Below are positions 1-64,000 of a DNA stretch of 64,000 bases, piece after piece (position 1 is the first letter of the stretch; every line of letters starts with the position of its first letter). The stretch spans positions 3,286,001-3,350,000 of the forward strand of contig JAWWNJ010000004.1 of NCBI GenBank assembly GCA_037176885.1, read 5' to 3'. The DNA comes from Favolaschia claudopus. Taxonomy: Eukaryota > Basidiomycota > Agaricomycetes > Agaricales > Mycenaceae. Below the pieces are notes generated by a model. It was given only the letters and a program-made list of their open reading frames with translations. It searched no databases and was not told where the DNA came from. Made by a program: the position numbers and the translations under genes.

Positions 1-183
1 GTCTGATCATGATTTAGTTGTTGCCGAGGCCTCGGTCGCGGCAGTATTTGAGCCGTATCGTACCGTCCGGCTGGTTTTGTGTCCGTAAAGACGGAAGAAT
101 TGACCGTACGTACGGTACAGAGCCCTAGTCCCATGTTCAATCGAGAAAAACTCAGTAATATAACTCAATACACTGCTTATACA

Positions 184-3100
184 CTAGACATGGGGTTTGG
201 TTCTCTGTCTAATGAGCAACTTGACAATCTCATTATGTCCTCCTATCATTGCAGCATTGAATGCATTGCCATACTCTTTGTCTTTTCGGTCCGCATCAGC
301 TCCATGATTAAGCAAGACCTGAGCAACCTCATAGTGACCAAAACGGCATGCACCTGCCAATGCACTCCAAGATTCCTCAACCTGAGAGTTAACCTTTGCA
401 CCATGATCGAGGAGTAATTGCACAATCTCAAGTCGTCTGTGAATGGAGGCCAATAATAATGCAGGTCTTTTAGATGCATCTTGCAGCAAAACATCTGCTC
501 CATTCATAAGCAACATTTTGACTATGTCAGTTTTCCCCCTCGCTGCTGCAGTGTGAAGAGCAGATCCATATCGACCTCCTCGTATATTTACATTTGCCCC
601 CTTCTCAAGTAATAGTAGAGCAATATTCATATGACCGCCTGATGCCGCTGCTGCCAAAGCACTTCCGTATTCTCCACCTTGTTTGTTTAAGTCTGCGCCA
701 CTATTTACAAGAATATGAAAGAAACTGATATCTCCGTGATGAGCAGCTTTGATCAACATGGTGCCATAGACTGGAATGAAGATGTTGATGTTAGCACCCT
801 CATGAATGAGAAGATCCCTGACTTTCTCCTGGTTTGTGAGGAAAGCTGTTCCAAGTGGCCCATTATAATATCCACCTTTGGAATTTATATCTGCCCCATG
901 CTCAAGCAAACACTGAATGATTTCAATATGACCACGACATGTTGCAGCACCTAATGCAGTTCCATACCGCCCGCTATGCACCTCCACACTTGCATGATTG
1001 GCAATGAGAAGTTTGACAAGACTCTTATCTCCGTGGTATGCTGCTGTTGCGAGTGCAGTTCTAGCGTTGTTATGTTGTGGGAATGGTATATTGACATCAG
1101 CACCTTGTGCGATAAGAAATTGAGTTACAAGCTTATGACCATCAGTCATCGCTGCATATAAGGCTGAGTCGTTTTGAGCATTACAGATGTTTATATCTGC
1201 ACCATATGCAAGCAAGATTTGTACAAGATCCATATTGCCTCTACGAGCTGCTATTGCCAATGCAGGTCCATGTTGTCCAGATAACTCATTTGTATTTGCA
1301 CCATAGTCAAGCAGTAATTTGACAGTTTCAATGTTCTCTGCATAAACTGCTGCTTGTAACGCACTACCAAATGGTTTCCCTTGTACACTGACATGGGCAC
1401 CATTTCCAATGAGTAGTTCAATCATTTGGAGGTGACCATAGTATGAAGCAACAATAATAACTGGATTCTGTGGGTCATTCCAGAAATGTGTCTCCTTGAT
1501 CAGAAACTTGACAATTTCAAGAAGATTAGCAGCTACTGCTACCCAGATAGGTGATGATTCTGAGGGCCAGTCACGATAATTCCAAGGTGGTGAATTCCAC
1601 AAAAGTCGCAGTTTTTTCTTCCACTGATGTGCTTGGCAACAGAAGTGAAGCAGCTTGGTCCTGAGATCAACTTCAGGCTGTCCTTGAGCATGACCTAGAC
1701 AGTGTTGAGCATAATTCAGCAGAGGCGGAGGGCAGAATGAGATTGATGTTCGAAGAATTGAATCAAAGTCCAAGAAAGTGAGTAGTGTACTTGTTATCTG
1801 TGTTTGAGCATCTGGTAGTCTTCGTAGATAGAAGTTATCCAGATACTCTTGTAATGTATGATGAACCAGCTGCACAAGTAAACATTGTGTGTCAATCACT
1901 ACAAGTCCCGCACAAACAGAGAGAATGATCTGTATGTCTAGCATATTATCTTCATCTAGAGCTCTTGTACCAGGCTCGATTGCAAGGGCCATTGTGAGTT
2001 CAGAGACTGTCAATGGTCGTTTTGCATTGGCTACCCACATGATTGTTGTAACAGCCGTAGTCCGATCTTCTTTGTTTTGAGCATCTATACGTTGCATCAC
2101 AGTGTCATAACTATCATGAATGTCTTTGGGGAGGACATTGAGAGCTTCTCTGACAGCCTTGATGGTATTCTTTGTGCTGAGGGATGCTATATGAAGTTTA
2201 GCCAGAAGAAACCTAGTTAGAAAATGATCAAGTACAGCCTAGCAGTAGCCTGTTCACTCACATTCCATCTATGTTCATAGCAATTGTTGTATGAATCTCC
2301 TGCAGTAAATGGGGCTGTCTTTGAACATGCCTAGCAAGTCGGGGAGACAAGCCGACTTGTGTGTCAATGTATTGTCGGATATCTTCTGGTGATGCACAGA
2401 CATTGAGAGTTATTGCCTTTGGCGATCCTAAAAGCTCCGGAGATAAATGCGGTCTTGAAGTGATTAGCAAGTTCACATTGCTTCCCAGTTGTCCCAGATG
2501 GTGGAGAAAAATGAGCTGCTGTCCTTCTGGATATTCATCAATTGCGTCAACAAGAATGAATACCCTTGATAGCTTCGAAATGGTAGCCCTGAGGAGGTCT
2601 GAAACTTCTTCCAGGGAAGGTGAAGTATTTCTCTCAAAGTGCCGTTGATATAATTTCTTGGCTATTAGACCGATTTCTTTGTCCAGCACAAGCTGTCTCC
2701 AAATAGCTGCCAGGAGATTGCTAGGGGATTGCTGGTCTGCCTCTTTGTGGTTCAAATAGGCACAAGCTACCTGAGAATCCTGGGTGGTCACTTCACGACA
2801 AAGATAATCCACAACCATAGAGCTAAGTGTTTCAGATATAAATGTGGCCAATAACTCAAATAAATATCTTACACAAGTACAGTTTTTCCTGCTCCAGCTG
2901 ATACTCAATGTCAGACAAAGCAGTACTAGATTTTGATTGGACGTACGGATGCCTGTACACCAGAGAATTTGACCCCTCATAGCCTTCCATATTTGAAACT
3001 GTGGTTCCACAAGTAGCCAGCCTCCAGTTCCAGGTACACGAGAACGTGAAATGTCTGAATGTCTGATGAAGAAATTGATCGGAGAAATCCATTGGATTAT

Positions 3101-3925
3101 TTCGGAACGTTCCTTTGCTGAAAATCATTTCAACATCAGTTTGTTTAATCAAGATTGGTACATACCCTCCGTTTGAATATGCTGCACAGATATGCCGTCA
3201 TTGACATGTTTGAGTGAATGTGTCATCACTGAATACAGGTAAGTATAACCACTGAAATTCAGAGACGAACAAAAAAACCTACTGTCCATGCGCAATTTGT
3301 GCTCAGATATCCCTCGATCCATCTCAGATTTGACGGTTTCGGCAACACTGCCCAGTGAGTAAAGCATAGCTGATCATTGATGTTCCAAGCAAGGAATGAG
3401 AACAAGTCTTAGGGAAGAGCTGGAAAATCACGGACCTCCCTGAGTCGACTTGTGCTCTTGGCTCATATCCCTGATAATAGTTCAGCAACTGATTGGAACA
3501 AAAGAGACGAATTACCATAAATCGATCAACAACCACGAGTTCAACACGGACTTGAATTGCTCAATCTTGACCAGATACTCGTGTGCTTCTTTCTTGTTCC
3601 AAATTGTCCAAGCTAACCTATCAGAAAGCTTTCCGATCAAAGCACCGCCGGTGTCACTGCTAGAGCGTAGGGTTTGCGCCATCTTTTCCATGGTTATTTT
3701 GAATGAGGTCAGCGGAGAAACCATTTGCTTCAAGGTTGGGCTCGACGGATTGCATTTCACACGAGTCTGTAACTCCTGAAGCAGTGTTCGTAGATCGTCC
3801 AGTTCTGTACGCAGCTGACGTTGTTCCTGAGGTGCGCGAACAAAATCCTGTACATAGGCTCTGGTCTTGGTCACAGCGTCGATGAGCTGAAGGATGCTGG
3901 CGATGGCGCCGACAACATCCGCCAT
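184..3925 (-). CDS. STAND/NLR-like protein: N-terminal helical domain, NACHT, ankyrin repeats
   Basis: Eight exons fit in phase (3925-3516, 3470-3436, 3369-3283, 3228-3166, 3117-2947, 2897-2873, 2822-2262, 2212-184), giving 1,126 residues. The N-terminus (MADVVGAIASIL) resembles the fungal STAND N-terminal helical bundle. A WISPINFF segment and the GTGGWLL motif lead into the NACHT domain. Its Walker A, GIPGAGKTVLV, is split by two introns of 49 and 50 nt. Walker B (VFILVDAIDEY) and ITSRP follow. The C-terminal half is about a dozen ankyrin repeats with typical ALxxAAxxGH units. Proteins of this architecture are signal-transduction ATPases linked in fungi to non-self recognition and programmed cell death; the ligand is unknown. 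The ATG at 3952 lies nine codons upstream; I prefer 3925 because the conserved domain begins there. No disrupting change is visible. Confidence 0.9.
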
Positions 3926-5360
3926 GGTGGGAGAGGTCAAAGGGAAGAACATCGCTCAATTTGGTAATTGTTAAAGTGCCGTTGACCGGCACTAGACATG
4001 ACGGGTCTTGCTCCAAGATGCTCAGCTGGCCAATGTGGTCGTGTGAAACTACCCTCTCAGACCCAGATAGACCCGCCTCGAGGACAGAAATTATGTATGA
4101 GCGTGAAATGATTTATATTTGCCACCGACCCTCCGCCCATCAACGGAGAGAAGGTATTGAGGTGTAACGAGAGCCATGCACCACCAACTCTTCCGTTCCT
4201 TCTCAATCTCGGCCCTTCTCTTCCCGCATCGCAATGCCCGTGCTTCACGTACGCCCTCCAAGTCCTTGCAGTCATAGACAGCGGTACCGGCACCAACGAG
4301 TATCAGAGATACATAGCAGGTTCGACGCGGTACACGACCAAGAGAGCACCGCAGAAGAGGCGCGGTCTGAATAGGTCCATGTCAAAATGGATGATGTGCA
4401 AGCGCGAAGACGGTAGGTGCAGGACAGTGGAAACGGGGTTTACAGCCGTCTGTGCGCATGGAGTATTGGACGGGCGGGCTCATAGTATGGGAAGCAACTA
4501 GATGCACATTCCACCAGAAAGCACCCCTCGTCTCCTCCTCACTTCGCTTCGCTGCGAGAGGCGCACATAATCCACAGCCTGATATGTATAGTGCGCGGAC
4601 CTGCAAAGGCCGGAATTGGCAATGGCGGTCAACTGTGCAGGCGTGCGGCACGTATATCCTCAATCCCAAATTCTTCACATTGGTGAGCCCCATGATCGTT
4701 GTGGGATGGAAGAAGCCGTGACGTACTTTACACCCCTGCGCCGCCATCTCCGTTGTCCCGACCCTCGTGAAGCTTGACAGATCATCTCGTCATTCACGCC
4801 GTTATCGTTCGCTCGCCGACACCTGCAATCTTGAGATGTACCCTGAAACACACAGGGAGGAAGCAGTCTAGAAGATCAAGTTAGCTGTGCGTCCCGAACG
4901 ACACAAGCATCTGCACCTCTAGTTCCCGAATGCTCGCCCGAGGAAGTCCTCGTCGTGACTAACCTCAGCCTTGTCTACGCTCGACGCATGCGATCGTCCG
5001 AATGACAAAAGTAGGGGCAGTGAGATCAGAGGAGATCTATCTGCAAAACTGACGTTTTGAGTACCCATGTCGAGTGAGCTCTTGACACGGATGCTGCCCA
5101 GGGTTATCAAGGCCGACAATGAAGCCGACGTGCGCCGACCAAGCGAAGGTCGAAGTGAGGGTGAGGTGCGGTGAGAGGAGGTGAGAGGAGGCGAGCAATG
5201 GATCGCGTGGAGAGAAGAATAAAGAAGAACTTGAGGACAAGACGGACTCGCGCGCATCTAGTCTGGTCGCCTTGGCGTTGGATGCCCGCACCCGCACCGA
5301 GTAGCCCAACATCGCAGAATTGGAAGAGAAAGTAAGCCGTCGCTTTCCGGAATGACAAGG
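3926..5360. other. Upstream region of the STAND gene, no gene seen
   Basis: About 1.4 kb without a convincing coding sequence. Open frames here are short, overlap on both strands and show no recognisable motif. The part nearest 3926 should carry the promoter of the STAND gene. Base composition rises in G+C towards 5 kb. Confidence 0.4.
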
Positions 5361-5826
5361 AGATGCGTGGCAGCCCCACACTACTGTGGCCGGATGTACG
5401 TGTGCGTCCACATCGCAATCGACTTCGATGAACGCTAACGGATGAGCGAGCATAGCGACGATGTCGTCGACGAAGGAGGTGGCGCCCCCGTTCCCCCTCC
5501 GCAACCACCTCCACATTCCCCAACACAAAAACGTATCCCAATGATCCCAAGTCCTCACACTCATACGACACGTCCGAACCCGGGACGAGGTCTTCCACAC
5601 GTTTCGTTCTCATACCCCGTCCCGTACCCTTCCCGTGCGGATCGAAAAGCAAGCGACGCCGCTTGAGGAACGACGCAGCGTCTTCGCTGGCGCTGTGACT
5701 GGTGACCGTGACTGTCACACCGTCCACGAAAAGGGCGGAGCGGCGGGCATACAACAGCCATAGTTCAGAGACGAGACGTGGGGCGGTGACGCGGGGTAGA
5801 TGGCAATTGAGGTGGAGGTCGCTTGA
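5361..5826 (-). pseudogene. Decayed coding fragment, family not recognised
   Basis: Two adjacent minus-strand frames give protein-like sequence with balanced composition, unlike the arginine/serine-rich shadows around them. One frame (5826 to about 5485) reads DLHLNCHLP..., SELWLLYARRSALFVDGV and SYECEDLGSLGYVFVLGN. The next (about 5492-5361) reads SFVDDIVAMLAHPLAFIEVD. They join with a one-base shift in a G-rich run at about 5488, so this looks like one old gene with a frameshift. I do not recognise the family. A short unusual intron is an alternative. The full open frame 5107-6030 is longer but low-complexity at both ends. Confidence 0.35.
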
Positions 5827-6978
5827 GACTGGGCAGTGGGTGGGGAGGAGAGAAGTATTGTAGTAACCGCGAGAAGCGAGAATTGGAGCAAGTGTGTAGT
5901 TGTCGACAGCGGCGGGGCACGAAGTCGCAAGTCGGGTCGGAGGTGCAAACGTGGGAGTGACAATCCCAGCAGCGCGGGGAGAAAGGGAAGGGGATGCCAC
6001 GGATATGCGCAGCGGGCGAGGCGAGTGCACGCGGGGCGGCGGGACTTAATTGGTGGATCCTCCTTCGAGTGGGCAGCCCACGCCAACGCTGCCGGAACTA
6101 TACACAATCCGACACTGGGGCTGAGGTTGGTGCATTCGGGCAGGACGGCATCGTCGTCGCAGTGGGAAGTCGGGGATTCAAATGCGGTGGTTAGGTGGTT
6201 AGATGTCGAGATCGATATCGTAGTGGGGCATAGGAGGGACACGGTACCACATCTCGCGGACTGATAACGAGAACTCTGAGAGCGGAAGACGGACGTCGGG
6301 GTGCGGGGTGCCTATATACATCCGAAACAGGAGCGTTAGCATGGGTAATGAAAAGAAGGGATGAAGTAAAGAACGTACGGGGGAACGTACTTTGTTGTCG
6401 ACACAGAACGAGGGTTCCATCGACGAGAATATCTCGTGCGATGATGAGGACAAGCCTCCTCACTCGAGGCGCAGTCCACCTTGGTCGTTTTCTTCGCTTG
6501 ATCCACGCATCCACCCCGCTCGACCCCCGAGACAACACTGTCTCAGTGCCCCGCCGACTAAAACGATCATCCCGTCCATCCGTCCACCCAGCCATCTCCA
6601 TCCCGATCGACACCTCCATCCGCCACCAATCATTCATCCATCCAAACCCTCGGCCTCTCTGCCTCCGCAGCCAATCGACACTTGCCCTCCTCGTCATGGT
6701 CGAGACACCCTCGATGAGTCGATTCATTCCGGCTGAGAAGGATGTGCAGGTGCCTGAGGTCAGTCGTCGACACGGAGTCGAGTGAGATTGAAGGCGGAGT
6801 TGGGATGGAATGGGAGGGTTAGCGAGGGCGCGGCGCGTGGGCGTCCGGGGACCAGGTAGGTAGGGCGGTCGGGAGAAGGGGAGGGATGTCGAGAGCGGTG
6901 ATGAGGGGGTAAAAGACGAGGCGTCGTCGTCGTCGTCGACGCTGTGGATATGATTCGAGCCGGGTATGGACGCTACGC
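5827..6978. other. GC-rich spacer, nothing recognised
   Basis: CpG-rich sequence with overlapping open frames on both strands that encode arginine-, proline- and serine-rich strings typical of chance translation. A run of GTC/GTCGTC triplets occurs near 6925. No domain or splice-consistent gene was found. Confidence 0.4.
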
Positions 6979-7281
6979 CTATTGTGGCCTAGAAAGTTTT
7001 CCATTGAGACCGACTTGGAGGGGCGGCGGACAGCTGGATGGTACGCGGAGAGGGGTGTCTACGCGTCGCGGCATCGATGTAGAGCGAGCTCCTTTAGTGA
7101 TTTCGTTAGCGAAGCGCGAGACGGTGAGAGCGACGTGGGCGTACCGTCCGCCTTGCTTCAGCGTCGTCTCGAGAGCGAAGACGAGTGGAGTTGCGGAGGA
7201 CGCGGTTTCAGCGAGGGCAGTCGAGGAGTCGAGGAACAGGTCGTCATAGAACAGCTCCGTGCATAATGGGTAGTCAGGATT
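6979..7281 (-). pseudogene. Coding-like exon without a start codon
   Basis: A minus-strand frame without ATG runs from a splice acceptor (CTGGTAG just upstream of 7284) to a stop at 6979. It reads as ordinary protein, for example PDYPLCTELFYDDLFLDS, then TPLVFALETTLKQGGRY and AHVALTVSRFANEIT. The composition and an acidic YDD segment before a hydrophobic strand recall the C-terminal part of small fungal methyltransferases, but that is a weak impression. No upstream exon could be assembled with confidence in 7290-7890, so it is treated as a remnant or the last exon of an unresolved gene. Confidence 0.3.
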
Positions 7282-8450
7282 GGTCTACCAGTCGAGACCG
7301 TCGATGTATGCATATGAGCGAGTTCATTGAAGGGGACAGCGTCTGGATTTCAAGAGTATTAGCCGCAGGAATAAGAATGAGACGAAGGGGAAGCAAGGAA
7401 CCATTATTTGAACGAGGTGCGTACCATGATTCCAAGCCCTTGCGCGACGGGTTCCTTCGATTTATCGTAAGACCTCTCTGAATCACTTCCCAGCATTGTG
7501 GAGAGCGTGTGATGTGAGAGGGTGCCCGACGAGGTTAAGGACGCTACTGTGTAGGCAAGCCGCAAGCGTTAGTCTCCGGAGGAAGCGTGAAAACGCTAAT
7601 GCGACGTACGAGTCAAGCGAGAGTTCGTCCCAAGCCCCAGTGTAGCTCACATCCAGAGAGATACGCCGCCCGAGGGACGAGTAGGCGGCGAAGGTATGGC
7701 AGGCCGTCCCGTGGCAGCTCCTCCACTGCAAGTATTGAGTATGGCAAAATCTTGCAGGGTGGCGCCTCTTGTAGGTTGCTGTTAATGGACTAACGTTAAC
7801 GGGGTCCACAGTTGGGTTAGACGCTTGAAAGACATGCAGATGGCTGCCAACCCAGCAGATATGACTCTTGATTCTTGACTCGGACGACATTCTTCAAGTT
7901 TGCTTCAGGTCGATTCATTCATTCGGGACGCTTCATTGTCGTTAAAAACCGAGCGTATCCGTGTTTATGCCTCTGCTGAACCAACGTATTCAGCGGAAGC
8001 CCGCAAGGACATCGAAGAGGAATGCGAGGAGGAAGTCGGGAGGAGGCCTGAGGGCGTGAGAAAGCTTACGTGGCGTCGGATTCCCGGCCTCCGTGTCCGG
8101 GCCGTAGCTTGCCGCCGTGTTCAACTTTCAAAAGTTCAACCTTGTGTGCGACTGGTGCAGTGGAGAGAATAGATGAAACTAAAGGATCACGGGCGCTTCT
8201 TAATTTCTATGGGATCTAAGCCACTTCCGGTGGGGCAGGCTCGCTGACACTCAAATGAAAGCGTAACGCCGGAGGTCGAGGATGAATCCCATGTAGATAC
8301 ACTTACTTACGTGCGTATCCAAAAGGACTTCGAGCCCAGTCATGTTGGCCGAGAATCAGTTTGTGTGTGTTTTTTCTGTTGTGGTAAAAACAGTGGCGGC
8401 TGAGGATCTGAATGAACACCGAACCCTTCGAAATACACCACTAACATTAG
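7282..8450. other. Intergenic, nothing firm
   Basis: Short overlapping frames only. The minus-strand frame 7483-7890 begins with ATG and could hold exons upstream of the fragment at 6979-7281, but no phase-consistent join was found. Confidence 0.3.
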
Positions 8451-8464
8451 TAACTTTTTTGTTT

Positions 8465-10090
8465 GCTATGCTGATTTAGCGCGGGTCCGTGATACTTCGA
8501 CGCCGCATGCATTGAATGAGGTGAAGGTGGAGAGACAATGCGCATCGAATTGAACGTCCATGGAACCCTCCGCCCACAGAGATTGTGATTCAACTTGGAG
8601 GGATTAATCGATGTCGGATGCGGAGCTACAAGGAAGCGCTCAACGGAAACTGAATCTTGAAAAAAGAAGAAGAAGAAAATGATCTTCGATTCTGCATGTG
8701 CGTCGCGGGGAATTGAACCCCTTTTCGCGTACAACCAAGTTACTTATCGACGAACACATTCGACTCGTCTTTACTACCTGCAGGCTGCAGTTATCAACAA
8801 ATGTGAAGGGACCTGAGATTGAATGTTAAGATTCAAAGCTGGTTCGAAAAGGTAAAACTCACTGGCACTCGCCTCAGACACTTTGAGCTTCCCTTGAAAA
8901 CCGATATCCAAAATTAACCAAGAACAAAAAAAGCGATGTCCATCCTTCGACATGCGCAGAGAGGATTCGAACCCCATTCATTCATCGTCTCCGAGCCATC
9001 GGCTACTAGTACCGCGCAAGCGTATGCGTCCGAATACTTCGACACGACACGTCTTTTCGTGTTCATGTTAAAAATTGTGATCCAGCGGAATTGAAGTAAA
9101 GCAAATTCACTGTGGCACGGATCCCTTGAAAGCATCGGCGAATTCCGCCCACCGAGAAAAACTCAGAATCACGCTTGCTACAACGAACCAGGGAATCGAA
9201 CCCCTTCAACGCTCCACGTTGAACACCGAAAGCCCGTGACGAATCCAAACCAAATTCATTCATTCGGGGCGTGTACCCAGACACTGCGGCGCGGTGAGTT
9301 GTCCGGGTTGAATCGCAGGAGACCTTGTGAGCTTGACTCTGTCTGATTTCGAGATTAGAGTGGAACTGTGAAGCTGAGCGCGTGAAAGCAGATGTGGGCA
9401 GATCTAGATGATCTTGCTATTAGCAAGATTGTTAGGACAGATGCAGAGAAATAACGGAGTCTAGCATAACGCAAATCCGTAGCAGAAACGAAAAAGAGAG
9501 AAAGAAATCTTATGCTTGTATTGTGTAATGCGTCATGAGCAAGCAAACCTCGTCTCGCTGCTCATGGCATCAATCTTTCGTGAGCGTATGTTCCCAGACA
9601 CTTCGACGCGTCCAAGGAAGCAGCTTTGAATTACTACAGTCAAAAGTGATCAAAACCTCTTCCCAACAACTCACCAGGGAATCGAACCCTTGTACGCGAA
9701 AGAACTTGACGTTTTTAATCAAGTACATTGATTTTCTGTGTGTCCCCAGACACTGTAGAGAGTTTAGTTCTTCACAAGCCTTAAACGTGTCACAGGAGAC
9801 CGACCACTTGGCTGGACGAAGCTACAGTCTCACCTAGGCTAGTCCCCAAGCAGACAAGGTCATGGGTTGGAATCGCAGACTTCAAGACAGAGCCAATCCA
9901 AGTTGGAGGAATTGCTACATTCAGTAAGTAAATAGACAAAAAAGGTCGGCCTCAGACAAGCTTTAACGTCGTCGAGGGAGTCGAACCCTTTGAACGCTGA
10001 TGCCAATGATCATATATGAGTTCCCATTGATGAAGCGCGTATTTCCGAATACTGCGACGCCGTTATTATCCGTGCCTAAATCTCTGTTAT
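8465..10090 (-). repeat. Array of decayed tRNA-like units (five B-box copies)
   Basis: Five minus-strand copies of a tRNA B-box/T-arm sit at 8709-8719, 8963-8973, 9192-9202, 9678-9688 and 9977-9987. Each is close to GGTTCGAATCC, flanked by complementary G and C runs that would form the T stem. Several have, 80-130 bases 5' on the same strand, a D-arm-like hairpin of the form GTGTCTGGGnACAC preceded by GTCG or CGCA (clear at about 9270, 9590, 9750, 10040). The layout resembles long-variable-arm (Leu/Ser-type) tRNAs. None gives a complete cloverleaf with a paired acceptor stem and a sensible anticodon, so I call them relics or tRNA-derived short elements. The first unit is followed by a T-rich run that could end Pol III transcription. 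Confidence 0.5.
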
Positions 10091-10720
10091 CAGCATGGAT
10101 AATTGCAGACGTACAGCAGAGTACTCGGACAGCATAGAAGTCGACCCTAGAAATACACGCAATCAGCACAACAGAAATCCTTGAGGGAAAGACCAGCATT
10201 CTGCTTGAGTTCGGGATAGAACGGTTGGCTTCCGGAGCAGCTAAGTGAGGTTGACCCTGAGAGACGGAATTCGAAACGAGCATACGTTGGAAAGGGCGAA
10301 CTTTCAGTCTATGAGACTCCAGATACGTTTCCGAGCGCGCGAGTGGGAAATCTGGGAGACTCGCTTTCATTGTTAAATCCTCCGAGGATGAACTCTTCAG
10401 ACGCAAGTTGATATTCCAGCTGAATTCTTCAAGTTGCTACAAGACTGCCAGGTTGGTTCGTCGCTTCGAAGACGCAGCGCATCTCGGGATAAAGATCATT
10501 AGATGAGATAACTTGAGGGTTAGGCTGAATATCTAGCAGCGCTGTGGAGAGTGGAAATCTGCAAAAAGTTGAGACGGATGTGGTGGCAGCAGAACAAGAG
10601 GTCGATCGTGGGAAGGTATTACGTGCACTCGGCTATGTCGTTACCGAAGCCATCCTTGAGTCTCCTTTTCATTCCACGCCGACACCGTTTGGAATCCAGC
10701 ACTTGCACGGTGGCACCCCC
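10091..10720. other. Leader region of F-box gene A
   Basis: No gene seen. Open frames continue upstream from 10544 in the frame of gene A, but the conserved family N-terminus starts at the ATG at 10721, so the upstream part is taken as promoter/5' leader. Confidence 0.4.
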
Positions 10721-12326
10721 ATGGAATCTTCGACTCCGAGGCCTAGCAATCCCTTCGGCTTCACCTCTCTCCTCCTTCCAAGCGCCACCGAAATCGCGGA
10801 CCTCCGACGGCTCACACGTTCCGGAATTTCACCCCAAGATCCTTCCAAGTTAGCAGAAGCTATTCAAGCAGTCACTCCGGAAATCGAGCGCTATGGCGCG
10901 GAGATCGAAAAGTTTCAGACAGAGCTCAATCGTCTCGTCACGGAACGCAGCTCGCTCATATTATACGCGGGACTCGGTCGCAGCGCGTTGGCTCCGGTGC
11001 AAAGAATCCCTGACGAGATGCTCGTTGAGATTTTTGGATGGTGCTCCCCATCGTCGTTGTATTGGGTGTCTGACGAGATCGACCGTATCTGCTTCCGTCA
11101 TCTCCGTGACCTGGCAAAGGTGAGCCGTAGTTTTCCGTTTTACCTCCTCAGTCGAAAAACTGACCTCAGTAATAATAAATATACAGGTTTGCTCCCGTTG
11201 GCACCACATTGTGATGAACACGCCCAAACTGTGGTCCAGAATCACTGTCAACACACATCTTTGGAGAAAGGATTCTTCCCCTTCTCCGAGCCAGCTGCTG
11301 CTCTTCCTCGAGGATGCTCTGCGCCGGGGAGGCAGCTACCCATTATCTTTGGACGTCGACCCAGACCATGGGGACGATAGTCTCCATGTCCTTGAACTGT
11401 TCAGCAGGCATGCGCATAGATGGAAGGACGTTGCGATTCGCCAATACTGCCACAATCACATTCTCTCGAAACTCAGCGGCAATCTGGGCCGATTGGAAAA
11501 ACTGGAGCTCGGGGGCAATTGGTCAGAGTTCGAATGTTTCCAGAACGCACCTCGTCTCCGGGAATTCGATTTTTGCGGGACGCCATCGGGCCTGCCCAAG
11601 ATACCATGGGGCCAAATACAAAAAGGCTCATTCAAAAAAGACAGACTCGCATCGTCGGTCTCGTCTGTGATCTCGTTCCTTAAACTGCTCACCAATGTTA
11701 ATACATTCACGCTCTCCCTTGACCTACGGGGTCAAAACCCTCCGGACTCGGATTCGATGGTGTCTTGGGACGTTCGACACCTCGATATGCCGCTCTCTGT
11801 TGATCACTCTCTGCCCATATCCCGTCTCATGGACAGTTTAACCCTCCCCTTCTTAACATCGCTCTCCATCCATCCCACACACGTCACCGGTCCTCCTCCT
11901 GCCTGGAGCTCCCCACATTTCGTCAATCTTGCCACGCGATCCGGGTTCGGCCAGAATCTCCGCTCCGTCTTCATACACGTTTGGGCCACGGACGACGAGC
12001 TGCTGCAATGCCTCGAAGCGCTAGACAGTCTCGAGGAATTGCAGGTCGTGGACTGTTGCTCCGATGTCGGCGAACCTGTGCAGACCGTCATCACGGACAA
12101 CTTCCTGCAGAAGCTTTCACGGGTAAGTTCCGATTCTGCTACGACTGGATCCACCACTCTCGTACCCGAACTCCGGCGTCTCACCTTACACTCTGTTTTG
12201 GACTTTTCCAACGCGTCGTTGCGCGACTTGTTGAAGTCGCGGGGCGAAGAATACAGATATGTTCGAGGTAAGGTTGTGGTCGATGGCGAGGCCAGTGAGC
12301 GACCTGTCACGCGAGGAATGGAATGA
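10721..12326 (+). CDS. F-box protein A (expanded family)
   Basis: Two exons, 10721-11119 and 11187-12326, with a 67-nt GT-AG intron at the position shared by all paralogues here. About 512 residues. The order is a variable start, a coiled-coil (EIERYGAEIEKFQTELNRL), an F-box-like core (ALAPVQRIPDEMLVEIFGWC), the junction motif VCSRWHHIVMNTPKLW, and a leucine-rich C-terminal region. F-box proteins recruit substrates to SCF ubiquitin ligases through Skp1; the target is unknown. The family C-terminus (NLWW...RREVS...GGLLF) is missing from this frame but partly readable one frame over after about 12262 (EEWNEIVWVVSEGGSNFEYG). A late frameshift has therefore replaced the last 20-odd residues. The gene may still function. 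Confidence 0.8.
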
Positions 12327-12903
12327 GATTGTTTGGGTGGTGTCGGAGGGCGGGTCGAATTTTGAGTATGGTCAATCCGACGGTTATCGACAATTACAAT
12401 AGGAATCACAATTGTGGAGAGGGAATAGAACATGCCATTAATTTTCACTTTAACCCGGAAGTTGAGAATGGTGAACTTGTGAGAAGGAAATTACAGTAAT
12501 TTCCGACAAAGCTAGGATTCAAACTTACCTCGAACCCAGGGAAACCATGGCATACGCTTGGCTAAGTTTCCCCATCCATCCTAAATTATATGACCTGAAT
12601 TCATCGTCTCCTTTCGACCGTCCGAATGGAGCCTGATGATTCCTCTTGCCTCCTAGACCCGGTAGGAAGACGATGGCTCACATAAACGAAGATTATTGTC
12701 GACGGCGAATGCAGGCTTCAAAACTTCGCCTCTGCCTAGAAATTCCCGACTGTACTCATTACCTTCCTGAAGTCAACATTCTCGAAATTTGGGTTTTCCT
12801 CCTGAACCAGGTAATCGTTCATCGCAATTTCCCTCAACACAGCAAAAGCAAGTCCTTATACTAATTAGCTCCGGATTGAAAATCTATTTAATCGATGTAC
12901 GCG
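12327..12903. other. Convergent spacer between F-box genes A and B
   Basis: Tail-to-tail intergenic region holding the 3' ends of A (+) and B (-). A 72-codon frame at 12646-12864 has no recognisable features. Nothing else is seen. Confidence 0.4.
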
Positions 12904-14580
12904 CTAGTGAACAGCGGGATCATATTTGCCCGTATTGAAAATAATGCCACCATCCACTACAAGCTGATTTATCCTCTCCATCGCTTCGATCGAAAACTCC
13001 CGCTTCCGTGGCTCAAACCACCAAAGATTCGATTCGAAGGCACTCGTGCCGTCAAATGTTTGGGTGCGTGAAGCCAACAGATCTGCGTAGACCGAATCGC
13101 TGAAGTCAAGACCGCAGCGAAGACTCAGAAGTTGTAGCTTGGGAACCACGGAGGCGATGTTCCGCACAAAGAAGAGTCCTCGCAGAAAGTTGTCGGTGAT
13201 AGTGGCGGGGGACGAGCGGCATTCTGTAACGAATAGTCGTTCCAGCTTGGGCAGCGCTCGAAGACATCGTAATAATTCCTCGTCTGACACAACAGCGTGG
13301 ATAGCCAGCCATGTGAGGCAGGAATCAAACCCTGAGCGCTCAACCAAGGCCAAAAAATGGGTGGATGACCAAATCGGAGGAGAGCCCCCGTCGAACGGGC
13401 ATATATCAAGTGATTCGAGGTTGGGGAGGGTCAGGGTGTCGAATAAATGTGCGACGACTGAAAAATCGCCTTCCGATGTCAACAATAGGAAAAAAAGTTC
13501 CTTGACCGCGGAGGTGGCTTGAACATCCCAAGGCTCGTGCGGAAAATCTTCCCGAACATCAAGATAGAATGTGCAAACTGCGAGGTTCGGAGCCAGATTG
13601 AGAACGGAGACAGGCGAATAAGAAGGACTGGGGAAGTCATGAGATACGGAGTTGGTGATGGTTGTTATCTGCGTCCAAGGTAGTAGCGGCAGATCGTCAA
13701 CATATCCGCTGAATGCGAGGGACGTTAAACGAGGGGCGTTTGTGAAAGCTGGTACCTGACCCCACGAACTCACGCTCAAATCGAGCATCTCCAGCTGATC
13801 TAAATTGATCATAGCGGAGAATAGCGCTACGCAGGGTGCGCCCGAGGAAGCTACGAAGACATCCTTCCATCTGTGCGCATGCCGCAAAAGAGATTCGACG
13901 ACGATAACATCACAAGTGTCACTGTCTGATATGCCAACATGAAGGATGAGGGGGTAATTTCGTCCGCGCGCCAGAGAAGATTCGAGTAGATCAGCACGTC
14001 TTGCGTCTTCTTCAGGATAATCCTTCCAAGCGTCTGTATCGACGGCGATGTTGGACCACAATTTTGGAGTTTCCATCGCAACTCGATACCAACGCGTGCA
14101 GACCTTCGAATCGTTAGACGAGGAAATCACACTTGAATCAAAACCGGAATTAAGACTCGCCTGGCCCAACTGTAGGAGATAGCGACGAGCCAGCTGATCT
14201 ACCTCGTCGTCTGCGGAGATTTCGTTGAAGATCACATACAGATTTTCAGGAAAACAAAGGTCGAAGATGTTGGCTAAAAGCTCATTTGGGAGTCTTTGAA
14301 CAGGAGACAAAACACTGCGACAGAAATCAGTGTACGAAGCGAGCATGCTCCGTTCTGAAGTGAGTCGGCTTAGTGCTGCTTGAAGTCTTTCAATCTCGAC
14401 GTCGTAGCGGCCGAGTTCAGCTGGAGCTGCTGAGATCGTGGTCCGTAGTTTGGAGAGCTGTGATTGTATTGGGAAAACGCCGGAACGTGCTAACTCTTTG
14501 ATATTCGCCACGTCGATGGGGGTTGGGACGAAGGCAGAGGAGAACCCAGTGACCTGTCCACCAACTTGAAGTGGGTTCAT
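12904..14580 (-). CDS. F-box protein B, with a probable GC-AG intron
   Basis: One open frame of 558 codons from ATG 14580. Removing the family's conserved intron (14160-14104) leaves 539 residues. It has the family layout: ELARSGVFP start, coiled-coil (ELGRYDVEIERLQAALSRL), F-box core (VLSPVQRLPNELLANIFDLC), VCTRWYRVAMETPKLW junction, leucine-rich repeats, and C-terminus NLWWFEPRKREFS ending GKYDPAVH. The intron is 57 nt, in frame and free of stops. Its donor is GCGAGT instead of GT, with acceptor TCGAAG. The message may be spliced through a GC-AG site or read through with 19 extra residues. It is closest in sequence to pseudogene E and gene F. Role by family: substrate receptor of an SCF ubiquitin ligase. 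Confidence 0.88.
   Translation of the reverse strand: MNPLQVGGQVTGFSSAFVPTPIDVANIKELARSGVFPIQSQLSKLRTTISAAPAELGRYDVEIERLQAALSRLTSERSMLASYTDFCRSVLSPVQRLPNELLANIFDLCFPENLYVIFNEISADDEVDQLARRYLLQLGQASLNSGFDSSVISSSNDSKVCTRWYRVAMETPKLWSNIAVDTDAWKDYPEEDARRADLLESSLARGRNYPLILHVGISDSDTCDVIVVESLLRHAHRWKDVFVASSGAPCVALFSAMINLDQLEMLDLSVSSWGQVPAFTNAPRLTSLAFSGYVDDLPLLPWTQITTITNSVSHDFPSPSYSPVSVLNLAPNLAVCTFYLDVREDFPHEPWDVQATSAVKELFFLLLTSEGDFSVVAHLFDTLTLPNLESLDICPFDGGSPPIWSSTHFLALVERSGFDSCLTWLAIHAVVSDEELLRCLRALPKLERLFVTECRSSPATITDNFLRGLFFVRNIASVVPKLQLLSLRCGLDFSDSVYADLLASRTQTFDGTSAFESNLWWFEPRKREFSIEAMERINQLVVDGGIIFNTGKYDPAVH
14104..14160 (-). other. Probable GC-AG intron of F-box gene B
   Basis: Lies exactly where paralogues A, C, E, F and H have GT-AG introns, between the codons for LGQ and VCTRW. 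The donor reads CAG/GCGAGT on the minus strand and the acceptor GATTCGAAG. Length 57, no in-frame stop. Confidence 0.65.
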
Positions 14581-14697
14581 CCGGAGCTTTGGAGGTGCAG
14601 TAACTGATGTGCGCCAGAGATGAGCGCTGAGAAATGAGTCGCCAATAGATACTCAAGCCTGAGTGGCAACCAAGTGGCAACAGAGCAGTGACAGAGG

Positions 14698-14749
14698 GCG
14701 CGTGGGAACTAGTTTGTTTGTCTCCGGTTTGTACTCTGCCGAATTGCCG
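14698..14749 (+). repeat. Shared upstream motif, copy 1 (before F-box gene B)
   Basis: Carries GCGTGGGAAC, then TTGTTTGTCTCCGGTTTGT, then GCCGAATTGCCG, in the same order and spacing as four other copies in the window. It ends about 118 bp upstream of the ATG of gene B and reads antisense to that gene. Either a shared promoter block inherited by duplication or the remnant of a short repeat. Confidence 0.55.
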
Positions 14750-15509
14750 TCGCCTCTTTCAACCTCCATATCGTTCTCAATTTCTCTCTGCAGCACGTAT
14801 CGCGGCGCGGGCTCTCTTCAAGTCTATCTCTTCTATGCTCCCTCTTAGGGCTGCTGTAGTCTCACCTCAAGCTGTACTGCCGTAGTCACCGTTTCGAATT
14901 TATATATTTCCGGGCCGCCAACGCGTCTTCAACAAAGTCTACTTAACTGCTCTTCCGACAAATTAGCCAACAATAAGTCAAGGCGTTTAATTTGGGCCTT
15001 GGCGCGCCATCGTGTTCGGAAATTCTCGTTTGAAATGCACGCGTACGAATTCTTGTTAGCGGAACATTGTTCGTTTAACTTCTTTTTTCTAAGCTCCCAC
15101 AGTATTCCTGCTTGAGCGAGCCCCAAGTTTAATTAAGTTTATTGCTTCACTCAGCGCTGCGAAAAACCACCTTCCAGTATGATTCTGATCAGGACGTTCA
15201 ATCCTCTTCGTGAACCATATGGTTTGATTCCCTAACCGCGCATCGAAAATATTCCGCGACTGCGAAGCGTTCACTTCCACCATTTTTTCATTGAATTTCA
15301 AGCCAAATCTTGCTCAAACCCTCGGTTCTGTGTTCGTAGAATTTACAGAATTTCCTTTCATGGAACGAATCAGCTGTTTGCACGTGTTTAACGCGACTTG
15401 TCGTCCTCCGTTTCTGTCAGGCAGCCAGGCTTCCGCTAATTCCCCGACCCTCTTCCAATCTGCCGCTACCTCTCACTCATCTCTGACCCGCTCTTACTCT
15501 GGCACACTC
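14750..15509. other. Divergent intergenic region between B and C
   Basis: Should hold the promoters of B (-) and C (+). A TATA-like stretch, TTTATATATTTCC, lies near 14900. No further gene was recognised; the open frame entering from 15291 is the upstream extension of gene C. Confidence 0.4.
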
Positions 15510-17241
15510 ATGAGCTGCAGTTTCACCTCCACACACTTGCCGACTGCTACTCAGCTCGCGGCCGTCCGAGAACTTTCGCGCCTTGGTAGTTCAGAACCAA
15601 CAGCCCTGCAAGCTATTGTAGCTGCTATCGTACTAGATCTCGAACGCTACGACACAGAGATCCAAAATCTTCCCATTCAACGAGAAATAAACAGACTCAT
15701 CTCGGAACGTATCACCCTTTTGTCCTACCTAGGATTCTGCCGCAGCGCGCTCTCCCCAGTACACAAACTCCCCAACGAGCTGCTCGTGTCTATCTTTGCG
15801 TGGTGCTTCCCGAGCCAATTGTACAGTATTTTGGGCAAGAGGACGCCTGAAGAAGAGGTAGATTGCGTGTCGCATCGCTATCTCCGCGACTTATCGCGAG
15901 TAAGCCTCCGGTGTACTCCTCTTTTTCTCCTATAACTTGTTCATATGAAATCAATAGGTATGCTATCGTTGGTATCACATCGCAATGGAGACTCCACAAC
16001 TCTGGTCGACCATCGTTGTCGATGCACGCCTGTGGAATAGATCTCACATCTCCGTCGCGGCTCTCCTTCTTCTGCTCGAAGCCTCACTGCGCCGCGGTCG
16101 CGAGCACCCTTTACACTTGGAGGTCTACGCCGTCGCGCAGCACCACCACACCATTTTCGAATTACTAAGCCAATACGCACGGCGCTGGAAGACCGCTATA
16201 ATCTGGGGGAAGGACGTGGATGACGGGCTCCGCGCGTGCGCAGGGAACCTCGGTCAGCTGGAAAAACTTTCGCTTGCCGGGAAGTGGAAAGACGTGGAGA
16301 CGTTCCAGACTGCGCCTCGGCTGCGGGAGCTCACATACCGTGGCGCAGTCGATAAACTCCCCAAGATGCCTTGGAAGCAGATCCAGCGATGCGCATATAT
16401 CGACCACTTCGCCGGCGACGTCTCATTATCGTCCCGGCTCTCCTTCTTTCGCGTCCTCCCCAACCTAGCCGACGCGAAATTTGCCCTTGATCTCAAAGAC
16501 TCTTCCATCGACGAGCCCTTGGATATCACCATCACTTCCGACGTCCGACACATCCAATTCGACCTGGCTACTACTACAACCAGTTCCGCAACAGCTTGTC
16601 GATTCTTCGACAGTTTGACATTCCCTTCCCTGAAATCATTCTCGCTATATCCACCGCGTTTCAGAAATCCGCCCGTCTGGAGCTCACCCCATTTCCTCCG
16701 CCTCGCCGCTCGTTCCGCTTTCGAAAAACACCTCGTACGTCTGGTGATCCATGCAGTTATCACCGACACCGAGCTCTTGCGATGTCTTGAGGTCCTCCCT
16801 AAACTGAAGTTCTTATCCGTTACGGATTGTACTTCTTCGTCTGAGGCCTCCCAGCCGGTCATCACAGACACATTTTTGCAGAAACTCACCTACGTATCAG
16901 GAACAGGCACACCCTCAATGATTGTGCCGCACCTCGAGTCACTCACCCTCAAAACTGTTCTCGACTTCGCCGACGCGTCATACGTCGATTTGATTGACTC
17001 GCGGGCAGGGAAGGATGATCGGGACACGTTCACAGCGAATCTTTGGTGGGTGGAGCGGAGGAGGCGGGAGGTGTCTGTTGATGCGTTGGACAAGATTGTG
17101 CAATTAACGAGAGAAGGAGGATTGCTTTTCAAGGCGGGAGAACGGAACGTAAGGGTTTTTCTGTCTGCTCCGTACAGTATTATGAGATCTCTGATCGTCA
17201 AAATTATAGTGAATCTGGAGCCTCAGAGTGAGATACAATGA
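15510..17241 (+). CDS. F-box protein C (expanded family)
   Basis: Exons 15510-15899 and 15958-17241, 58-nt intron GTAAGC...AATAG, 557 residues. The ATG at 15510 is chosen because the family N-terminus (THLPTATQLAAVRELSRLG) begins just after it. Coiled-coil, F-box core (ALSPVHKLPNELLVSIFAWC), then VCYRWYHIAMETPQLW across the splice site. The leucine-rich part is followed by the conserved tail NLWWVERRRREVSVDALDKI. The last 30-odd residues (RVFLSAPYS... to EIQ) run past the usual end of the family, so the stop may have shifted downstream. Intact otherwise. Inferred role: SCF substrate receptor. Confidence 0.88.
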
Positions 17242-18398
17242 TTGGCTTGCATTGGATACCTTCAATCTTCCTTGATGTTAATTAACTTCCAGCCGCGTCG
17301 GAGATTGCGATCCAGCGGATAATATCATTCAGCCGAATTCAATTCCTTACAACGCCCACCCGACATCCTTGATTGCCATGATCAACGTTAAATTATACAG
17401 AGCTTGAACAAGTGCATCTCAAGCGTGTTGGAATTCACGCCTCAAGCACAGCGGACGCTCAGAGGCCCGATCGGGGGAGGAAAACCTCGGCGAACGCGCG
17501 AGGAATCAAGATACGACAGCACACCGACAGCGACGAGAAAGACGACGTAGTCACCGAGCCGGCGGGCGAGCATGGAGGCTCGATATTCCAACAAAGCAGG
17601 GCACCGAGCGCCATCATGAGTAGCTTCACGCCGCACGGACGGCGGAAATAAAAGTTTCTAGCGATTTTTTCACAGCAAATTTGCTTCACTCTGGAATATT
17701 TAATCTCCGATTATTTCTCGGTGCGCTTGTATTTCCGTTTCCCGTTGGTCAGTAAGAACCGGTTCAAGGCTGGCGTGCTCATTTTAGCCGTCAACAAAGC
17801 GTCAATGATTGCCTGATTTCTCAATACGACTGAAAGATTAGCCAACGACGATACGTCAATGCCCGCTATTATTCTGCCAGTGGCGCCGTCCTGTCTCGAA
17901 ACCCTCCTTGAACTTTATGAATTCTTGGATCCAGCGAGTGACGGCGTTGACAAATTAGTAGCATTCGCCAACGGTTTGAATACGCGCTCAACAGGGCTTG
18001 ATTCTCTGACGGCGCATCGAAATTATAATGCGGTCCGTTGCGGTCTACAGCTTTCGGTCTTCAACCTTCGATCGATTCTCTGGCTCTATAGTTCTCTGAC
18101 TTTTCAGGCTCAGGCCATTCACAACGTCCTCCTCTCAGGATTCAGCACCACGTACATTTACATCCGTTGTTGTTCTTGTTACCTAAAGGTTGTGAGTACA
18201 AGCCTCCCGATACTCTTCCTCTTGTTCCACAGTAATATCGCGGTATTCAACACAACACGAATCGCAGCCAATCGAAATACTCGAGTTATATTCGCGACAA
18301 ACCAATTCGATCCCTTCCGACGCATATCGGTTTCTTGCAGGGGCACGCTCGGAGTTTCCTATGTGGCTCATTCCTTGAATTAATCGCCATTCAATTCA
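17242..18398. other. Convergent spacer between C and D
   Basis: About 1.15 kb between convergent genes. The longest frame (17859-18383, +) shows no recognisable domain and its hydrophobic start is not followed by conserved sequence. Nothing is annotated. Confidence 0.4.
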
Positions 18399-20095
18399 TT
18401 AAATATCCTCATAAACATAAACTGCATGCGCTCCCCTCGCAAACTCCTCCCTCCTCGCCGCCACAAAATGCGGTATCTGATCCTGCACCTGCTTCCACAG
18501 CGCATGCCGCTCCAGAGAAACCGGCGACAACTCCTCATCCGAGTCCGCATGATTTTCATAATTCGTCGTGATGTATCGCAGATTCGGAAACAAACCTGAA
18601 AGAAATCTTGCTACGACTGGGGGGTCTGTGATCGGTGAGAGTTCGACGTCCAAGGTGCCCAATGATCCGTTAATGACGCGAGCTGGGAGCGGAGTTGTCA
18701 AGTTTACTTCTGTCCAGTTTTCGTTTTCGTCGTCGAAGTCGACTGCCGTTGCATTCAGTTGGATGTCCAAAGTCGCCAAGCGGGGACAGTTTTTGGCGAT
18801 CGAGGATAGAGAGTGGACAGTGAGTTGGGGTTCGGCTATCCAGAGCTCAATGTCGATTGCGGCCAGCTCGAGAGAGGTTAGTTCCGGCCATGAAGTTGTC
18901 AGTTCTGCGGCCGCCTTGTCGTCGATATCCAGGGAGAAGGTCCGTATCGATAAATTCTCGAGCGCAGAAAAAACGCTCAGCTTGTTCAGCACGCTTCGCG
19001 TGAGACCGTACTTTGCCGACCCTGTTGGCGGAGGAGCGATTGTTTCCGAGTCCTGCAGCTCGAGCCGCTGGAGAGTTTTATGACTGCAGCTCGTGCGGAG
19101 GGCGTCATAAAGCAGTTCCAAATCTGCGTGTGTCGCATGCGATGCGAATGTGAACGAGAGCGAAGCAAGATGTGCGTTGGTGCAGCGCGTTATCAAGCCT
19201 GAAGCCAGTCTAACCTCAATCGAGAAGACAGCAAGGCTCTGAAGGGACGGAAATAGGGGAGGGTGATCAGATGGCAGGGAAGACACTGCGGCTGGGATAG
19301 AGCTGAGTTCCAGGCACGTGAGGGTGGAGAGCTGACCGAGATGGAGGATTGTTGGCAGAGTGCACTCGCTCCTGTGCATGGAAAGCGATACTAGATGATG
19401 CAGCCCACCCAGGAAACTGGATATGGCCGGGGCAGGCTCAATCAACGCGTCGACGGCGGCTACGAAGATATTGACGTGTCGTAGGCTGGGACATGTACTC
19501 GGGATGACCGAGAGGAGGGAAGCGGCAGGCAGGGTGAAACGGCATGAGTAGACGAGCTTGGTGAGTGTAGGGGGGAGAAATGCCCGAACGGACGAGACAT
19601 TATCGTACGACCACGAGGTACGCAAGGTGAACGCAAGAAGACACGGGAAGATGAATCCCGATGGCGAGCAAGCGCTCAGTATGGGAAGAATCTCTGTAAT
19701 CTGGACCCAGGCGGAGCTCGACATGGTGAGACCCCTGACCCGTGCTGCATAGAGTTTCGCTCGTTCCCAATCTGTGGCCATGATGGGACGCAGAAGTTGC
19801 TGTAACCGGGTCAGCTACAAGACAATGAAAGAATGCAGAACGAGCGCACCCATTTGCGAGTCTGTGGATGAAGATTGGAATCAGGAGATTTCAACAGGTC
19901 AGGCGGCATTAATCGAAGGAGCGGGTTCAGGCTTGTTTGCTGGCGCCAAAGAGCACGGAGCGCAGTTTCAGTGAAACTCTTGCAGCTCCGTGCAAGGGCG
20001 GCTAAAGTCGGAGGCGATGAAGACGTTCGATATGGGCCATCATACTCGTCGCAAATGAGAGACAGTATCTCCGGGATCTCGAGGCAACGATGCAT
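18399..20095 (-). CDS. F-box protein D of a different agaricomycete family (MHRCLEIPEI type)
   Basis: Starts at the ATG at 20095 with MHRCLEIPEILSLICDE, the hallmark of a large agaricomycete F-box family, followed by LAALARSCKSFTETALRALW. Exon 1 is 20095-19850. Exon 2 most likely starts at 19799 (50-nt GT-AG intron) and ends at 18399, giving 548 residues. An acceptor at 19814 would add five residues. The C-terminal part is a set of leucine-rich, LRR-like strands (SLQSLAVFSIEVRL; TSLELAAIDIEL) typical of the family. The open frame extends 92 codons upstream but that stretch is low-complexity. Unrelated in sequence to the surrounding A/B/C family apart from the fold. Probable SCF substrate adaptor. 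Confidence 0.85.
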
Positions 20096-20317
20096 CGCAC
20101 ACCGTTGAGCGCTGTTTTTGACGAATTTCAAGTTACGAGGGGGAATTGTGGAGAGAATTCCGTCGGAAGGGCGGCTTCGACTCGGAGCGCGGGCTCTAAG
20201 CCGATCGGAATCATCGGATGAACGAGAAGCTCCGCTGAGGGCGAGTCGACCCAGACAGAATTCGGAACGCGGTAGATGAGGAGAAGCTCGAGGAAGAGGA
20301 AGAGACGAGTCACGGAG

Positions 20318-20367
20318 AGCGTGGGAACTCAATTGTTTATCTCCGCTTGCATGTGCCGAATTGCCGG
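20318..20367 (+). repeat. Shared upstream motif, copy 2 (before F-box gene D)
   Basis: AGCGTGGGAAC, TTGTTTATCTCCGCTTG and GCCGAATTGCCGG in the same order as copy 1. It lies 223 bp upstream of the ATG of gene D, antisense to it, although D belongs to a different F-box family. Followed, like copy 1, by CTCTTTCAAC. Confidence 0.55.
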
Positions 20368-20853
20368 CCACTCTTTCAACACTGTTCAGTGTTCATTACC
20401 GCTCAATTCGATCGCAGCGTACAAAACCCCGCACATTTATTTATTTCCATCATTTCTAAAGCCCAAAGGTAGCTTTCCTACTTCATTGAATTTAATATTG
20501 GGGAAAACAGACTGACCAGTGAAAGCCCTCTTCAACTCAGTGAAGACAAGATAAGTATTCAAGTTCTAGCTGCAGTGGTTCCACTGGCACCATAGAATCA
20601 GTTTTTTTAAACCTAAATTTCAGGTCGAGCGCTTCCGCCTCTGTACATAAATCCGCAGTGGTCCAATTCGCCATGGCGCTCTCGACTTTATCAGCTGCAC
20701 AACTTTCTCCAGCCCTTTCTAGCCCATTCCCGACGTCATCAATCCCTTGTTTTATTCGGATTCAGTGAACTCGTTGGCAAGTTCTCCTCTGTAACTAACG
20801 AAAACGATTGGTTTAACTACGCAGATGAACGCCGGATCACCACAATTAATTAG
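20368..20853. other. Intergenic between D and the 3' end of pseudogene E
   Basis: No gene or recognisable element seen. Contains the promoter side of D and the 3' flank of E. Confidence 0.4.
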
Positions 20854-21261
20854 TTAATCGTGTATTGCAGGTTCATATTTGCCCGACTTGAACGTTAGCT
20901 CTCCTTCGGATACCAACTGAGCGATCCTCTCCAACGCTTCAGGTGAGATCTCGCGCTGTTGCCCCGCAAACCACCACAGATTGGCTGTAAAAGCATTCTT
21001 GGCATCCCTATCCTGTACCCGCGAGGCCAAAAGATTCGCATAAATCGAATCGGTGAAATTGAGACCGCAGCGCAGGCTAAGAAACCGGAGTTTGGGCATG
21101 AGAGGGGTGCTGCCGGGAGCCAATACAAGTCCACGCAGAAAGGTGTCAGTGACGATCGGCTGTACAACCGCTTCGTCACTCGAGGATGTGCAGCAGTCCG
21201 TGATGAACAATTTGTCCAGCTGCGACAGTACTCGAAGACAGCGCAGCAATTCTACATCTGT

Positions 21262-21270
21262 CACTACTGC
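21262..21270. repeat. Target-site duplication, left copy (6.4-kb element)
   Basis: CACTACTGC, identical to 27704-27712. One copy belongs to the F-box reading frame (Ala-Val-Val), which continues from one flank to the other when one copy is removed. Confidence 0.9.
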
Positions 21271-21281
21271 TAGTCTCGTGT

Positions 21282-21336
21282 ACAAGACTTTAGATACTTT
21301 TTTGAAGACAGTCGTTCAAACGTATATAAAGTCTTG
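21282..21336. repeat. Inverted repeat near the left end of the 6.4-kb element
   Basis: AAGACTTTAGATAC at the start and GTATATAAAGTCTT at the end are inverted copies with one mismatch, separated by about 25 bases. They could form a hairpin within 70 bp of the element terminus; the downstream arm also contains TATATAAA, a possible TATA box for the helicase gene. Confidence 0.6.
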
Positions 21337-21545
21337 GATCTATGATGGGGGTCCGTGGAAGCGTCATTTGATGGGCGGAGTTTCATTCGGCATGATAACG
21401 GCGCCCGTTATGGAAGGTCATTCGGTCACATGCTCACACCATCATTCCTTCAACGCGTCGCGCTCGCGCTGGAAATTCGCTCGTTCTCTTTATCCAGGCC
21501 GCGTTTTCTGTTCGCCCGAATCAAAATTAAACTACATACAACCTA

Positions 21546-23511
21546 ATGAACCAACCTACACCCTCATTCTGCTCCAATCACCCAGTAAATTCCCGCGAAT
21601 GGATAGAAGAGTTGCTACGCATAAGGGCCAAAGTCCGCGAAGTCTATCCTCATCAGCTCGAGTTGGCAATGCACATCAACGCCGGAAAGGATGTAGTCTG
21701 TGTTGCCGGGACGAGCAAGGGCAAAACTCTTGTTCTTCAGTCCGGACCAATTGCAGCCCAGGCCCGCGGTGAGAAGGGCATCGCGCTGATGATCGTGCCA
21801 ACCAAAGTTCTCGTGGAACAGCAGGTGTGTGATGACTACTCTCATTTTTACATACTGAATAGTAACGACGCGTTTTTAGGCTGATGTTGCGTCCCGCCGC
21901 GGGCTTCGTGCTCTTGCTATTAATCAAGATACGGTCCGCGACGCGCGACTTGCGGGACGCGATTTATTCAAAGAGCTCGGGGCTGGGGACGATGTTCGCA
22001 TGGCTATTATGACGCCGAGCATGCTGAATGAAACGGACATGAAGTCTCTCCTGCACCGGCCCCAATTTGTCAACTCTGTGCGCTGGTTGTCAATCGACGA
22101 AGCCCATCTAGTTGTCCAGGAGGGCATCTTCAAAAACGGCTATGCCTCGCTGCTCAATCTACGAGTTCGGCTCAACAGCTCGGTGGTCTGGGTTGCCGCT
22201 ACTGCAACTGCTACGCGTGCAGAGGCACTGTCCATGGCCGTTGCTCTCGGCTTTCATTCAGACACCTACATCAATGCACGGTATTCCGTGGATCGCCCCA
22301 ATCTCAAGTTCATCCCACGCGTATATCAGCATCCCACTAGCAATGGCCAATTTTTGGATCTCTCGTTCATTGTTCCATTCGGCTTGGTCGATGCAAAAGG
22401 CATTCCCGAAACCATGATCTTTGCCGACTACATCAAACGCGGAAACGAAATTGAGAGGTTTCTTGACAGCCTTCTCCCTGCCGGGCTTCCAGATCGCGAT
22501 AAAATCATACGCACCTACAACAGTCTCATGCCTTTCGAGGAACGACAACAGCTTGTCGAGGATTTCAAAGCCGGTCATGTCCGAGTCCTGATTGTCACGG
22601 ACACAGCTACATACGGATTTGATGCCCCCAATGTCCGTCTTGCTGTTCTTGCCGACCTTCCAAATTCAAAAGCCGACAAAGACCAAAAGATGGGTCGTGC
22701 GGGAAGAGACGGCCTTCCCGCTACCGTTGTTGCATTCGCACCTCAATGGATGATCGAGCCCTCGGGCGGGGTTGATGCCGCAAATCCTAAACACCTCACG
22801 GACATGGAGAAGCGAAAACAACTGCCGCAGGCTATGGTTGAATGGTATAATCCTACAGCCAATAAATGCTGTCGAGCTGTTACAATGGATTACAACGGTG
22901 AACCATTTATTCAAAGGCCGGGCTGCTGTGTTCCTATCTGTGACCCCAACGGCTCTGCATCGCATCTTGCAGAAGTAGCGAAGTGGGAAAAGTTTTTTCT
23001 TGCCAGGGAAGAGGCATCCGAGTCTGCTCGAATGCGCTCCGATAGAACCTTCCGTGCTCTGGAGAAGCCGATGAAGGAATCGCTGGAACAGATGCTTGAT
23101 CAATGGCGACACCGCATCTGGAACCAAATTCGTCCTTCCCGTGAAGAGCCATGCGAATACTTTTTTCCCCGGCATATTCTCAACGCAGTTGTCAACAAAG
23201 CGCATATTTGCACCTCCCTCGAGCGACTGCAAGCGGTTGCAACCGGCTGGGACTATGCAAACACCCACGGCGAACAGCTTCTTCGGTATTTGAGGGAGGT
23301 TCTAACCGGGTTCAACCAGATCTTCAAAGAACGCGCTGGGCCCGAATCATCTTCGGAGACGGAAGACCAAGAAGAAAATAGCAGCAGTATTGCGCTGCTC
23401 AAAAATACAACCTCGGCAGTGTTGCAGTCGTTCTGCCGTGATTTCAACTTAGCCCGAAGCGGGAACAAAAGCGTCTTGGTGCAACGTCTCACACAATATT
23501 TTATTTCGTGA
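21546..23511 (+). CDS. RecQ-like superfamily 2 helicase with C-terminal SAP motif
   Basis: Exons 21546-21824 and 21880-23511 (55-nt intron), 636 residues. Helicase motifs in order: Walker A VAGTSKGKTLV, TPSMLNE, DEAH box (LSIDEAHLV), motif III (AATATATRAEAL), a RecQ-style IVTDTATYGFDAPNVR, and motif VI KMGRAGRDG. The last about 35 residues (LQSFCRDFNLARSGNKSVLV and on) match a SAP DNA-binding motif. A region after the helicase core has several Cys residues (NKCCRAVTM; GCCVPICD) that could bind zinc. It is about half the length of cellular RecQ helicases and lacks an RQC/HRDC pair that I can see. It is converging on the DUF6589 gene, inside a flanked mobile element, so a role in DNA unwinding during transposition is the natural inference. 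Confidence 0.9.
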
Positions 23512-23793
23512 GTCTTCAATTACGATTATTATGTTCCAAGGAACTGTATTCCTTCTTAGTACATCTAATTCCTTCCCAACTACGCAAGAGATCCAAGATA
23601 GAAAAGCCAACCTAATGGCCGTTGATGAACTGGGACCTGTTTTGGGAGACAAGACCAACATTTCAACGCCTCCGCCTTCCCCCAAGAAGGACAAGAAGCG
23701 GAAGCGAAAGCGAACACAAGAGAATCAAAACTAATTCATTTACTTCGAATAATCTTTACATTCATCTGTTTATACTACGTTCGCCTGTTTATA
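23512..23793. other. Convergent spacer inside the mobile element
   Basis: 282 bp between the stop codons of the helicase and DUF6589 genes. A small plus-strand frame (23531-23734) ends in a lysine/arginine tail (KKDKKRKRKR) reminiscent of a nuclear localisation signal. It could be an extra helicase exon, but no phase-consistent splice was established. Confidence 0.35.
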
Positions 23794-26700
23794 TTACATT
23801 GCCGGTGTTCCGGTAATAAATTCATTGACGTCCATAACTCCCTCGATCATCGTAGCCGGGCACGGTGGCTCCTCAACGTCCTCCAAATCAAGGTCCTCGG
23901 TGTGAACAGGCTTGCCGGACATAGTCCGCTTCAAGAACGTCTCCAACGTGCCGCTGCTCAAGACTGAAACTCCTTCAGCAAATTCGTTTGGCGCCAGATA
24001 AGGCTGGCAGCGCCCCGATTCCCATTCGAGGATATGTTGATCACGAAAATGTGCACCAAGGCGGTTAATGTCGTCAACCGCCACGACCTTGCGATGTTTT
24101 TGGCCATTTTTCTTCAGCCCAAAGAGTCCTGGAAAAAGTTCACGGATTTTGCTGATTCCTGTGATGTTCAGCCCAACTGCCTCGGAGAGGTGTTTGCCAT
24201 CGAAGTCATGGCTCTTGGAGTTGAAAAGAGCTTTGATCCAAAAGTTGAAATGCTCTTGCAGCAAGTCCAACTCGAGCCAGTATCCGATCCGTCCAGTCGG
24301 ATTCACGAGGTAATTCTCGAGAACTGTCATTCGTAAGTCATCGGACCACTCGTAAAGGAAATTGCAAGCGAGTTCGAGAAGCTCATTCCCATAGTTTGTT
24401 GATCCAGCGCCCCAAAATGAAAATCTCAGGAGCTTGTGCCGCATATAATCAGCGCAGAATTCAACCGTGAGAAAACTGAATCAAACATACTTTAATCACC
24501 TCGAAAACCCGTCCAATGTCACCTTCCGCTATTGCTGAGCAGAGCTCAAGGTACCAAAAAGTAACTCTCATGAAGTGGCACAGATTGACCATGACCTGAT
24601 CACCGCTCGAGAAATTACGCTGCGGTTGCCCAGAAGCTTTGGCCCGGGATCTCTTCTTTTTTTTTGCCGGTGGAGGTTTTGCCGATGATCCCAAAGGCGC
24701 GAGGGAAGGCATAGAGTCTGTGAATGTAGTAAGTATGCAAAGCTTTATTTGTATAGCCCAGAAATTACCCATCTCATCCTCGTCGGATTCAACATTTGTT
24801 CCGGAAGTCCAAGCTGGGCCATAAATTTTCGTATCGCGAGACGAGTGCCCTAGCGCGTCCTCTCCTGCGGCTATACACATATACCGATCATAAACAATGC
24901 CGGCAAGTTCCCTTAGGTCCTCGAAGGTGCACTCGTTGAAGCGGCCGTCGGGTTCAAAATATTTGGAAACCGCATCTGTAAGTTTGATGTCTGTTCCGTA
25001 AATCACACCGGTTTGTTGTTGGCAGATTAAACTGTAGATAGAGGTTTAATACTGGCTTGTAAGGCAAGAATAAAACAACTCGCTGTAGTGCTTGAAGAAC
25101 AACTGCATCAAATCGGTCTTCCAAAATGTGATGTGCGGGATAAAAGTCGCATTTTTTAGGGTTGAACTTGCCGCGGTCCAACAGTTCGCAATCGTGATGA
25201 AGACCGAAGATGTCTTTACCAAGATCAGGGTGCCAATGGAGACGAAAGATAGCCTTCTGCCAATTCCACTTCAGGTGCCAGAGTTGAATTACAGGTAAAG
25301 CCCATTCATGACGGGTGAAGGGAGTAAAGAATTTTCGTGTGTATTCCTTGAGTTTTCGGATTCGGTCGATGCTAAGCTGATCTCCACAGATGATGACTAG
25401 CCAGCGGTAAAGGGAGCTCGGAACGATCGACAGCTGGCCGATGATGAGATTGTGCAGGACCGAGGCAGCGCCGACAGTGGTTGATTCGTCAATACTTGTG
25501 ACACGGGTCGATCGGATATCGCTTTTACGAAGCTTGAGACGATGCTTGCTAAATTCGGATTTGAAGATGTCCTCAACGGCGGCGCGATGTCCCGAAAGCG
25601 CAGGAATATATTTAAGCCATACCCGCAGGACCTGGCCGATTCCAACACCCCGGATGTGTTTCTGATCGATGTCGTCTCTGAGTTGCTTCACAGTAAGTGC
25701 ACCTCGCCTCCCTTCCGCTTTTGCTTTGATTACCGGTTCGGAAAGAAGAGCATTGGGCCGCACATCGACGAGTCCAATGATGGTTGAAGCTGTCCCACTT
25801 TTAACTTCATCCTTGTGACCAAGTGCGGCTCTCCATGCTCGCTTCATTTTATTGACATTATCAAAAAGAACCAGGAATTGAGGACCGGTGAGCTCGTTGA
25901 ATGCACCAATGAGACGAAGTTGTTGAGCGGAATCTGCACCTAAAAGATGCAGCTGAGCCAATATCATTCGGTACGAGACCGAGAGTCCGAGCCGACACAA
26001 TATGGAGATAAGCTCTCGATTCGCATTGCATGTGAACGCGAAGAGGCCGATTAAAATGGGGAGCATAAGGGCGAACCGATTTCGAAACGACAGGAGTACA
26101 AGAATAAAAACTGTGACTGCCTGGAAGCGGTTAGATGGAAAGTAGAATACAAACCGAAATGCTTCACCTGCCAGGGATCGCGGCGTCCAACCTTGTCCGA
26201 GAGAAGAGGATGCTCCGGCAGGTCTTGAGAATCGGGTGAAGGACTCGGATCATCTTCATCATCTTCAGATTCACCCGGCTCGGTGGGTTCACTGGAAGCT
26301 GGTGGAGGGTTTGGCGTGGAATCACGAGCAGATTCGTCATCCGCCATCTCGTCAATGAATGGCAGGATCTCATTCAAAGAGCCGGATAGCTCTTCGCGTT
26401 CTTCGGCCTCGGCGGCTACTAGGACTTCCAATTTTTTTCGGGCATTCTGATTCACCGCGATTGTTGTGAACAGCGTAAAAATTGCGGGAGCATTCAGCGC
26501 AACAATTTCTTGACTCTGCGACATCGACCACCCCAGTAGCAAGTCCCAGGTCAAAGGTGGGTCTTTAGGACGATGCATGAACCCGTGGTGAGGTTGGAGG
26601 AGCTGTTTTGTTTCCTTCTCAAATCTCTCGATCATGCGCTGAAGCGACCAATTCACCATTGCGTTATACGTCGTGTTGGGAGATGAAATCAAGCCCAATG

Positions 26701-27553
26701 GCTTCGCGCGAATCGATGGAGGAAGGGCATATCTTGGGCGTGTAAAATTGGGCTCGACAGCGATCCCGTCAACAAATTCTTGTGACTTCTTGTGGCGGAA
26801 GATCAAGTCGAGAATTGCTACAGGATGGTTGGTGTGGGTACGTTCCTTTGCCTGTAGAAAGGAAGCGAGGGTGTGGTAGACAGTTGGATGTTTGTTATAT
26901 GTAGCATCGTTGTCAAATGCTTGAGCTAGAAACGCGCCGAAAGTCGGAAAGCCGGCCATCTTGATAGCACGAAAAACGACGAGTAGACGGTCCTCCGGCC
27001 CAATCTTAAGACCCAAAGGCCAACGAAACTTGTTGCGCTGACGCCCTCCAACCTCTGTATTGGGGATGATGCCGTTGAAGATATTTGACGCGAAATCGAT
27101 TGCCATTTCATTTCGAGGATCGACAGCTTCGACAGCTTCTGTCTGCATTGAAGCGTCTGCCATCTCACGGGGTGTTGGACGGGGGAGCAGTGGAACAGGG
27201 TAATAGATTGACTGCGGTGTATGTCCAGTCACAAAAGGCCCGTGCGCGGGGCTGGTGTAAACTAACGAAGCCCACTCCGATGGGACTCGGACCTCATGTG
27301 CAGCGAAAGGAATCCGTCCTGGAACAGGTGTGACGGGTGTCTGACTATTATCTGTTACTTCTGAATCAGTATAACTCCAGTATCCAGAAGATATTGTCGC
27401 ATACCAAGAGAAGATGTAGCTATTTAGTATTTCTTCGGATCGCTCTGAACGCGAATCGCGAGGCATCGCGACTCTGAAAGACGGTTTTAAGCTATAAGGA
27501 GTGCTGGGTTGTTCATCCGCGTCGAATCTTGCTTTCGGTGGGCCGGAAGGCAT
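23794..27553 (-). CDS. DUF6589 domain protein, candidate transposase
   Basis: Five exons close in phase: 27553-26168, 26120-25084, 25031-24769, 24717-24491, 24432-23794; 1,183 residues. The second intron needs a GC-AG donor (GCGAGT), which alone restores the frame. The N-terminal third is proline/acidic-rich with a fold-like segment (EDRLLVVFRAIKMAGFPTFG). The DUF6589 region begins near RDPWQ, followed by PILIGLFAFTCNANRELI, LGLSVSY, QFLVLFDNVNKMKR, LVIICGDQLSIDRIRKLK, FLYEWSDDL and ENYLVNPTGRIGYW. The conserved acidic positions FDN and GDQ are spaced as in RNase H-fold nucleases/transposases, which is my inference. DUF6589 proteins are numerous in agaricomycetes and have no established function that I know of. 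The start at ATG 27553 is 150 bp inside the element end. Confidence 0.85.
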
Positions 27554-27703
27554 CTCAAAGACCGCAGAACGATACAGAGGCAAGAGATCACTTAAATCAA
27601 GAGGGTGTTTCCATATTAAGGCGACCTTCTAAATGGAGCGGAATTTCAAACTCCGCTGATCTGTGTCGCTCCTCCACGGGACCCCTTAACAAATCCGTGA
27701 CTA

Positions 27704-27712
27704 CACTACTGC
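27704..27712. repeat. Target-site duplication, right copy (6.4-kb element)
   Basis: CACTACTGC, identical to 21262-21270. Confidence 0.9.
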
Positions 27713-27761
27713 ATGGACAGCAAGATATGTGAGACGGGCATCAAACCCGGAGCGTTCGGCC

Positions 27762-28395
27762 GAGGAATGGCCAGAAGTGTGGGAGTGGGACTCGGGTAAA
27801 CCCCGGATAAAGGCCGATAGTGGGACTCGGATGCTCGGATGTTGAGATTCGAGCTCTGATAGTGGGACTCGGCTTGCCGGCACATCAGTAAATATGATCT
27901 GAATCATTTGCACGTAATTAGCATAAAAAACACGCCCCGACGCTTTAAAATATTCCTGGCTCCACGCAGTGGGCCCCCGCGGCGAGCGGCAGCACCACGC
28001 AGTGGGCCCAGCGGCGAGCGACGGCACCACGCAGTGGGCCTAGCGGCGAGCGTCAAGGGGGGTCCGCGGGGGTCTCCCCCGCGCTACATGAATTGAATTT
28101 ACGGAGTAAACAGCAAAAAAAACTCGAGTTAGTGGGTAGAATTAATCAAATATGCCGTCAGGCCAAAGGAGGGGGGGTCTGGGGGGAACCACGTTCCCCC
28201 CAGGAAATATATTAGTACAGAAACTACTGTAGAAAGACATTAAACAAATAAAATACACTCCTCGGCTCTTAATGCCGGGGATTGATGAACATTTGATTTG
28301 CTGATCGCCACTTGATTGCAGTTGATGCAGAACCGATCAATAGTGGGACTCGCTTAAATAGCCGAGTCCCACTCCCACACTTCTGGCATATACTC
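27762..28395. mobile_element. 634-bp miniature inverted-repeat element, MULE-like by duplication length
   Basis: Flanked by the 9-bp duplication CGTTCGGCC (27753-27761 and 28396-28404), which falls in the F-box frame of gene E. The terminal 34 bases are inverted repeats with four mismatches, all in the outer eight bases. The inner 26 are perfect, including GTGTGGGAGTGGGACTCGG. The GTGGGACTCGG core recurs inside both ends (27788, about 27821, about 27862, 28341). No coding capacity. A 9-bp duplication with long inverted ends is typical of Mutator-like elements, so the family call is by analogy only. The ends do not match those of the neighbouring 6.4-kb element. Confidence 0.85.
27962..28053 (+). 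repeat. Three tandem copies of a ~31-bp repeat inside the miniature element
   Basis: Units start with CCACGCAGTGGGCC and contain GCGGCGAGCG; they begin at 27962, about 27995 and about 28027. Followed by G- and C-runs (about 28058-28080 and 28170-28203) that can pair with themselves as hairpins. Confidence 0.75.
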
Positions 28396-29606
28396 CGTTC
28401 GGCCAGAGCCAAGAAATGGTTTGAAGACCACATTGGGGGGTGAAGATCGTAGACATCCAGAAAGTCGAGGTTCGGAAGAGTGAGCGAGTCGAATACGTGA
28501 CCCATAGCAGAATCATTGTCGGGCAACTCGATGTAAAGTCTTCGCATGTGGGAGGTAATATGCGAATTCGACGAGCCGGGAGGAATGTCATCCTCGAAAT
28601 TGAGATAGAGTGTGCATCGTACGAGGTTGATCGCTCGACGGAGAGCGGCGAGCATCGATTACATTGGATTTGGAATGCGCAACGAGTCGAAAGTAAGGGA
28701 TTCGATCTGCGTCCACGGTAACATTGGCAGATCATCGATGTGACCGGCAAATGCTAGCTCCTTCAGAGACGGTGCGTTTCGGAAAGCGGACATATTCCCC
28801 CACAACTTGACATTCAGAGCCAGCCCCACAAGACAATCTAGATCCCTTGTCCCGGCTGACAGGAATTCACTTGGACTGTCCCTTGAGCACAGTTGGAGAT
28901 ACTTCCACCTGTGCTCGTGCTGGAGAAGCGACTTGAGGACCAGGTCGCCAGAACTAGAATTAGATACCCTGAGATTCAAGTTCAGTAGATGTTCCTGACT
29001 TCGTGTCAAGGAAGATTCTAGCAAATTCAAGAGAGTATTGGAGTCTGTTAGACATCCATCCCAGAGATCAGTGTGGACCGACATCGTAGACCACAATCTG
29101 GGAGTTTCCATTGCAACTCGATGCCAACGAGAACAGACCTGAGAAGAAAGCATGTATGAAGTTTTGACAAGGAATAATCCGCTACCAAAACTTACCTGTG
29201 CCAGCTGTAGAAGATATCGACAAGCAAGGCGATCAACTTCACTCGTTCCGGTGCCGGCGCTTGAAACCGAGTACAATTCGATGGGAAAGCACAGATCGAA
29301 TATGTCCGCCAGGAGCTCATTCGGAAGTTTTTGAACAGGAGACAAGACGCTGCGACAAAGGCCAGTGTACGAATCAAGCGCGCTGCGCTCGGAAACGAGC
29401 CGATCGAGATCTTTTTGAAGCTTGGTGATTTCGGTATCGTAGCGCTGGAGTTGTGCTGGGGCAGAACTTATTGTTCTGCACAGTTTGGCTAGCCCCGGAG
29501 CATCAGGTAAAGCGCCAAATCGAGCGAGTTCCCGGAGATCTTCAACTTCGGCGGAAGTCGGGAGGAAGGAGGACGTGATTCTGTTTTCGTCGTGGCGAAC
29601 AGCCAT

Positions 29607-30516
29607 GTCAACCTGCAGGAATTGGTTTGATGGTGAATGATTGTGTCTGAAAGCTGGAGGCGGTACCTGGAATACAAAAAAATCACAGGTGATGGAAGAA
29701 GATAAAAGAGGCGGGCTCCCGACGACTTCAAGACGACTTCCCGACGTTCCGAACTTTTCACGTTCGTTGTTGACTTGGGGAGAGATTGAGCGGAAATATG
29801 AAGAACAGACGAGTTGTTGAGCTCAGATGAGAGGCAGAATATCGACCACAAAGCAGACGCTGTCCTCTGACTATCGTTGTTGGATAATTGGCCGTAGAGG
29901 TTGAGGGCTAAGAGGGACCGGCAATCCGGCAACGTCCAAACCGGAGACCGCCAGACAAACAAGGTTTTTCACACGCTCCCAACACGCTCCCATTTTGGGC
30001 TCCATCAGCCCATCAGAATCCCATCGCTGCCCCCCACCTCCACGCTCAGGCCCATCGTCACTGTCCACGATTGGCACGGCGTTCTCTGCTCATTGAGGGT
30101 CGTTCACTGAATCTCTAGGGCTCTACTCATCTTACCACAATGCTCGCTGGTTCGGAGCCCTTGAATGAAAACTTAAAAATTTGCAAGACTCTGACTCATC
30201 GGATGCGACTCGTCCGAGCGTGGGCGCTAGTCTACTCAGGGACAACTACTGGTTTACCGCCGCAGATCAACGGCTCTCAGCTTCAGAAGGTCGATGGCTC
30301 AAATCTCAAGCGGGCTATCCAATTCGAGACTACGATTCTGCGTCTTCAAGATACTGGATATGCTTCAAAGGCTTATCTACATGTTTTGGACGGACGACAA
30401 TGTGGGTTTGTTATATTCTTTTGCATATGGTCAATGCCAATGTTCGGGCTCACAGCTCGATTGGGCTGTAATTGGTGTACGCTGAAAACGATATTTTGAA
30501 TCCATGAAAAGAGCAT
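29607..30516. other. Intergenic between pseudogene E and the MYND gene
   Basis: Promoter side of E and 3' flank of the MYND gene. Contains shared motif copy 5. Short plus-strand frames at 30140-30499 show no recognisable domain. Confidence 0.4.
29918..29979 (-). repeat. Shared upstream motif, copy 5 (before pseudogene E, inverted)
   Basis: On the minus strand it reads GGAGCGTGTGAAAA, TTGTTTGTCTGG, TCTCCGGTTTGGAC, then GCCGGATTGCCGG. It is longer than the other copies by an insertion of about 10 bases. It lies 312-373 bp upstream of the ATG of E, in the opposite orientation relative to its gene compared with the other copies. Confidence 0.5.
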
Positions 30517-32617
30517 CTATATATTTGCATCCCCGTCATACGTCTCTACGATTTCGAGTTCGCTCAACCTTTTAATCTCTTGGATGACCTCCGTACTAGA
30601 CAAGTCGGCTCTGGGCGGAATCCCGCACGCAAGGAAGCAAAGCCCGTCGTTCACAGCCGATGTGCTGCGTCGCAAAGCCAGCGCAATCCGGGTTTCTGAT
30701 TCGAATTCGGACTTGATGAACTCGACTACGTGCATCTCCACCGAGGGCATGTGCGCCGCTTGATGCTTCTCGATCACACTCTTGTATGAATCTCGAGGGA
30801 CAACGTGTGTGGTACATTGGCCGTCGACGTACTGCAACACAACGCAGAAATCGAGATTCCCTGTGCGATGAATGTAGGCGAGTTTTTGCTGGAGGACGGT
30901 GGCTCTATGCTTCTGATAATCGCTCAATATTGCAAAGTATTGGAACCGAGTATCACGGTCGTCCGCGGCGCCGTCTAATTAGATATCCATGAAAACATTA
31001 GTTCAAGTTCTACAAGATGCGGACAAGGGAATCCAAGCGTACCGTAACAAGTACCTGCGCAGACAGCACGATGGTTGTAAGATTTCCAAGAGAGTTTTTG
31101 ACATTCCGAAGAACAATAGTAGGCGAGTTTGCAAGCTCCGCAGCGTCGAAGTTTGCGTCTCTGGATGCGCAACACATCACACTGGAAAGATTATCACAAT
31201 TATGATTGGATGGAGCAGAAAAATAAGACGCTTACCTCTGTGTTAGAACATGACCTGATCGAAGAAACTTCCGTGGCGCGAAATCGGCTTAGAATGAGGA
31301 TTCGTTCTTGAACAATCTCGACAAATCTCCTCCAATCGGCCTGGAAACTGTCGGGAAGTTTCATGAAAACCGCACTGTGTTCTGTTTCAAGAGCAAAGAA
31401 TTTGGGGTACGTTGACCCGAGTGCGCGGAGTGAGGAGTAATGGAGAGTCGCCCGTGCGACAGTGCCGAAAATTAGGGTAACAGCAGCCAAAAGCAGCTCC
31501 TCCTTCATATCGAGCCGAATGCATAGATTCAACGCGGTAAGGAGACCCGCCTGAAGTGCCTTGGCTACCCATTCGCTCCCCTGTCGGGTTATCAAGAGAA
31601 GGTGCTCAACAGAGAAGAGCAACACGCAGTGCAGCTCAGCATGTTCGCCGGGCTGCAGGGCACGTTTGGCTAATTTGATAGTCAGTGTGGTGATGAACTT
31701 GACATAGCCAGCGTGCGCGAGGCTGCTCCAGAGAGCATCATTGTTGACCGAGATAAACATGAGCATATTGGCCAAGACCTTGATCAGAAATCCCCGCTGC
31801 GAATCGGTAACGGTCATCGATTCGGAGTCCCGAACGAGCACGGAGATGTATCTCATGAGCAAGGTGGCGAGGTTACTCACGTTACCAAGCCCATGGAGGA
31901 TCTCCTCAAAAGATTCCGTGTTGGGGTGGGAACAGGAGAAAGATGGGGAGAGTGCAAGGTAAAGCGCAGCTTTTCCGGGAAATATGCTTACGCCGGCAGC
32001 CGTGCGTTCGCAGAAAGACACGACATCAACCCAAGCGTGAGCCATGAAAACTCCGAATCCGGTCGTACTTTGGACGACCTGCTTGGTGGCCTCGTTCCTC
32101 AAGAAATGACCAACAATCTCGAGTAACAAGAAACGTGGGCAGAGGTCGGAGGTAAGCTCGGGGAAAAAATCATGACTGTCCATGAGCTGAATCCAGATCC
32201 AAATTCGGGGCCAGAAGTCCCGCCCGATTTTGCGAAGGAGGGATTCGTCAACGATGTCTCTGAAGAGGGTAAGTGCGCGAAAAGCGCATGCAATTGAGGA
32301 ATAGAAGGTATCGGAGGATGAGATTGCTTCTGGGCCCGGTGGCATGCGATCGGGGTCGAGGAGTCCGTAGATCAGAGGCGGCAGGAAGTCTTGGCCGTAG
32401 TTGGTGATGCGCCGACCGGCGGCTCTAATAATTTCAAGAGCATCAGAGACGTCTTCCGGTGCCGTAGCAGGATCTGCGGCGACCTTTGCCACCCGCTAAA
32501 TATTGGATAAAACCGTGTCAGAAATATTAAATTCACGGGAAGCGTCACTGGAATACGCACACGAAGTGATACCGGGAATGCTGCGAGCTGGGACGAAGTT
32601 AGGAGTGACGGTGGCAT
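30517..32617 (-). CDS. MYND-type zinc finger protein
   Basis: Four exons fit in phase: 32617-32561, 32495-31236, 31181-31055, 30974-30517; 633 residues. The N-terminus MPPSLLTSSQLAAFPVSL, then RVAKVAADPATAP, matches a common agaricomycete MYND protein type. A long all-helical, armadillo-like middle (about residues 40-435) follows. The MYND finger is in exon 3: CDVL...RRCGACKLAYYCSSECQ, then WKSYNHRAVC. The last exon carries a mixed alpha/beta tail (QKLAYIHRTGNLDFCVVLQY). MYND fingers bind proline-rich peptides and zinc; here the domain is probably for protein interaction, with no methyltransferase (SET) motif seen. Cellular role unknown. Confidence 0.88.
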
Positions 32618-33348
32618 CGTGCGTGTGGCAGTTAAGGCTAAGATTGAATGGTCTGTATTTAACGCAAAGAAGTGGACCTAATTTCATTGTTCGTCAGAGA
32701 TTCTGAATTAGGCAATCAACATCTTCAAGTCGTCTTTGTCCGTGTATGGTTCAAGTTCGGATAATATTGACTGGAAGATGGGATTGTTTATTTCATCGAG
32801 GTAGGAGCGGCCGTGTTGCCTAATTTCGAAGCAAATATTACGACGACAAGATAAGTATAGCACTGTATAATTCATTATTCAACCGAGAACGAGGAGATCT
32901 TTGACTTTTTACCATTCTGCGCCGCTAGTTGGCGCCGCTACTGGCATTCAAGTTCTCAAAGGGGGCAGACCAATTCCCGAATTTGTTCCTCTGATTACGG
33001 TTGATAAGTTTGACTTGAGGTTGACGCGCTCAAGCACCTTCGACGGACATAGATGCCGCAGCCCTTGGGTAACGAAGAGCGGGAGCAGACAACTTGAAAG
33101 AGGAGGGAAAGGGAAAGCGTGGGAACCTTTTGTTTGTCTCCGGTTTGTGCACAGCCGGATTGCCGGGAATTTTTGAGGAGTTTAGATTTCCTCGACGCAA
33201 AGAAACCAACCGAGTGCCCTTGATTCCGCCTAAATTTGTAAATTACATCGGCACGAATTAAACGGAAAAGATGGTAGCTACCAATATACTCAATTCAGAA
33301 GGACAACAGAGATATCCTGATTATCCCCAAGACAACCTCTCACTCTAG
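32618..33348. other. Intergenic between the MYND gene and F-box gene F
   Basis: Contains shared motif copy 3. No coding sequence recognised. Confidence 0.4.
33116..33167 (+). repeat. Shared upstream motif, copy 3 (before the MYND gene)
   Basis: AGCGTGGGAAC, TTGTTTGTCTCCGGTTTGT and GCCGGATTGCCGGG, about 500 bp upstream of the MYND start codon and antisense to it. This copy is not attached to an F-box gene on its downstream side. Confidence 0.55.
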
Positions 33349-35122
33349 TTACAACATTCCATCCCCATCATGGATCGCACGAAGGTATGCCCCCGAGCAG
33401 AAAACAAATCGCCCTTCCATTTTCGCTACCAACCTCGCAATATTCTCTACCAGTTGCTCAGACACCTCGCGTCTCCGAGTCGCGTACCACCACAAATTGG
33501 ATTGAAACTTATCTCGATCTCGAGCGAGGGTTCGTGATTGAACATCTCGAGCTTGTGTTCGTGACGCCAAAACATCAAAATAAACGGCGTCCGTGAAGCT
33601 GAGCGCACAGCGGATGCTCAAGAAGGCGAGATTGGGGACAAGGTCCGGAGTGGAGCCATGAAGTTGGAGTACTAGTCCGCGCAGGAAAGTGTCGGTGACC
33701 GCTGCCGGGGTGCAGTCTCGAATTACCAGCTTTTCGAGCAGAGGCACAACGCCGAGGCAGCGCAGGAGGTCGACATCCGTCACTTGTACATGGAGCGCGA
33801 GGGATGTCAAAGAAGATTCAAGTTGATGGAACCCGGAACGATAAGCCAAATTCAAGAACGCGTCGGCGGACCAAAGAGGGGGGAATACGCCGCCGTCGTC
33901 TGGATGGATGTGGAGCACGTTCAGGTGGGGGAGAGTGAGCGAATCCAGGAAACGACCGAGGATAGGGTCGTTGCCGGTCGAGGTCATCAGTTGGATGGAT
34001 AGCTTCTGCGTCGGGGAGGTGATGGTGTGGGTACCCCAGGGCTCGTCATCGTCATCGTCATCGGGATCATAGCCTTGTAGATAGAGATAGAGGTGGCACG
34101 TCGTCAAGTTGTTCGCTGCGCGCAGAAGAGAGAGCGCTGAGTGAACTGGATCCCCAGCTTTAAGGGAGTCGTAGTTGACAGTCTTTATCTGAGACCATGG
34201 TAAGAGAGGGAGATCCGTGAAGTCGCGCTCAAAGGTGAGCTCTGTCAAACAGCGCGCGTTTCGAAACGCCTTTACGCGCTCCCATGCTACGTCGAGAGAA
34301 AGCGAGACGAGGCGATCCAGCTTCAAGTTTTTAATCCGGTGAAAAGTCGTATTCTGTCCCCGGCTCGACCAGAAATCAACGTCCCTCCATCTGTGCGCAT
34401 GGCGGGAAAGCAGCGACAAGACCTGATCGCAGCGCATCGTATCGGAGATGCCCATCTCAATCGTCAAAGGATAATCCTTTCCTCGGATGAGCAAGGACTC
34501 CAGCAACTTCGTAAGGATTTCTGCATGGAGTAAGGAACGATCCCAGACATCTGAATGGATTATTAACGTGGACCAGAGTTGCGGAGTCCCAATTGCAACG
34601 CAGTACCAGCGGAAGCAGACCTTCGAATCATTTCGCGATCAGTAAGTAACAGAAGACGTGCAGAATGAATCGTAAACATCCTACATACCTGAGCCAACTC
34701 TTGGAGGTCGCGACGAGCAAAAAGATGCATCTGGTCTTCTAGTGTGTTGGTACCAACCCCGGGGATTAGCTTTTCGTGCAAGCAGAGATCGAAGATCTCC
34801 CCCAGCAGCTCGTTAGGAAGCTTCTGCGCTGGAGATAATACGCTTTGACAAAAGGCAGCGTATGACGCGAGTATTTCGCGTTCCAGAGTAAGACGGCTTA
34901 GTTCCTGTTCTACTAATCGATTCTGTTCTGCAACCTTCAAGTTCTCGATCTCCGCATCGTAGCGCTCGAGGTCGGCTGGAGCACCAGAAATGACGGCGCG
35001 AATTCGGCTAGGTCGGCAGGTAAACTCCCACAGCGGGCGAGCTGTTGGATGTCGACTAGATCGGCTGGAGTTGGAGAGAGAGTTGAGGTGAAACTACGAG
35101 CAGGCAGACTGTCGCTCGCCAT
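33349..35122 (-). pseudogene. F-box gene F with a single-base frameshift near the N-terminus
   Basis: ATG at 35122, exon 1 to 34689, 68-nt GT-AG intron (34688-34621), exon 2 34620-33349. The N-terminal frame runs to about LPADLAEF and then leaves frame near 34997-35005. The conserved coiled-coil (APADLERYDAEIENLK) and F-box core (VLSPAQKLPNELLGEIFDLC) continue one frame over. Exon 1 is 434 bases, exactly one short of phase 0, as expected for a one-base deletion. Everything downstream (VCFRWYCVAIGTPQLW, leucine-rich part, NLWWYATRRREVS, end AIHDGDGML) is intact. Either a very young pseudogene, a sequencing or assembly error, or a gene using an internal start at about 34940. Confidence 0.78.
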
Positions 35123-35181
35123 GAGAAAGAAAGGATGTCAGTAAGAGTGGAGGAGTCAGGACGCAGGAGAGCAAGAGGGAA

Positions 35182-35235
35182 AGCGTGGGAACCGTGCAGT
35201 GTTTGTCTCCGGTCCGTACGTAGCCGAAGTGCCGG
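35182..35235 (+). repeat. Shared upstream motif, copy 4 (before F-box gene F)
   Basis: AGCGTGGGAAC, TGTTTGTCTCCGGTCCGTAC and GCCGAAGTGCCGG, 60 bp upstream of the ATG of F and antisense to it. The closest of the five copies to a start codon. Confidence 0.55.
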
Positions 35236-35780
35236 TCCCTCTTGTTCTCAAATTTCAACCACAACGATGAACTGAGACTCAATTTTTGCCTGCTGGGCTT
35301 CAAGTTGCCCTGTCTTATCGAATTGCTGACTTGGTTACAAATTCCTCTGGCGCACTCCGACATGCTCTGTTTGAGCCTAGTTGTCTCTCAGGCTGCGTCC
35401 GTCGTCCAAGACTCGAGTTTCTGAGCCGATTAAAAACATAACAATCAAGTCGAACAAGCTCGAACGCCAATTATTCACAAATCACCAGCAAGTCTTGTCC
35501 CTGGAAATCTCAGATTATTTGCAGCTATCGCCAACCACATGAACACGCCGTCCAAGTCAGTGTTCAACAACACAGTGAAACAGATCTGATCATACAGCGA
35601 ATGCGAGAAGGGTTCGAATTCATACTGAACCCCTGAGTACTGTGTCCTGCTTTAGATTTTTGTCGAGTAGTTCAAGTCATACCACGGTAAACAATCGTCA
35701 AGATTCAAGGCCTGAGTCAATCCTGCTCAACCTCTTGAAGAAAATGCCGCTCCCCGCGAGACGCTTGATTAGCTTTCGAG
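35236..35780. other. Intergenic, nothing recognised
   Basis: AT-richer than the 5 kb region; no gene. A plus-strand GGGTTCGAATTC near 35612 resembles a B-box but lacks a paired arm. Confidence 0.35.
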
Positions 35781-35799
35781 TCTTTAGAGCATATCAACC

Positions 35800-37431
35800 G
35801 GAATTGAACCGATCCGTCGCTGGAAAGGAAAGAAATTCAAATTACAGTAATAGATGACCAGCATTCAGAAGTGATATACTGTGTGAAGTGGTTATAGTCG
35901 ACGTAAGATCGCACGGCTCGCAAAGCAGCTATTGCTTTGATTCTGTACAAAAGACGACATACACACGCGATGGCCTCGTGAGGAATCGAACCTCGTCGCT
36001 GCATGATAGGCATTTCGCGTGATGGCATGACATACTATGTGTTGCGAGCGTGTATTGCCAATACTGTACGAGGCTTGCTGTTGATTCTGGGGCGATTGGA
36101 GGTGGTAGTTGCTTGTCTGTGGCGTATGAAGAATTTAGATGCGAAACACTGGTTCATATAATAATAAGTATGTACCTTCACACCAATGTTGACGAAGAAC
36201 CGAATAGTAAAACATTGAGACTGAATGCAGCGAAGCAGAATAAGATTCTAAAGATATCAGTACGAATCTATGCCGCGAAAAAAAAAACCTCTCTCCGACC
36301 GTTATCACGCCCAAGGGAATCGAACCCCAAACCGCTGCTACTTTGTGTATGAACGCTCCTGACCAACATAACGGGAGAGCGTGTACATTCCTATACCAGA
36401 GCGCGTCTTTTAAGGGGTAGTTTATCGTGACTAGTCTGGGAGTTTGAAACCAGTGGTGAGCAGTCAGCTATAAGTAGTATACTAACGAGTGGACGGACTT
36501 ACTGTGGCGTGGTTGATTCATATCGATAATGTTTTGAATTTTTTACTTGCGATTCAGATAGATTTGAAACTGACAAATTGAAAGGCGGTAAGTAAGAGCA
36601 AAAAGAATACAGAGAAAAATGGGCAACGAGATCACTTTGCAAGGTGAAACTGCAAAGACCTTGGGGCGTCGAACCCCCATTCATCGAATGCGATGAACAG
36701 CCTGAGATTGGATGCACGACATCTGAATGCCAGCGCGTGGAGGCCCATTGGGAATTACTTCTTGTCGATAATTACCTGAGGGCATGTAGAAATTTTTCTT
36801 TTGCTTCGAATTCAACGAGGCGGTTTTGCTGTATCAGTACATCGGGTGGAATGACGACAAAACTGGACGTGAAGGTGTTTGATATGAATTGTGAACGGCA
36901 GAAACATTACTCGCCGGAGGATCGATATTGGAAGATTAGTTAGAAACCTCCGAACCGTCACCAAGGTGAGTCGAAGCAAAAGAAAACAAAAAGGCGGAGT
37001 TTGGTGCTACCCAGTCAAAGGCAGAGTTGCTTGCAAGACGATGAATTTGAATCGCAAGGATATCGATTGAGGTTTTAGATATAGAAAAAAGACAGAGCCA
37101 AGATCGGAAATGCGCCGGATGGAGTCGAACCGCGAGTTGCCTGTATATTTATACGACTCTTGTCGAGATATGCATGCCTATACCTGGCTCGCCAGCGTGC
37201 GTGCATATCCGGTATCAAGGCTGGGGGGTTCAATGTGGGGTGAATGAGATTTTGAAGAGCACCGGCCCTCTCCGATGGAACGAATTGTACTGTATCGCGA
37301 CGGGGTCGATTCGACTCAGTATTCATCACAGCAAGAAAAGTCGCCGAAGATTCCACTTGAAAGATTGCAGAGTGTGAAGAGCCAAAAAAAACTGCAATGG
37401 ATGAAAACGAAGCGCCTTGGGGAGTTGAACC
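35800..37431 (-). repeat. Second array of decayed tRNA-like units (six B-box copies)
   Basis: Minus-strand B-box/T-arm copies at 35800-35810, 35982-35992, 36316-36326, 36665-36675, 37121-37131 and 37421-37431, close to GGTTCGATTCC. They have the same strand and similar spacing (about 180-450 bp) as the array at 8.5-10 kb. As there, the array precedes a plus-strand F-box gene. The best preserved copy is annotated separately. A very degraded copy is visible at the matching place of the second duplication unit, near 43985. Confidence 0.5.
36306..36383 (-). tRNA. tRNA-like sequence, best preserved of the array, probably a pseudo-tRNA
   Basis: On the minus strand the first seven bases (CACGCTC) pair with the last seven (GGGCGTG), allowing one T-G pair, over a 78-base span. 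A D-loop-like ATGTTGGTCAGGAGCG and a T-arm GGGGTTCGATTCCC are in the right order. The anticodon arm is degraded (CATACACAAAG); the layout resembles a valine tRNA but no isotype can be given. Cove-type scoring was not possible here. Confidence 0.35.
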
Positions 37432-39645
37432 CGCCGGAATGTTAACAGAGGACTGCCGAGGAAGTCTGAACACTAAAGCGCAGCGAGGACCAGAGGTGAG
37501 CGCGTCGATAATGTTCGTTCGAGTTCAATTATTAACTGAGAGCGTCGATGATTTGACGTAGAGGACTCGGAGAATCAAGCAAGTTTCAACTTGAGTTTCA
37601 AGACGAAGCGAGATCCAAAGGGCCAACTTGAAGGCATCCGTGACCATTGACAATCGTCGAGTATAAGTATCGTCAATGTTTGAGTCCCCAGGAAGTAAGA
37701 AACCTTAGAGAAATTGCGGCCGTGCAGATAGGCTGAAGCAGAGGGTCAGTTGAGACGTCGTGGTGGTTGAAGTCAAGACGAAAACCGGAACCGGCACAAA
37801 ACCGGCGTCGCTAACCGAGGTAAACAAAGAATTTCTCACGCCCCTCCGCCGTCGACAACGATGTCGCACTCGCTCGACTACATACCGCCAGCGGTCTGAG
37901 ACGCGGTCTACCCACTGCTCTGAAGGTCCTCCGCGCTTGGTCTTTAACTCCTCCGTGTCTGTGTTTCGACGTTGAAATGGGTCAAGTTACGAGCACTGGC
38001 ATAAAAAACTCGCCGGCGTAGATGGGATGAAGATTACTGAAATCCGGACGATACCTTCCAATTCAAGGTCGCAGACGAAAGGTAGAAGGTCTTTATACGC
38101 TGTGAGAATTGAGTTTGAATGGACGGGGCGAACTAGATGTTTGCAGTCTTGGAAGGTGACTCAGTCTGTACCAAATGTGCAGGTACGCTATCCGAAACAT
38201 GCCTCTGAGGTCCCCATACTGACGTTCCGAATCCGTGCGTCTCCAGTTCCCCATAGATTCGAACTGTCAGGCCATGTTTCACGACGCCTAAGCCAACCGG
38301 CACCCTCAATACGTCGCTCTTTGGACGCCTAGTATGATTGGCCTGCTCAGCTCAAATTCCCATGTTCCACCGCTTTATTTCTCGCTTGTTCGGCGTCCCT
38401 TGTCTTGAATTTGAAGTCCCGACGCCACGCGAAACCTACTGCCTTCAAAGCGCGCCGCTCCCTCTTCTCAAATCGGCTTTGCTTGGTGACGTACGTCTCG
38501 TCTCGCATTTGTTCTCCGTCAGCACGCTCCTTCGCTAACGCTTGATATCTCACAAGATCTCGTTGTGCGCACCTCCTGGTCTGCCTTCGCCGCATATATA
38601 TCATCATTTCAGGTGCATATCGCTGTCACCTTGCTTTCTCCGTATCTTTACTGAAGACTCGCCATCCAATTGTAGCCTGTCCCCGCATGTGGAGGGTAGC
38701 CAATCCCAATTCGCTCGAGCCAAGACCACACCTTGGGGTATCCCGCCATCCGAACTCCAATGCACGCGCTTGGCTTTCAGAATCTTGACAACCGACGTAC
38801 CTAAATACACGTTTTCTTACCGTGCCAGAGCCGTCGACATGCTAAATACGCGCTTCCCTATCGATTGTTTTTCATTCTTCCCAATACATACCCTTCTCGC
38901 GCCTTCGCGGACAACCGACTCCCGCACCTTCACTATACGATGCTTCCTACCACCCTCCTTCAATGGCGACGTTTCTCATTCGCCGTCCCCTACCCTACTT
39001 ATCCGACCTCTCGTCGTCTCGGAATACATATGCATATACTATCTCCACTCTCCTCGCCTCGCCCCGACTTCCTTCCCGTGCTATCCTTATCTGCGACACT
39101 CCATCCTCTACCCTCCCTCTCACCCCTCACGAGCCTCATATATACATACTTACGGATCTTCCCTCCCCCCACCACGTGTACCCGCCCTGCTCTTCCTCCC
39201 CCTCCCTCACAGCTCTCCCCCCAACCGGCTTGTCATGACTTATCCTTGTGCATACCGCACCGTCCCGCATCTCGGTCGCTTATCAATCCCACCGTCTTCC
39301 GCCTCCTCGATCCCTGTTAAAGACCCTTCCGCTTCCCCGTCCCGCGTGTCTCCCCCGCTACGCACGACCATGACCCCCGACGAATCTCAATCCACCTCAA
39401 CACCCCTCCTCCCTATCGTCTCACCATAGCTTGACTCCGCTCGCAGCATCCCACACCATCCTCCGCCTCGCTCGCTCGGACGTAACTCTCGACAACACTG
39501 CTTCTCCGTCCTCTCGCGTGCGTTTCCGCGCTCCACACAACCCACGACGCATTCAAATCCGCTCCAATCAATCAAGGGGTGGTGCAGAGCTAAACCGCGT
39601 CGGGGTTCATCACTGCCCGGGGGAAGGAGAGAGTGGCGGGGGATG

Positions 39646-39860
39646 GGGAAGATCTCGTGGTGGTTGGCGGGGTATGAAATACGGCGTCGACGTTAGGAGC
39701 AGGGGAAACGGGATGGGATGGTGACGGGAATGGCGTAGCGGGAAGATTGATTGCGGGAAGACCTCGCACGTGGACAGTGAAGGGCGGGGCTCTGAGTTCG
39801 GGCGTCGGCGACAAGGGGAATGGATTGGAATGGGGACGGGGAGGGGCGTAAAGGAAAGGC
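39646..39860 (+). repeat. Minisatellite, about 100-bp unit, two copies (unit 1)
   Basis: Copies start at 39646 (GGGAAGATCTCGTGG) and 39755 (GGGAAGACCTCGCACG). Each is followed by GA-rich sequence and an ACGGCGTCGAC or GGCGTCGGCGA block. The matching place in unit 2 has three copies. Confidence 0.6.
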
Positions 39861-41199
39861 GCGAATATGGGGCGGCGAGTCGTGGAGGGGCCAGGGTGAT
39901 GGCGGTAGGTGGGTGTGATTAGAGAACGCCTTCCTGCCTGTTTTCTCCGTTGTGGAAGGAAAGATGGGCGGGGGGAAGGCACGCGGGTGGGTGCTGGGAG
40001 GGCGTAGGAACTCGGGTGATGCGTCGCAGGAATATTGGGGGCAGGGGCGAGGCGTGGAGGATGGGGTGGTTGTGATTCGAAAGCGGCGGTGGCTTGTTTC
40101 GGCTTTTGATGTTGTTGCGTGACTTCGGCAGGAGGATTGGAGGCGGGAGAACGGCTTGCCGCTCGCGCGTGGGTGGGGCAAATCACGGTTTCGAAGAGGC
40201 CCGTTCTCCATCGCGACGGATACGTATGTGCGTGCCGAATGTGCTGTCCACAGCGCTCGGGCCTTGCTGCGCATGTCGAGCTTCGGTTATCGACAGTACC
40301 GCCCCATCGGGCGAGAGGGAAAGCTCTGGTAGGGTGCAAAAACGTGCTTTCGATGACGTTGCGCGAGTACTAGTAGGTGGTGGATTCCGAAGACAATCTG
40401 GGAATGATACGTGGCTTTCTCTTCTCATTCTTATATAAAGCTCGTAGTCGCGAGGACGTGGTGCTATGCGCTATGACCGCAGGCGACGAGCTCAGGACTG
40501 ATCCCAATCTGCCTGTTTCAGGATTTCTGAGGTCTCCATCGGGGACCACGTTTCGCGATGCACCTAATTAGGGGTGAATCCTCCGGCCTTGATGCGTTCC
40601 CTGAGCATCTACGAGCTCTGACTGAGGGGAGCTCGAGGCAGATGCGCTGTAGTATAGAGAACGCTCCAGTCGTTGGTGCCTTTCCTCGTTGTGGCTGTGT
40701 CGTTCCGCCTGCAGGCATCTTCACCTTTACCCCTCGACGGAGCTGCGTCTCGCCCAGCGGAAGCCCCGGAATACGTTCCTCCCCCTACGGCGCTGCTGCT
40801 GCGGGTGTTGCTACGGGGCTGTTGAATGGGTTATGTTTCCGACGAGGGAGCCGGCGGGAGCCGTCCGTTAGGGGAGTCTTCGACCCTAAAGCCGGCAAGG
40901 TGATGGCAGTGACTGGACGACAGCGTTGACCTGACTTCCTTCTTGCGGAAGGAGGGATTGGGCTAGCGCGGGGTTGTCGGAATCCCGTTTGGATGCGACT
41001 CTAGGTCTACGGCGCAGGCGGCTTTGGATGGCTTGGGCGCGGAGGCGGTCGTGTTCGTGCGCGGTGGGGGCCTGAGTGTGGTAGCATCGATTGGGACGAG
41101 GATGCAAGGCTGGTGCGAGGATGCTCAAACAACGAGAACGCACGGTTGGATATCGCAGAGAAAAAGTGTGCTGTCAGGCTACGAGGTAATGGTGCCAGT

Positions 41200-41400
41200 G
41201 CTCGATTTTCTCAATGCTCGGTTGGCAGCGCTGCGGGAAAGGGAGCTCGGGTATTGCGTGATTGCCAATGCTGGTTGTGTAAGTATGACGCGGAGGACTA
41301 TGCGTCTGAGGGGATCGCTACGGATGAGCTTCGGGAAAAGGCAAGGCTGGGGGGTATTGGGAAGGGTGTGAGCGGGTGGCATACGAAGACGAGAAGATAG
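41200..41400 (+). pseudogene. Coding-like remnant shared by both duplication units (copy 1)
   Basis: Plus-strand frames read MVPVLDFLNARLAALREREL and GYCVIANAG, then one frame over, across a GTAAG site, CKYDAEDYASEGIATDELRE and on to GWHTKTRR and a stop. The second unit has the same tail (AEVYAVEAVAADDLREKG...GGWHTKTRR) at 47730-47860. Conservation of the reading frame and stop in both units suggests a real C-terminal exon or a fossil. The family is not recognised. Confidence 0.35.
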
Positions 41401-41619
41401 CATAGCGGCTGGGCGATTGTGGATGAGCCATTTGGGTACGGATTCACGCTATTCTTTGTTATCCCAATATGCTGATGGCTAGCTGTAGGAGTAACAAGTG
41501 TTTTGGCGGCCTCATGCCCTCCCTGACGTTTTCTGTTTGTTTGTATACATGTTGGCTTGGCCATTGTCAATTGTATTCGCACTTTCACGTTCTTTCCCCC
41601 ACCCACTACTGTTCTCGTC

Positions 41620-43313
41620 ATGACCTCCACCGTTGATTGCTCAGGCTGCCCATGCCACTCCAGCTATACCTCCAGTCTTCTCTCAACTGAGGCTGAAATA
41701 TCCCGCATGAAGGCTTTCTCGCGGTTTGGCATCTTGCCACCCCAACCATCTGTCTTGAAAGCCAAGATTTTGGCCGTTCCCGCAGAACTCGAGCGGTACG
41801 ACGCAAAACTACGGAAGCTCGAAAAAGAAATGCTTCGAATGGCGTCGGAACGCCACTCCCTAGCTTCCTATGCCGCGAGCTGTCGCAGCGCTCTGGCTCC
41901 TATTCACAGGCTACCCAACGAAATATTGGCGAACATCTTTGCTTTGTGCATTCCCCAGGAGCTATACAACGTCTACGACCTTACAGAGTCAACTCCGGAG
42001 CAGGAAGTGGATTGCATATCTCATCGACATCTGCTGCAGTTAGCCCAGGTCAGTCAATCCGATTATGCCACCTCAATAAACATGCTATCGGAATTTCGCA
42101 GGTATGCGCTCGGTGGCATCGCATTGCGATGGGTACACCACAGCTGTGGTCATCGATAGCTGTTCGCAGCGACCTATGGAGCGAATGTGGCATATCCCCA
42201 GAAACTCTGCTCGCTCTTGTGGAAGCTGCTTTGGACCGGGGACAAAACTGTCCACTTACTTTGATAATCCGTGCTTCTGAACACGTCGAGTCGATCTTAG
42301 AACTGGCTACTAGACACGCACACAGATGGCGGTCCGTTAATCTGAATCTTGCCCACGGTGATCGCGGTGGCCATCTCTCCAATCTTGCCAACAAGCTTGA
42401 CCAGCTGACCGAGCTGTATTTCGATGTCGCCGATCTCGGAGAGGTGGATGTTTTTTTCGAGGCGCCTCGTTTGAAGACGATAGTGTTTCTCGGTAGCATC
42501 GCTCCTCCGCCGAAAATACCCTGGGCACAAATAGAGTTTTGTACACACGTCAGCGACCAAACTACCAATCCCCCATATTCCCCACTCAATCTTCTCCTTC
42601 TCACACCAAAAATGGAGAGTTTCAATTTCCGTCTCGACCTTCGCGACTGCCATCCTGACGAGCATTGGAATGTCGACATATCTTCAGACTTGCGGCGCAT
42701 AGACTTTGAAATCGCCGCGGATACAGTTGACGCCGTTGGACAACTGTTCGATTCTCTCAAACTCCCTTGCTTGGAGACCTTGACGGTTACTCCTTTTTGG
42801 GTGACGGAACCCCCGTTGTGGCACACAGAGCGTTTTCTGAGCCTCGCCAGCCGCTCTGGTTTCTCCCGCCATCTCACCTTTCTGGGGATACATGCCATTA
42901 TAACCGACACGGAGCTCCTGCGGTGCCTCCATGTACTGCCCATGCTGGAAATTCTTTCCATCGCAGATTACATCTCCGCCGGGGTGGGCAATTCCTCCCC
43001 CGTGATCACAGACATGCTGTTGCAAGCACTCACTTATCGAACGGATGCTCCGTCGCTTCTCAAGATTCCGCTCCTCAGATATGTGCACATAACATCGCAC
43101 CTCGACTTTTCTGATGCGGCTTTCGTCGAATTCATCGAGTCGCGTGTTGACCGGTTGTGGGACTTGGACACTGATGTGAGATTTCAAGCTCATCTCCAGT
43201 GGTATTCTCCGGCGAAACGTGAGATCTCAGAAGAGACGCGGGATAGATTGACAGAGATGGTGGAAGCGGGAGAGCTTTGCTTTCGCATATGTCAATATAA
43301 AGAACGCTCGTAA
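41620..43313 (+). CDS. F-box protein H (expanded family, duplication unit 1)
   Basis: Exons 41620-42048 and 42102-43313, 53-nt GT-AG intron, 546 residues, no disruption. The N-terminus MTSTVDCSGCPCHSSYTS is cysteine-rich and shared only with gene I. Then come EAEISRMKAFSRFGILPPQP, the coiled-coil (ELERYDAKLRKLEKEMLRM) and F-box core (ALAPIHRLPNEILANIFALC). The junction is VCARWHRIAMGTPQLW, followed by leucine-rich strands and the family tail (LQWYSPAKREISEETRDRL). With I it forms a third subgroup beside A/C and B/E/F. Its long CT/GA-rich leader is duplicated with it. Inferred role: SCF substrate receptor. Confidence 0.9.
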
Positions 43314-43529
43314 CTGCCGAGGTGGGTCTATCCCTCCATTGTGCCTCAATTAATCATAATCTCCACGGCAGAGCTTTGTGTCGAGAAATTAGGTGAAAGA
43401 GAACACTGAGGGTTGGCAATCGGTTGGCGAGTTTAGACTCAGGTTGTCGATGCCCCTAGTTCTAGCGCTAGTGCCCCTGTATACTGTATACAACTCTTTC
43501 TTCGCGACGCGTGTACATTACTTGAAGCA
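43314..43529. other. Junction between the two duplication units
   Basis: 3' flank of gene H and entry into unit 2. No gene or element recognised, and no clear junction repeat was found by eye. Confidence 0.35.
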
Positions 43530-46417
43530 GGACAAGAGAATGGCAAAAGATTAAGGCTGTATGCGGTACAGCAGCAGAGTAAGATCCCAAAGACATCAAT
43601 ATGGATCTATGGCGCGAAAAAAAAGGAAACCCTCCGCCTGACATTCAACGACGAGTAGAAGCGACGGTTGCTGCTGTATCAATACATGGGGAGGAATGAC
43701 ACAAACGCTGGACGTGATGGCATGTTGGATAGTTGTTGAACGGCAGAAATACTACTCACCAGACGATTGACATCGGAAGAGTGGACAGAAAGCTCTGCGC
43801 CAAGGTACATTATAATGCGGCGAAGCCAAAAAGAAAAGAAAAAAAGTGATCAAGGGTCGGTGCTTCTCAGTTAGAGTCAGCGCTAATCGTAGGATGATGA
43901 ATTCGAAAACGCAAGGATATTGATTTCAGATTGAGGTTTTAGATGTAGAAAAAAGACAGAGCCAAGATCGGAATTGCGCCGCAGAGAGAAGAACCCCGAA
44001 TCGCCGATATGTGTATTTGACTTGAATGATACAGGTCGCGTATTTCCAGTACCAAGGCAGTGGGGGTTAACGGCGAGAAGTTGCAGAGCATTGCATTCTC
44101 AGGGCTCGGAAACGAATTGTGATATATCGGCATGGGTTGACTCGGCTCAGTATTTATTGCACGTTGCACAAGAAAGTTGTGGAAGATTCCGCTCGTAAGA
44201 AATTGGAGCGTTTGACGAACCAAAACAGGGAGTACATTGGCCGAAGAAGCTCGAAGCGCCTTGGGCCGGCGGTTAGATGAACGGTCAGCACCGAGGAAAT
44301 CTAATTCTGAGCACTAGAGCACGGTGAGGATCTGAGGCGAGTGTCCAGGATTCCCGCTCAAGTTCGGTTACTGACTATAGGTGCCGATGATTTGAGATCG
44401 ACGTGGAGGACTCGGAAATTCAAGCAAGTTTCAAGACGAGAAACAAGCGAAATCCAAAGGGCCAAGGCATCCGTGACTCATCGACAAGAATAAGCGTGGT
44501 TTATGTCTAAATCCCTAGGAGGTAAGAAAACTTGGAGGAATTACGGGCGTGCAGATAGGCTGGAGCAGAGACTCAGTTGAGACGTCGTGGTGGTTGAAGT
44601 CAACACGAAAACCGGCAAACCGGCAATTGCTGTAACCGGGGCAAACCAACTTACAAGGGAAAAACTTGAATTCTTCTCACGCCTCTCCATCGTTGACGGC
44701 GATGTCGCTCAGGCCCTTGCTCAACTGTATACCGCCAGCAATCTGACTCGTGGTCTATGCGCTCTGATAGTGCTCTTCAATTCCTCCGCGCTTGGTCTTC
44801 ATCTCCTCTGGGTCTGCGTTTCAACTTTGAAATGGGTCAAATTAGCAAGATGAAAACTAGGTGCTGGGGTACTGGATGAAGATTGCTTGTATCCCGACGA
44901 TACACAGGGGAGAAGGTATGTATACTCTGTGAGCATCGTATTTTAGTGCTCAGAGCGAAATGGATGTTTACAGAGTCGGAAAATGATTTTGGCTTGCTTG
45001 ACGAAGGGGAGAGAACTCTCCGCCGGACGGGCTTAATAAAGAATGAGTCTGCAGGTACGCTATCCAGAAAATCAATAAAAGCAGCACATTCTGACAGCTC
45101 GAATCGCTTGCGTCTCCTATTCCCCATAGACTCGAGTTGTTAGGTAAAGCTCGAAGATTACCAGGAAAATCTTCGCGGTTCCGCACTATCAACATGTCGA
45201 TACTTGGGCGTATATATTAGGATTTTGCTTCTTCAAGTTGTCAAGCTCTGTCGCTATCTCGGTGTCCTTCATCTCGAACTTTGGAGTACCGGTGCCATGC
45301 AAAATCTATTATACAGCCTCCCCAATCATGCATACTTCGGGATGTACGTCTCGCCCTTTTCGTTCTTCAACGTGTTCTTTCGCTTATACCTGTTATCTTA
45401 CAAGCTCTCACCGTGCGCGCCCTTCCCCGCCAGTATGCCTTCGCCCATATCACAAGACGACCTCGCTGGCTGGACCTGTTAGGTGCGTATCGTGTCACCT
45501 TGCTTTATCCGTATGTTCGCTGAAGATTCGTCTTGCATGTAGCCTGCTCTCTGAATGCGCACTAGCCCAATCTGATCAATACCCTCGAGCAAAATGATCA
45601 CAGCCAAGGCTACCGCGCCGCGGAGCGTCGAACGCGCGCGCTTGGCTTTCAGGATTCTTACACCGCCTGACCGTACCTACCTACCGCGTCTCCATGCTAC
45701 GTGCCTCTCCATCGTCTTTGATTCTTCCCAACACATACCCTTCTCGCACCTGCACGGTACATCCACCTCCCGCCCGTTCACTATGTCTGATCTCCCACCC
45801 TCCTTCTCTGTCAATGACGACTTCCTTATACCCCGTGCCCTACCTATCCGTACTTTCGCCTCGAATTACATATGTACTGTCTCCGCTTCCCTCCTCCCCT
45901 CGCCCCTACTTCCTACTTCCTACACTTGAAACTCTTCTTTTTCTCGCATCCCTCATGAACCTACATACTACGCATCTTCCTTCGTTCCACCACGTCTACC
46001 TATACCCCGCTCCTCCTCCCTCTTTGCATCCCGCAGCATCCGCACCTCCTTCGCTCGTCGATCCCACCGTCCTTCGCATCCCCTCGATCCCTGTCAAAGG
46101 CTCCTCCGCTTCCCCGTCCCGCGTGTCCCCCACTACGCTCTAAATTCACCCCAACGCCCCTCCTCCCTCTCGTCTCACCGCATCTGGACTTCTCCTTCCG
46201 CGCCCCACACCGTCCCCGTCCTCGCTCGCTCGAATGGATATACCTCTCTACGACCCCACTACTCCGTCCTCGCGTGCGTTTCCGCGCCACGCACGATCCC
46301 CGACGCATTCAGATCCGCCTCAATTGATCGCTTGAGCGGGTAGGGGTGCAGAACTGATACCACGTGTACTGCCATGGTGTCACCATCTGCGGGGAGGAGG
46401 ATATGAGCGGGGAATTG

Positions 46418-46700
46418 GGAAGATCCCGTGGCTGTGGACGGGGGGTGTGAGGTACGGTGTCAACCGGGAACAGTGGAAATGGATGGGGGATGGGGATAGA
46501 CGTAGGGGAAGATCGACGGTGGATTCAGGAAGATCTCGTGGCGGTCGGCGAGGAATACGAGATACGGCGGTCGATAACGGGGAAAGCGTAGGGGAGATTG
46601 ATGGGGGATTCAGAAAGATTCCGCGCGTGGGCAGTGAAGGCTGGGGGTGTGAGATCTGGCGTCAACGGCGGGGGAAAGTGGATCAAGATGTCAGAGAGGC
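46418..46700 (+). repeat. Minisatellite, about 80-110-bp unit, three copies (unit 2)
   Basis: Copies begin at 46418 (GGGAAGATCCCGTGG), 46527 (GGAAGATCTCGTGG) and about 46611 (AGAAAGATTCCGCG). The first and third share GTGTGAG followed by GGCGTCAAC-like sequence; the second has GAGATACGGCGGTCGATAAC. Confidence 0.6.
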
Positions 46701-47626
46701 GCGACAGGGACAGGGGCAGCGGCGAGTCATGGAAGGGAGGTAGGGCGAGGTGGGTGTCATGAGAACGGCGCTTGCCTGCCTTCTCAGTGGGTGTCGAGAT
46801 CGACGGGGGAAAGGCTCGCGCGTGGGTGCGGTGCTGGGGGGCTGAACCGTTTTGACGAGACTCGGGAACGTCCACCGTCGCTAATCAATTGGTGAGGGGG
46901 TGTCGCGGAATGAATAGGGATTGGGCATTGCCGTACAGGAGCGATTGCGCCGCTTTCACTGTTGGTGCAGGTGAGGTACGAGGCGGCGGCGGCGCTGAAT
47001 GTGCTGTCGAGACTGTGCTGCTACGGACTTTGAGCTTCGGTTAGCGAACGTACAGTCCCATCGAAGCGGTCGCATCTGTCTTCATGCATGATGCTCGGCC
47101 GCTGGGTTTGGTGGTGTCGACCGGGACGGGATGTCACTTGAGAACGGTACTGGCCTATTTTCTCCGTTGAGGCGGGGGAAACGTTCGCAGCGAGGGTGCT
47201 GGGGTCGCTGAACGCCGCTTCGTCGAGGCCCGTCCTCCGTCGCGGTTGATGCTCGTAATTTACTGTGGCTCGATTTCCGAGCGTCTGTCGGGATTGGGCA
47301 TGGTCTTCTCTGGCGTTGCGGCTGATTTAGGATGTAACGGCGGTGCTGTTGACAGCGTGCGCGCTATGCTGCTACGGATGCCGGTATGGTACCATGGAGC
47401 GAGAGGGGAAGCTCTGGTTCGGCGCAGGTCAAGGCGCTTTTGATGACGTGAGTTATCGACGTCGCGGGAGTAGCGGCGGAGTCCTTCGTGTGTGCCTTCG
47501 TGCAAGGTGCAGGTGTAGGCTCAGCCGCTGAGTTTGGTAGTATCGATCGAGAGGGGGACGTGAGCCTTGGTGCAAGGAGGAGGAGATGGTAATCGGGCGA
47601 ATTTCGCATGGAAGAAACTCTAGAAG

Positions 47627-47858
47627 CGATGGTGCCAGTACTCAAGGCTCAGTCTTTTGGCTACGTTCATCGGTTTGCAGTAGCAGCGCTGCGGATGAAG
47701 GGAGTGGAGGCCGATTTGGGGTGTTTGGTGATCGCTAGCGGCCGGTTTGTGAGCATGGGGCGGAGGTGTATGCGGTCGAGGCGGTCGCTGCGGATGACCT
47801 TCGGGAGAAGGGTATCGGGATGGGAGCGGGTGGGTGGCATACAAAGACGAGGAGATAG
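47627..47858 (+). pseudogene. Coding-like remnant shared by both duplication units (copy 2)
   Basis: Counterpart of 41200-41400: AMVPVLK in one frame and AVAADDLREKG...GGWHTKTRR plus stop in another. It is more degraded, with an in-frame shift relative to unit 1. Confidence 0.3.
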
Positions 47859-48818
47859 TAAATTATGGGCGGAGCATTCGCGGGTTAGCGGGGCACGGTG
47901 ACTCTGGATGCGCAATCTAGGTGAGGCATCACGTTATTTCTCTTTTTACCACTACCCATTTCTGTTTTCCAGTTATCTTTGCGGCCTCCCCTCCGTCATC
48001 GGACCTTACACTTTCACCGCGCCTTCTACTCTTGTCGTTTTTATTTGTTTGTGCTGGATTACCATTGTCAATTGTACTCGTGTTCTCACGATTACTACCT
48101 TTTTCTCCTTAACTACCACATCCTCGTCATGAACTCCATCGTTGATTGCTCAGGCTGCCCATGCCACCTCCACTTTACCTCCGGTCTTCTCCCAACTGAC
48201 GCCGAAATATCCCGCATGAAGGATTTCTTGCGGTTTGGCATCTTGCCACCCCAACCATCTGTCTTGAAAGCCAAGATTTCTGCTGTTCCCGCAGAACTCG
48301 AGCGGTACGACGCAAAAATACGGCAGCTCGAAACAGAAATGCCTCGCATGGCGTCGGAACGCCACTCGCTAGCTTCCTATGCCGCGAGCTGTCGCAGTGC
48401 TCTGGCTCCCATTCACCGACTACCCAACGAATTATTGGCGGACATCTTTGCTTGGTGCTTTCCCCACGAGCTATTTGACGTGATCGACTCTAGAGGCATA
48501 TATGCGCCCGGTGGCATCGCCTTGCAATGGGTACCCCGCGACCGTGGTCAACGATCACTATTCGCAGTTACGTATGGAGCGAATGTAACATATCCCCAGA
48601 CGTTCTGGTCACTCTGGTGGCAGCTGCCTTGGACCGGGGACAAAATTGTCCACTGACACTGCGCATCTGTGGTTCTCAACACCTCGAATCGATCTTCGAT
48701 CTGACGACTAGACACGCACACAGATGGCAATGCCTTGATGTAGACCTTGGCCCCGATTGTGGTCTCATTGATCATCTCTCCAATGTCGCGGGCAATCTTG
48801 ACCGGCTTACGAAGCTAT

Positions 48819-48826
48819 ATTTCGAT
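48819..48826. repeat. Target-site duplication, left copy (2.6-kb insertion)
   Basis: ATTTCGAT, repeated at 51427-51434; one copy belongs to the F-box frame (Tyr-Phe-Asp) as seen in intact gene H. Confidence 0.85.
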
Positions 48827-51426
48827 CAAGGGGGTACTGAAACCTGAAAAAAACACCTCACGCTGCTTTTTTTATGGCTCATTAATCAAGTCTGTGGAGG
48901 ATTATGTCCGAAAGAGGCATACTCGTGTGATCCGATCAGTACCGGGTCACATGTCAATCAAATTCCTGTCTCTTACCTTGGTGGTCGGCAATGCTCCGCC
49001 AATTTCAAACTCCGACATCAGCACATTCAGTGGTATGGCCGTTTTCCTCATCCTGCAGGCACATTGAGAGAGAATTTTGGCTGTAGAAGATGGTCGCATG
49101 GCATGTCGTGAAGAAATGATTGTTGCGGATTTTTGAATTTCGGCCCCCAAGTATGCAAACCTGGCGGTTCTGACCAAACATCGGTGCATATCTAAGGAAC
49201 TAGGGGGAATATGGAAAATCGGCAACAATCATTTTCTTGACAGTAATAGATCGCATTTTTGAAAGCTGTTGTCTGAATATTCAACAAGCTGCACTGAGGA
49301 ATAAATCTTGGAGGGCCGTCCGACTGTGCATATCACAGATTCCATAATAAGGCATGATTTTGGCCCAATTTTTTTTGCCAAACGAACTAAAATGACTTCT
49401 AATCGTGCTCGAAACACAAATCTGACCTTTTGAGACTCACGGAAAGGTGTTCTGAGTAAAAGAGTACAAGGAGTAGCAAGTACCTTCCAAATGCGGCAAT
49501 ACCGGTTTTCCCATCACCGAATTTTGGCAGCGTTGCCGACTACCACTTACCTCGTCGCCTCGTCGCGTCGCGCTCTACGCACTTCGTTGCTCGCAAGCAT
49601 GAATGGAGGGGCTAGGAAGAATGCCGGAAGAAGACGGCCTCCCAGAAACCCGACCCACTTTCAGCTGATTCCCTTCCCACAAGCCGCAATCCGCCGCACC
49701 CCAACTGCCTACTTTCGACCTTACACCAATGCACCAGCGTCACTTTGTGCCTGGGATCGACCCACCATAGTCTTGAACTCTGGGGACAGCAAGACTGCCA
49801 ACTCATCCACTGTGAGTCTTCATCCGGTAGATTAGCAGCAAATCTCACCTCATCTGACGATGGTACACCTTAAACTCAGTGCGCGTCTACACTCTAGCAA
49901 GATATAATTGCTTTCATCAATTGATTATCTAGGTGTGCTATGTAGCAGTAGCCCACTACATCGTTTCGTGAGTCAAAAATTCACCTGAGATGAAAATTGT
50001 CTGAATTCTGTGTGCGGCATGCAGTTGAGCACACAAATCACTCAATACAAGTAGTTCAACATACTCTGAATCCCGAGTGTCCTGCCAGGCTTTGTTCCTT
50101 TGGCAACCAATTTCTCTGACTGGACCTGGGGCGTAATAAACAGGACATTCGATGAATTCAGCAGCTGAACAATTAGATGAGACTGGAAATTGAACTTCAA
50201 ACCTGAAAACCGTTCTGTTCTCAGCTACAATATCTTCACTGGACTTTGTATCTAAGGTCCCCCGGGTCTGATTTACCCCACCTCATGGACTAGAAAACCT
50301 CTCCGCATCATTGTAATGTGCCCCATTTCGCGTCCGTGAGCCTGAGATGATTGAGGAAAGATGCTGATACTTACAAGCTCGAAGTAGAATAGATAGTATA
50401 CACTGTACAATTGTCACTATTGAACTCGACTGCTTTGTTAGTTTTGGTTCAAGCTGTACTCGCAGCGCAAAACTGCTGAGTCCGCATTCGGAGTCTTTGA
50501 ATCATCTTGCTGCTCCATAAATTTATTTTGAGCCGTTTCCGGGCGCCGTATTCAGAATAAATGTGTTGGAATGATCATGGCATTGTCCGCGACATGAGTC
50601 CAGCCTTGAAGTACGAGTCGTCAAGCAAAATCAGCACTGAAAAGTGGTTCATCGGCCTTTTCGGACCTAGTGTGGGAACGGCCGAGGAAACTTCCGACGA
50701 GATCTTGAATTTGATTGGCTGAGGTATGTCCCAAGGAGGCAGCTGCTCCGAAAGGACATACGTCTTACCATATCTTGAATTCCTCTGATCTGCCTAATCA
50801 GGGCATAAGAAATCAAGATTGCGGTTGCTCTGGTGAGTGCTACAGGAACTTTGGAGCGCTGATTTTCTGGGAACAGGGCTCTAGATACATAGTGAGTCTC
50901 TCCCTTTTCTCTCTCTTTCTCTTCTCTTTTCGCAACTTGAAAACTTGAATTCCCCGGGCTCTCCACAGACATAATTCATAAGCCTTTTTTATTAGAGACC
51001 CTTCTCCGGGAACCACCCTACCACGTGACGTCCAAATAAGGAAGTCGCCATCAAATCTACCCATTTCTCAGTCACTTTTAATCTGAACGCTTTGGAACAG
51101 GTCCACAGAGGTTAGTATGAAGGAGAGCCCTCCTTTCCAACACTCAAATCGTGACTCAAAATTGAACATATGTTGAGTGTGCTGTTGCCAAACACAGCCA
51201 ACCTGATGGCTGATGCTTCCATATCGGGACGACTTGAGAAGAACGGCTTTGTTTTGCTCAGAACTCATTCAAAATATCAGAAACAGCACACTCTACTCAT
51301 TTTGAAGCCTCTCTGAGCCATCCCCCTGCAAAAACTAAAAGGGGTCATTATTTTTTTTTATCGCCCTCCTGGGCTGACCCACCCTCCCTAGCCGGTGTGC
51401 CGGCTTCTCCGGCCCGCACCCCCTTG
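48827..51426. mobile_element. 2.6-kb insertion with 8-bp duplication, non-autonomous hAT-like by termini
   Basis: Exactly flanked by ATTTCGAT and ending in inverted CAAGGGGGT at both termini (left CAAGGGGGTACTG, right ACCCCCTTG). An 8-bp duplication with CA-G-run ends fits the hAT superfamily, but no transposase frame is present and no hAT motif was seen. The last 75 bases include a GC-rich hairpin (AGCCGGTGTGCCGGCT) and a run of nine T. The interior has short frames only (for example 49491-49835 plus and 50667-50972 minus), none recognised. Confidence 0.8.
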
Positions 51427-51434
51427 ATTTCGAT
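51427..51434. repeat. Target-site duplication, right copy (2.6-kb insertion)
   Basis: ATTTCGAT, identical to 48819-48826. Confidence 0.85.
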
Positions 51435-52340
51435 GTCGCTGATCTCGGAGAGTTGGATGCCTTTCTCGAGGCCCCTCATTTGACCACGATAGGGTTTCGC
51501 GGTAGTGTTAATCCACCGCCGAAAATGCCCTGGGCACAAATAGAGTCTTGTACACACGTCAACGACAAAACTACCAATCCCCCATATTCGTCACTCAATC
51601 TTCTGCTTCTCACACCGGAAATCAAAAACTTCGTCTTTCGTCTTGACCTTCGCGGCTGTCCTCCTGACGAGCGCTGGAATCTCGATGTATCTTCACAATT
51701 GGAGCGCATAGACTTTGAAATCATCGTGGATACAGTCAACGCCGCCGGGCAGCTGTTTGACGCTCTAGAACTCCCTTCCCTAAAAAACTTCACATTCAAT
51801 CCTTGTATAGAGATGGAACAGGAACCTCCTATGTGGCACACAGAGCGTTTCCTCAGCCTCGCTGACCGCTCTGACTTCTCCCGCCATCTCACCTTCCTCG
51901 ACATATATGCCATCATTACCGACACGGAGCTCCTGCAGTGCCTCTGTGTACTGCCCATGCTTCAAACTCTTTCCATCTCCGATTTCATCTCCATCGGGGC
52001 GAACAATTCCTCCCCCGTTATCACAGACATGCTATTGCAAGCACTCACTTACCGCACGGATGCTCCTTCGCTTATCCCGCACCTCGAATACGTGCACCTA
52101 ACATCACACCTCGAATTTACTGACACTGCTTTTATCGATTTCATTAAATCACGCGTCAAGCGGGTTTGGGAATCTGAAGACGTGACATTCGAACCTATTC
52201 TCGGGTGGTATTGGCGGCCGAAAGGTGATATGTCGGGTGAAATCCTGCATAGATTGCACAATTTGCAAGAGATTATAGCCGACTGGAAGGGAGAGATTCT
52301 GGGCCATACCGAAATCAGAAGAGCTGGTAACTCAGACTGA

Positions 52341-54727
52341 CGACCACCCGACTTTCGCTCAATATATAGTAGTGATACCCTGTATTCTGCATAGAAACCT
52401 CTCTTCACGGCTGGTCGTCATCACCAGGTTCAAGTCGTTTCAAAGTTGTTTCGGCGGAAATGCACAAATTTCCTTTTTGAGCGCGTAATGGTTGTTTGTC
52501 GCAGTTTATATTGATCTTGTCTTTTACCCTCATCACCGACATGCTCTCCACTCCGTTGGTCTTTCCCCGAGCGTCTCCTCGACAATCCACTTTTCTCCCC
52601 CGCTCTTTCCCCCATTTTATCGGACTGTTTCTCGCCCGGAGTTTCAACAGCCAGTATGACTTCACCCCAGGTCAAGACGGCGCGGCGGACTGAGTCAGTA
52701 TAGGTCAGTATTCACCTCGCCGTTTCTTCCTAGTACGGCAGCTCAAATAGCAAATATCCATTGTATCACCCGTATTCCTTGTCCCTACAGGCCACCATTT
52801 CACTGGTCTGTAACTTACCGCGCCACCGGCCCTAGGAGGGTCTTTTTTCGTGCAATTCACCTGCAATATTGCTTACAGATAGATGCTTTCAATCGGAACC
52901 GCGACTGCGATAAGCAGATTCAGTGAGCCACGAACTTCATTGGAGGGGATTCGGCCTAAGCACCTGACGCCAACCTGACGCCTTATCATATAATCATCAG
53001 GTTTGACAGGTTGTTCCCACAACCCTTCCTGGCTCTTTCCATTCAGTCGCTCCTCATTTTTCTATAGTTTTATGGGCAAAGTACATTTTGAAACACTTCC
53101 TTACACTCCTGGAACTTTAAATGCCTTAAATCACCGTGGGAAGTGACAGACTAATATATAACAACTGCAGGCACAAGGACATCAACCGTTCTTTAACGAG
53201 ATGGCGAGTCGACGGTGCAGTATCTCCTTCCAGCAAGTTTTATTTCCTCGAGTTCTCTTGAGGTAGCCGTTGCATATTACCGAGTTTGTGTGGAGCGGCA
53301 GCCGCGGCCTACACCGCTTGACAGGAAAGCTTCGCTTTCGCCAGGTCGTTTGGTTTATAGGCAAGAACCAGTGAACTTCGGTGCGTCAAATTTGCTGGGG
53401 AGCTAGATTGTATCCTCAAGAATGGGTGGTCCGGAGGAGGAGGCAATACGGGAGGGTGAGCCTATAAAATAGCACTTTTTCGAAGCGGCCTGGCTGAAAT
53501 GACGTCGTTTCTTCAAGCGGCCACTCACTGCAAAGCGACCCGGCTCCACATGCCTGTCCAGCGACCGGGGTCGCTCCGCACAAACTCGGTAATATTGCGG
53601 TTTACGGACGCTCTGAGCTCATCAAATTAGGATTCATTTCCATTTTTCCGCTCAACGGCTGTGAACTACGCCGCAAGCAAGCTAAATAAGAGCCAAGTTT
53701 TCCACCTTCAATTACTCCTTACCTTCTCTCCCCATTTTGAACTCCTCCTGCGACCCGGCTGGAAACACTGATTTCTTTCTGCACTCAAAAGCTTCAACAC
53801 CCTGGCAGCTGTATCATATTCAACTGGTTCTCTTCAACACCTCTGAATTGATTTACTGTAGCGGTTGACCGGTTAGAGATCCGTGTTTCCCAAGCATAGG
53901 TGCGGATTGTTACACTGATACTTATATCCAAGGCCTCACTGTTGTTGATGTTGACGCTCAGAATGGTCCTACAATGCCGTGCCGAACTGAGCCATCCCGC
54001 GATCTACGTTCGATTTTGATTCTCGTGTGCGGCTGCCGGAGCGTAGCGGAGGGGTGTCTTGTTTTTGTTTATATTGTCTGTTTATGAGAGATTAACCATT
54101 TCGCCGGCTAAAGCAGAACTTTGACACTACGATTCGGAAATGGAGAAACTCCAGACGGAGTTGAATCGTCTGGTCTCCAAAAGTGCAGTGACCTTTTTGC
54201 GTCATGCTTCCAAAGTTGACGCCACTATGGCTATGAGAAAAGGTCCGTCATCTAAGAGCTGGTACTCACTGCCCAATAGTTGAGTAGCCTCAACGAGCTA
54301 GTCAGCAGACCTTTTATAAAGTCAGTCAGTGTAAGCAGCCTGCCTCCACATCGGATTATCTCCTTCTTCGCCTTGCTGCAAAGTTCACATCGAAATTTAA
54401 ACTACCCACTCAATCAATCTGTACAGGGTGTTACAATCCAATTAGTTACAAGTGTAATTGACCTTGCAATTGAAGCAGTCAGGGTAGAGAACTCTTGAAA
54501 CTTTTGCTTTTTTCTTTATTCTTGAATGACTCACTTGACAATTTTAGAAAGATTTTGTATTGCATAGACTACGTATTCAACATATACAATCTGGTCTCTT
54601 CACCCTTCTTTCAGAGCTCGTTTTCATGCAGAATATTTCGCAAAGGCATCATGATGTACTTCTTTGTGTCTCTGCCAATCTTTCTTCTGACAAATTCTAG
54701 TGAATCCCAATTAGTTTCTCCCATGCA
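52341..54727. other. Gene-poor region with an F-box relic
   Basis: No intact gene. AT-rich with short frames. A relic of an F-box coiled-coil lies at 54122-54203. The rest shows nothing I recognise. Confidence 0.4.
54122..54203 (+). pseudogene. Relic of an F-box family coiled-coil
   Basis: Plus strand reads HYDSEMEKLQTELNRLVSKS, clearly the segment EIEKFQTELNRLVTERS of gene A and its paralogues. No F-box core follows; the frame ends within about 15 codons. A tiny leftover of another family copy. Confidence 0.7.
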
Positions 54728-57700
54728 TTAGAGATGCGGAACTACTGACTTTCCACAATACCTGTCTTTCTTGCATGTTGGACATGTGAATCCTGCTTTT
54801 GCTCTACACACACAACAGCTCCGATCTGTTTTCCCAATTGTCTCCACATAAGAGACCCCAAAAAAGGGTGAGAGTGCAATTCTGGTACAATATTTTGCAA
54901 GAGGCTTCCACGATGGAAAATTGCTCATTTTCTGCACATCTTTTCCTTCTCCACATGTACAGAGTGGAATCTGTTCCATATCAGTGGTAAGTGGGACATT
55001 GCCTTGGTGTATGTATTGGCAAGAATTGAGGTGGTTCCAGGTGCGACATCTTTCAACTAGAGCAGGAAGGAGTTGTTTCCATGATATGATTTCCCCTTGG
55101 TCTAAGCCAACATTTACCATGCTTGGCACAAGTTTTGAAAAATGTTGCATGATTGTATTCAACCGTGCTCGACTCAATGGCAGGACAAACCCATCACAAA
55201 TGACAGTGTGGGAAGATAAATCGAAGCGTAGTTGGTCAATGAAGATCACAGTGTCGCAATTATTGGTTGCCTTGTCACGAAGCGCAAAAATGCGCTGGGT
55301 AGAAGCACCTTTGGGCTGAATGCCAGCTGCTCGTACCATGATGGAATGGATACTATCCTTGACAAACATAAGAGGATCAATTTCTTTCTTCTTCCTGGCC
55401 TTCACCTCACGCTTTGAAAATGCAGCTCCAACATGTGGATTTAACCAACCATGAAGCTTTTTAGACCTCAAGTCCACAGTGGGAAGACAGTCAAGGTTGA
55501 TCCGATGGATACTCCATGGCAACAAATCTGAAAGAGGTATGGGAAAGGGGTTTGCAGTCATTCCATCTTGAGTAAAAGAGATGCGAAGAGGTACAATGAC
55601 CTGTAAATTGAATATGTTTGCTGATTTCGACAATGGTGGATGAATAAAAAACCTACTTCGATCCACAAGGATTTTCTTGCAATTCGCAACCTGTTTTTCA
55701 CTCCTACTACTGGGAAAGGGAAGCTGATGGGTTGGCTGATGCCTTCCAGATTAAGCTCAAGAGTGCCAAAAGATATTTGCTTTACACTTATTTGCCCTCC
55801 AGATTGCAATACAGATTTTGCTTTATCATCTTCAACCGTGATCCTAGTAGAGAATACCTCTATAAGGTCATTTTCCTCATTGAAGGTTGCACTTGTTGTG
55901 CTCTGTGAGCCAATGGAGCCTGAGAGAGAAGGGACTTGTAAGGTAGTATTCAACCCAACTGGAAGAGGTTGTTCAGGAATCACTAAAACACTATCCTTAT
56001 CAAGCAACTGGGCAGAATGGACTTCAAGATAGGGGCCCAGGCTTTTGACATATAGCCAAGTGTTTGATGGATTACTGTTACAAGCAAGAGTGATAGAGAT
56101 GCGTTCAGGGTCATCATAACCAGGACCATGACCAGTGAGTAACATGGCTGGCATGACAAATGAAATGACAAGAGGCTTTGAACCATGAAAACCATCTTGA
56201 TCTTCTTCGAAAGCCACTTTAGGATCAGTTGGTGATCCAATTGCTGAAATGGTTCCGAATGCTGCATGGATACAGGAAAACATGTTGTGCATTCTTTGTC
56301 CTCTCATGCCTGCCTCCAAGGTTGGAGTTGCAATTCCATCTTTGGTCAGCAAGGCAAGTTTATCTCTTGGCACCTTGAGAAACACTCGAACCAGTGGAGG
56401 GACTCTAGTCCACAATCTGAAAGGTCCAACACGAGGATTATCATCTAGCCGATAGACATCCATTGTATACACTCCATGGTAGTGCATCAGAGCGCAAAAA
56501 TCTTGGAACCTGAGAGTATCCATTTTCATAGAATTGTCTGCCATATGAATTTGGGTAAATCTGTCAAGGACTGCAATCCAGTCCTCCTTTGAAATCTGTA
56601 GTCTATCCCGAATGAATCTCAACAACAAAACAAAACTCTCTCGGCAATAGTAGGAGAGAGAAGAGTGGGCAATTGCCTGACTAGAATTCATTCTATGTTT
56701 CTGCCAGAAAGTTGAAGCATCTTCTTCCTCAAAAAGTGTATGATATAAATCATAGAGAAAAGTTCCCAGCTGTCGTGAGTCAACAATTGGTGGGTCAGTC
56801 TGTATTGTCTTCCAAGTTGTGACCTGATGAAACTGGACTAAGGCACTGCCTCTGTGTGTAACTTCATATGCAATGAGTTCATGGACATTGCCACGACTTG
56901 AGTAGCCTGTTGCAAAGTCCACCGGACAAAGTCCAAACAGGACACACATAACAGACAAATCTGCATAAAACTTCTTGGCAAAATCCTTTGGAGTGTCCTC
57001 ACTTGAATTCCGGACAAGAAGAGACTCTAAGTATAGAACCCCATTTCCCTGGAATGGCAACAACGGTACAGATGTGACAATGACATTCAGAAGTCCCAAA
57101 TGATCATCAAGGTTTGAGGTATCAATTATGTCAAAGCTAAGTGGAGCATCCTTGTCCTTGTCAAAGATGATTGAATCTGTGCGCCATTGGCATACAGGGG
57201 TTCTTGTCTTTGTGATACCAGAGTCCCTGTAGATTTTCAAAGCCCTGGTACCAAAGATAGCATCTGCAAAAAAGACTCTGACAATACACTGTTTTTTTTG
57301 GTGGTAGACCTGAAATGCTGCACACCACTCTTGAAATTGAGCTCGTACAGCTTTCATGATGTCTGCATGAGATGGTGAGGCATTATTGTTGTTGGCAAAA
57401 ACAGGTGCTAGATGGAAAGCAGTACGAGGGTCTGTTCCGTAATGAACATTGCAACCTATGCCTGCTTGAGTATAAGCAAAGGTGGGGTTGAGAAGAGTAG
57501 CTGCAGAGTAACGGGAGGAAGAGACAAATGTTGTTCCATGTTTCCAATAGTCATGAAAGCAGTCAGACATCGTTGGCCCTGCAAACATCATGAGAGGTCC
57601 TGCAGACCGACTAGTGTGCACCATGAAGCCTGTTCCATATTCAGCTTGATATTCTGCCATAGTTGTTTTGAAGCTTGTCAAGATGGATTGCAGCTTTGAG

Positions 57701-58286
57701 TGAGGCAGCGTATGCATGCCTGAATACTGTTTCCAGTGTATGTGCAATTGGGTCAGAGTATGTTCAGAACTCATGTGTAATGTAGACCCGTATATGGATG
57801 CTCTCCATTTTGTCAATGTTGTTGAAGCAGCTACAAGAACTTGACACTGAGAGACAAGCAAAGCAAGTGGGTTGGGCTCCAGATATAGATGGAAGAATAT
57901 ATTGAAGATCTGGTCCATTGGTTTGTTATCAATGACCAGAGACAGAAGCAGGATATTACGAGCTGGAACACATCAAATTTGGTCCAATGAAATGAAGGAG
58001 AATCAAGACTAACCCAATACAGCAGGCTCAAAGTCAATACACGTGAAGTCCAGTTTACGGGTTGCTATCATTTCAAATCAGGCTTGGATCAGACTTGATT
58101 AGAAATCCAGTTACCTGACTTGGGCTCGGAAAACAGAGTAAACAAGATATTTCTTGGGTCTCCACATCCAAGGAGGAGGAGGCTGAGATCCTTGTCGGAT
58201 GGTGCATCCCGGGCCAGACACACCGCTGAAGTATTGCCAATTGGGTAGAAGTATCGTTTGCCAGGCCAGAAGAGAGGTTGTGCCAT
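54728..58286 (-). CDS. DUF4470 / MYND-finger domain protein
   Basis: Four exons fit in phase: 58286-58115, 58064-58014, 57962-55657, 55600-54728 (introns 50, 51 and 56 nt); 1,133 residues. The start MAQPLFWPGKRYFYPIGNTS, then LLLLGCGDPRNILFTLFSEP and KLDFTCIDFEPAVLARN, is the DUF4470 signature found at the N-terminus of fungal MYND proteins. The GCGDPRN and CIDFEP pair look like a nucleotide- or SAM-type pocket, but activity is unproven. A long middle region of unknown fold follows. The C-terminus has the first half of a MYND finger (CCVCRAKAGFTCPTCKKDRYC) and then stops at GKSVVPHL. The usual second half (C-x3-C, W, H, C) is absent, so the finger is truncated or completed by an exon I could not place downstream of 54728. 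Confidence 0.88.
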
Positions 58287-61200
58287 GGTGGGAGGAAGAA
58301 AGAGAGGTCTGTGCCTCGTGCCTAGCATGTGGCACTGGCTTGACAGATTCCCATGATCCCAGCCTATCCAGGGAAGTAAGTATAGCAAAATTAGTACATG
58401 TCGTGCTTATTGGGGTGCAATGTGAAAACCAGGGTATTCATTATACACTACTGTTACCACGCTCCCAGGACAGCCGCCATGATACGCCGTGAATTCACAC
58501 ACTACTTACGCCACTCTGCAGACTATACTCAACGGAACACCAACAAGTCGCCAATAGACACTCTGGTACATTGTTTATCACCCTTTGGGCACTGCGGCTC
58601 GTTAGTTAGTACTTATTGTGGCATACATACGAAAAAAAAACAGGTACCATGTAAGAGATACAGGGTGCCGAGCGGCGCGAGGAGGAGATGCGGGTGGACA
58701 CAAAGCGGAGCTAGGGTGGTACTGGGGATCTTTCATCTCCAATGCAGCCCGGCTGCTTTTGCTGCGCGCTATCACAAGTGACGGTATTCCCCCTGAAGCG
58801 CCGAAAACCCCGCTATGGAGCCTTGGGCAGTATCGGCGGAAGTAGGCAGATCCACAAGGCAGACGCTGCTTCGTATTCGTGATAGTGCTCTCGACCACAA
58901 GACGGGTGCGGGTGAGGTGGAGCCAGGGTGAGGGCGGGGCGAGGAAGAGGGAGATGATGCAACGTGGGGCAGGGTTTACCCCATCTTTAGAAAGAGTCCG
59001 CTAGCCAGTTGATGGCTATCGACGGTACGGTGAGGTTCCCGAACTACCGTGCAGCACCCCCCTCATAAATAAATGACGGATATTTTCGCGTAGCCACACA
59101 GCTGTGTCGGCCCTGGGAGCGCGGAGCGGCATGATGTCACAGCACTATCCGTGGTAGTCGCTCTCGAGCCTCATCTGCAAGGGTGGTAGCGTGCTGGGGG
59201 AAGAGATGGGATGACGGAGGGGCAGAGAAATGGGGTTGCCGAAGCTACTTTAAATACGGTGAGACGGTCTGGGGTGCTGCTCCTCCGTTGACGAGGCGAG
59301 GTCGCAAGCACTGCGCATGGATGTCGGAGAAGGGATATGGGCCAGTGACCATCATGCAAGACGCTGTCGATGAGCCTCGGAGATCACGATGACAGCGCTC
59401 AGTCGGGATTGAGCACGTCTGTAGGGATACGGAAGAAAAAAGGGCAAGATACGTGAGACAGAGACAGACAAAGCCAAAGAACGGACACGCACGATACATC
59501 TCCACCGCTAGCCCATGATCAGCGCACCTCGAAGCCGCAGCCCCGCCTCCGCCTTCCCCACACGCAGATCCATCCAGTGACCAATGCGACTTCCTAGTAT
59601 CTCCCCATCCACACGCTGAGTGCCGAGCGCCCATTGTCCATCTCTCCACCCTCCATCGAAAGCGCCACGTCATCCCTGGCGACGGCGGCATCCGAGATAG
59701 TCATGAAGATCGGGACATATCCGTCGACAAGGACGTGCGTAGCACCTCGACTAGGCAAGCAGCCGCTGACCCATCGAGATACTCAGATGATACGTCGGGA
59801 TGCGGCCAGCAATCGACAGACGCCGCGATGAGCCGCGCGGAGAGTTGGTTGCTCGCTAGGTGCCTAGAACGCGAAAGGTGAATCTCAAGCTTTCCGCCCG
59901 CTGACGGCGAATTGGCATGGGCGACGAGCCACGGTTGGACGCCGTCAAAGTAGGATTCAGCATGAAGAGGTCGCGGGGTAGGTGATGATGACGATACGAC
60001 GCCCATTCAAGAACGCTGATCCGCTGTAAAAGAAAAAAAAATCAGTCAATGACGACGTAGCAACGAAGGCGGGGAAGGACTTGCCCATCGCACCTGCACC
60101 CCGCGCGTCGTCAGCACATCCTGAAGCTGCGACCACACCCCCGACCCCTCCCCCACAATCCACAGAATCACCCTTGGACGCACAGACCGGCAGTCATCCT
60201 CCACATTCCCGAAACACCTCTATGCCCGTCTCGTCAATCTCCCATCCGATCGGAAGCGCAACGTCATCGATCGTTCGTTGCCCCGCGGCACTGCCGTGGG
60301 CAGCGACGACGGAAGAAGTCGTGCTCGAGACGTCTCGAGCATGTCGGTAGCAGGAACGAAACTCCGCACGTATGCGTAGGCGGAGCATCGGATGCAGGCA
60401 GCAATCGAAATGCCCGGGACGAGCGACGGGGAAGGTCGACCGATACGCGGTAGACCATGGACTGCGGTGTAGGCGGCGTCTAGTCTGAAGGCCACCTGAG
60501 GATAAAAGGTCGGAGGGCGTGGAGTCATGCATGCGTCGTGAGGATGCGAGACAGCGGGAGGGCAGACGGCTGTGCATGCGTCTTGAGTGGTGCTGTAGGA
60601 TACGCCAAAGGGGAGTGAGAAGAAGGACGACGTAGATGTAGATGGGCAGAAACCTACTATTGTCTTAGTTGCGTACAAGATGCGATTTGAAACTCGGGTT
60701 GGAAGTCGAGAGATCGGGAGCAAGCTGAGTCCTGACGACCCGCTGCTAGCAACACAGGCACGGTGACGATTGGTACGGCGGGGACGAGGGGCGTCGTCGC
60801 AGTAAGCAGCGGTAGCGGGAGCGAGTGGCATGTCGATTCGCGGAATACCTCTGCATAGGAAACGTCAGCATCAGGGGATGAAGTCATATATGGATGAATC
60901 AAGCGGGCCCAAAATATGGGCAGGGTAAGAAATGCGGCGATGCCGCACAAATAGAAAGAAGATGTAGGTGGGGGCCAGCGCTGATTTCAGAAACCCCAAC
61001 TCGCTACAATCTCCTAGACTCTCCGACGGCGACAGCGGGGAAACAGCAGCTACATTCCACTAGTCTGAGAAGGCGACCCGGGCTGGGCCATGTAAGAAGA
61101 TGAGCTCGGAGATTGAGATCTGCAGACGAGCGACAATATAGACTGACGACAGCACGAGTCGTCGTAGAAGATAGAGAAAAACGAGGCACTCATAGGCAGG

Positions 61201-61570
61201 CGGATATTGAGCCTTTGAGGCAGCAAATGGACGTCGTACGCGAGAAACGAGAGAGAACAGAACGCACCAGATTCATAGAATCAACTCTATCGACCGTAGC
61301 CCGGACAAGAGACGCAGGGTTCTCGACTAAAAGAAGAGTCAGAACGATGAGAAAGCCTCGAGAGGCGCCGCGTAACGCACCCAAGCTCCCCACATTGTTA
61401 CACTTGAAGCACGCATCTCACCTCGCTGACTTGGAAATTTCACGCGGGACCGAGAGTCAACTTGAGGTCCATATTGCTTTCTTGTACAGTATCAACACCC
61501 CGTACTTGAATGACAATAGGCGTGTTCGAGGGCGTCCACTCGATTGGAACCAGATGACTCAAAAATAGCA
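58287..61570. other. GC-rich region with decayed repeated fragments, no confident gene
   Basis: Promoter side of the DUF4470 gene, then CpG-rich sequence like that at 4-7 kb. Two segments, about 59520-59730 and 60080-60310, look like diverged copies of one another. Their minus-strand translations share a DDVAL core followed by a W/M-rich stretch, but both contain stops. A plus-strand frame at 61113-61568 is charged and unrecognised. Confidence 0.4.
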
Positions 61571-64000
61571 AGATTTCGAGCAGATATTTACACATTTTGA
61601 ATGCGGAGAAACGCGCGGTTCTCGCTCAGAGTTTTCCCTCAACCACCGTAGTACCGCTAGCATCACAGTCGATGTAGACAAAGCCGCACAAGCCCGACTT
61701 GAAGCCCAAGTCGATGCTGGGCGGTGGTGGGACAAGGGAAAAGTTTGGAACGTGGGAATGCATCATGTCCGGTCGCGCTCATAGCCGGTGTAGCCGGTCC
61801 TCCTTGCTTTCAACTTCCACCTCAACGAAATTCGTTTGGCGCTGTTCTCTGGTCTCAACACCAATTTTCGAAGCTCGAACTGCGCCGATACTTCTACCGT
61901 ATCCTCTTTTTAGCACAGCAGCTCCCTTCCTGATGCCGGAATGCAATTAGCTTGCCAACTACTTATACACTGCAACATGCGCCGGGGACGGCTCAACTCT
62001 ACCCAAGTACAGTGAATGCAATGGCAAATAGATTTTGTTCTACTTTTTTTTCCAATTTTTACTCGCTCTGTGAATCTCGGGACGAATCGCGAGCCTTCAT
62101 TCGCTTGCTCGGGTCTCGTCGTCTCGAATTTACTTGATCGATTCGGTCTGGCCATGCCAAAGACCGTTCGTTGTCTTTTCAATTTTCTCTTCGAATCAAG
62201 ACGTAGGTATTTCACGTTCTCCGGATAAAGCTTGTCATGAAAACTCACTGTATCTCCAGGAATTATCCAACTTTCCACTGAATTAACTCCCTTGTGTCGG
62301 ACACACTCTGATGCGATTTTTCCCGATAACGATGCTAAAACGTGCTTTGATTCTCGGGGTTTCGAATCGCAGGATACAGGGCAGTGCGCGTCTACACTTT
62401 CTTATCTTGTTCCTCTGCAAACATCTCTTAGTCCTTTTTTCGTAAGTAGTTTGTTCTCTGCGCCAAAGCTCATATTTTCGTTTCGAAGTGTCTCACTTGA
62501 TGCCTCAGTTCCAATTCATCTGGGCTTGCTCTCTCTCCGTCTCAACTCTAGTAAACTCGTCCTTGTCCCTCTCATCGATCCGACCCTTCTCACACTGGCA
62601 GCTTTGCATGAATACCGCGGCTTCTTCTTTGACTTGACTTGACGATAACGGCCAGAAGATCACCATTTTTCAATTAAGTCCTGAAGGTCATGTATACATC
62701 TACTGACTAACCATGGACATCTAACGCGCCTTAGTATCGATCACGCGTGGGTCGTTGCTCAAGGTTCGAGGCCTCTGCCGCTTTAGATGTTCGACTCTCC
62801 TGGACCAGGGCGAATTATAAATATGCCATGTCAGAAGCATTTTTTTTCTACCTCTCTCCTTTCTCCCTAGTGTCTCTTTTCGTGTCAACTTCTTGTATAC
62901 TTACATATTTGCGCCGACGCATGGACCAACAATTTCAACCTACTCCTGATTAATTTTCCGTTCAATCGAGCTCCATTCCACCGGTTTAGCCGTCTCACAG
63001 CTCGCTAACGAATCTAGACATCTGCTCAATTTATTAACGCCTTTTCTTCAAGAATTCCGAAATACGAGCTTCGACGAATACTCGTGGCGGTGTATCTTCG
63101 ATATGTATGTATACTCTTTCTGCCTCTTAGTTATCCTGGTAGGCTTCAGCGAGATTCAACTCAATATCATCGTATCCCGCTCTCCTGTTCTTCTTTCGTG
63201 TCACCTGAGCGTACAACCTGGGTACAGAAATTTATACATATATTTTGGTCTCGACAGCAACTCGCCCAACTTCAGGCTTTCTATTCCCTATCTGAATCTG
63301 AATCGATATTGAATATGCGCTTTCGTGCCTCGAAGACACCCGCTTGCTCCGTGGAACTTGAAGCTTGGGAACTTGGTATCAGCGTTGAGCAGAAGAGGTT
63401 CAATTCCTCGAAGCGCATCCGAGTATGTCCTTCAGACTTTTTGTTCGCCTTATCGCAAGGACGCTTAGACGGACTCGGACCGAATCTTACTACTGTACAC
63501 TCCCTGGACCCTTTCGCATGGGCTGTCGTGTTACGAACTCAAAGAGACTTGTTGGATTTCCGGAGCTCCGAGATCTTGCAACTCATTCGGGGCGAGGAGG
63601 TCAGACTCGGACTCCGGTGCGCTTGAGACCTTGTAAATGACGTTGGTTCTTACAGCTTTTCCTCTGAGCTACCCTGAAGTGTTCAGCATAGACTGGCGTC
63701 CCGTTGTTGAAGAGTAAGTATTAAGGGTCTATGGGCTAGAAGATAAACGATGTTGAACACTCCTCAGTTACGCTCGACAATTGCAGAAGAAAATATTTCT
63801 TTCGACCAGAATTGAGTGTCAGTGGATCCGTAGCTGATGAAAAGATTGTTACACATTTACATACGAGGCTTATTGTCGATCTGATCACAACACAAATAAG
63901 TACGAAGTTTGAAACCAGAACAAAATGGACCTTTAATTCCCGGGATAGAGATAAAACAGTAGTCCGCCCTCCACTTTCAACGCTGTCAATCTGACCAACA
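61571..64000. other. Terminal region, no confident gene
   Basis: The longest frames (61910-62278 minus, 62292-62642 plus, 63084-63626 plus) carry no recognisable domain. A stretch at 61735-61800 (GAACGTGGGAATG ... CCGGT ... GCCGGTGTAGCCGGTCC) weakly resembles the shared upstream motif. A gene running off the right edge cannot be excluded. Confidence 0.35.

What the first reader, a model, noticed from the sequence alone, without database searches (positions are those of the whole stretch)
21271..27703. A precisely bounded mobile element pairing a DUF6589 protein with a RecQ-SAP helicase
Seen directly: a perfect 9-bp duplication at both edges, short inverted termini (TAGTCnCG), and a host F-box gene whose frame continues across the empty site. 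The whole 6,433 bp is two convergent genes. Known: RecQ-like helicases occur in several eukaryotic mobile elements. DUF6589 proteins are abundant in agaricomycetes but, to my knowledge, have no assigned role. Inference: DUF6589 is the transposase of an undescribed transposon class, with FDN and GDQ as candidate RNase H-fold acidic residues and the helicase as partner. This would explain the high copy number of DUF6589 proteins across mushroom genomes.
Basis: partly seen in the sequence, partly recalled or inferred. Interest (0 to 1): 0.93.

Follow-up and report, generated by a model that had tools for sequence, protein, structure and literature searches.

The report
Mushroom transposon with transposase and helicase
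A 6.4-kb jumping gene in a mushroom genome carries a protein of the unassigned family DUF6589 that is predicted to fold like a known kind of DNA-cutting transposase, next to a helicase, which gives that family a likely job and makes the element probably a relative of the already described AcademH elements.

The parts
21262..21270 (.). left copy of the 9-bp target-site duplication, CACTACTGC
21271..27703 (.). whole element, 6,433 bp
21271..21278 (+). left terminus TAGTCTCG
21283..21336 (.). imperfect palindrome just inside the left terminus (arms 21283-21301 and 21318-21336, 89% complementary)
   Evidence: I1; folding z-score -3.48, 1 of 200 shuffles folds as well
21330..21453 (+). left subterminal stretch that aligns to the reverse complement of 27592-27702 (long, gapped, offset inverted repeat)
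   Evidence: score 60.5, reached by 2 of 1,000 shuffles (best shuffle 69.5)
21546..23734 (+). RecQ-like helicase gene, 693 aa; exons 21546-21824, 21880-23507, 23560-23734; DEAD, Helicase_C, SAP, basic C-terminal tail
   Evidence: equal to record P0106 over 693 aa
23794..27553 (-). DUF6589 gene (predicted DDE transposase), 1183 aa; exons 27553-26168, 26120-25084, 25031-24769, 24717-24491, 24432-23794; intron 25083-25032 is GC-AG
   Evidence: around residues 40-65 the P0001 record differs from my model, so the first exon is uncertain there
25860..25862 (-). codon of D549 (D529 in P0001), first acid of the proposed triad, FDN motif in strand 524-535 of the P0001 model
   Evidence: (84 of 85 rows)
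25380..25382 (-). codon of D709 (D689 in P0001), second acid of the proposed triad, GDQ motif directly after strand 684-688
   Evidence: (85 of 85 rows)
24382..24384 (-). codon of E988 (E968 in P0001), proposed third acid, NYGNELLEL in helix 963-979 after the helical insertion
   Evidence: (86 of 86 rows)
27592..27702 (-). right subterminal stretch paired with 21330-21453
27696..27703 (-). right terminus, TAGTCACG on the minus strand
27704..27712 (.). right copy of the 9-bp target-site duplication
20854..21270 (-). 3' part of the interrupted host F-box gene (joins 27713-27761 and 28405 onwards at the empty sites)

Best explanation
This is an autonomous DNA transposon of the cut-and-paste kind, inserted into an F-box gene of a fungus at or very near Favolaschia claudopus. 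Its DUF6589 protein is the DDE transposase: an RNase H core with D549, D709 and E988 and a helical insertion before the last acid, as in Hermes. It would bind the ends, cut them and join them to target DNA with a 9-bp stagger, which leaves the CACTACTGC duplication. The RecQ-like helicase is a partner encoded by the same element; its likely job is to open or process DNA at the ends or at the gapped product. Shown: insertion, duplication, gene content, conserved acids, and co-occurrence of the two genes. Predicted: the fold. Inferred: catalysis, stagger and the helicase's job. By its 9-bp duplication and RecQ/DEAD helicase the element most likely belongs to, or is a close relative of, the AcademH lineage of Academ transposons; that filing rests on published features and not on sequence.
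Confidence: 0.88

Rival explanations
1. DUF6589 elements are a DDE transposon superfamily of their own, separate from Academ; the RecQ helicase and the 9-bp duplication are shared with AcademH by convergence.
For: No paper found in the library joins DUF6589 to a transposon. [quoted passage not shown] KolobokH also carries a RecQ helicase (passage), so such a partner was gained more than once.
Against: Duplication length, helicase type and fungal host all fit what is reported for AcademH and fungal Academ (passages); the simplest reading is one lineage.
Confidence: 0.3
2. DUF6589 is an accessory protein with an RNase H fold; mobility comes from another enzyme in trans, and both genes are passengers.
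For: No activity has been shown, and the element's ends could be recognised by a transposase encoded elsewhere.
Against: I found no third gene in the element; fold and acids fit the catalytic domain of DDE transposases; the pair recurs across genera.
Confidence: 0.05
3. DUF6589 and the helicase are ordinary host genes, and the 9-bp repeat is chance.
For: 9-bp repeat pairs alone are not rare in such flanks (mean 1.58 in resampled zones, three in the real ones).
Against: Repeat plus inverted termini occurs in 2 of 2,000 resampled zone pairs; the empty site matches F-box paralogs; eight F. claudopus rows belong to the family.
Confidence: 0.02

Closest known systems
AcademH lineage of Academ DNA transposons (Kojima 2020, Mob DNA 11:15; paper not held; known here from passages in PMC10045372, PMC10799480 and, for fungal Academ, PMC6416283)
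   Same: 9 or 10 bp duplication; RecQ/DEAD helicase domains; reported from Basidiomycota
   Different: Transposase relationship not tested; described as low-copy in fungi; whether AcademH elements use two separate convergent genes is not known to me from any call
KolobokH (Kolobok superfamily, fungi)
   Same: DDE transposase with a RecQ helicase in fungi (passage)
   Different: Its helicase lies downstream of the transposase domain; Kolobok duplicates TTAA (recalled), here 9 bp; the C/DxxH motif may be QxxH here
hAT transposases (Hermes)
   Different: No sequence match to solved chains; hAT duplication is 8 bp (recalled); no helicase partner in hAT (recalled)
Pfam PF20231, DUF6589
   Same: The protein is a member by sequence
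   Different: Pfam names it a family of unknown function; the transposase role is proposed here
MuDR/MULE elements
   Same: Duplications of about 9 bp (recalled)
   Different: No MULE Pfam match in the six stretches scanned at E <= 1

Membership tests
DDE/RNase H-fold transposase | RNase H-like core with acids in the first strand, after a later core strand and in the last helix | tested here: met
   predicted models: order of elements; first 11 and first 19 rows are transposases or RAG1; 84/85, 85/85, 86/86. Foldseek alone not significant; acids not superposed
DDE/RNase H-fold transposase | DNA cleavage and strand transfer activity | not testable with these tools
   needs a bench assay
PF20231 (DUF6589) | profile match above the curated cut-off | tested here: met
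   163.1, 68.4 and 130.9 bits on three open stretches, cut-off 27
AcademH | 9 or 10 bp target-site duplication | tested here: met
   (9 bp); definition from a passage in PMC10045372
AcademH | encodes a DEAD/RecQ-type helicase | tested here: met
   definition from passages
AcademH | no nuclease of the AcademX kind | tested here: met
   no nuclease profile in the six open stretches scanned, which cover most of both genes
AcademH | transposase homologous to Academ transposases | not testable with these tools
   no Academ reference sequence or profile could be obtained; papers not held
KolobokH | TTAA target-site duplication (recalled) | tested here: not met
   duplication is CACTACTGC
Kolobok, hAT, P, MuDR, Dada group | C/DxxH motif between second and third acid | tested here: inconclusive
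   QxxH at the place that fits by order of elements; equivalence not shown by superposition
hAT | 8-bp duplication (recalled) | tested here: not met
   9 bp; also no hAT Pfam match

The most novel reading that the evidence does not exclude
DUF6589 proteins are the transposases of a DDE superfamily of their own in mushroom-forming fungi, outside Academ, in which a RecQ helicase is an obligate co-travelling partner and the left end is built as a terminal palindrome, so that opening of a hairpin end by the helicase is part of the reaction.
Probability: 0.25. Interest if true: 0.75.

Novelty: new member of a known kind. Interest (0 to 1): 0.5.

Why it matters
It gives a likely function to a Pfam family of unknown function: many 'DUF6589 domain-containing proteins' in mushroom genomes would be transposase genes to mask, not host genes. 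It also offers a bounded element with both genes open, in which the role of a helicase in DDE transposition could be tested.

Tried and rejected
Own-genome search for further copies: the same genome search was answered 'busy' ten times; no copy number or second set of ends could be obtained.

Relatives in other collections: no relative confirmed in viral contigs or genome contigs, and no match for a 120-base piece in plasmids. The BFVD fold search gave no match with E <= 0.001. The third protein search, with divergent members, returned 16 proteins, 15 of them with PF20231 listed, and gave no bridge to Academ in animals.

Kolobok, hAT and MuDR filings were considered and dropped for the reasons in Membership tests and Closest known systems. 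More copies of the termini in the window: 8 matches with up to one mismatch, the two ends of the element among them and one other exact (30316-30332), against 10.5 expected, so nothing. My first gene model with a canonical GT intron 2 failed (552 to 843 aa); a GC-AG intron gave the full frame.

Rows dropped before counts: one DUF6589 row without contig (P0058, leaving 104 of 105) and seven unnamed helicase rows (P0140, P0146, P0147, P0150, P0153, P0154, P0155, leaving 44 of the 51 rows P0106 to P0156); the pair P0116 with P0029/P0030 was left out because the partner was ambiguous, and the window's helicase entered there as the identical P0106. Alignment A2 used 88 of the 105 hits.

Full report
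What is there. The window comes from an agaricomycete at or very near Favolaschia claudopus: the element's helicase equals a record of that species over 693 aa, and the DUF6589 protein is 98% identical to another over the searched region. Between 21271 and 27703 lies a 6,433-bp insertion with CACTACTGC repeated at its edges and TAGTCTCG / TAGTCACG as inverted termini. A 9-bp repeat alone would mean little (three pairs in the real zones, mean 1.58 in resampled ones), but repeat plus at least 7 of 8 inverted termini occurred in 2 of 2,000 resampled zone pairs.

The empty site. The element lies in an F-box gene. The window holds several paralogs or fragments of this gene; six of the tblastn alignments cover the insertion point. 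The best (14457-12907, 524 columns, 50.6% identity) and four others run without a gap through both junctions, and one (34626-33367) has a 3-residue gap between them. The gene carries a second insertion, 27762-28395, flanked by CGTTCGGCC and with longer inverted ends; the alignments were made with both insertions taken out. It also has one in-frame TAA at 28659-28661. Pfam sees the F-box.

The genes. The plus-strand gene (three exons, 693 aa) has DEAD, Helicase_C and SAP domains, and its best solved relatives are RecQ helicases. The minus-strand gene (five exons, 1183 aa, one GC-AG intron) is DUF6589; the record P0001 has the same residues across the GC-AG intron, but differs from my model near residues 40-65. 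The genes converge with 59 bp between stops.

The ends. The left end thus bears about 58 extra bases, within which an imperfect palindrome lies.

The pair. Of 44 named helicase relatives, 23 lie on a contig of the same species and length as a DUF6589 hit, against 4.5 expected if genomes had 30 Mb and 2.6 with 60 Mb (genome sizes assumed). Adjacent locus tags (VNI00_016038/016039, QCA50_000615/000614, PQX77_011585/011584) and a shared 5,997-bp contig in Wolfiporia make the link tight in those cases. Over 23 pairs, the window's included, the distances of the two proteins correlate at r 0.84, and 0 of 5,000 permutations reach that; among the 15 Mycenaceae pairs r is 0.85 (no permutation run); species phylogeny was not corrected for. 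Against this, 80 of 104 DUF6589 rows have no helicase row on their contig in my lists, which both searches truncated. Orientation of the other pairs was not seen.

Compared with what is known. I found no paper in the library that names DUF6589 or PF20231 in this sense (searches; the one PF20231 hit, seen as a listing, is a nanophotonics paper). AcademH makes 9 or 10 bp duplications, AcademX 3 or 4 (passage of PMC10045372). AcademH is said to be low-copy in Basidiomycota, Ascomycota and Mucoromycota, and DEAD and Helicase_C domains are ascribed to AcademH, KolobokH or Helitron (passages of PMC10799480). Most fungal Academ copies are said to contain domains such as DEAD/DEAH and recQ_fam and to be annotated as host genes (passage of PMC6416283). 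The element meets duplication length and helicase type. The AcademH paper itself was not held, and no Academ sequence could be compared, so membership is likely but not shown. KolobokH is the other fungal lineage with a RecQ helicase (passage of PMC9587614) but its TTAA duplication (recalled) does not fit.

How it probably works. Inferred: DUF6589 protein binds both ends, the DDE triad cuts and joins them with a 9-bp stagger, and the host fills the gaps. The helicase may open ends or process the gapped product; PMC10045372 suggests that in Academ the helicase or nuclease partner relates to duplication length (passage). None of these steps is shown here.

Verdict. The value is the likely function for DUF6589.

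Noticed in passing
27762-28395: Second insertion in the same F-box gene, 634 bp, 9-bp duplication CGTTCGGCC at 27753-27761 and 28396-28404, with a 26-nt perfect stretch in its inverted ends (GCCAGAAGTGTGGGAGTGGGACTCGG); too short to encode a transposase, and its termini (GAG...CTC) differ from those of the main element.
   Followed up: partly
21283-21336: Imperfect palindrome just inside the left end; together with neighbouring bases it offsets the long inverted repeat by about 58 nt.
   Followed up: partly
10844-12375, 12907-14457, 15639-17142, 33367-34994, 41767-43301, 48276-48742, 51423-52265: Cluster of F-box gene paralogs or fragments on both strands around the interrupted gene.
   Followed up: partly
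28659-28661: The interrupted F-box gene also has an in-frame TAA (minus strand), so it may have been decaying apart from the insertions.
   Followed up: no
187-2238: Ankyrin-repeat protein with a GPIID winged-helix domain, minus strand.
   Followed up: no
25032-25083: GC-AG intron (GCGAGT...CAG) in the DUF6589 gene; the record P0001 has the same residues across it.
   Followed up: partly
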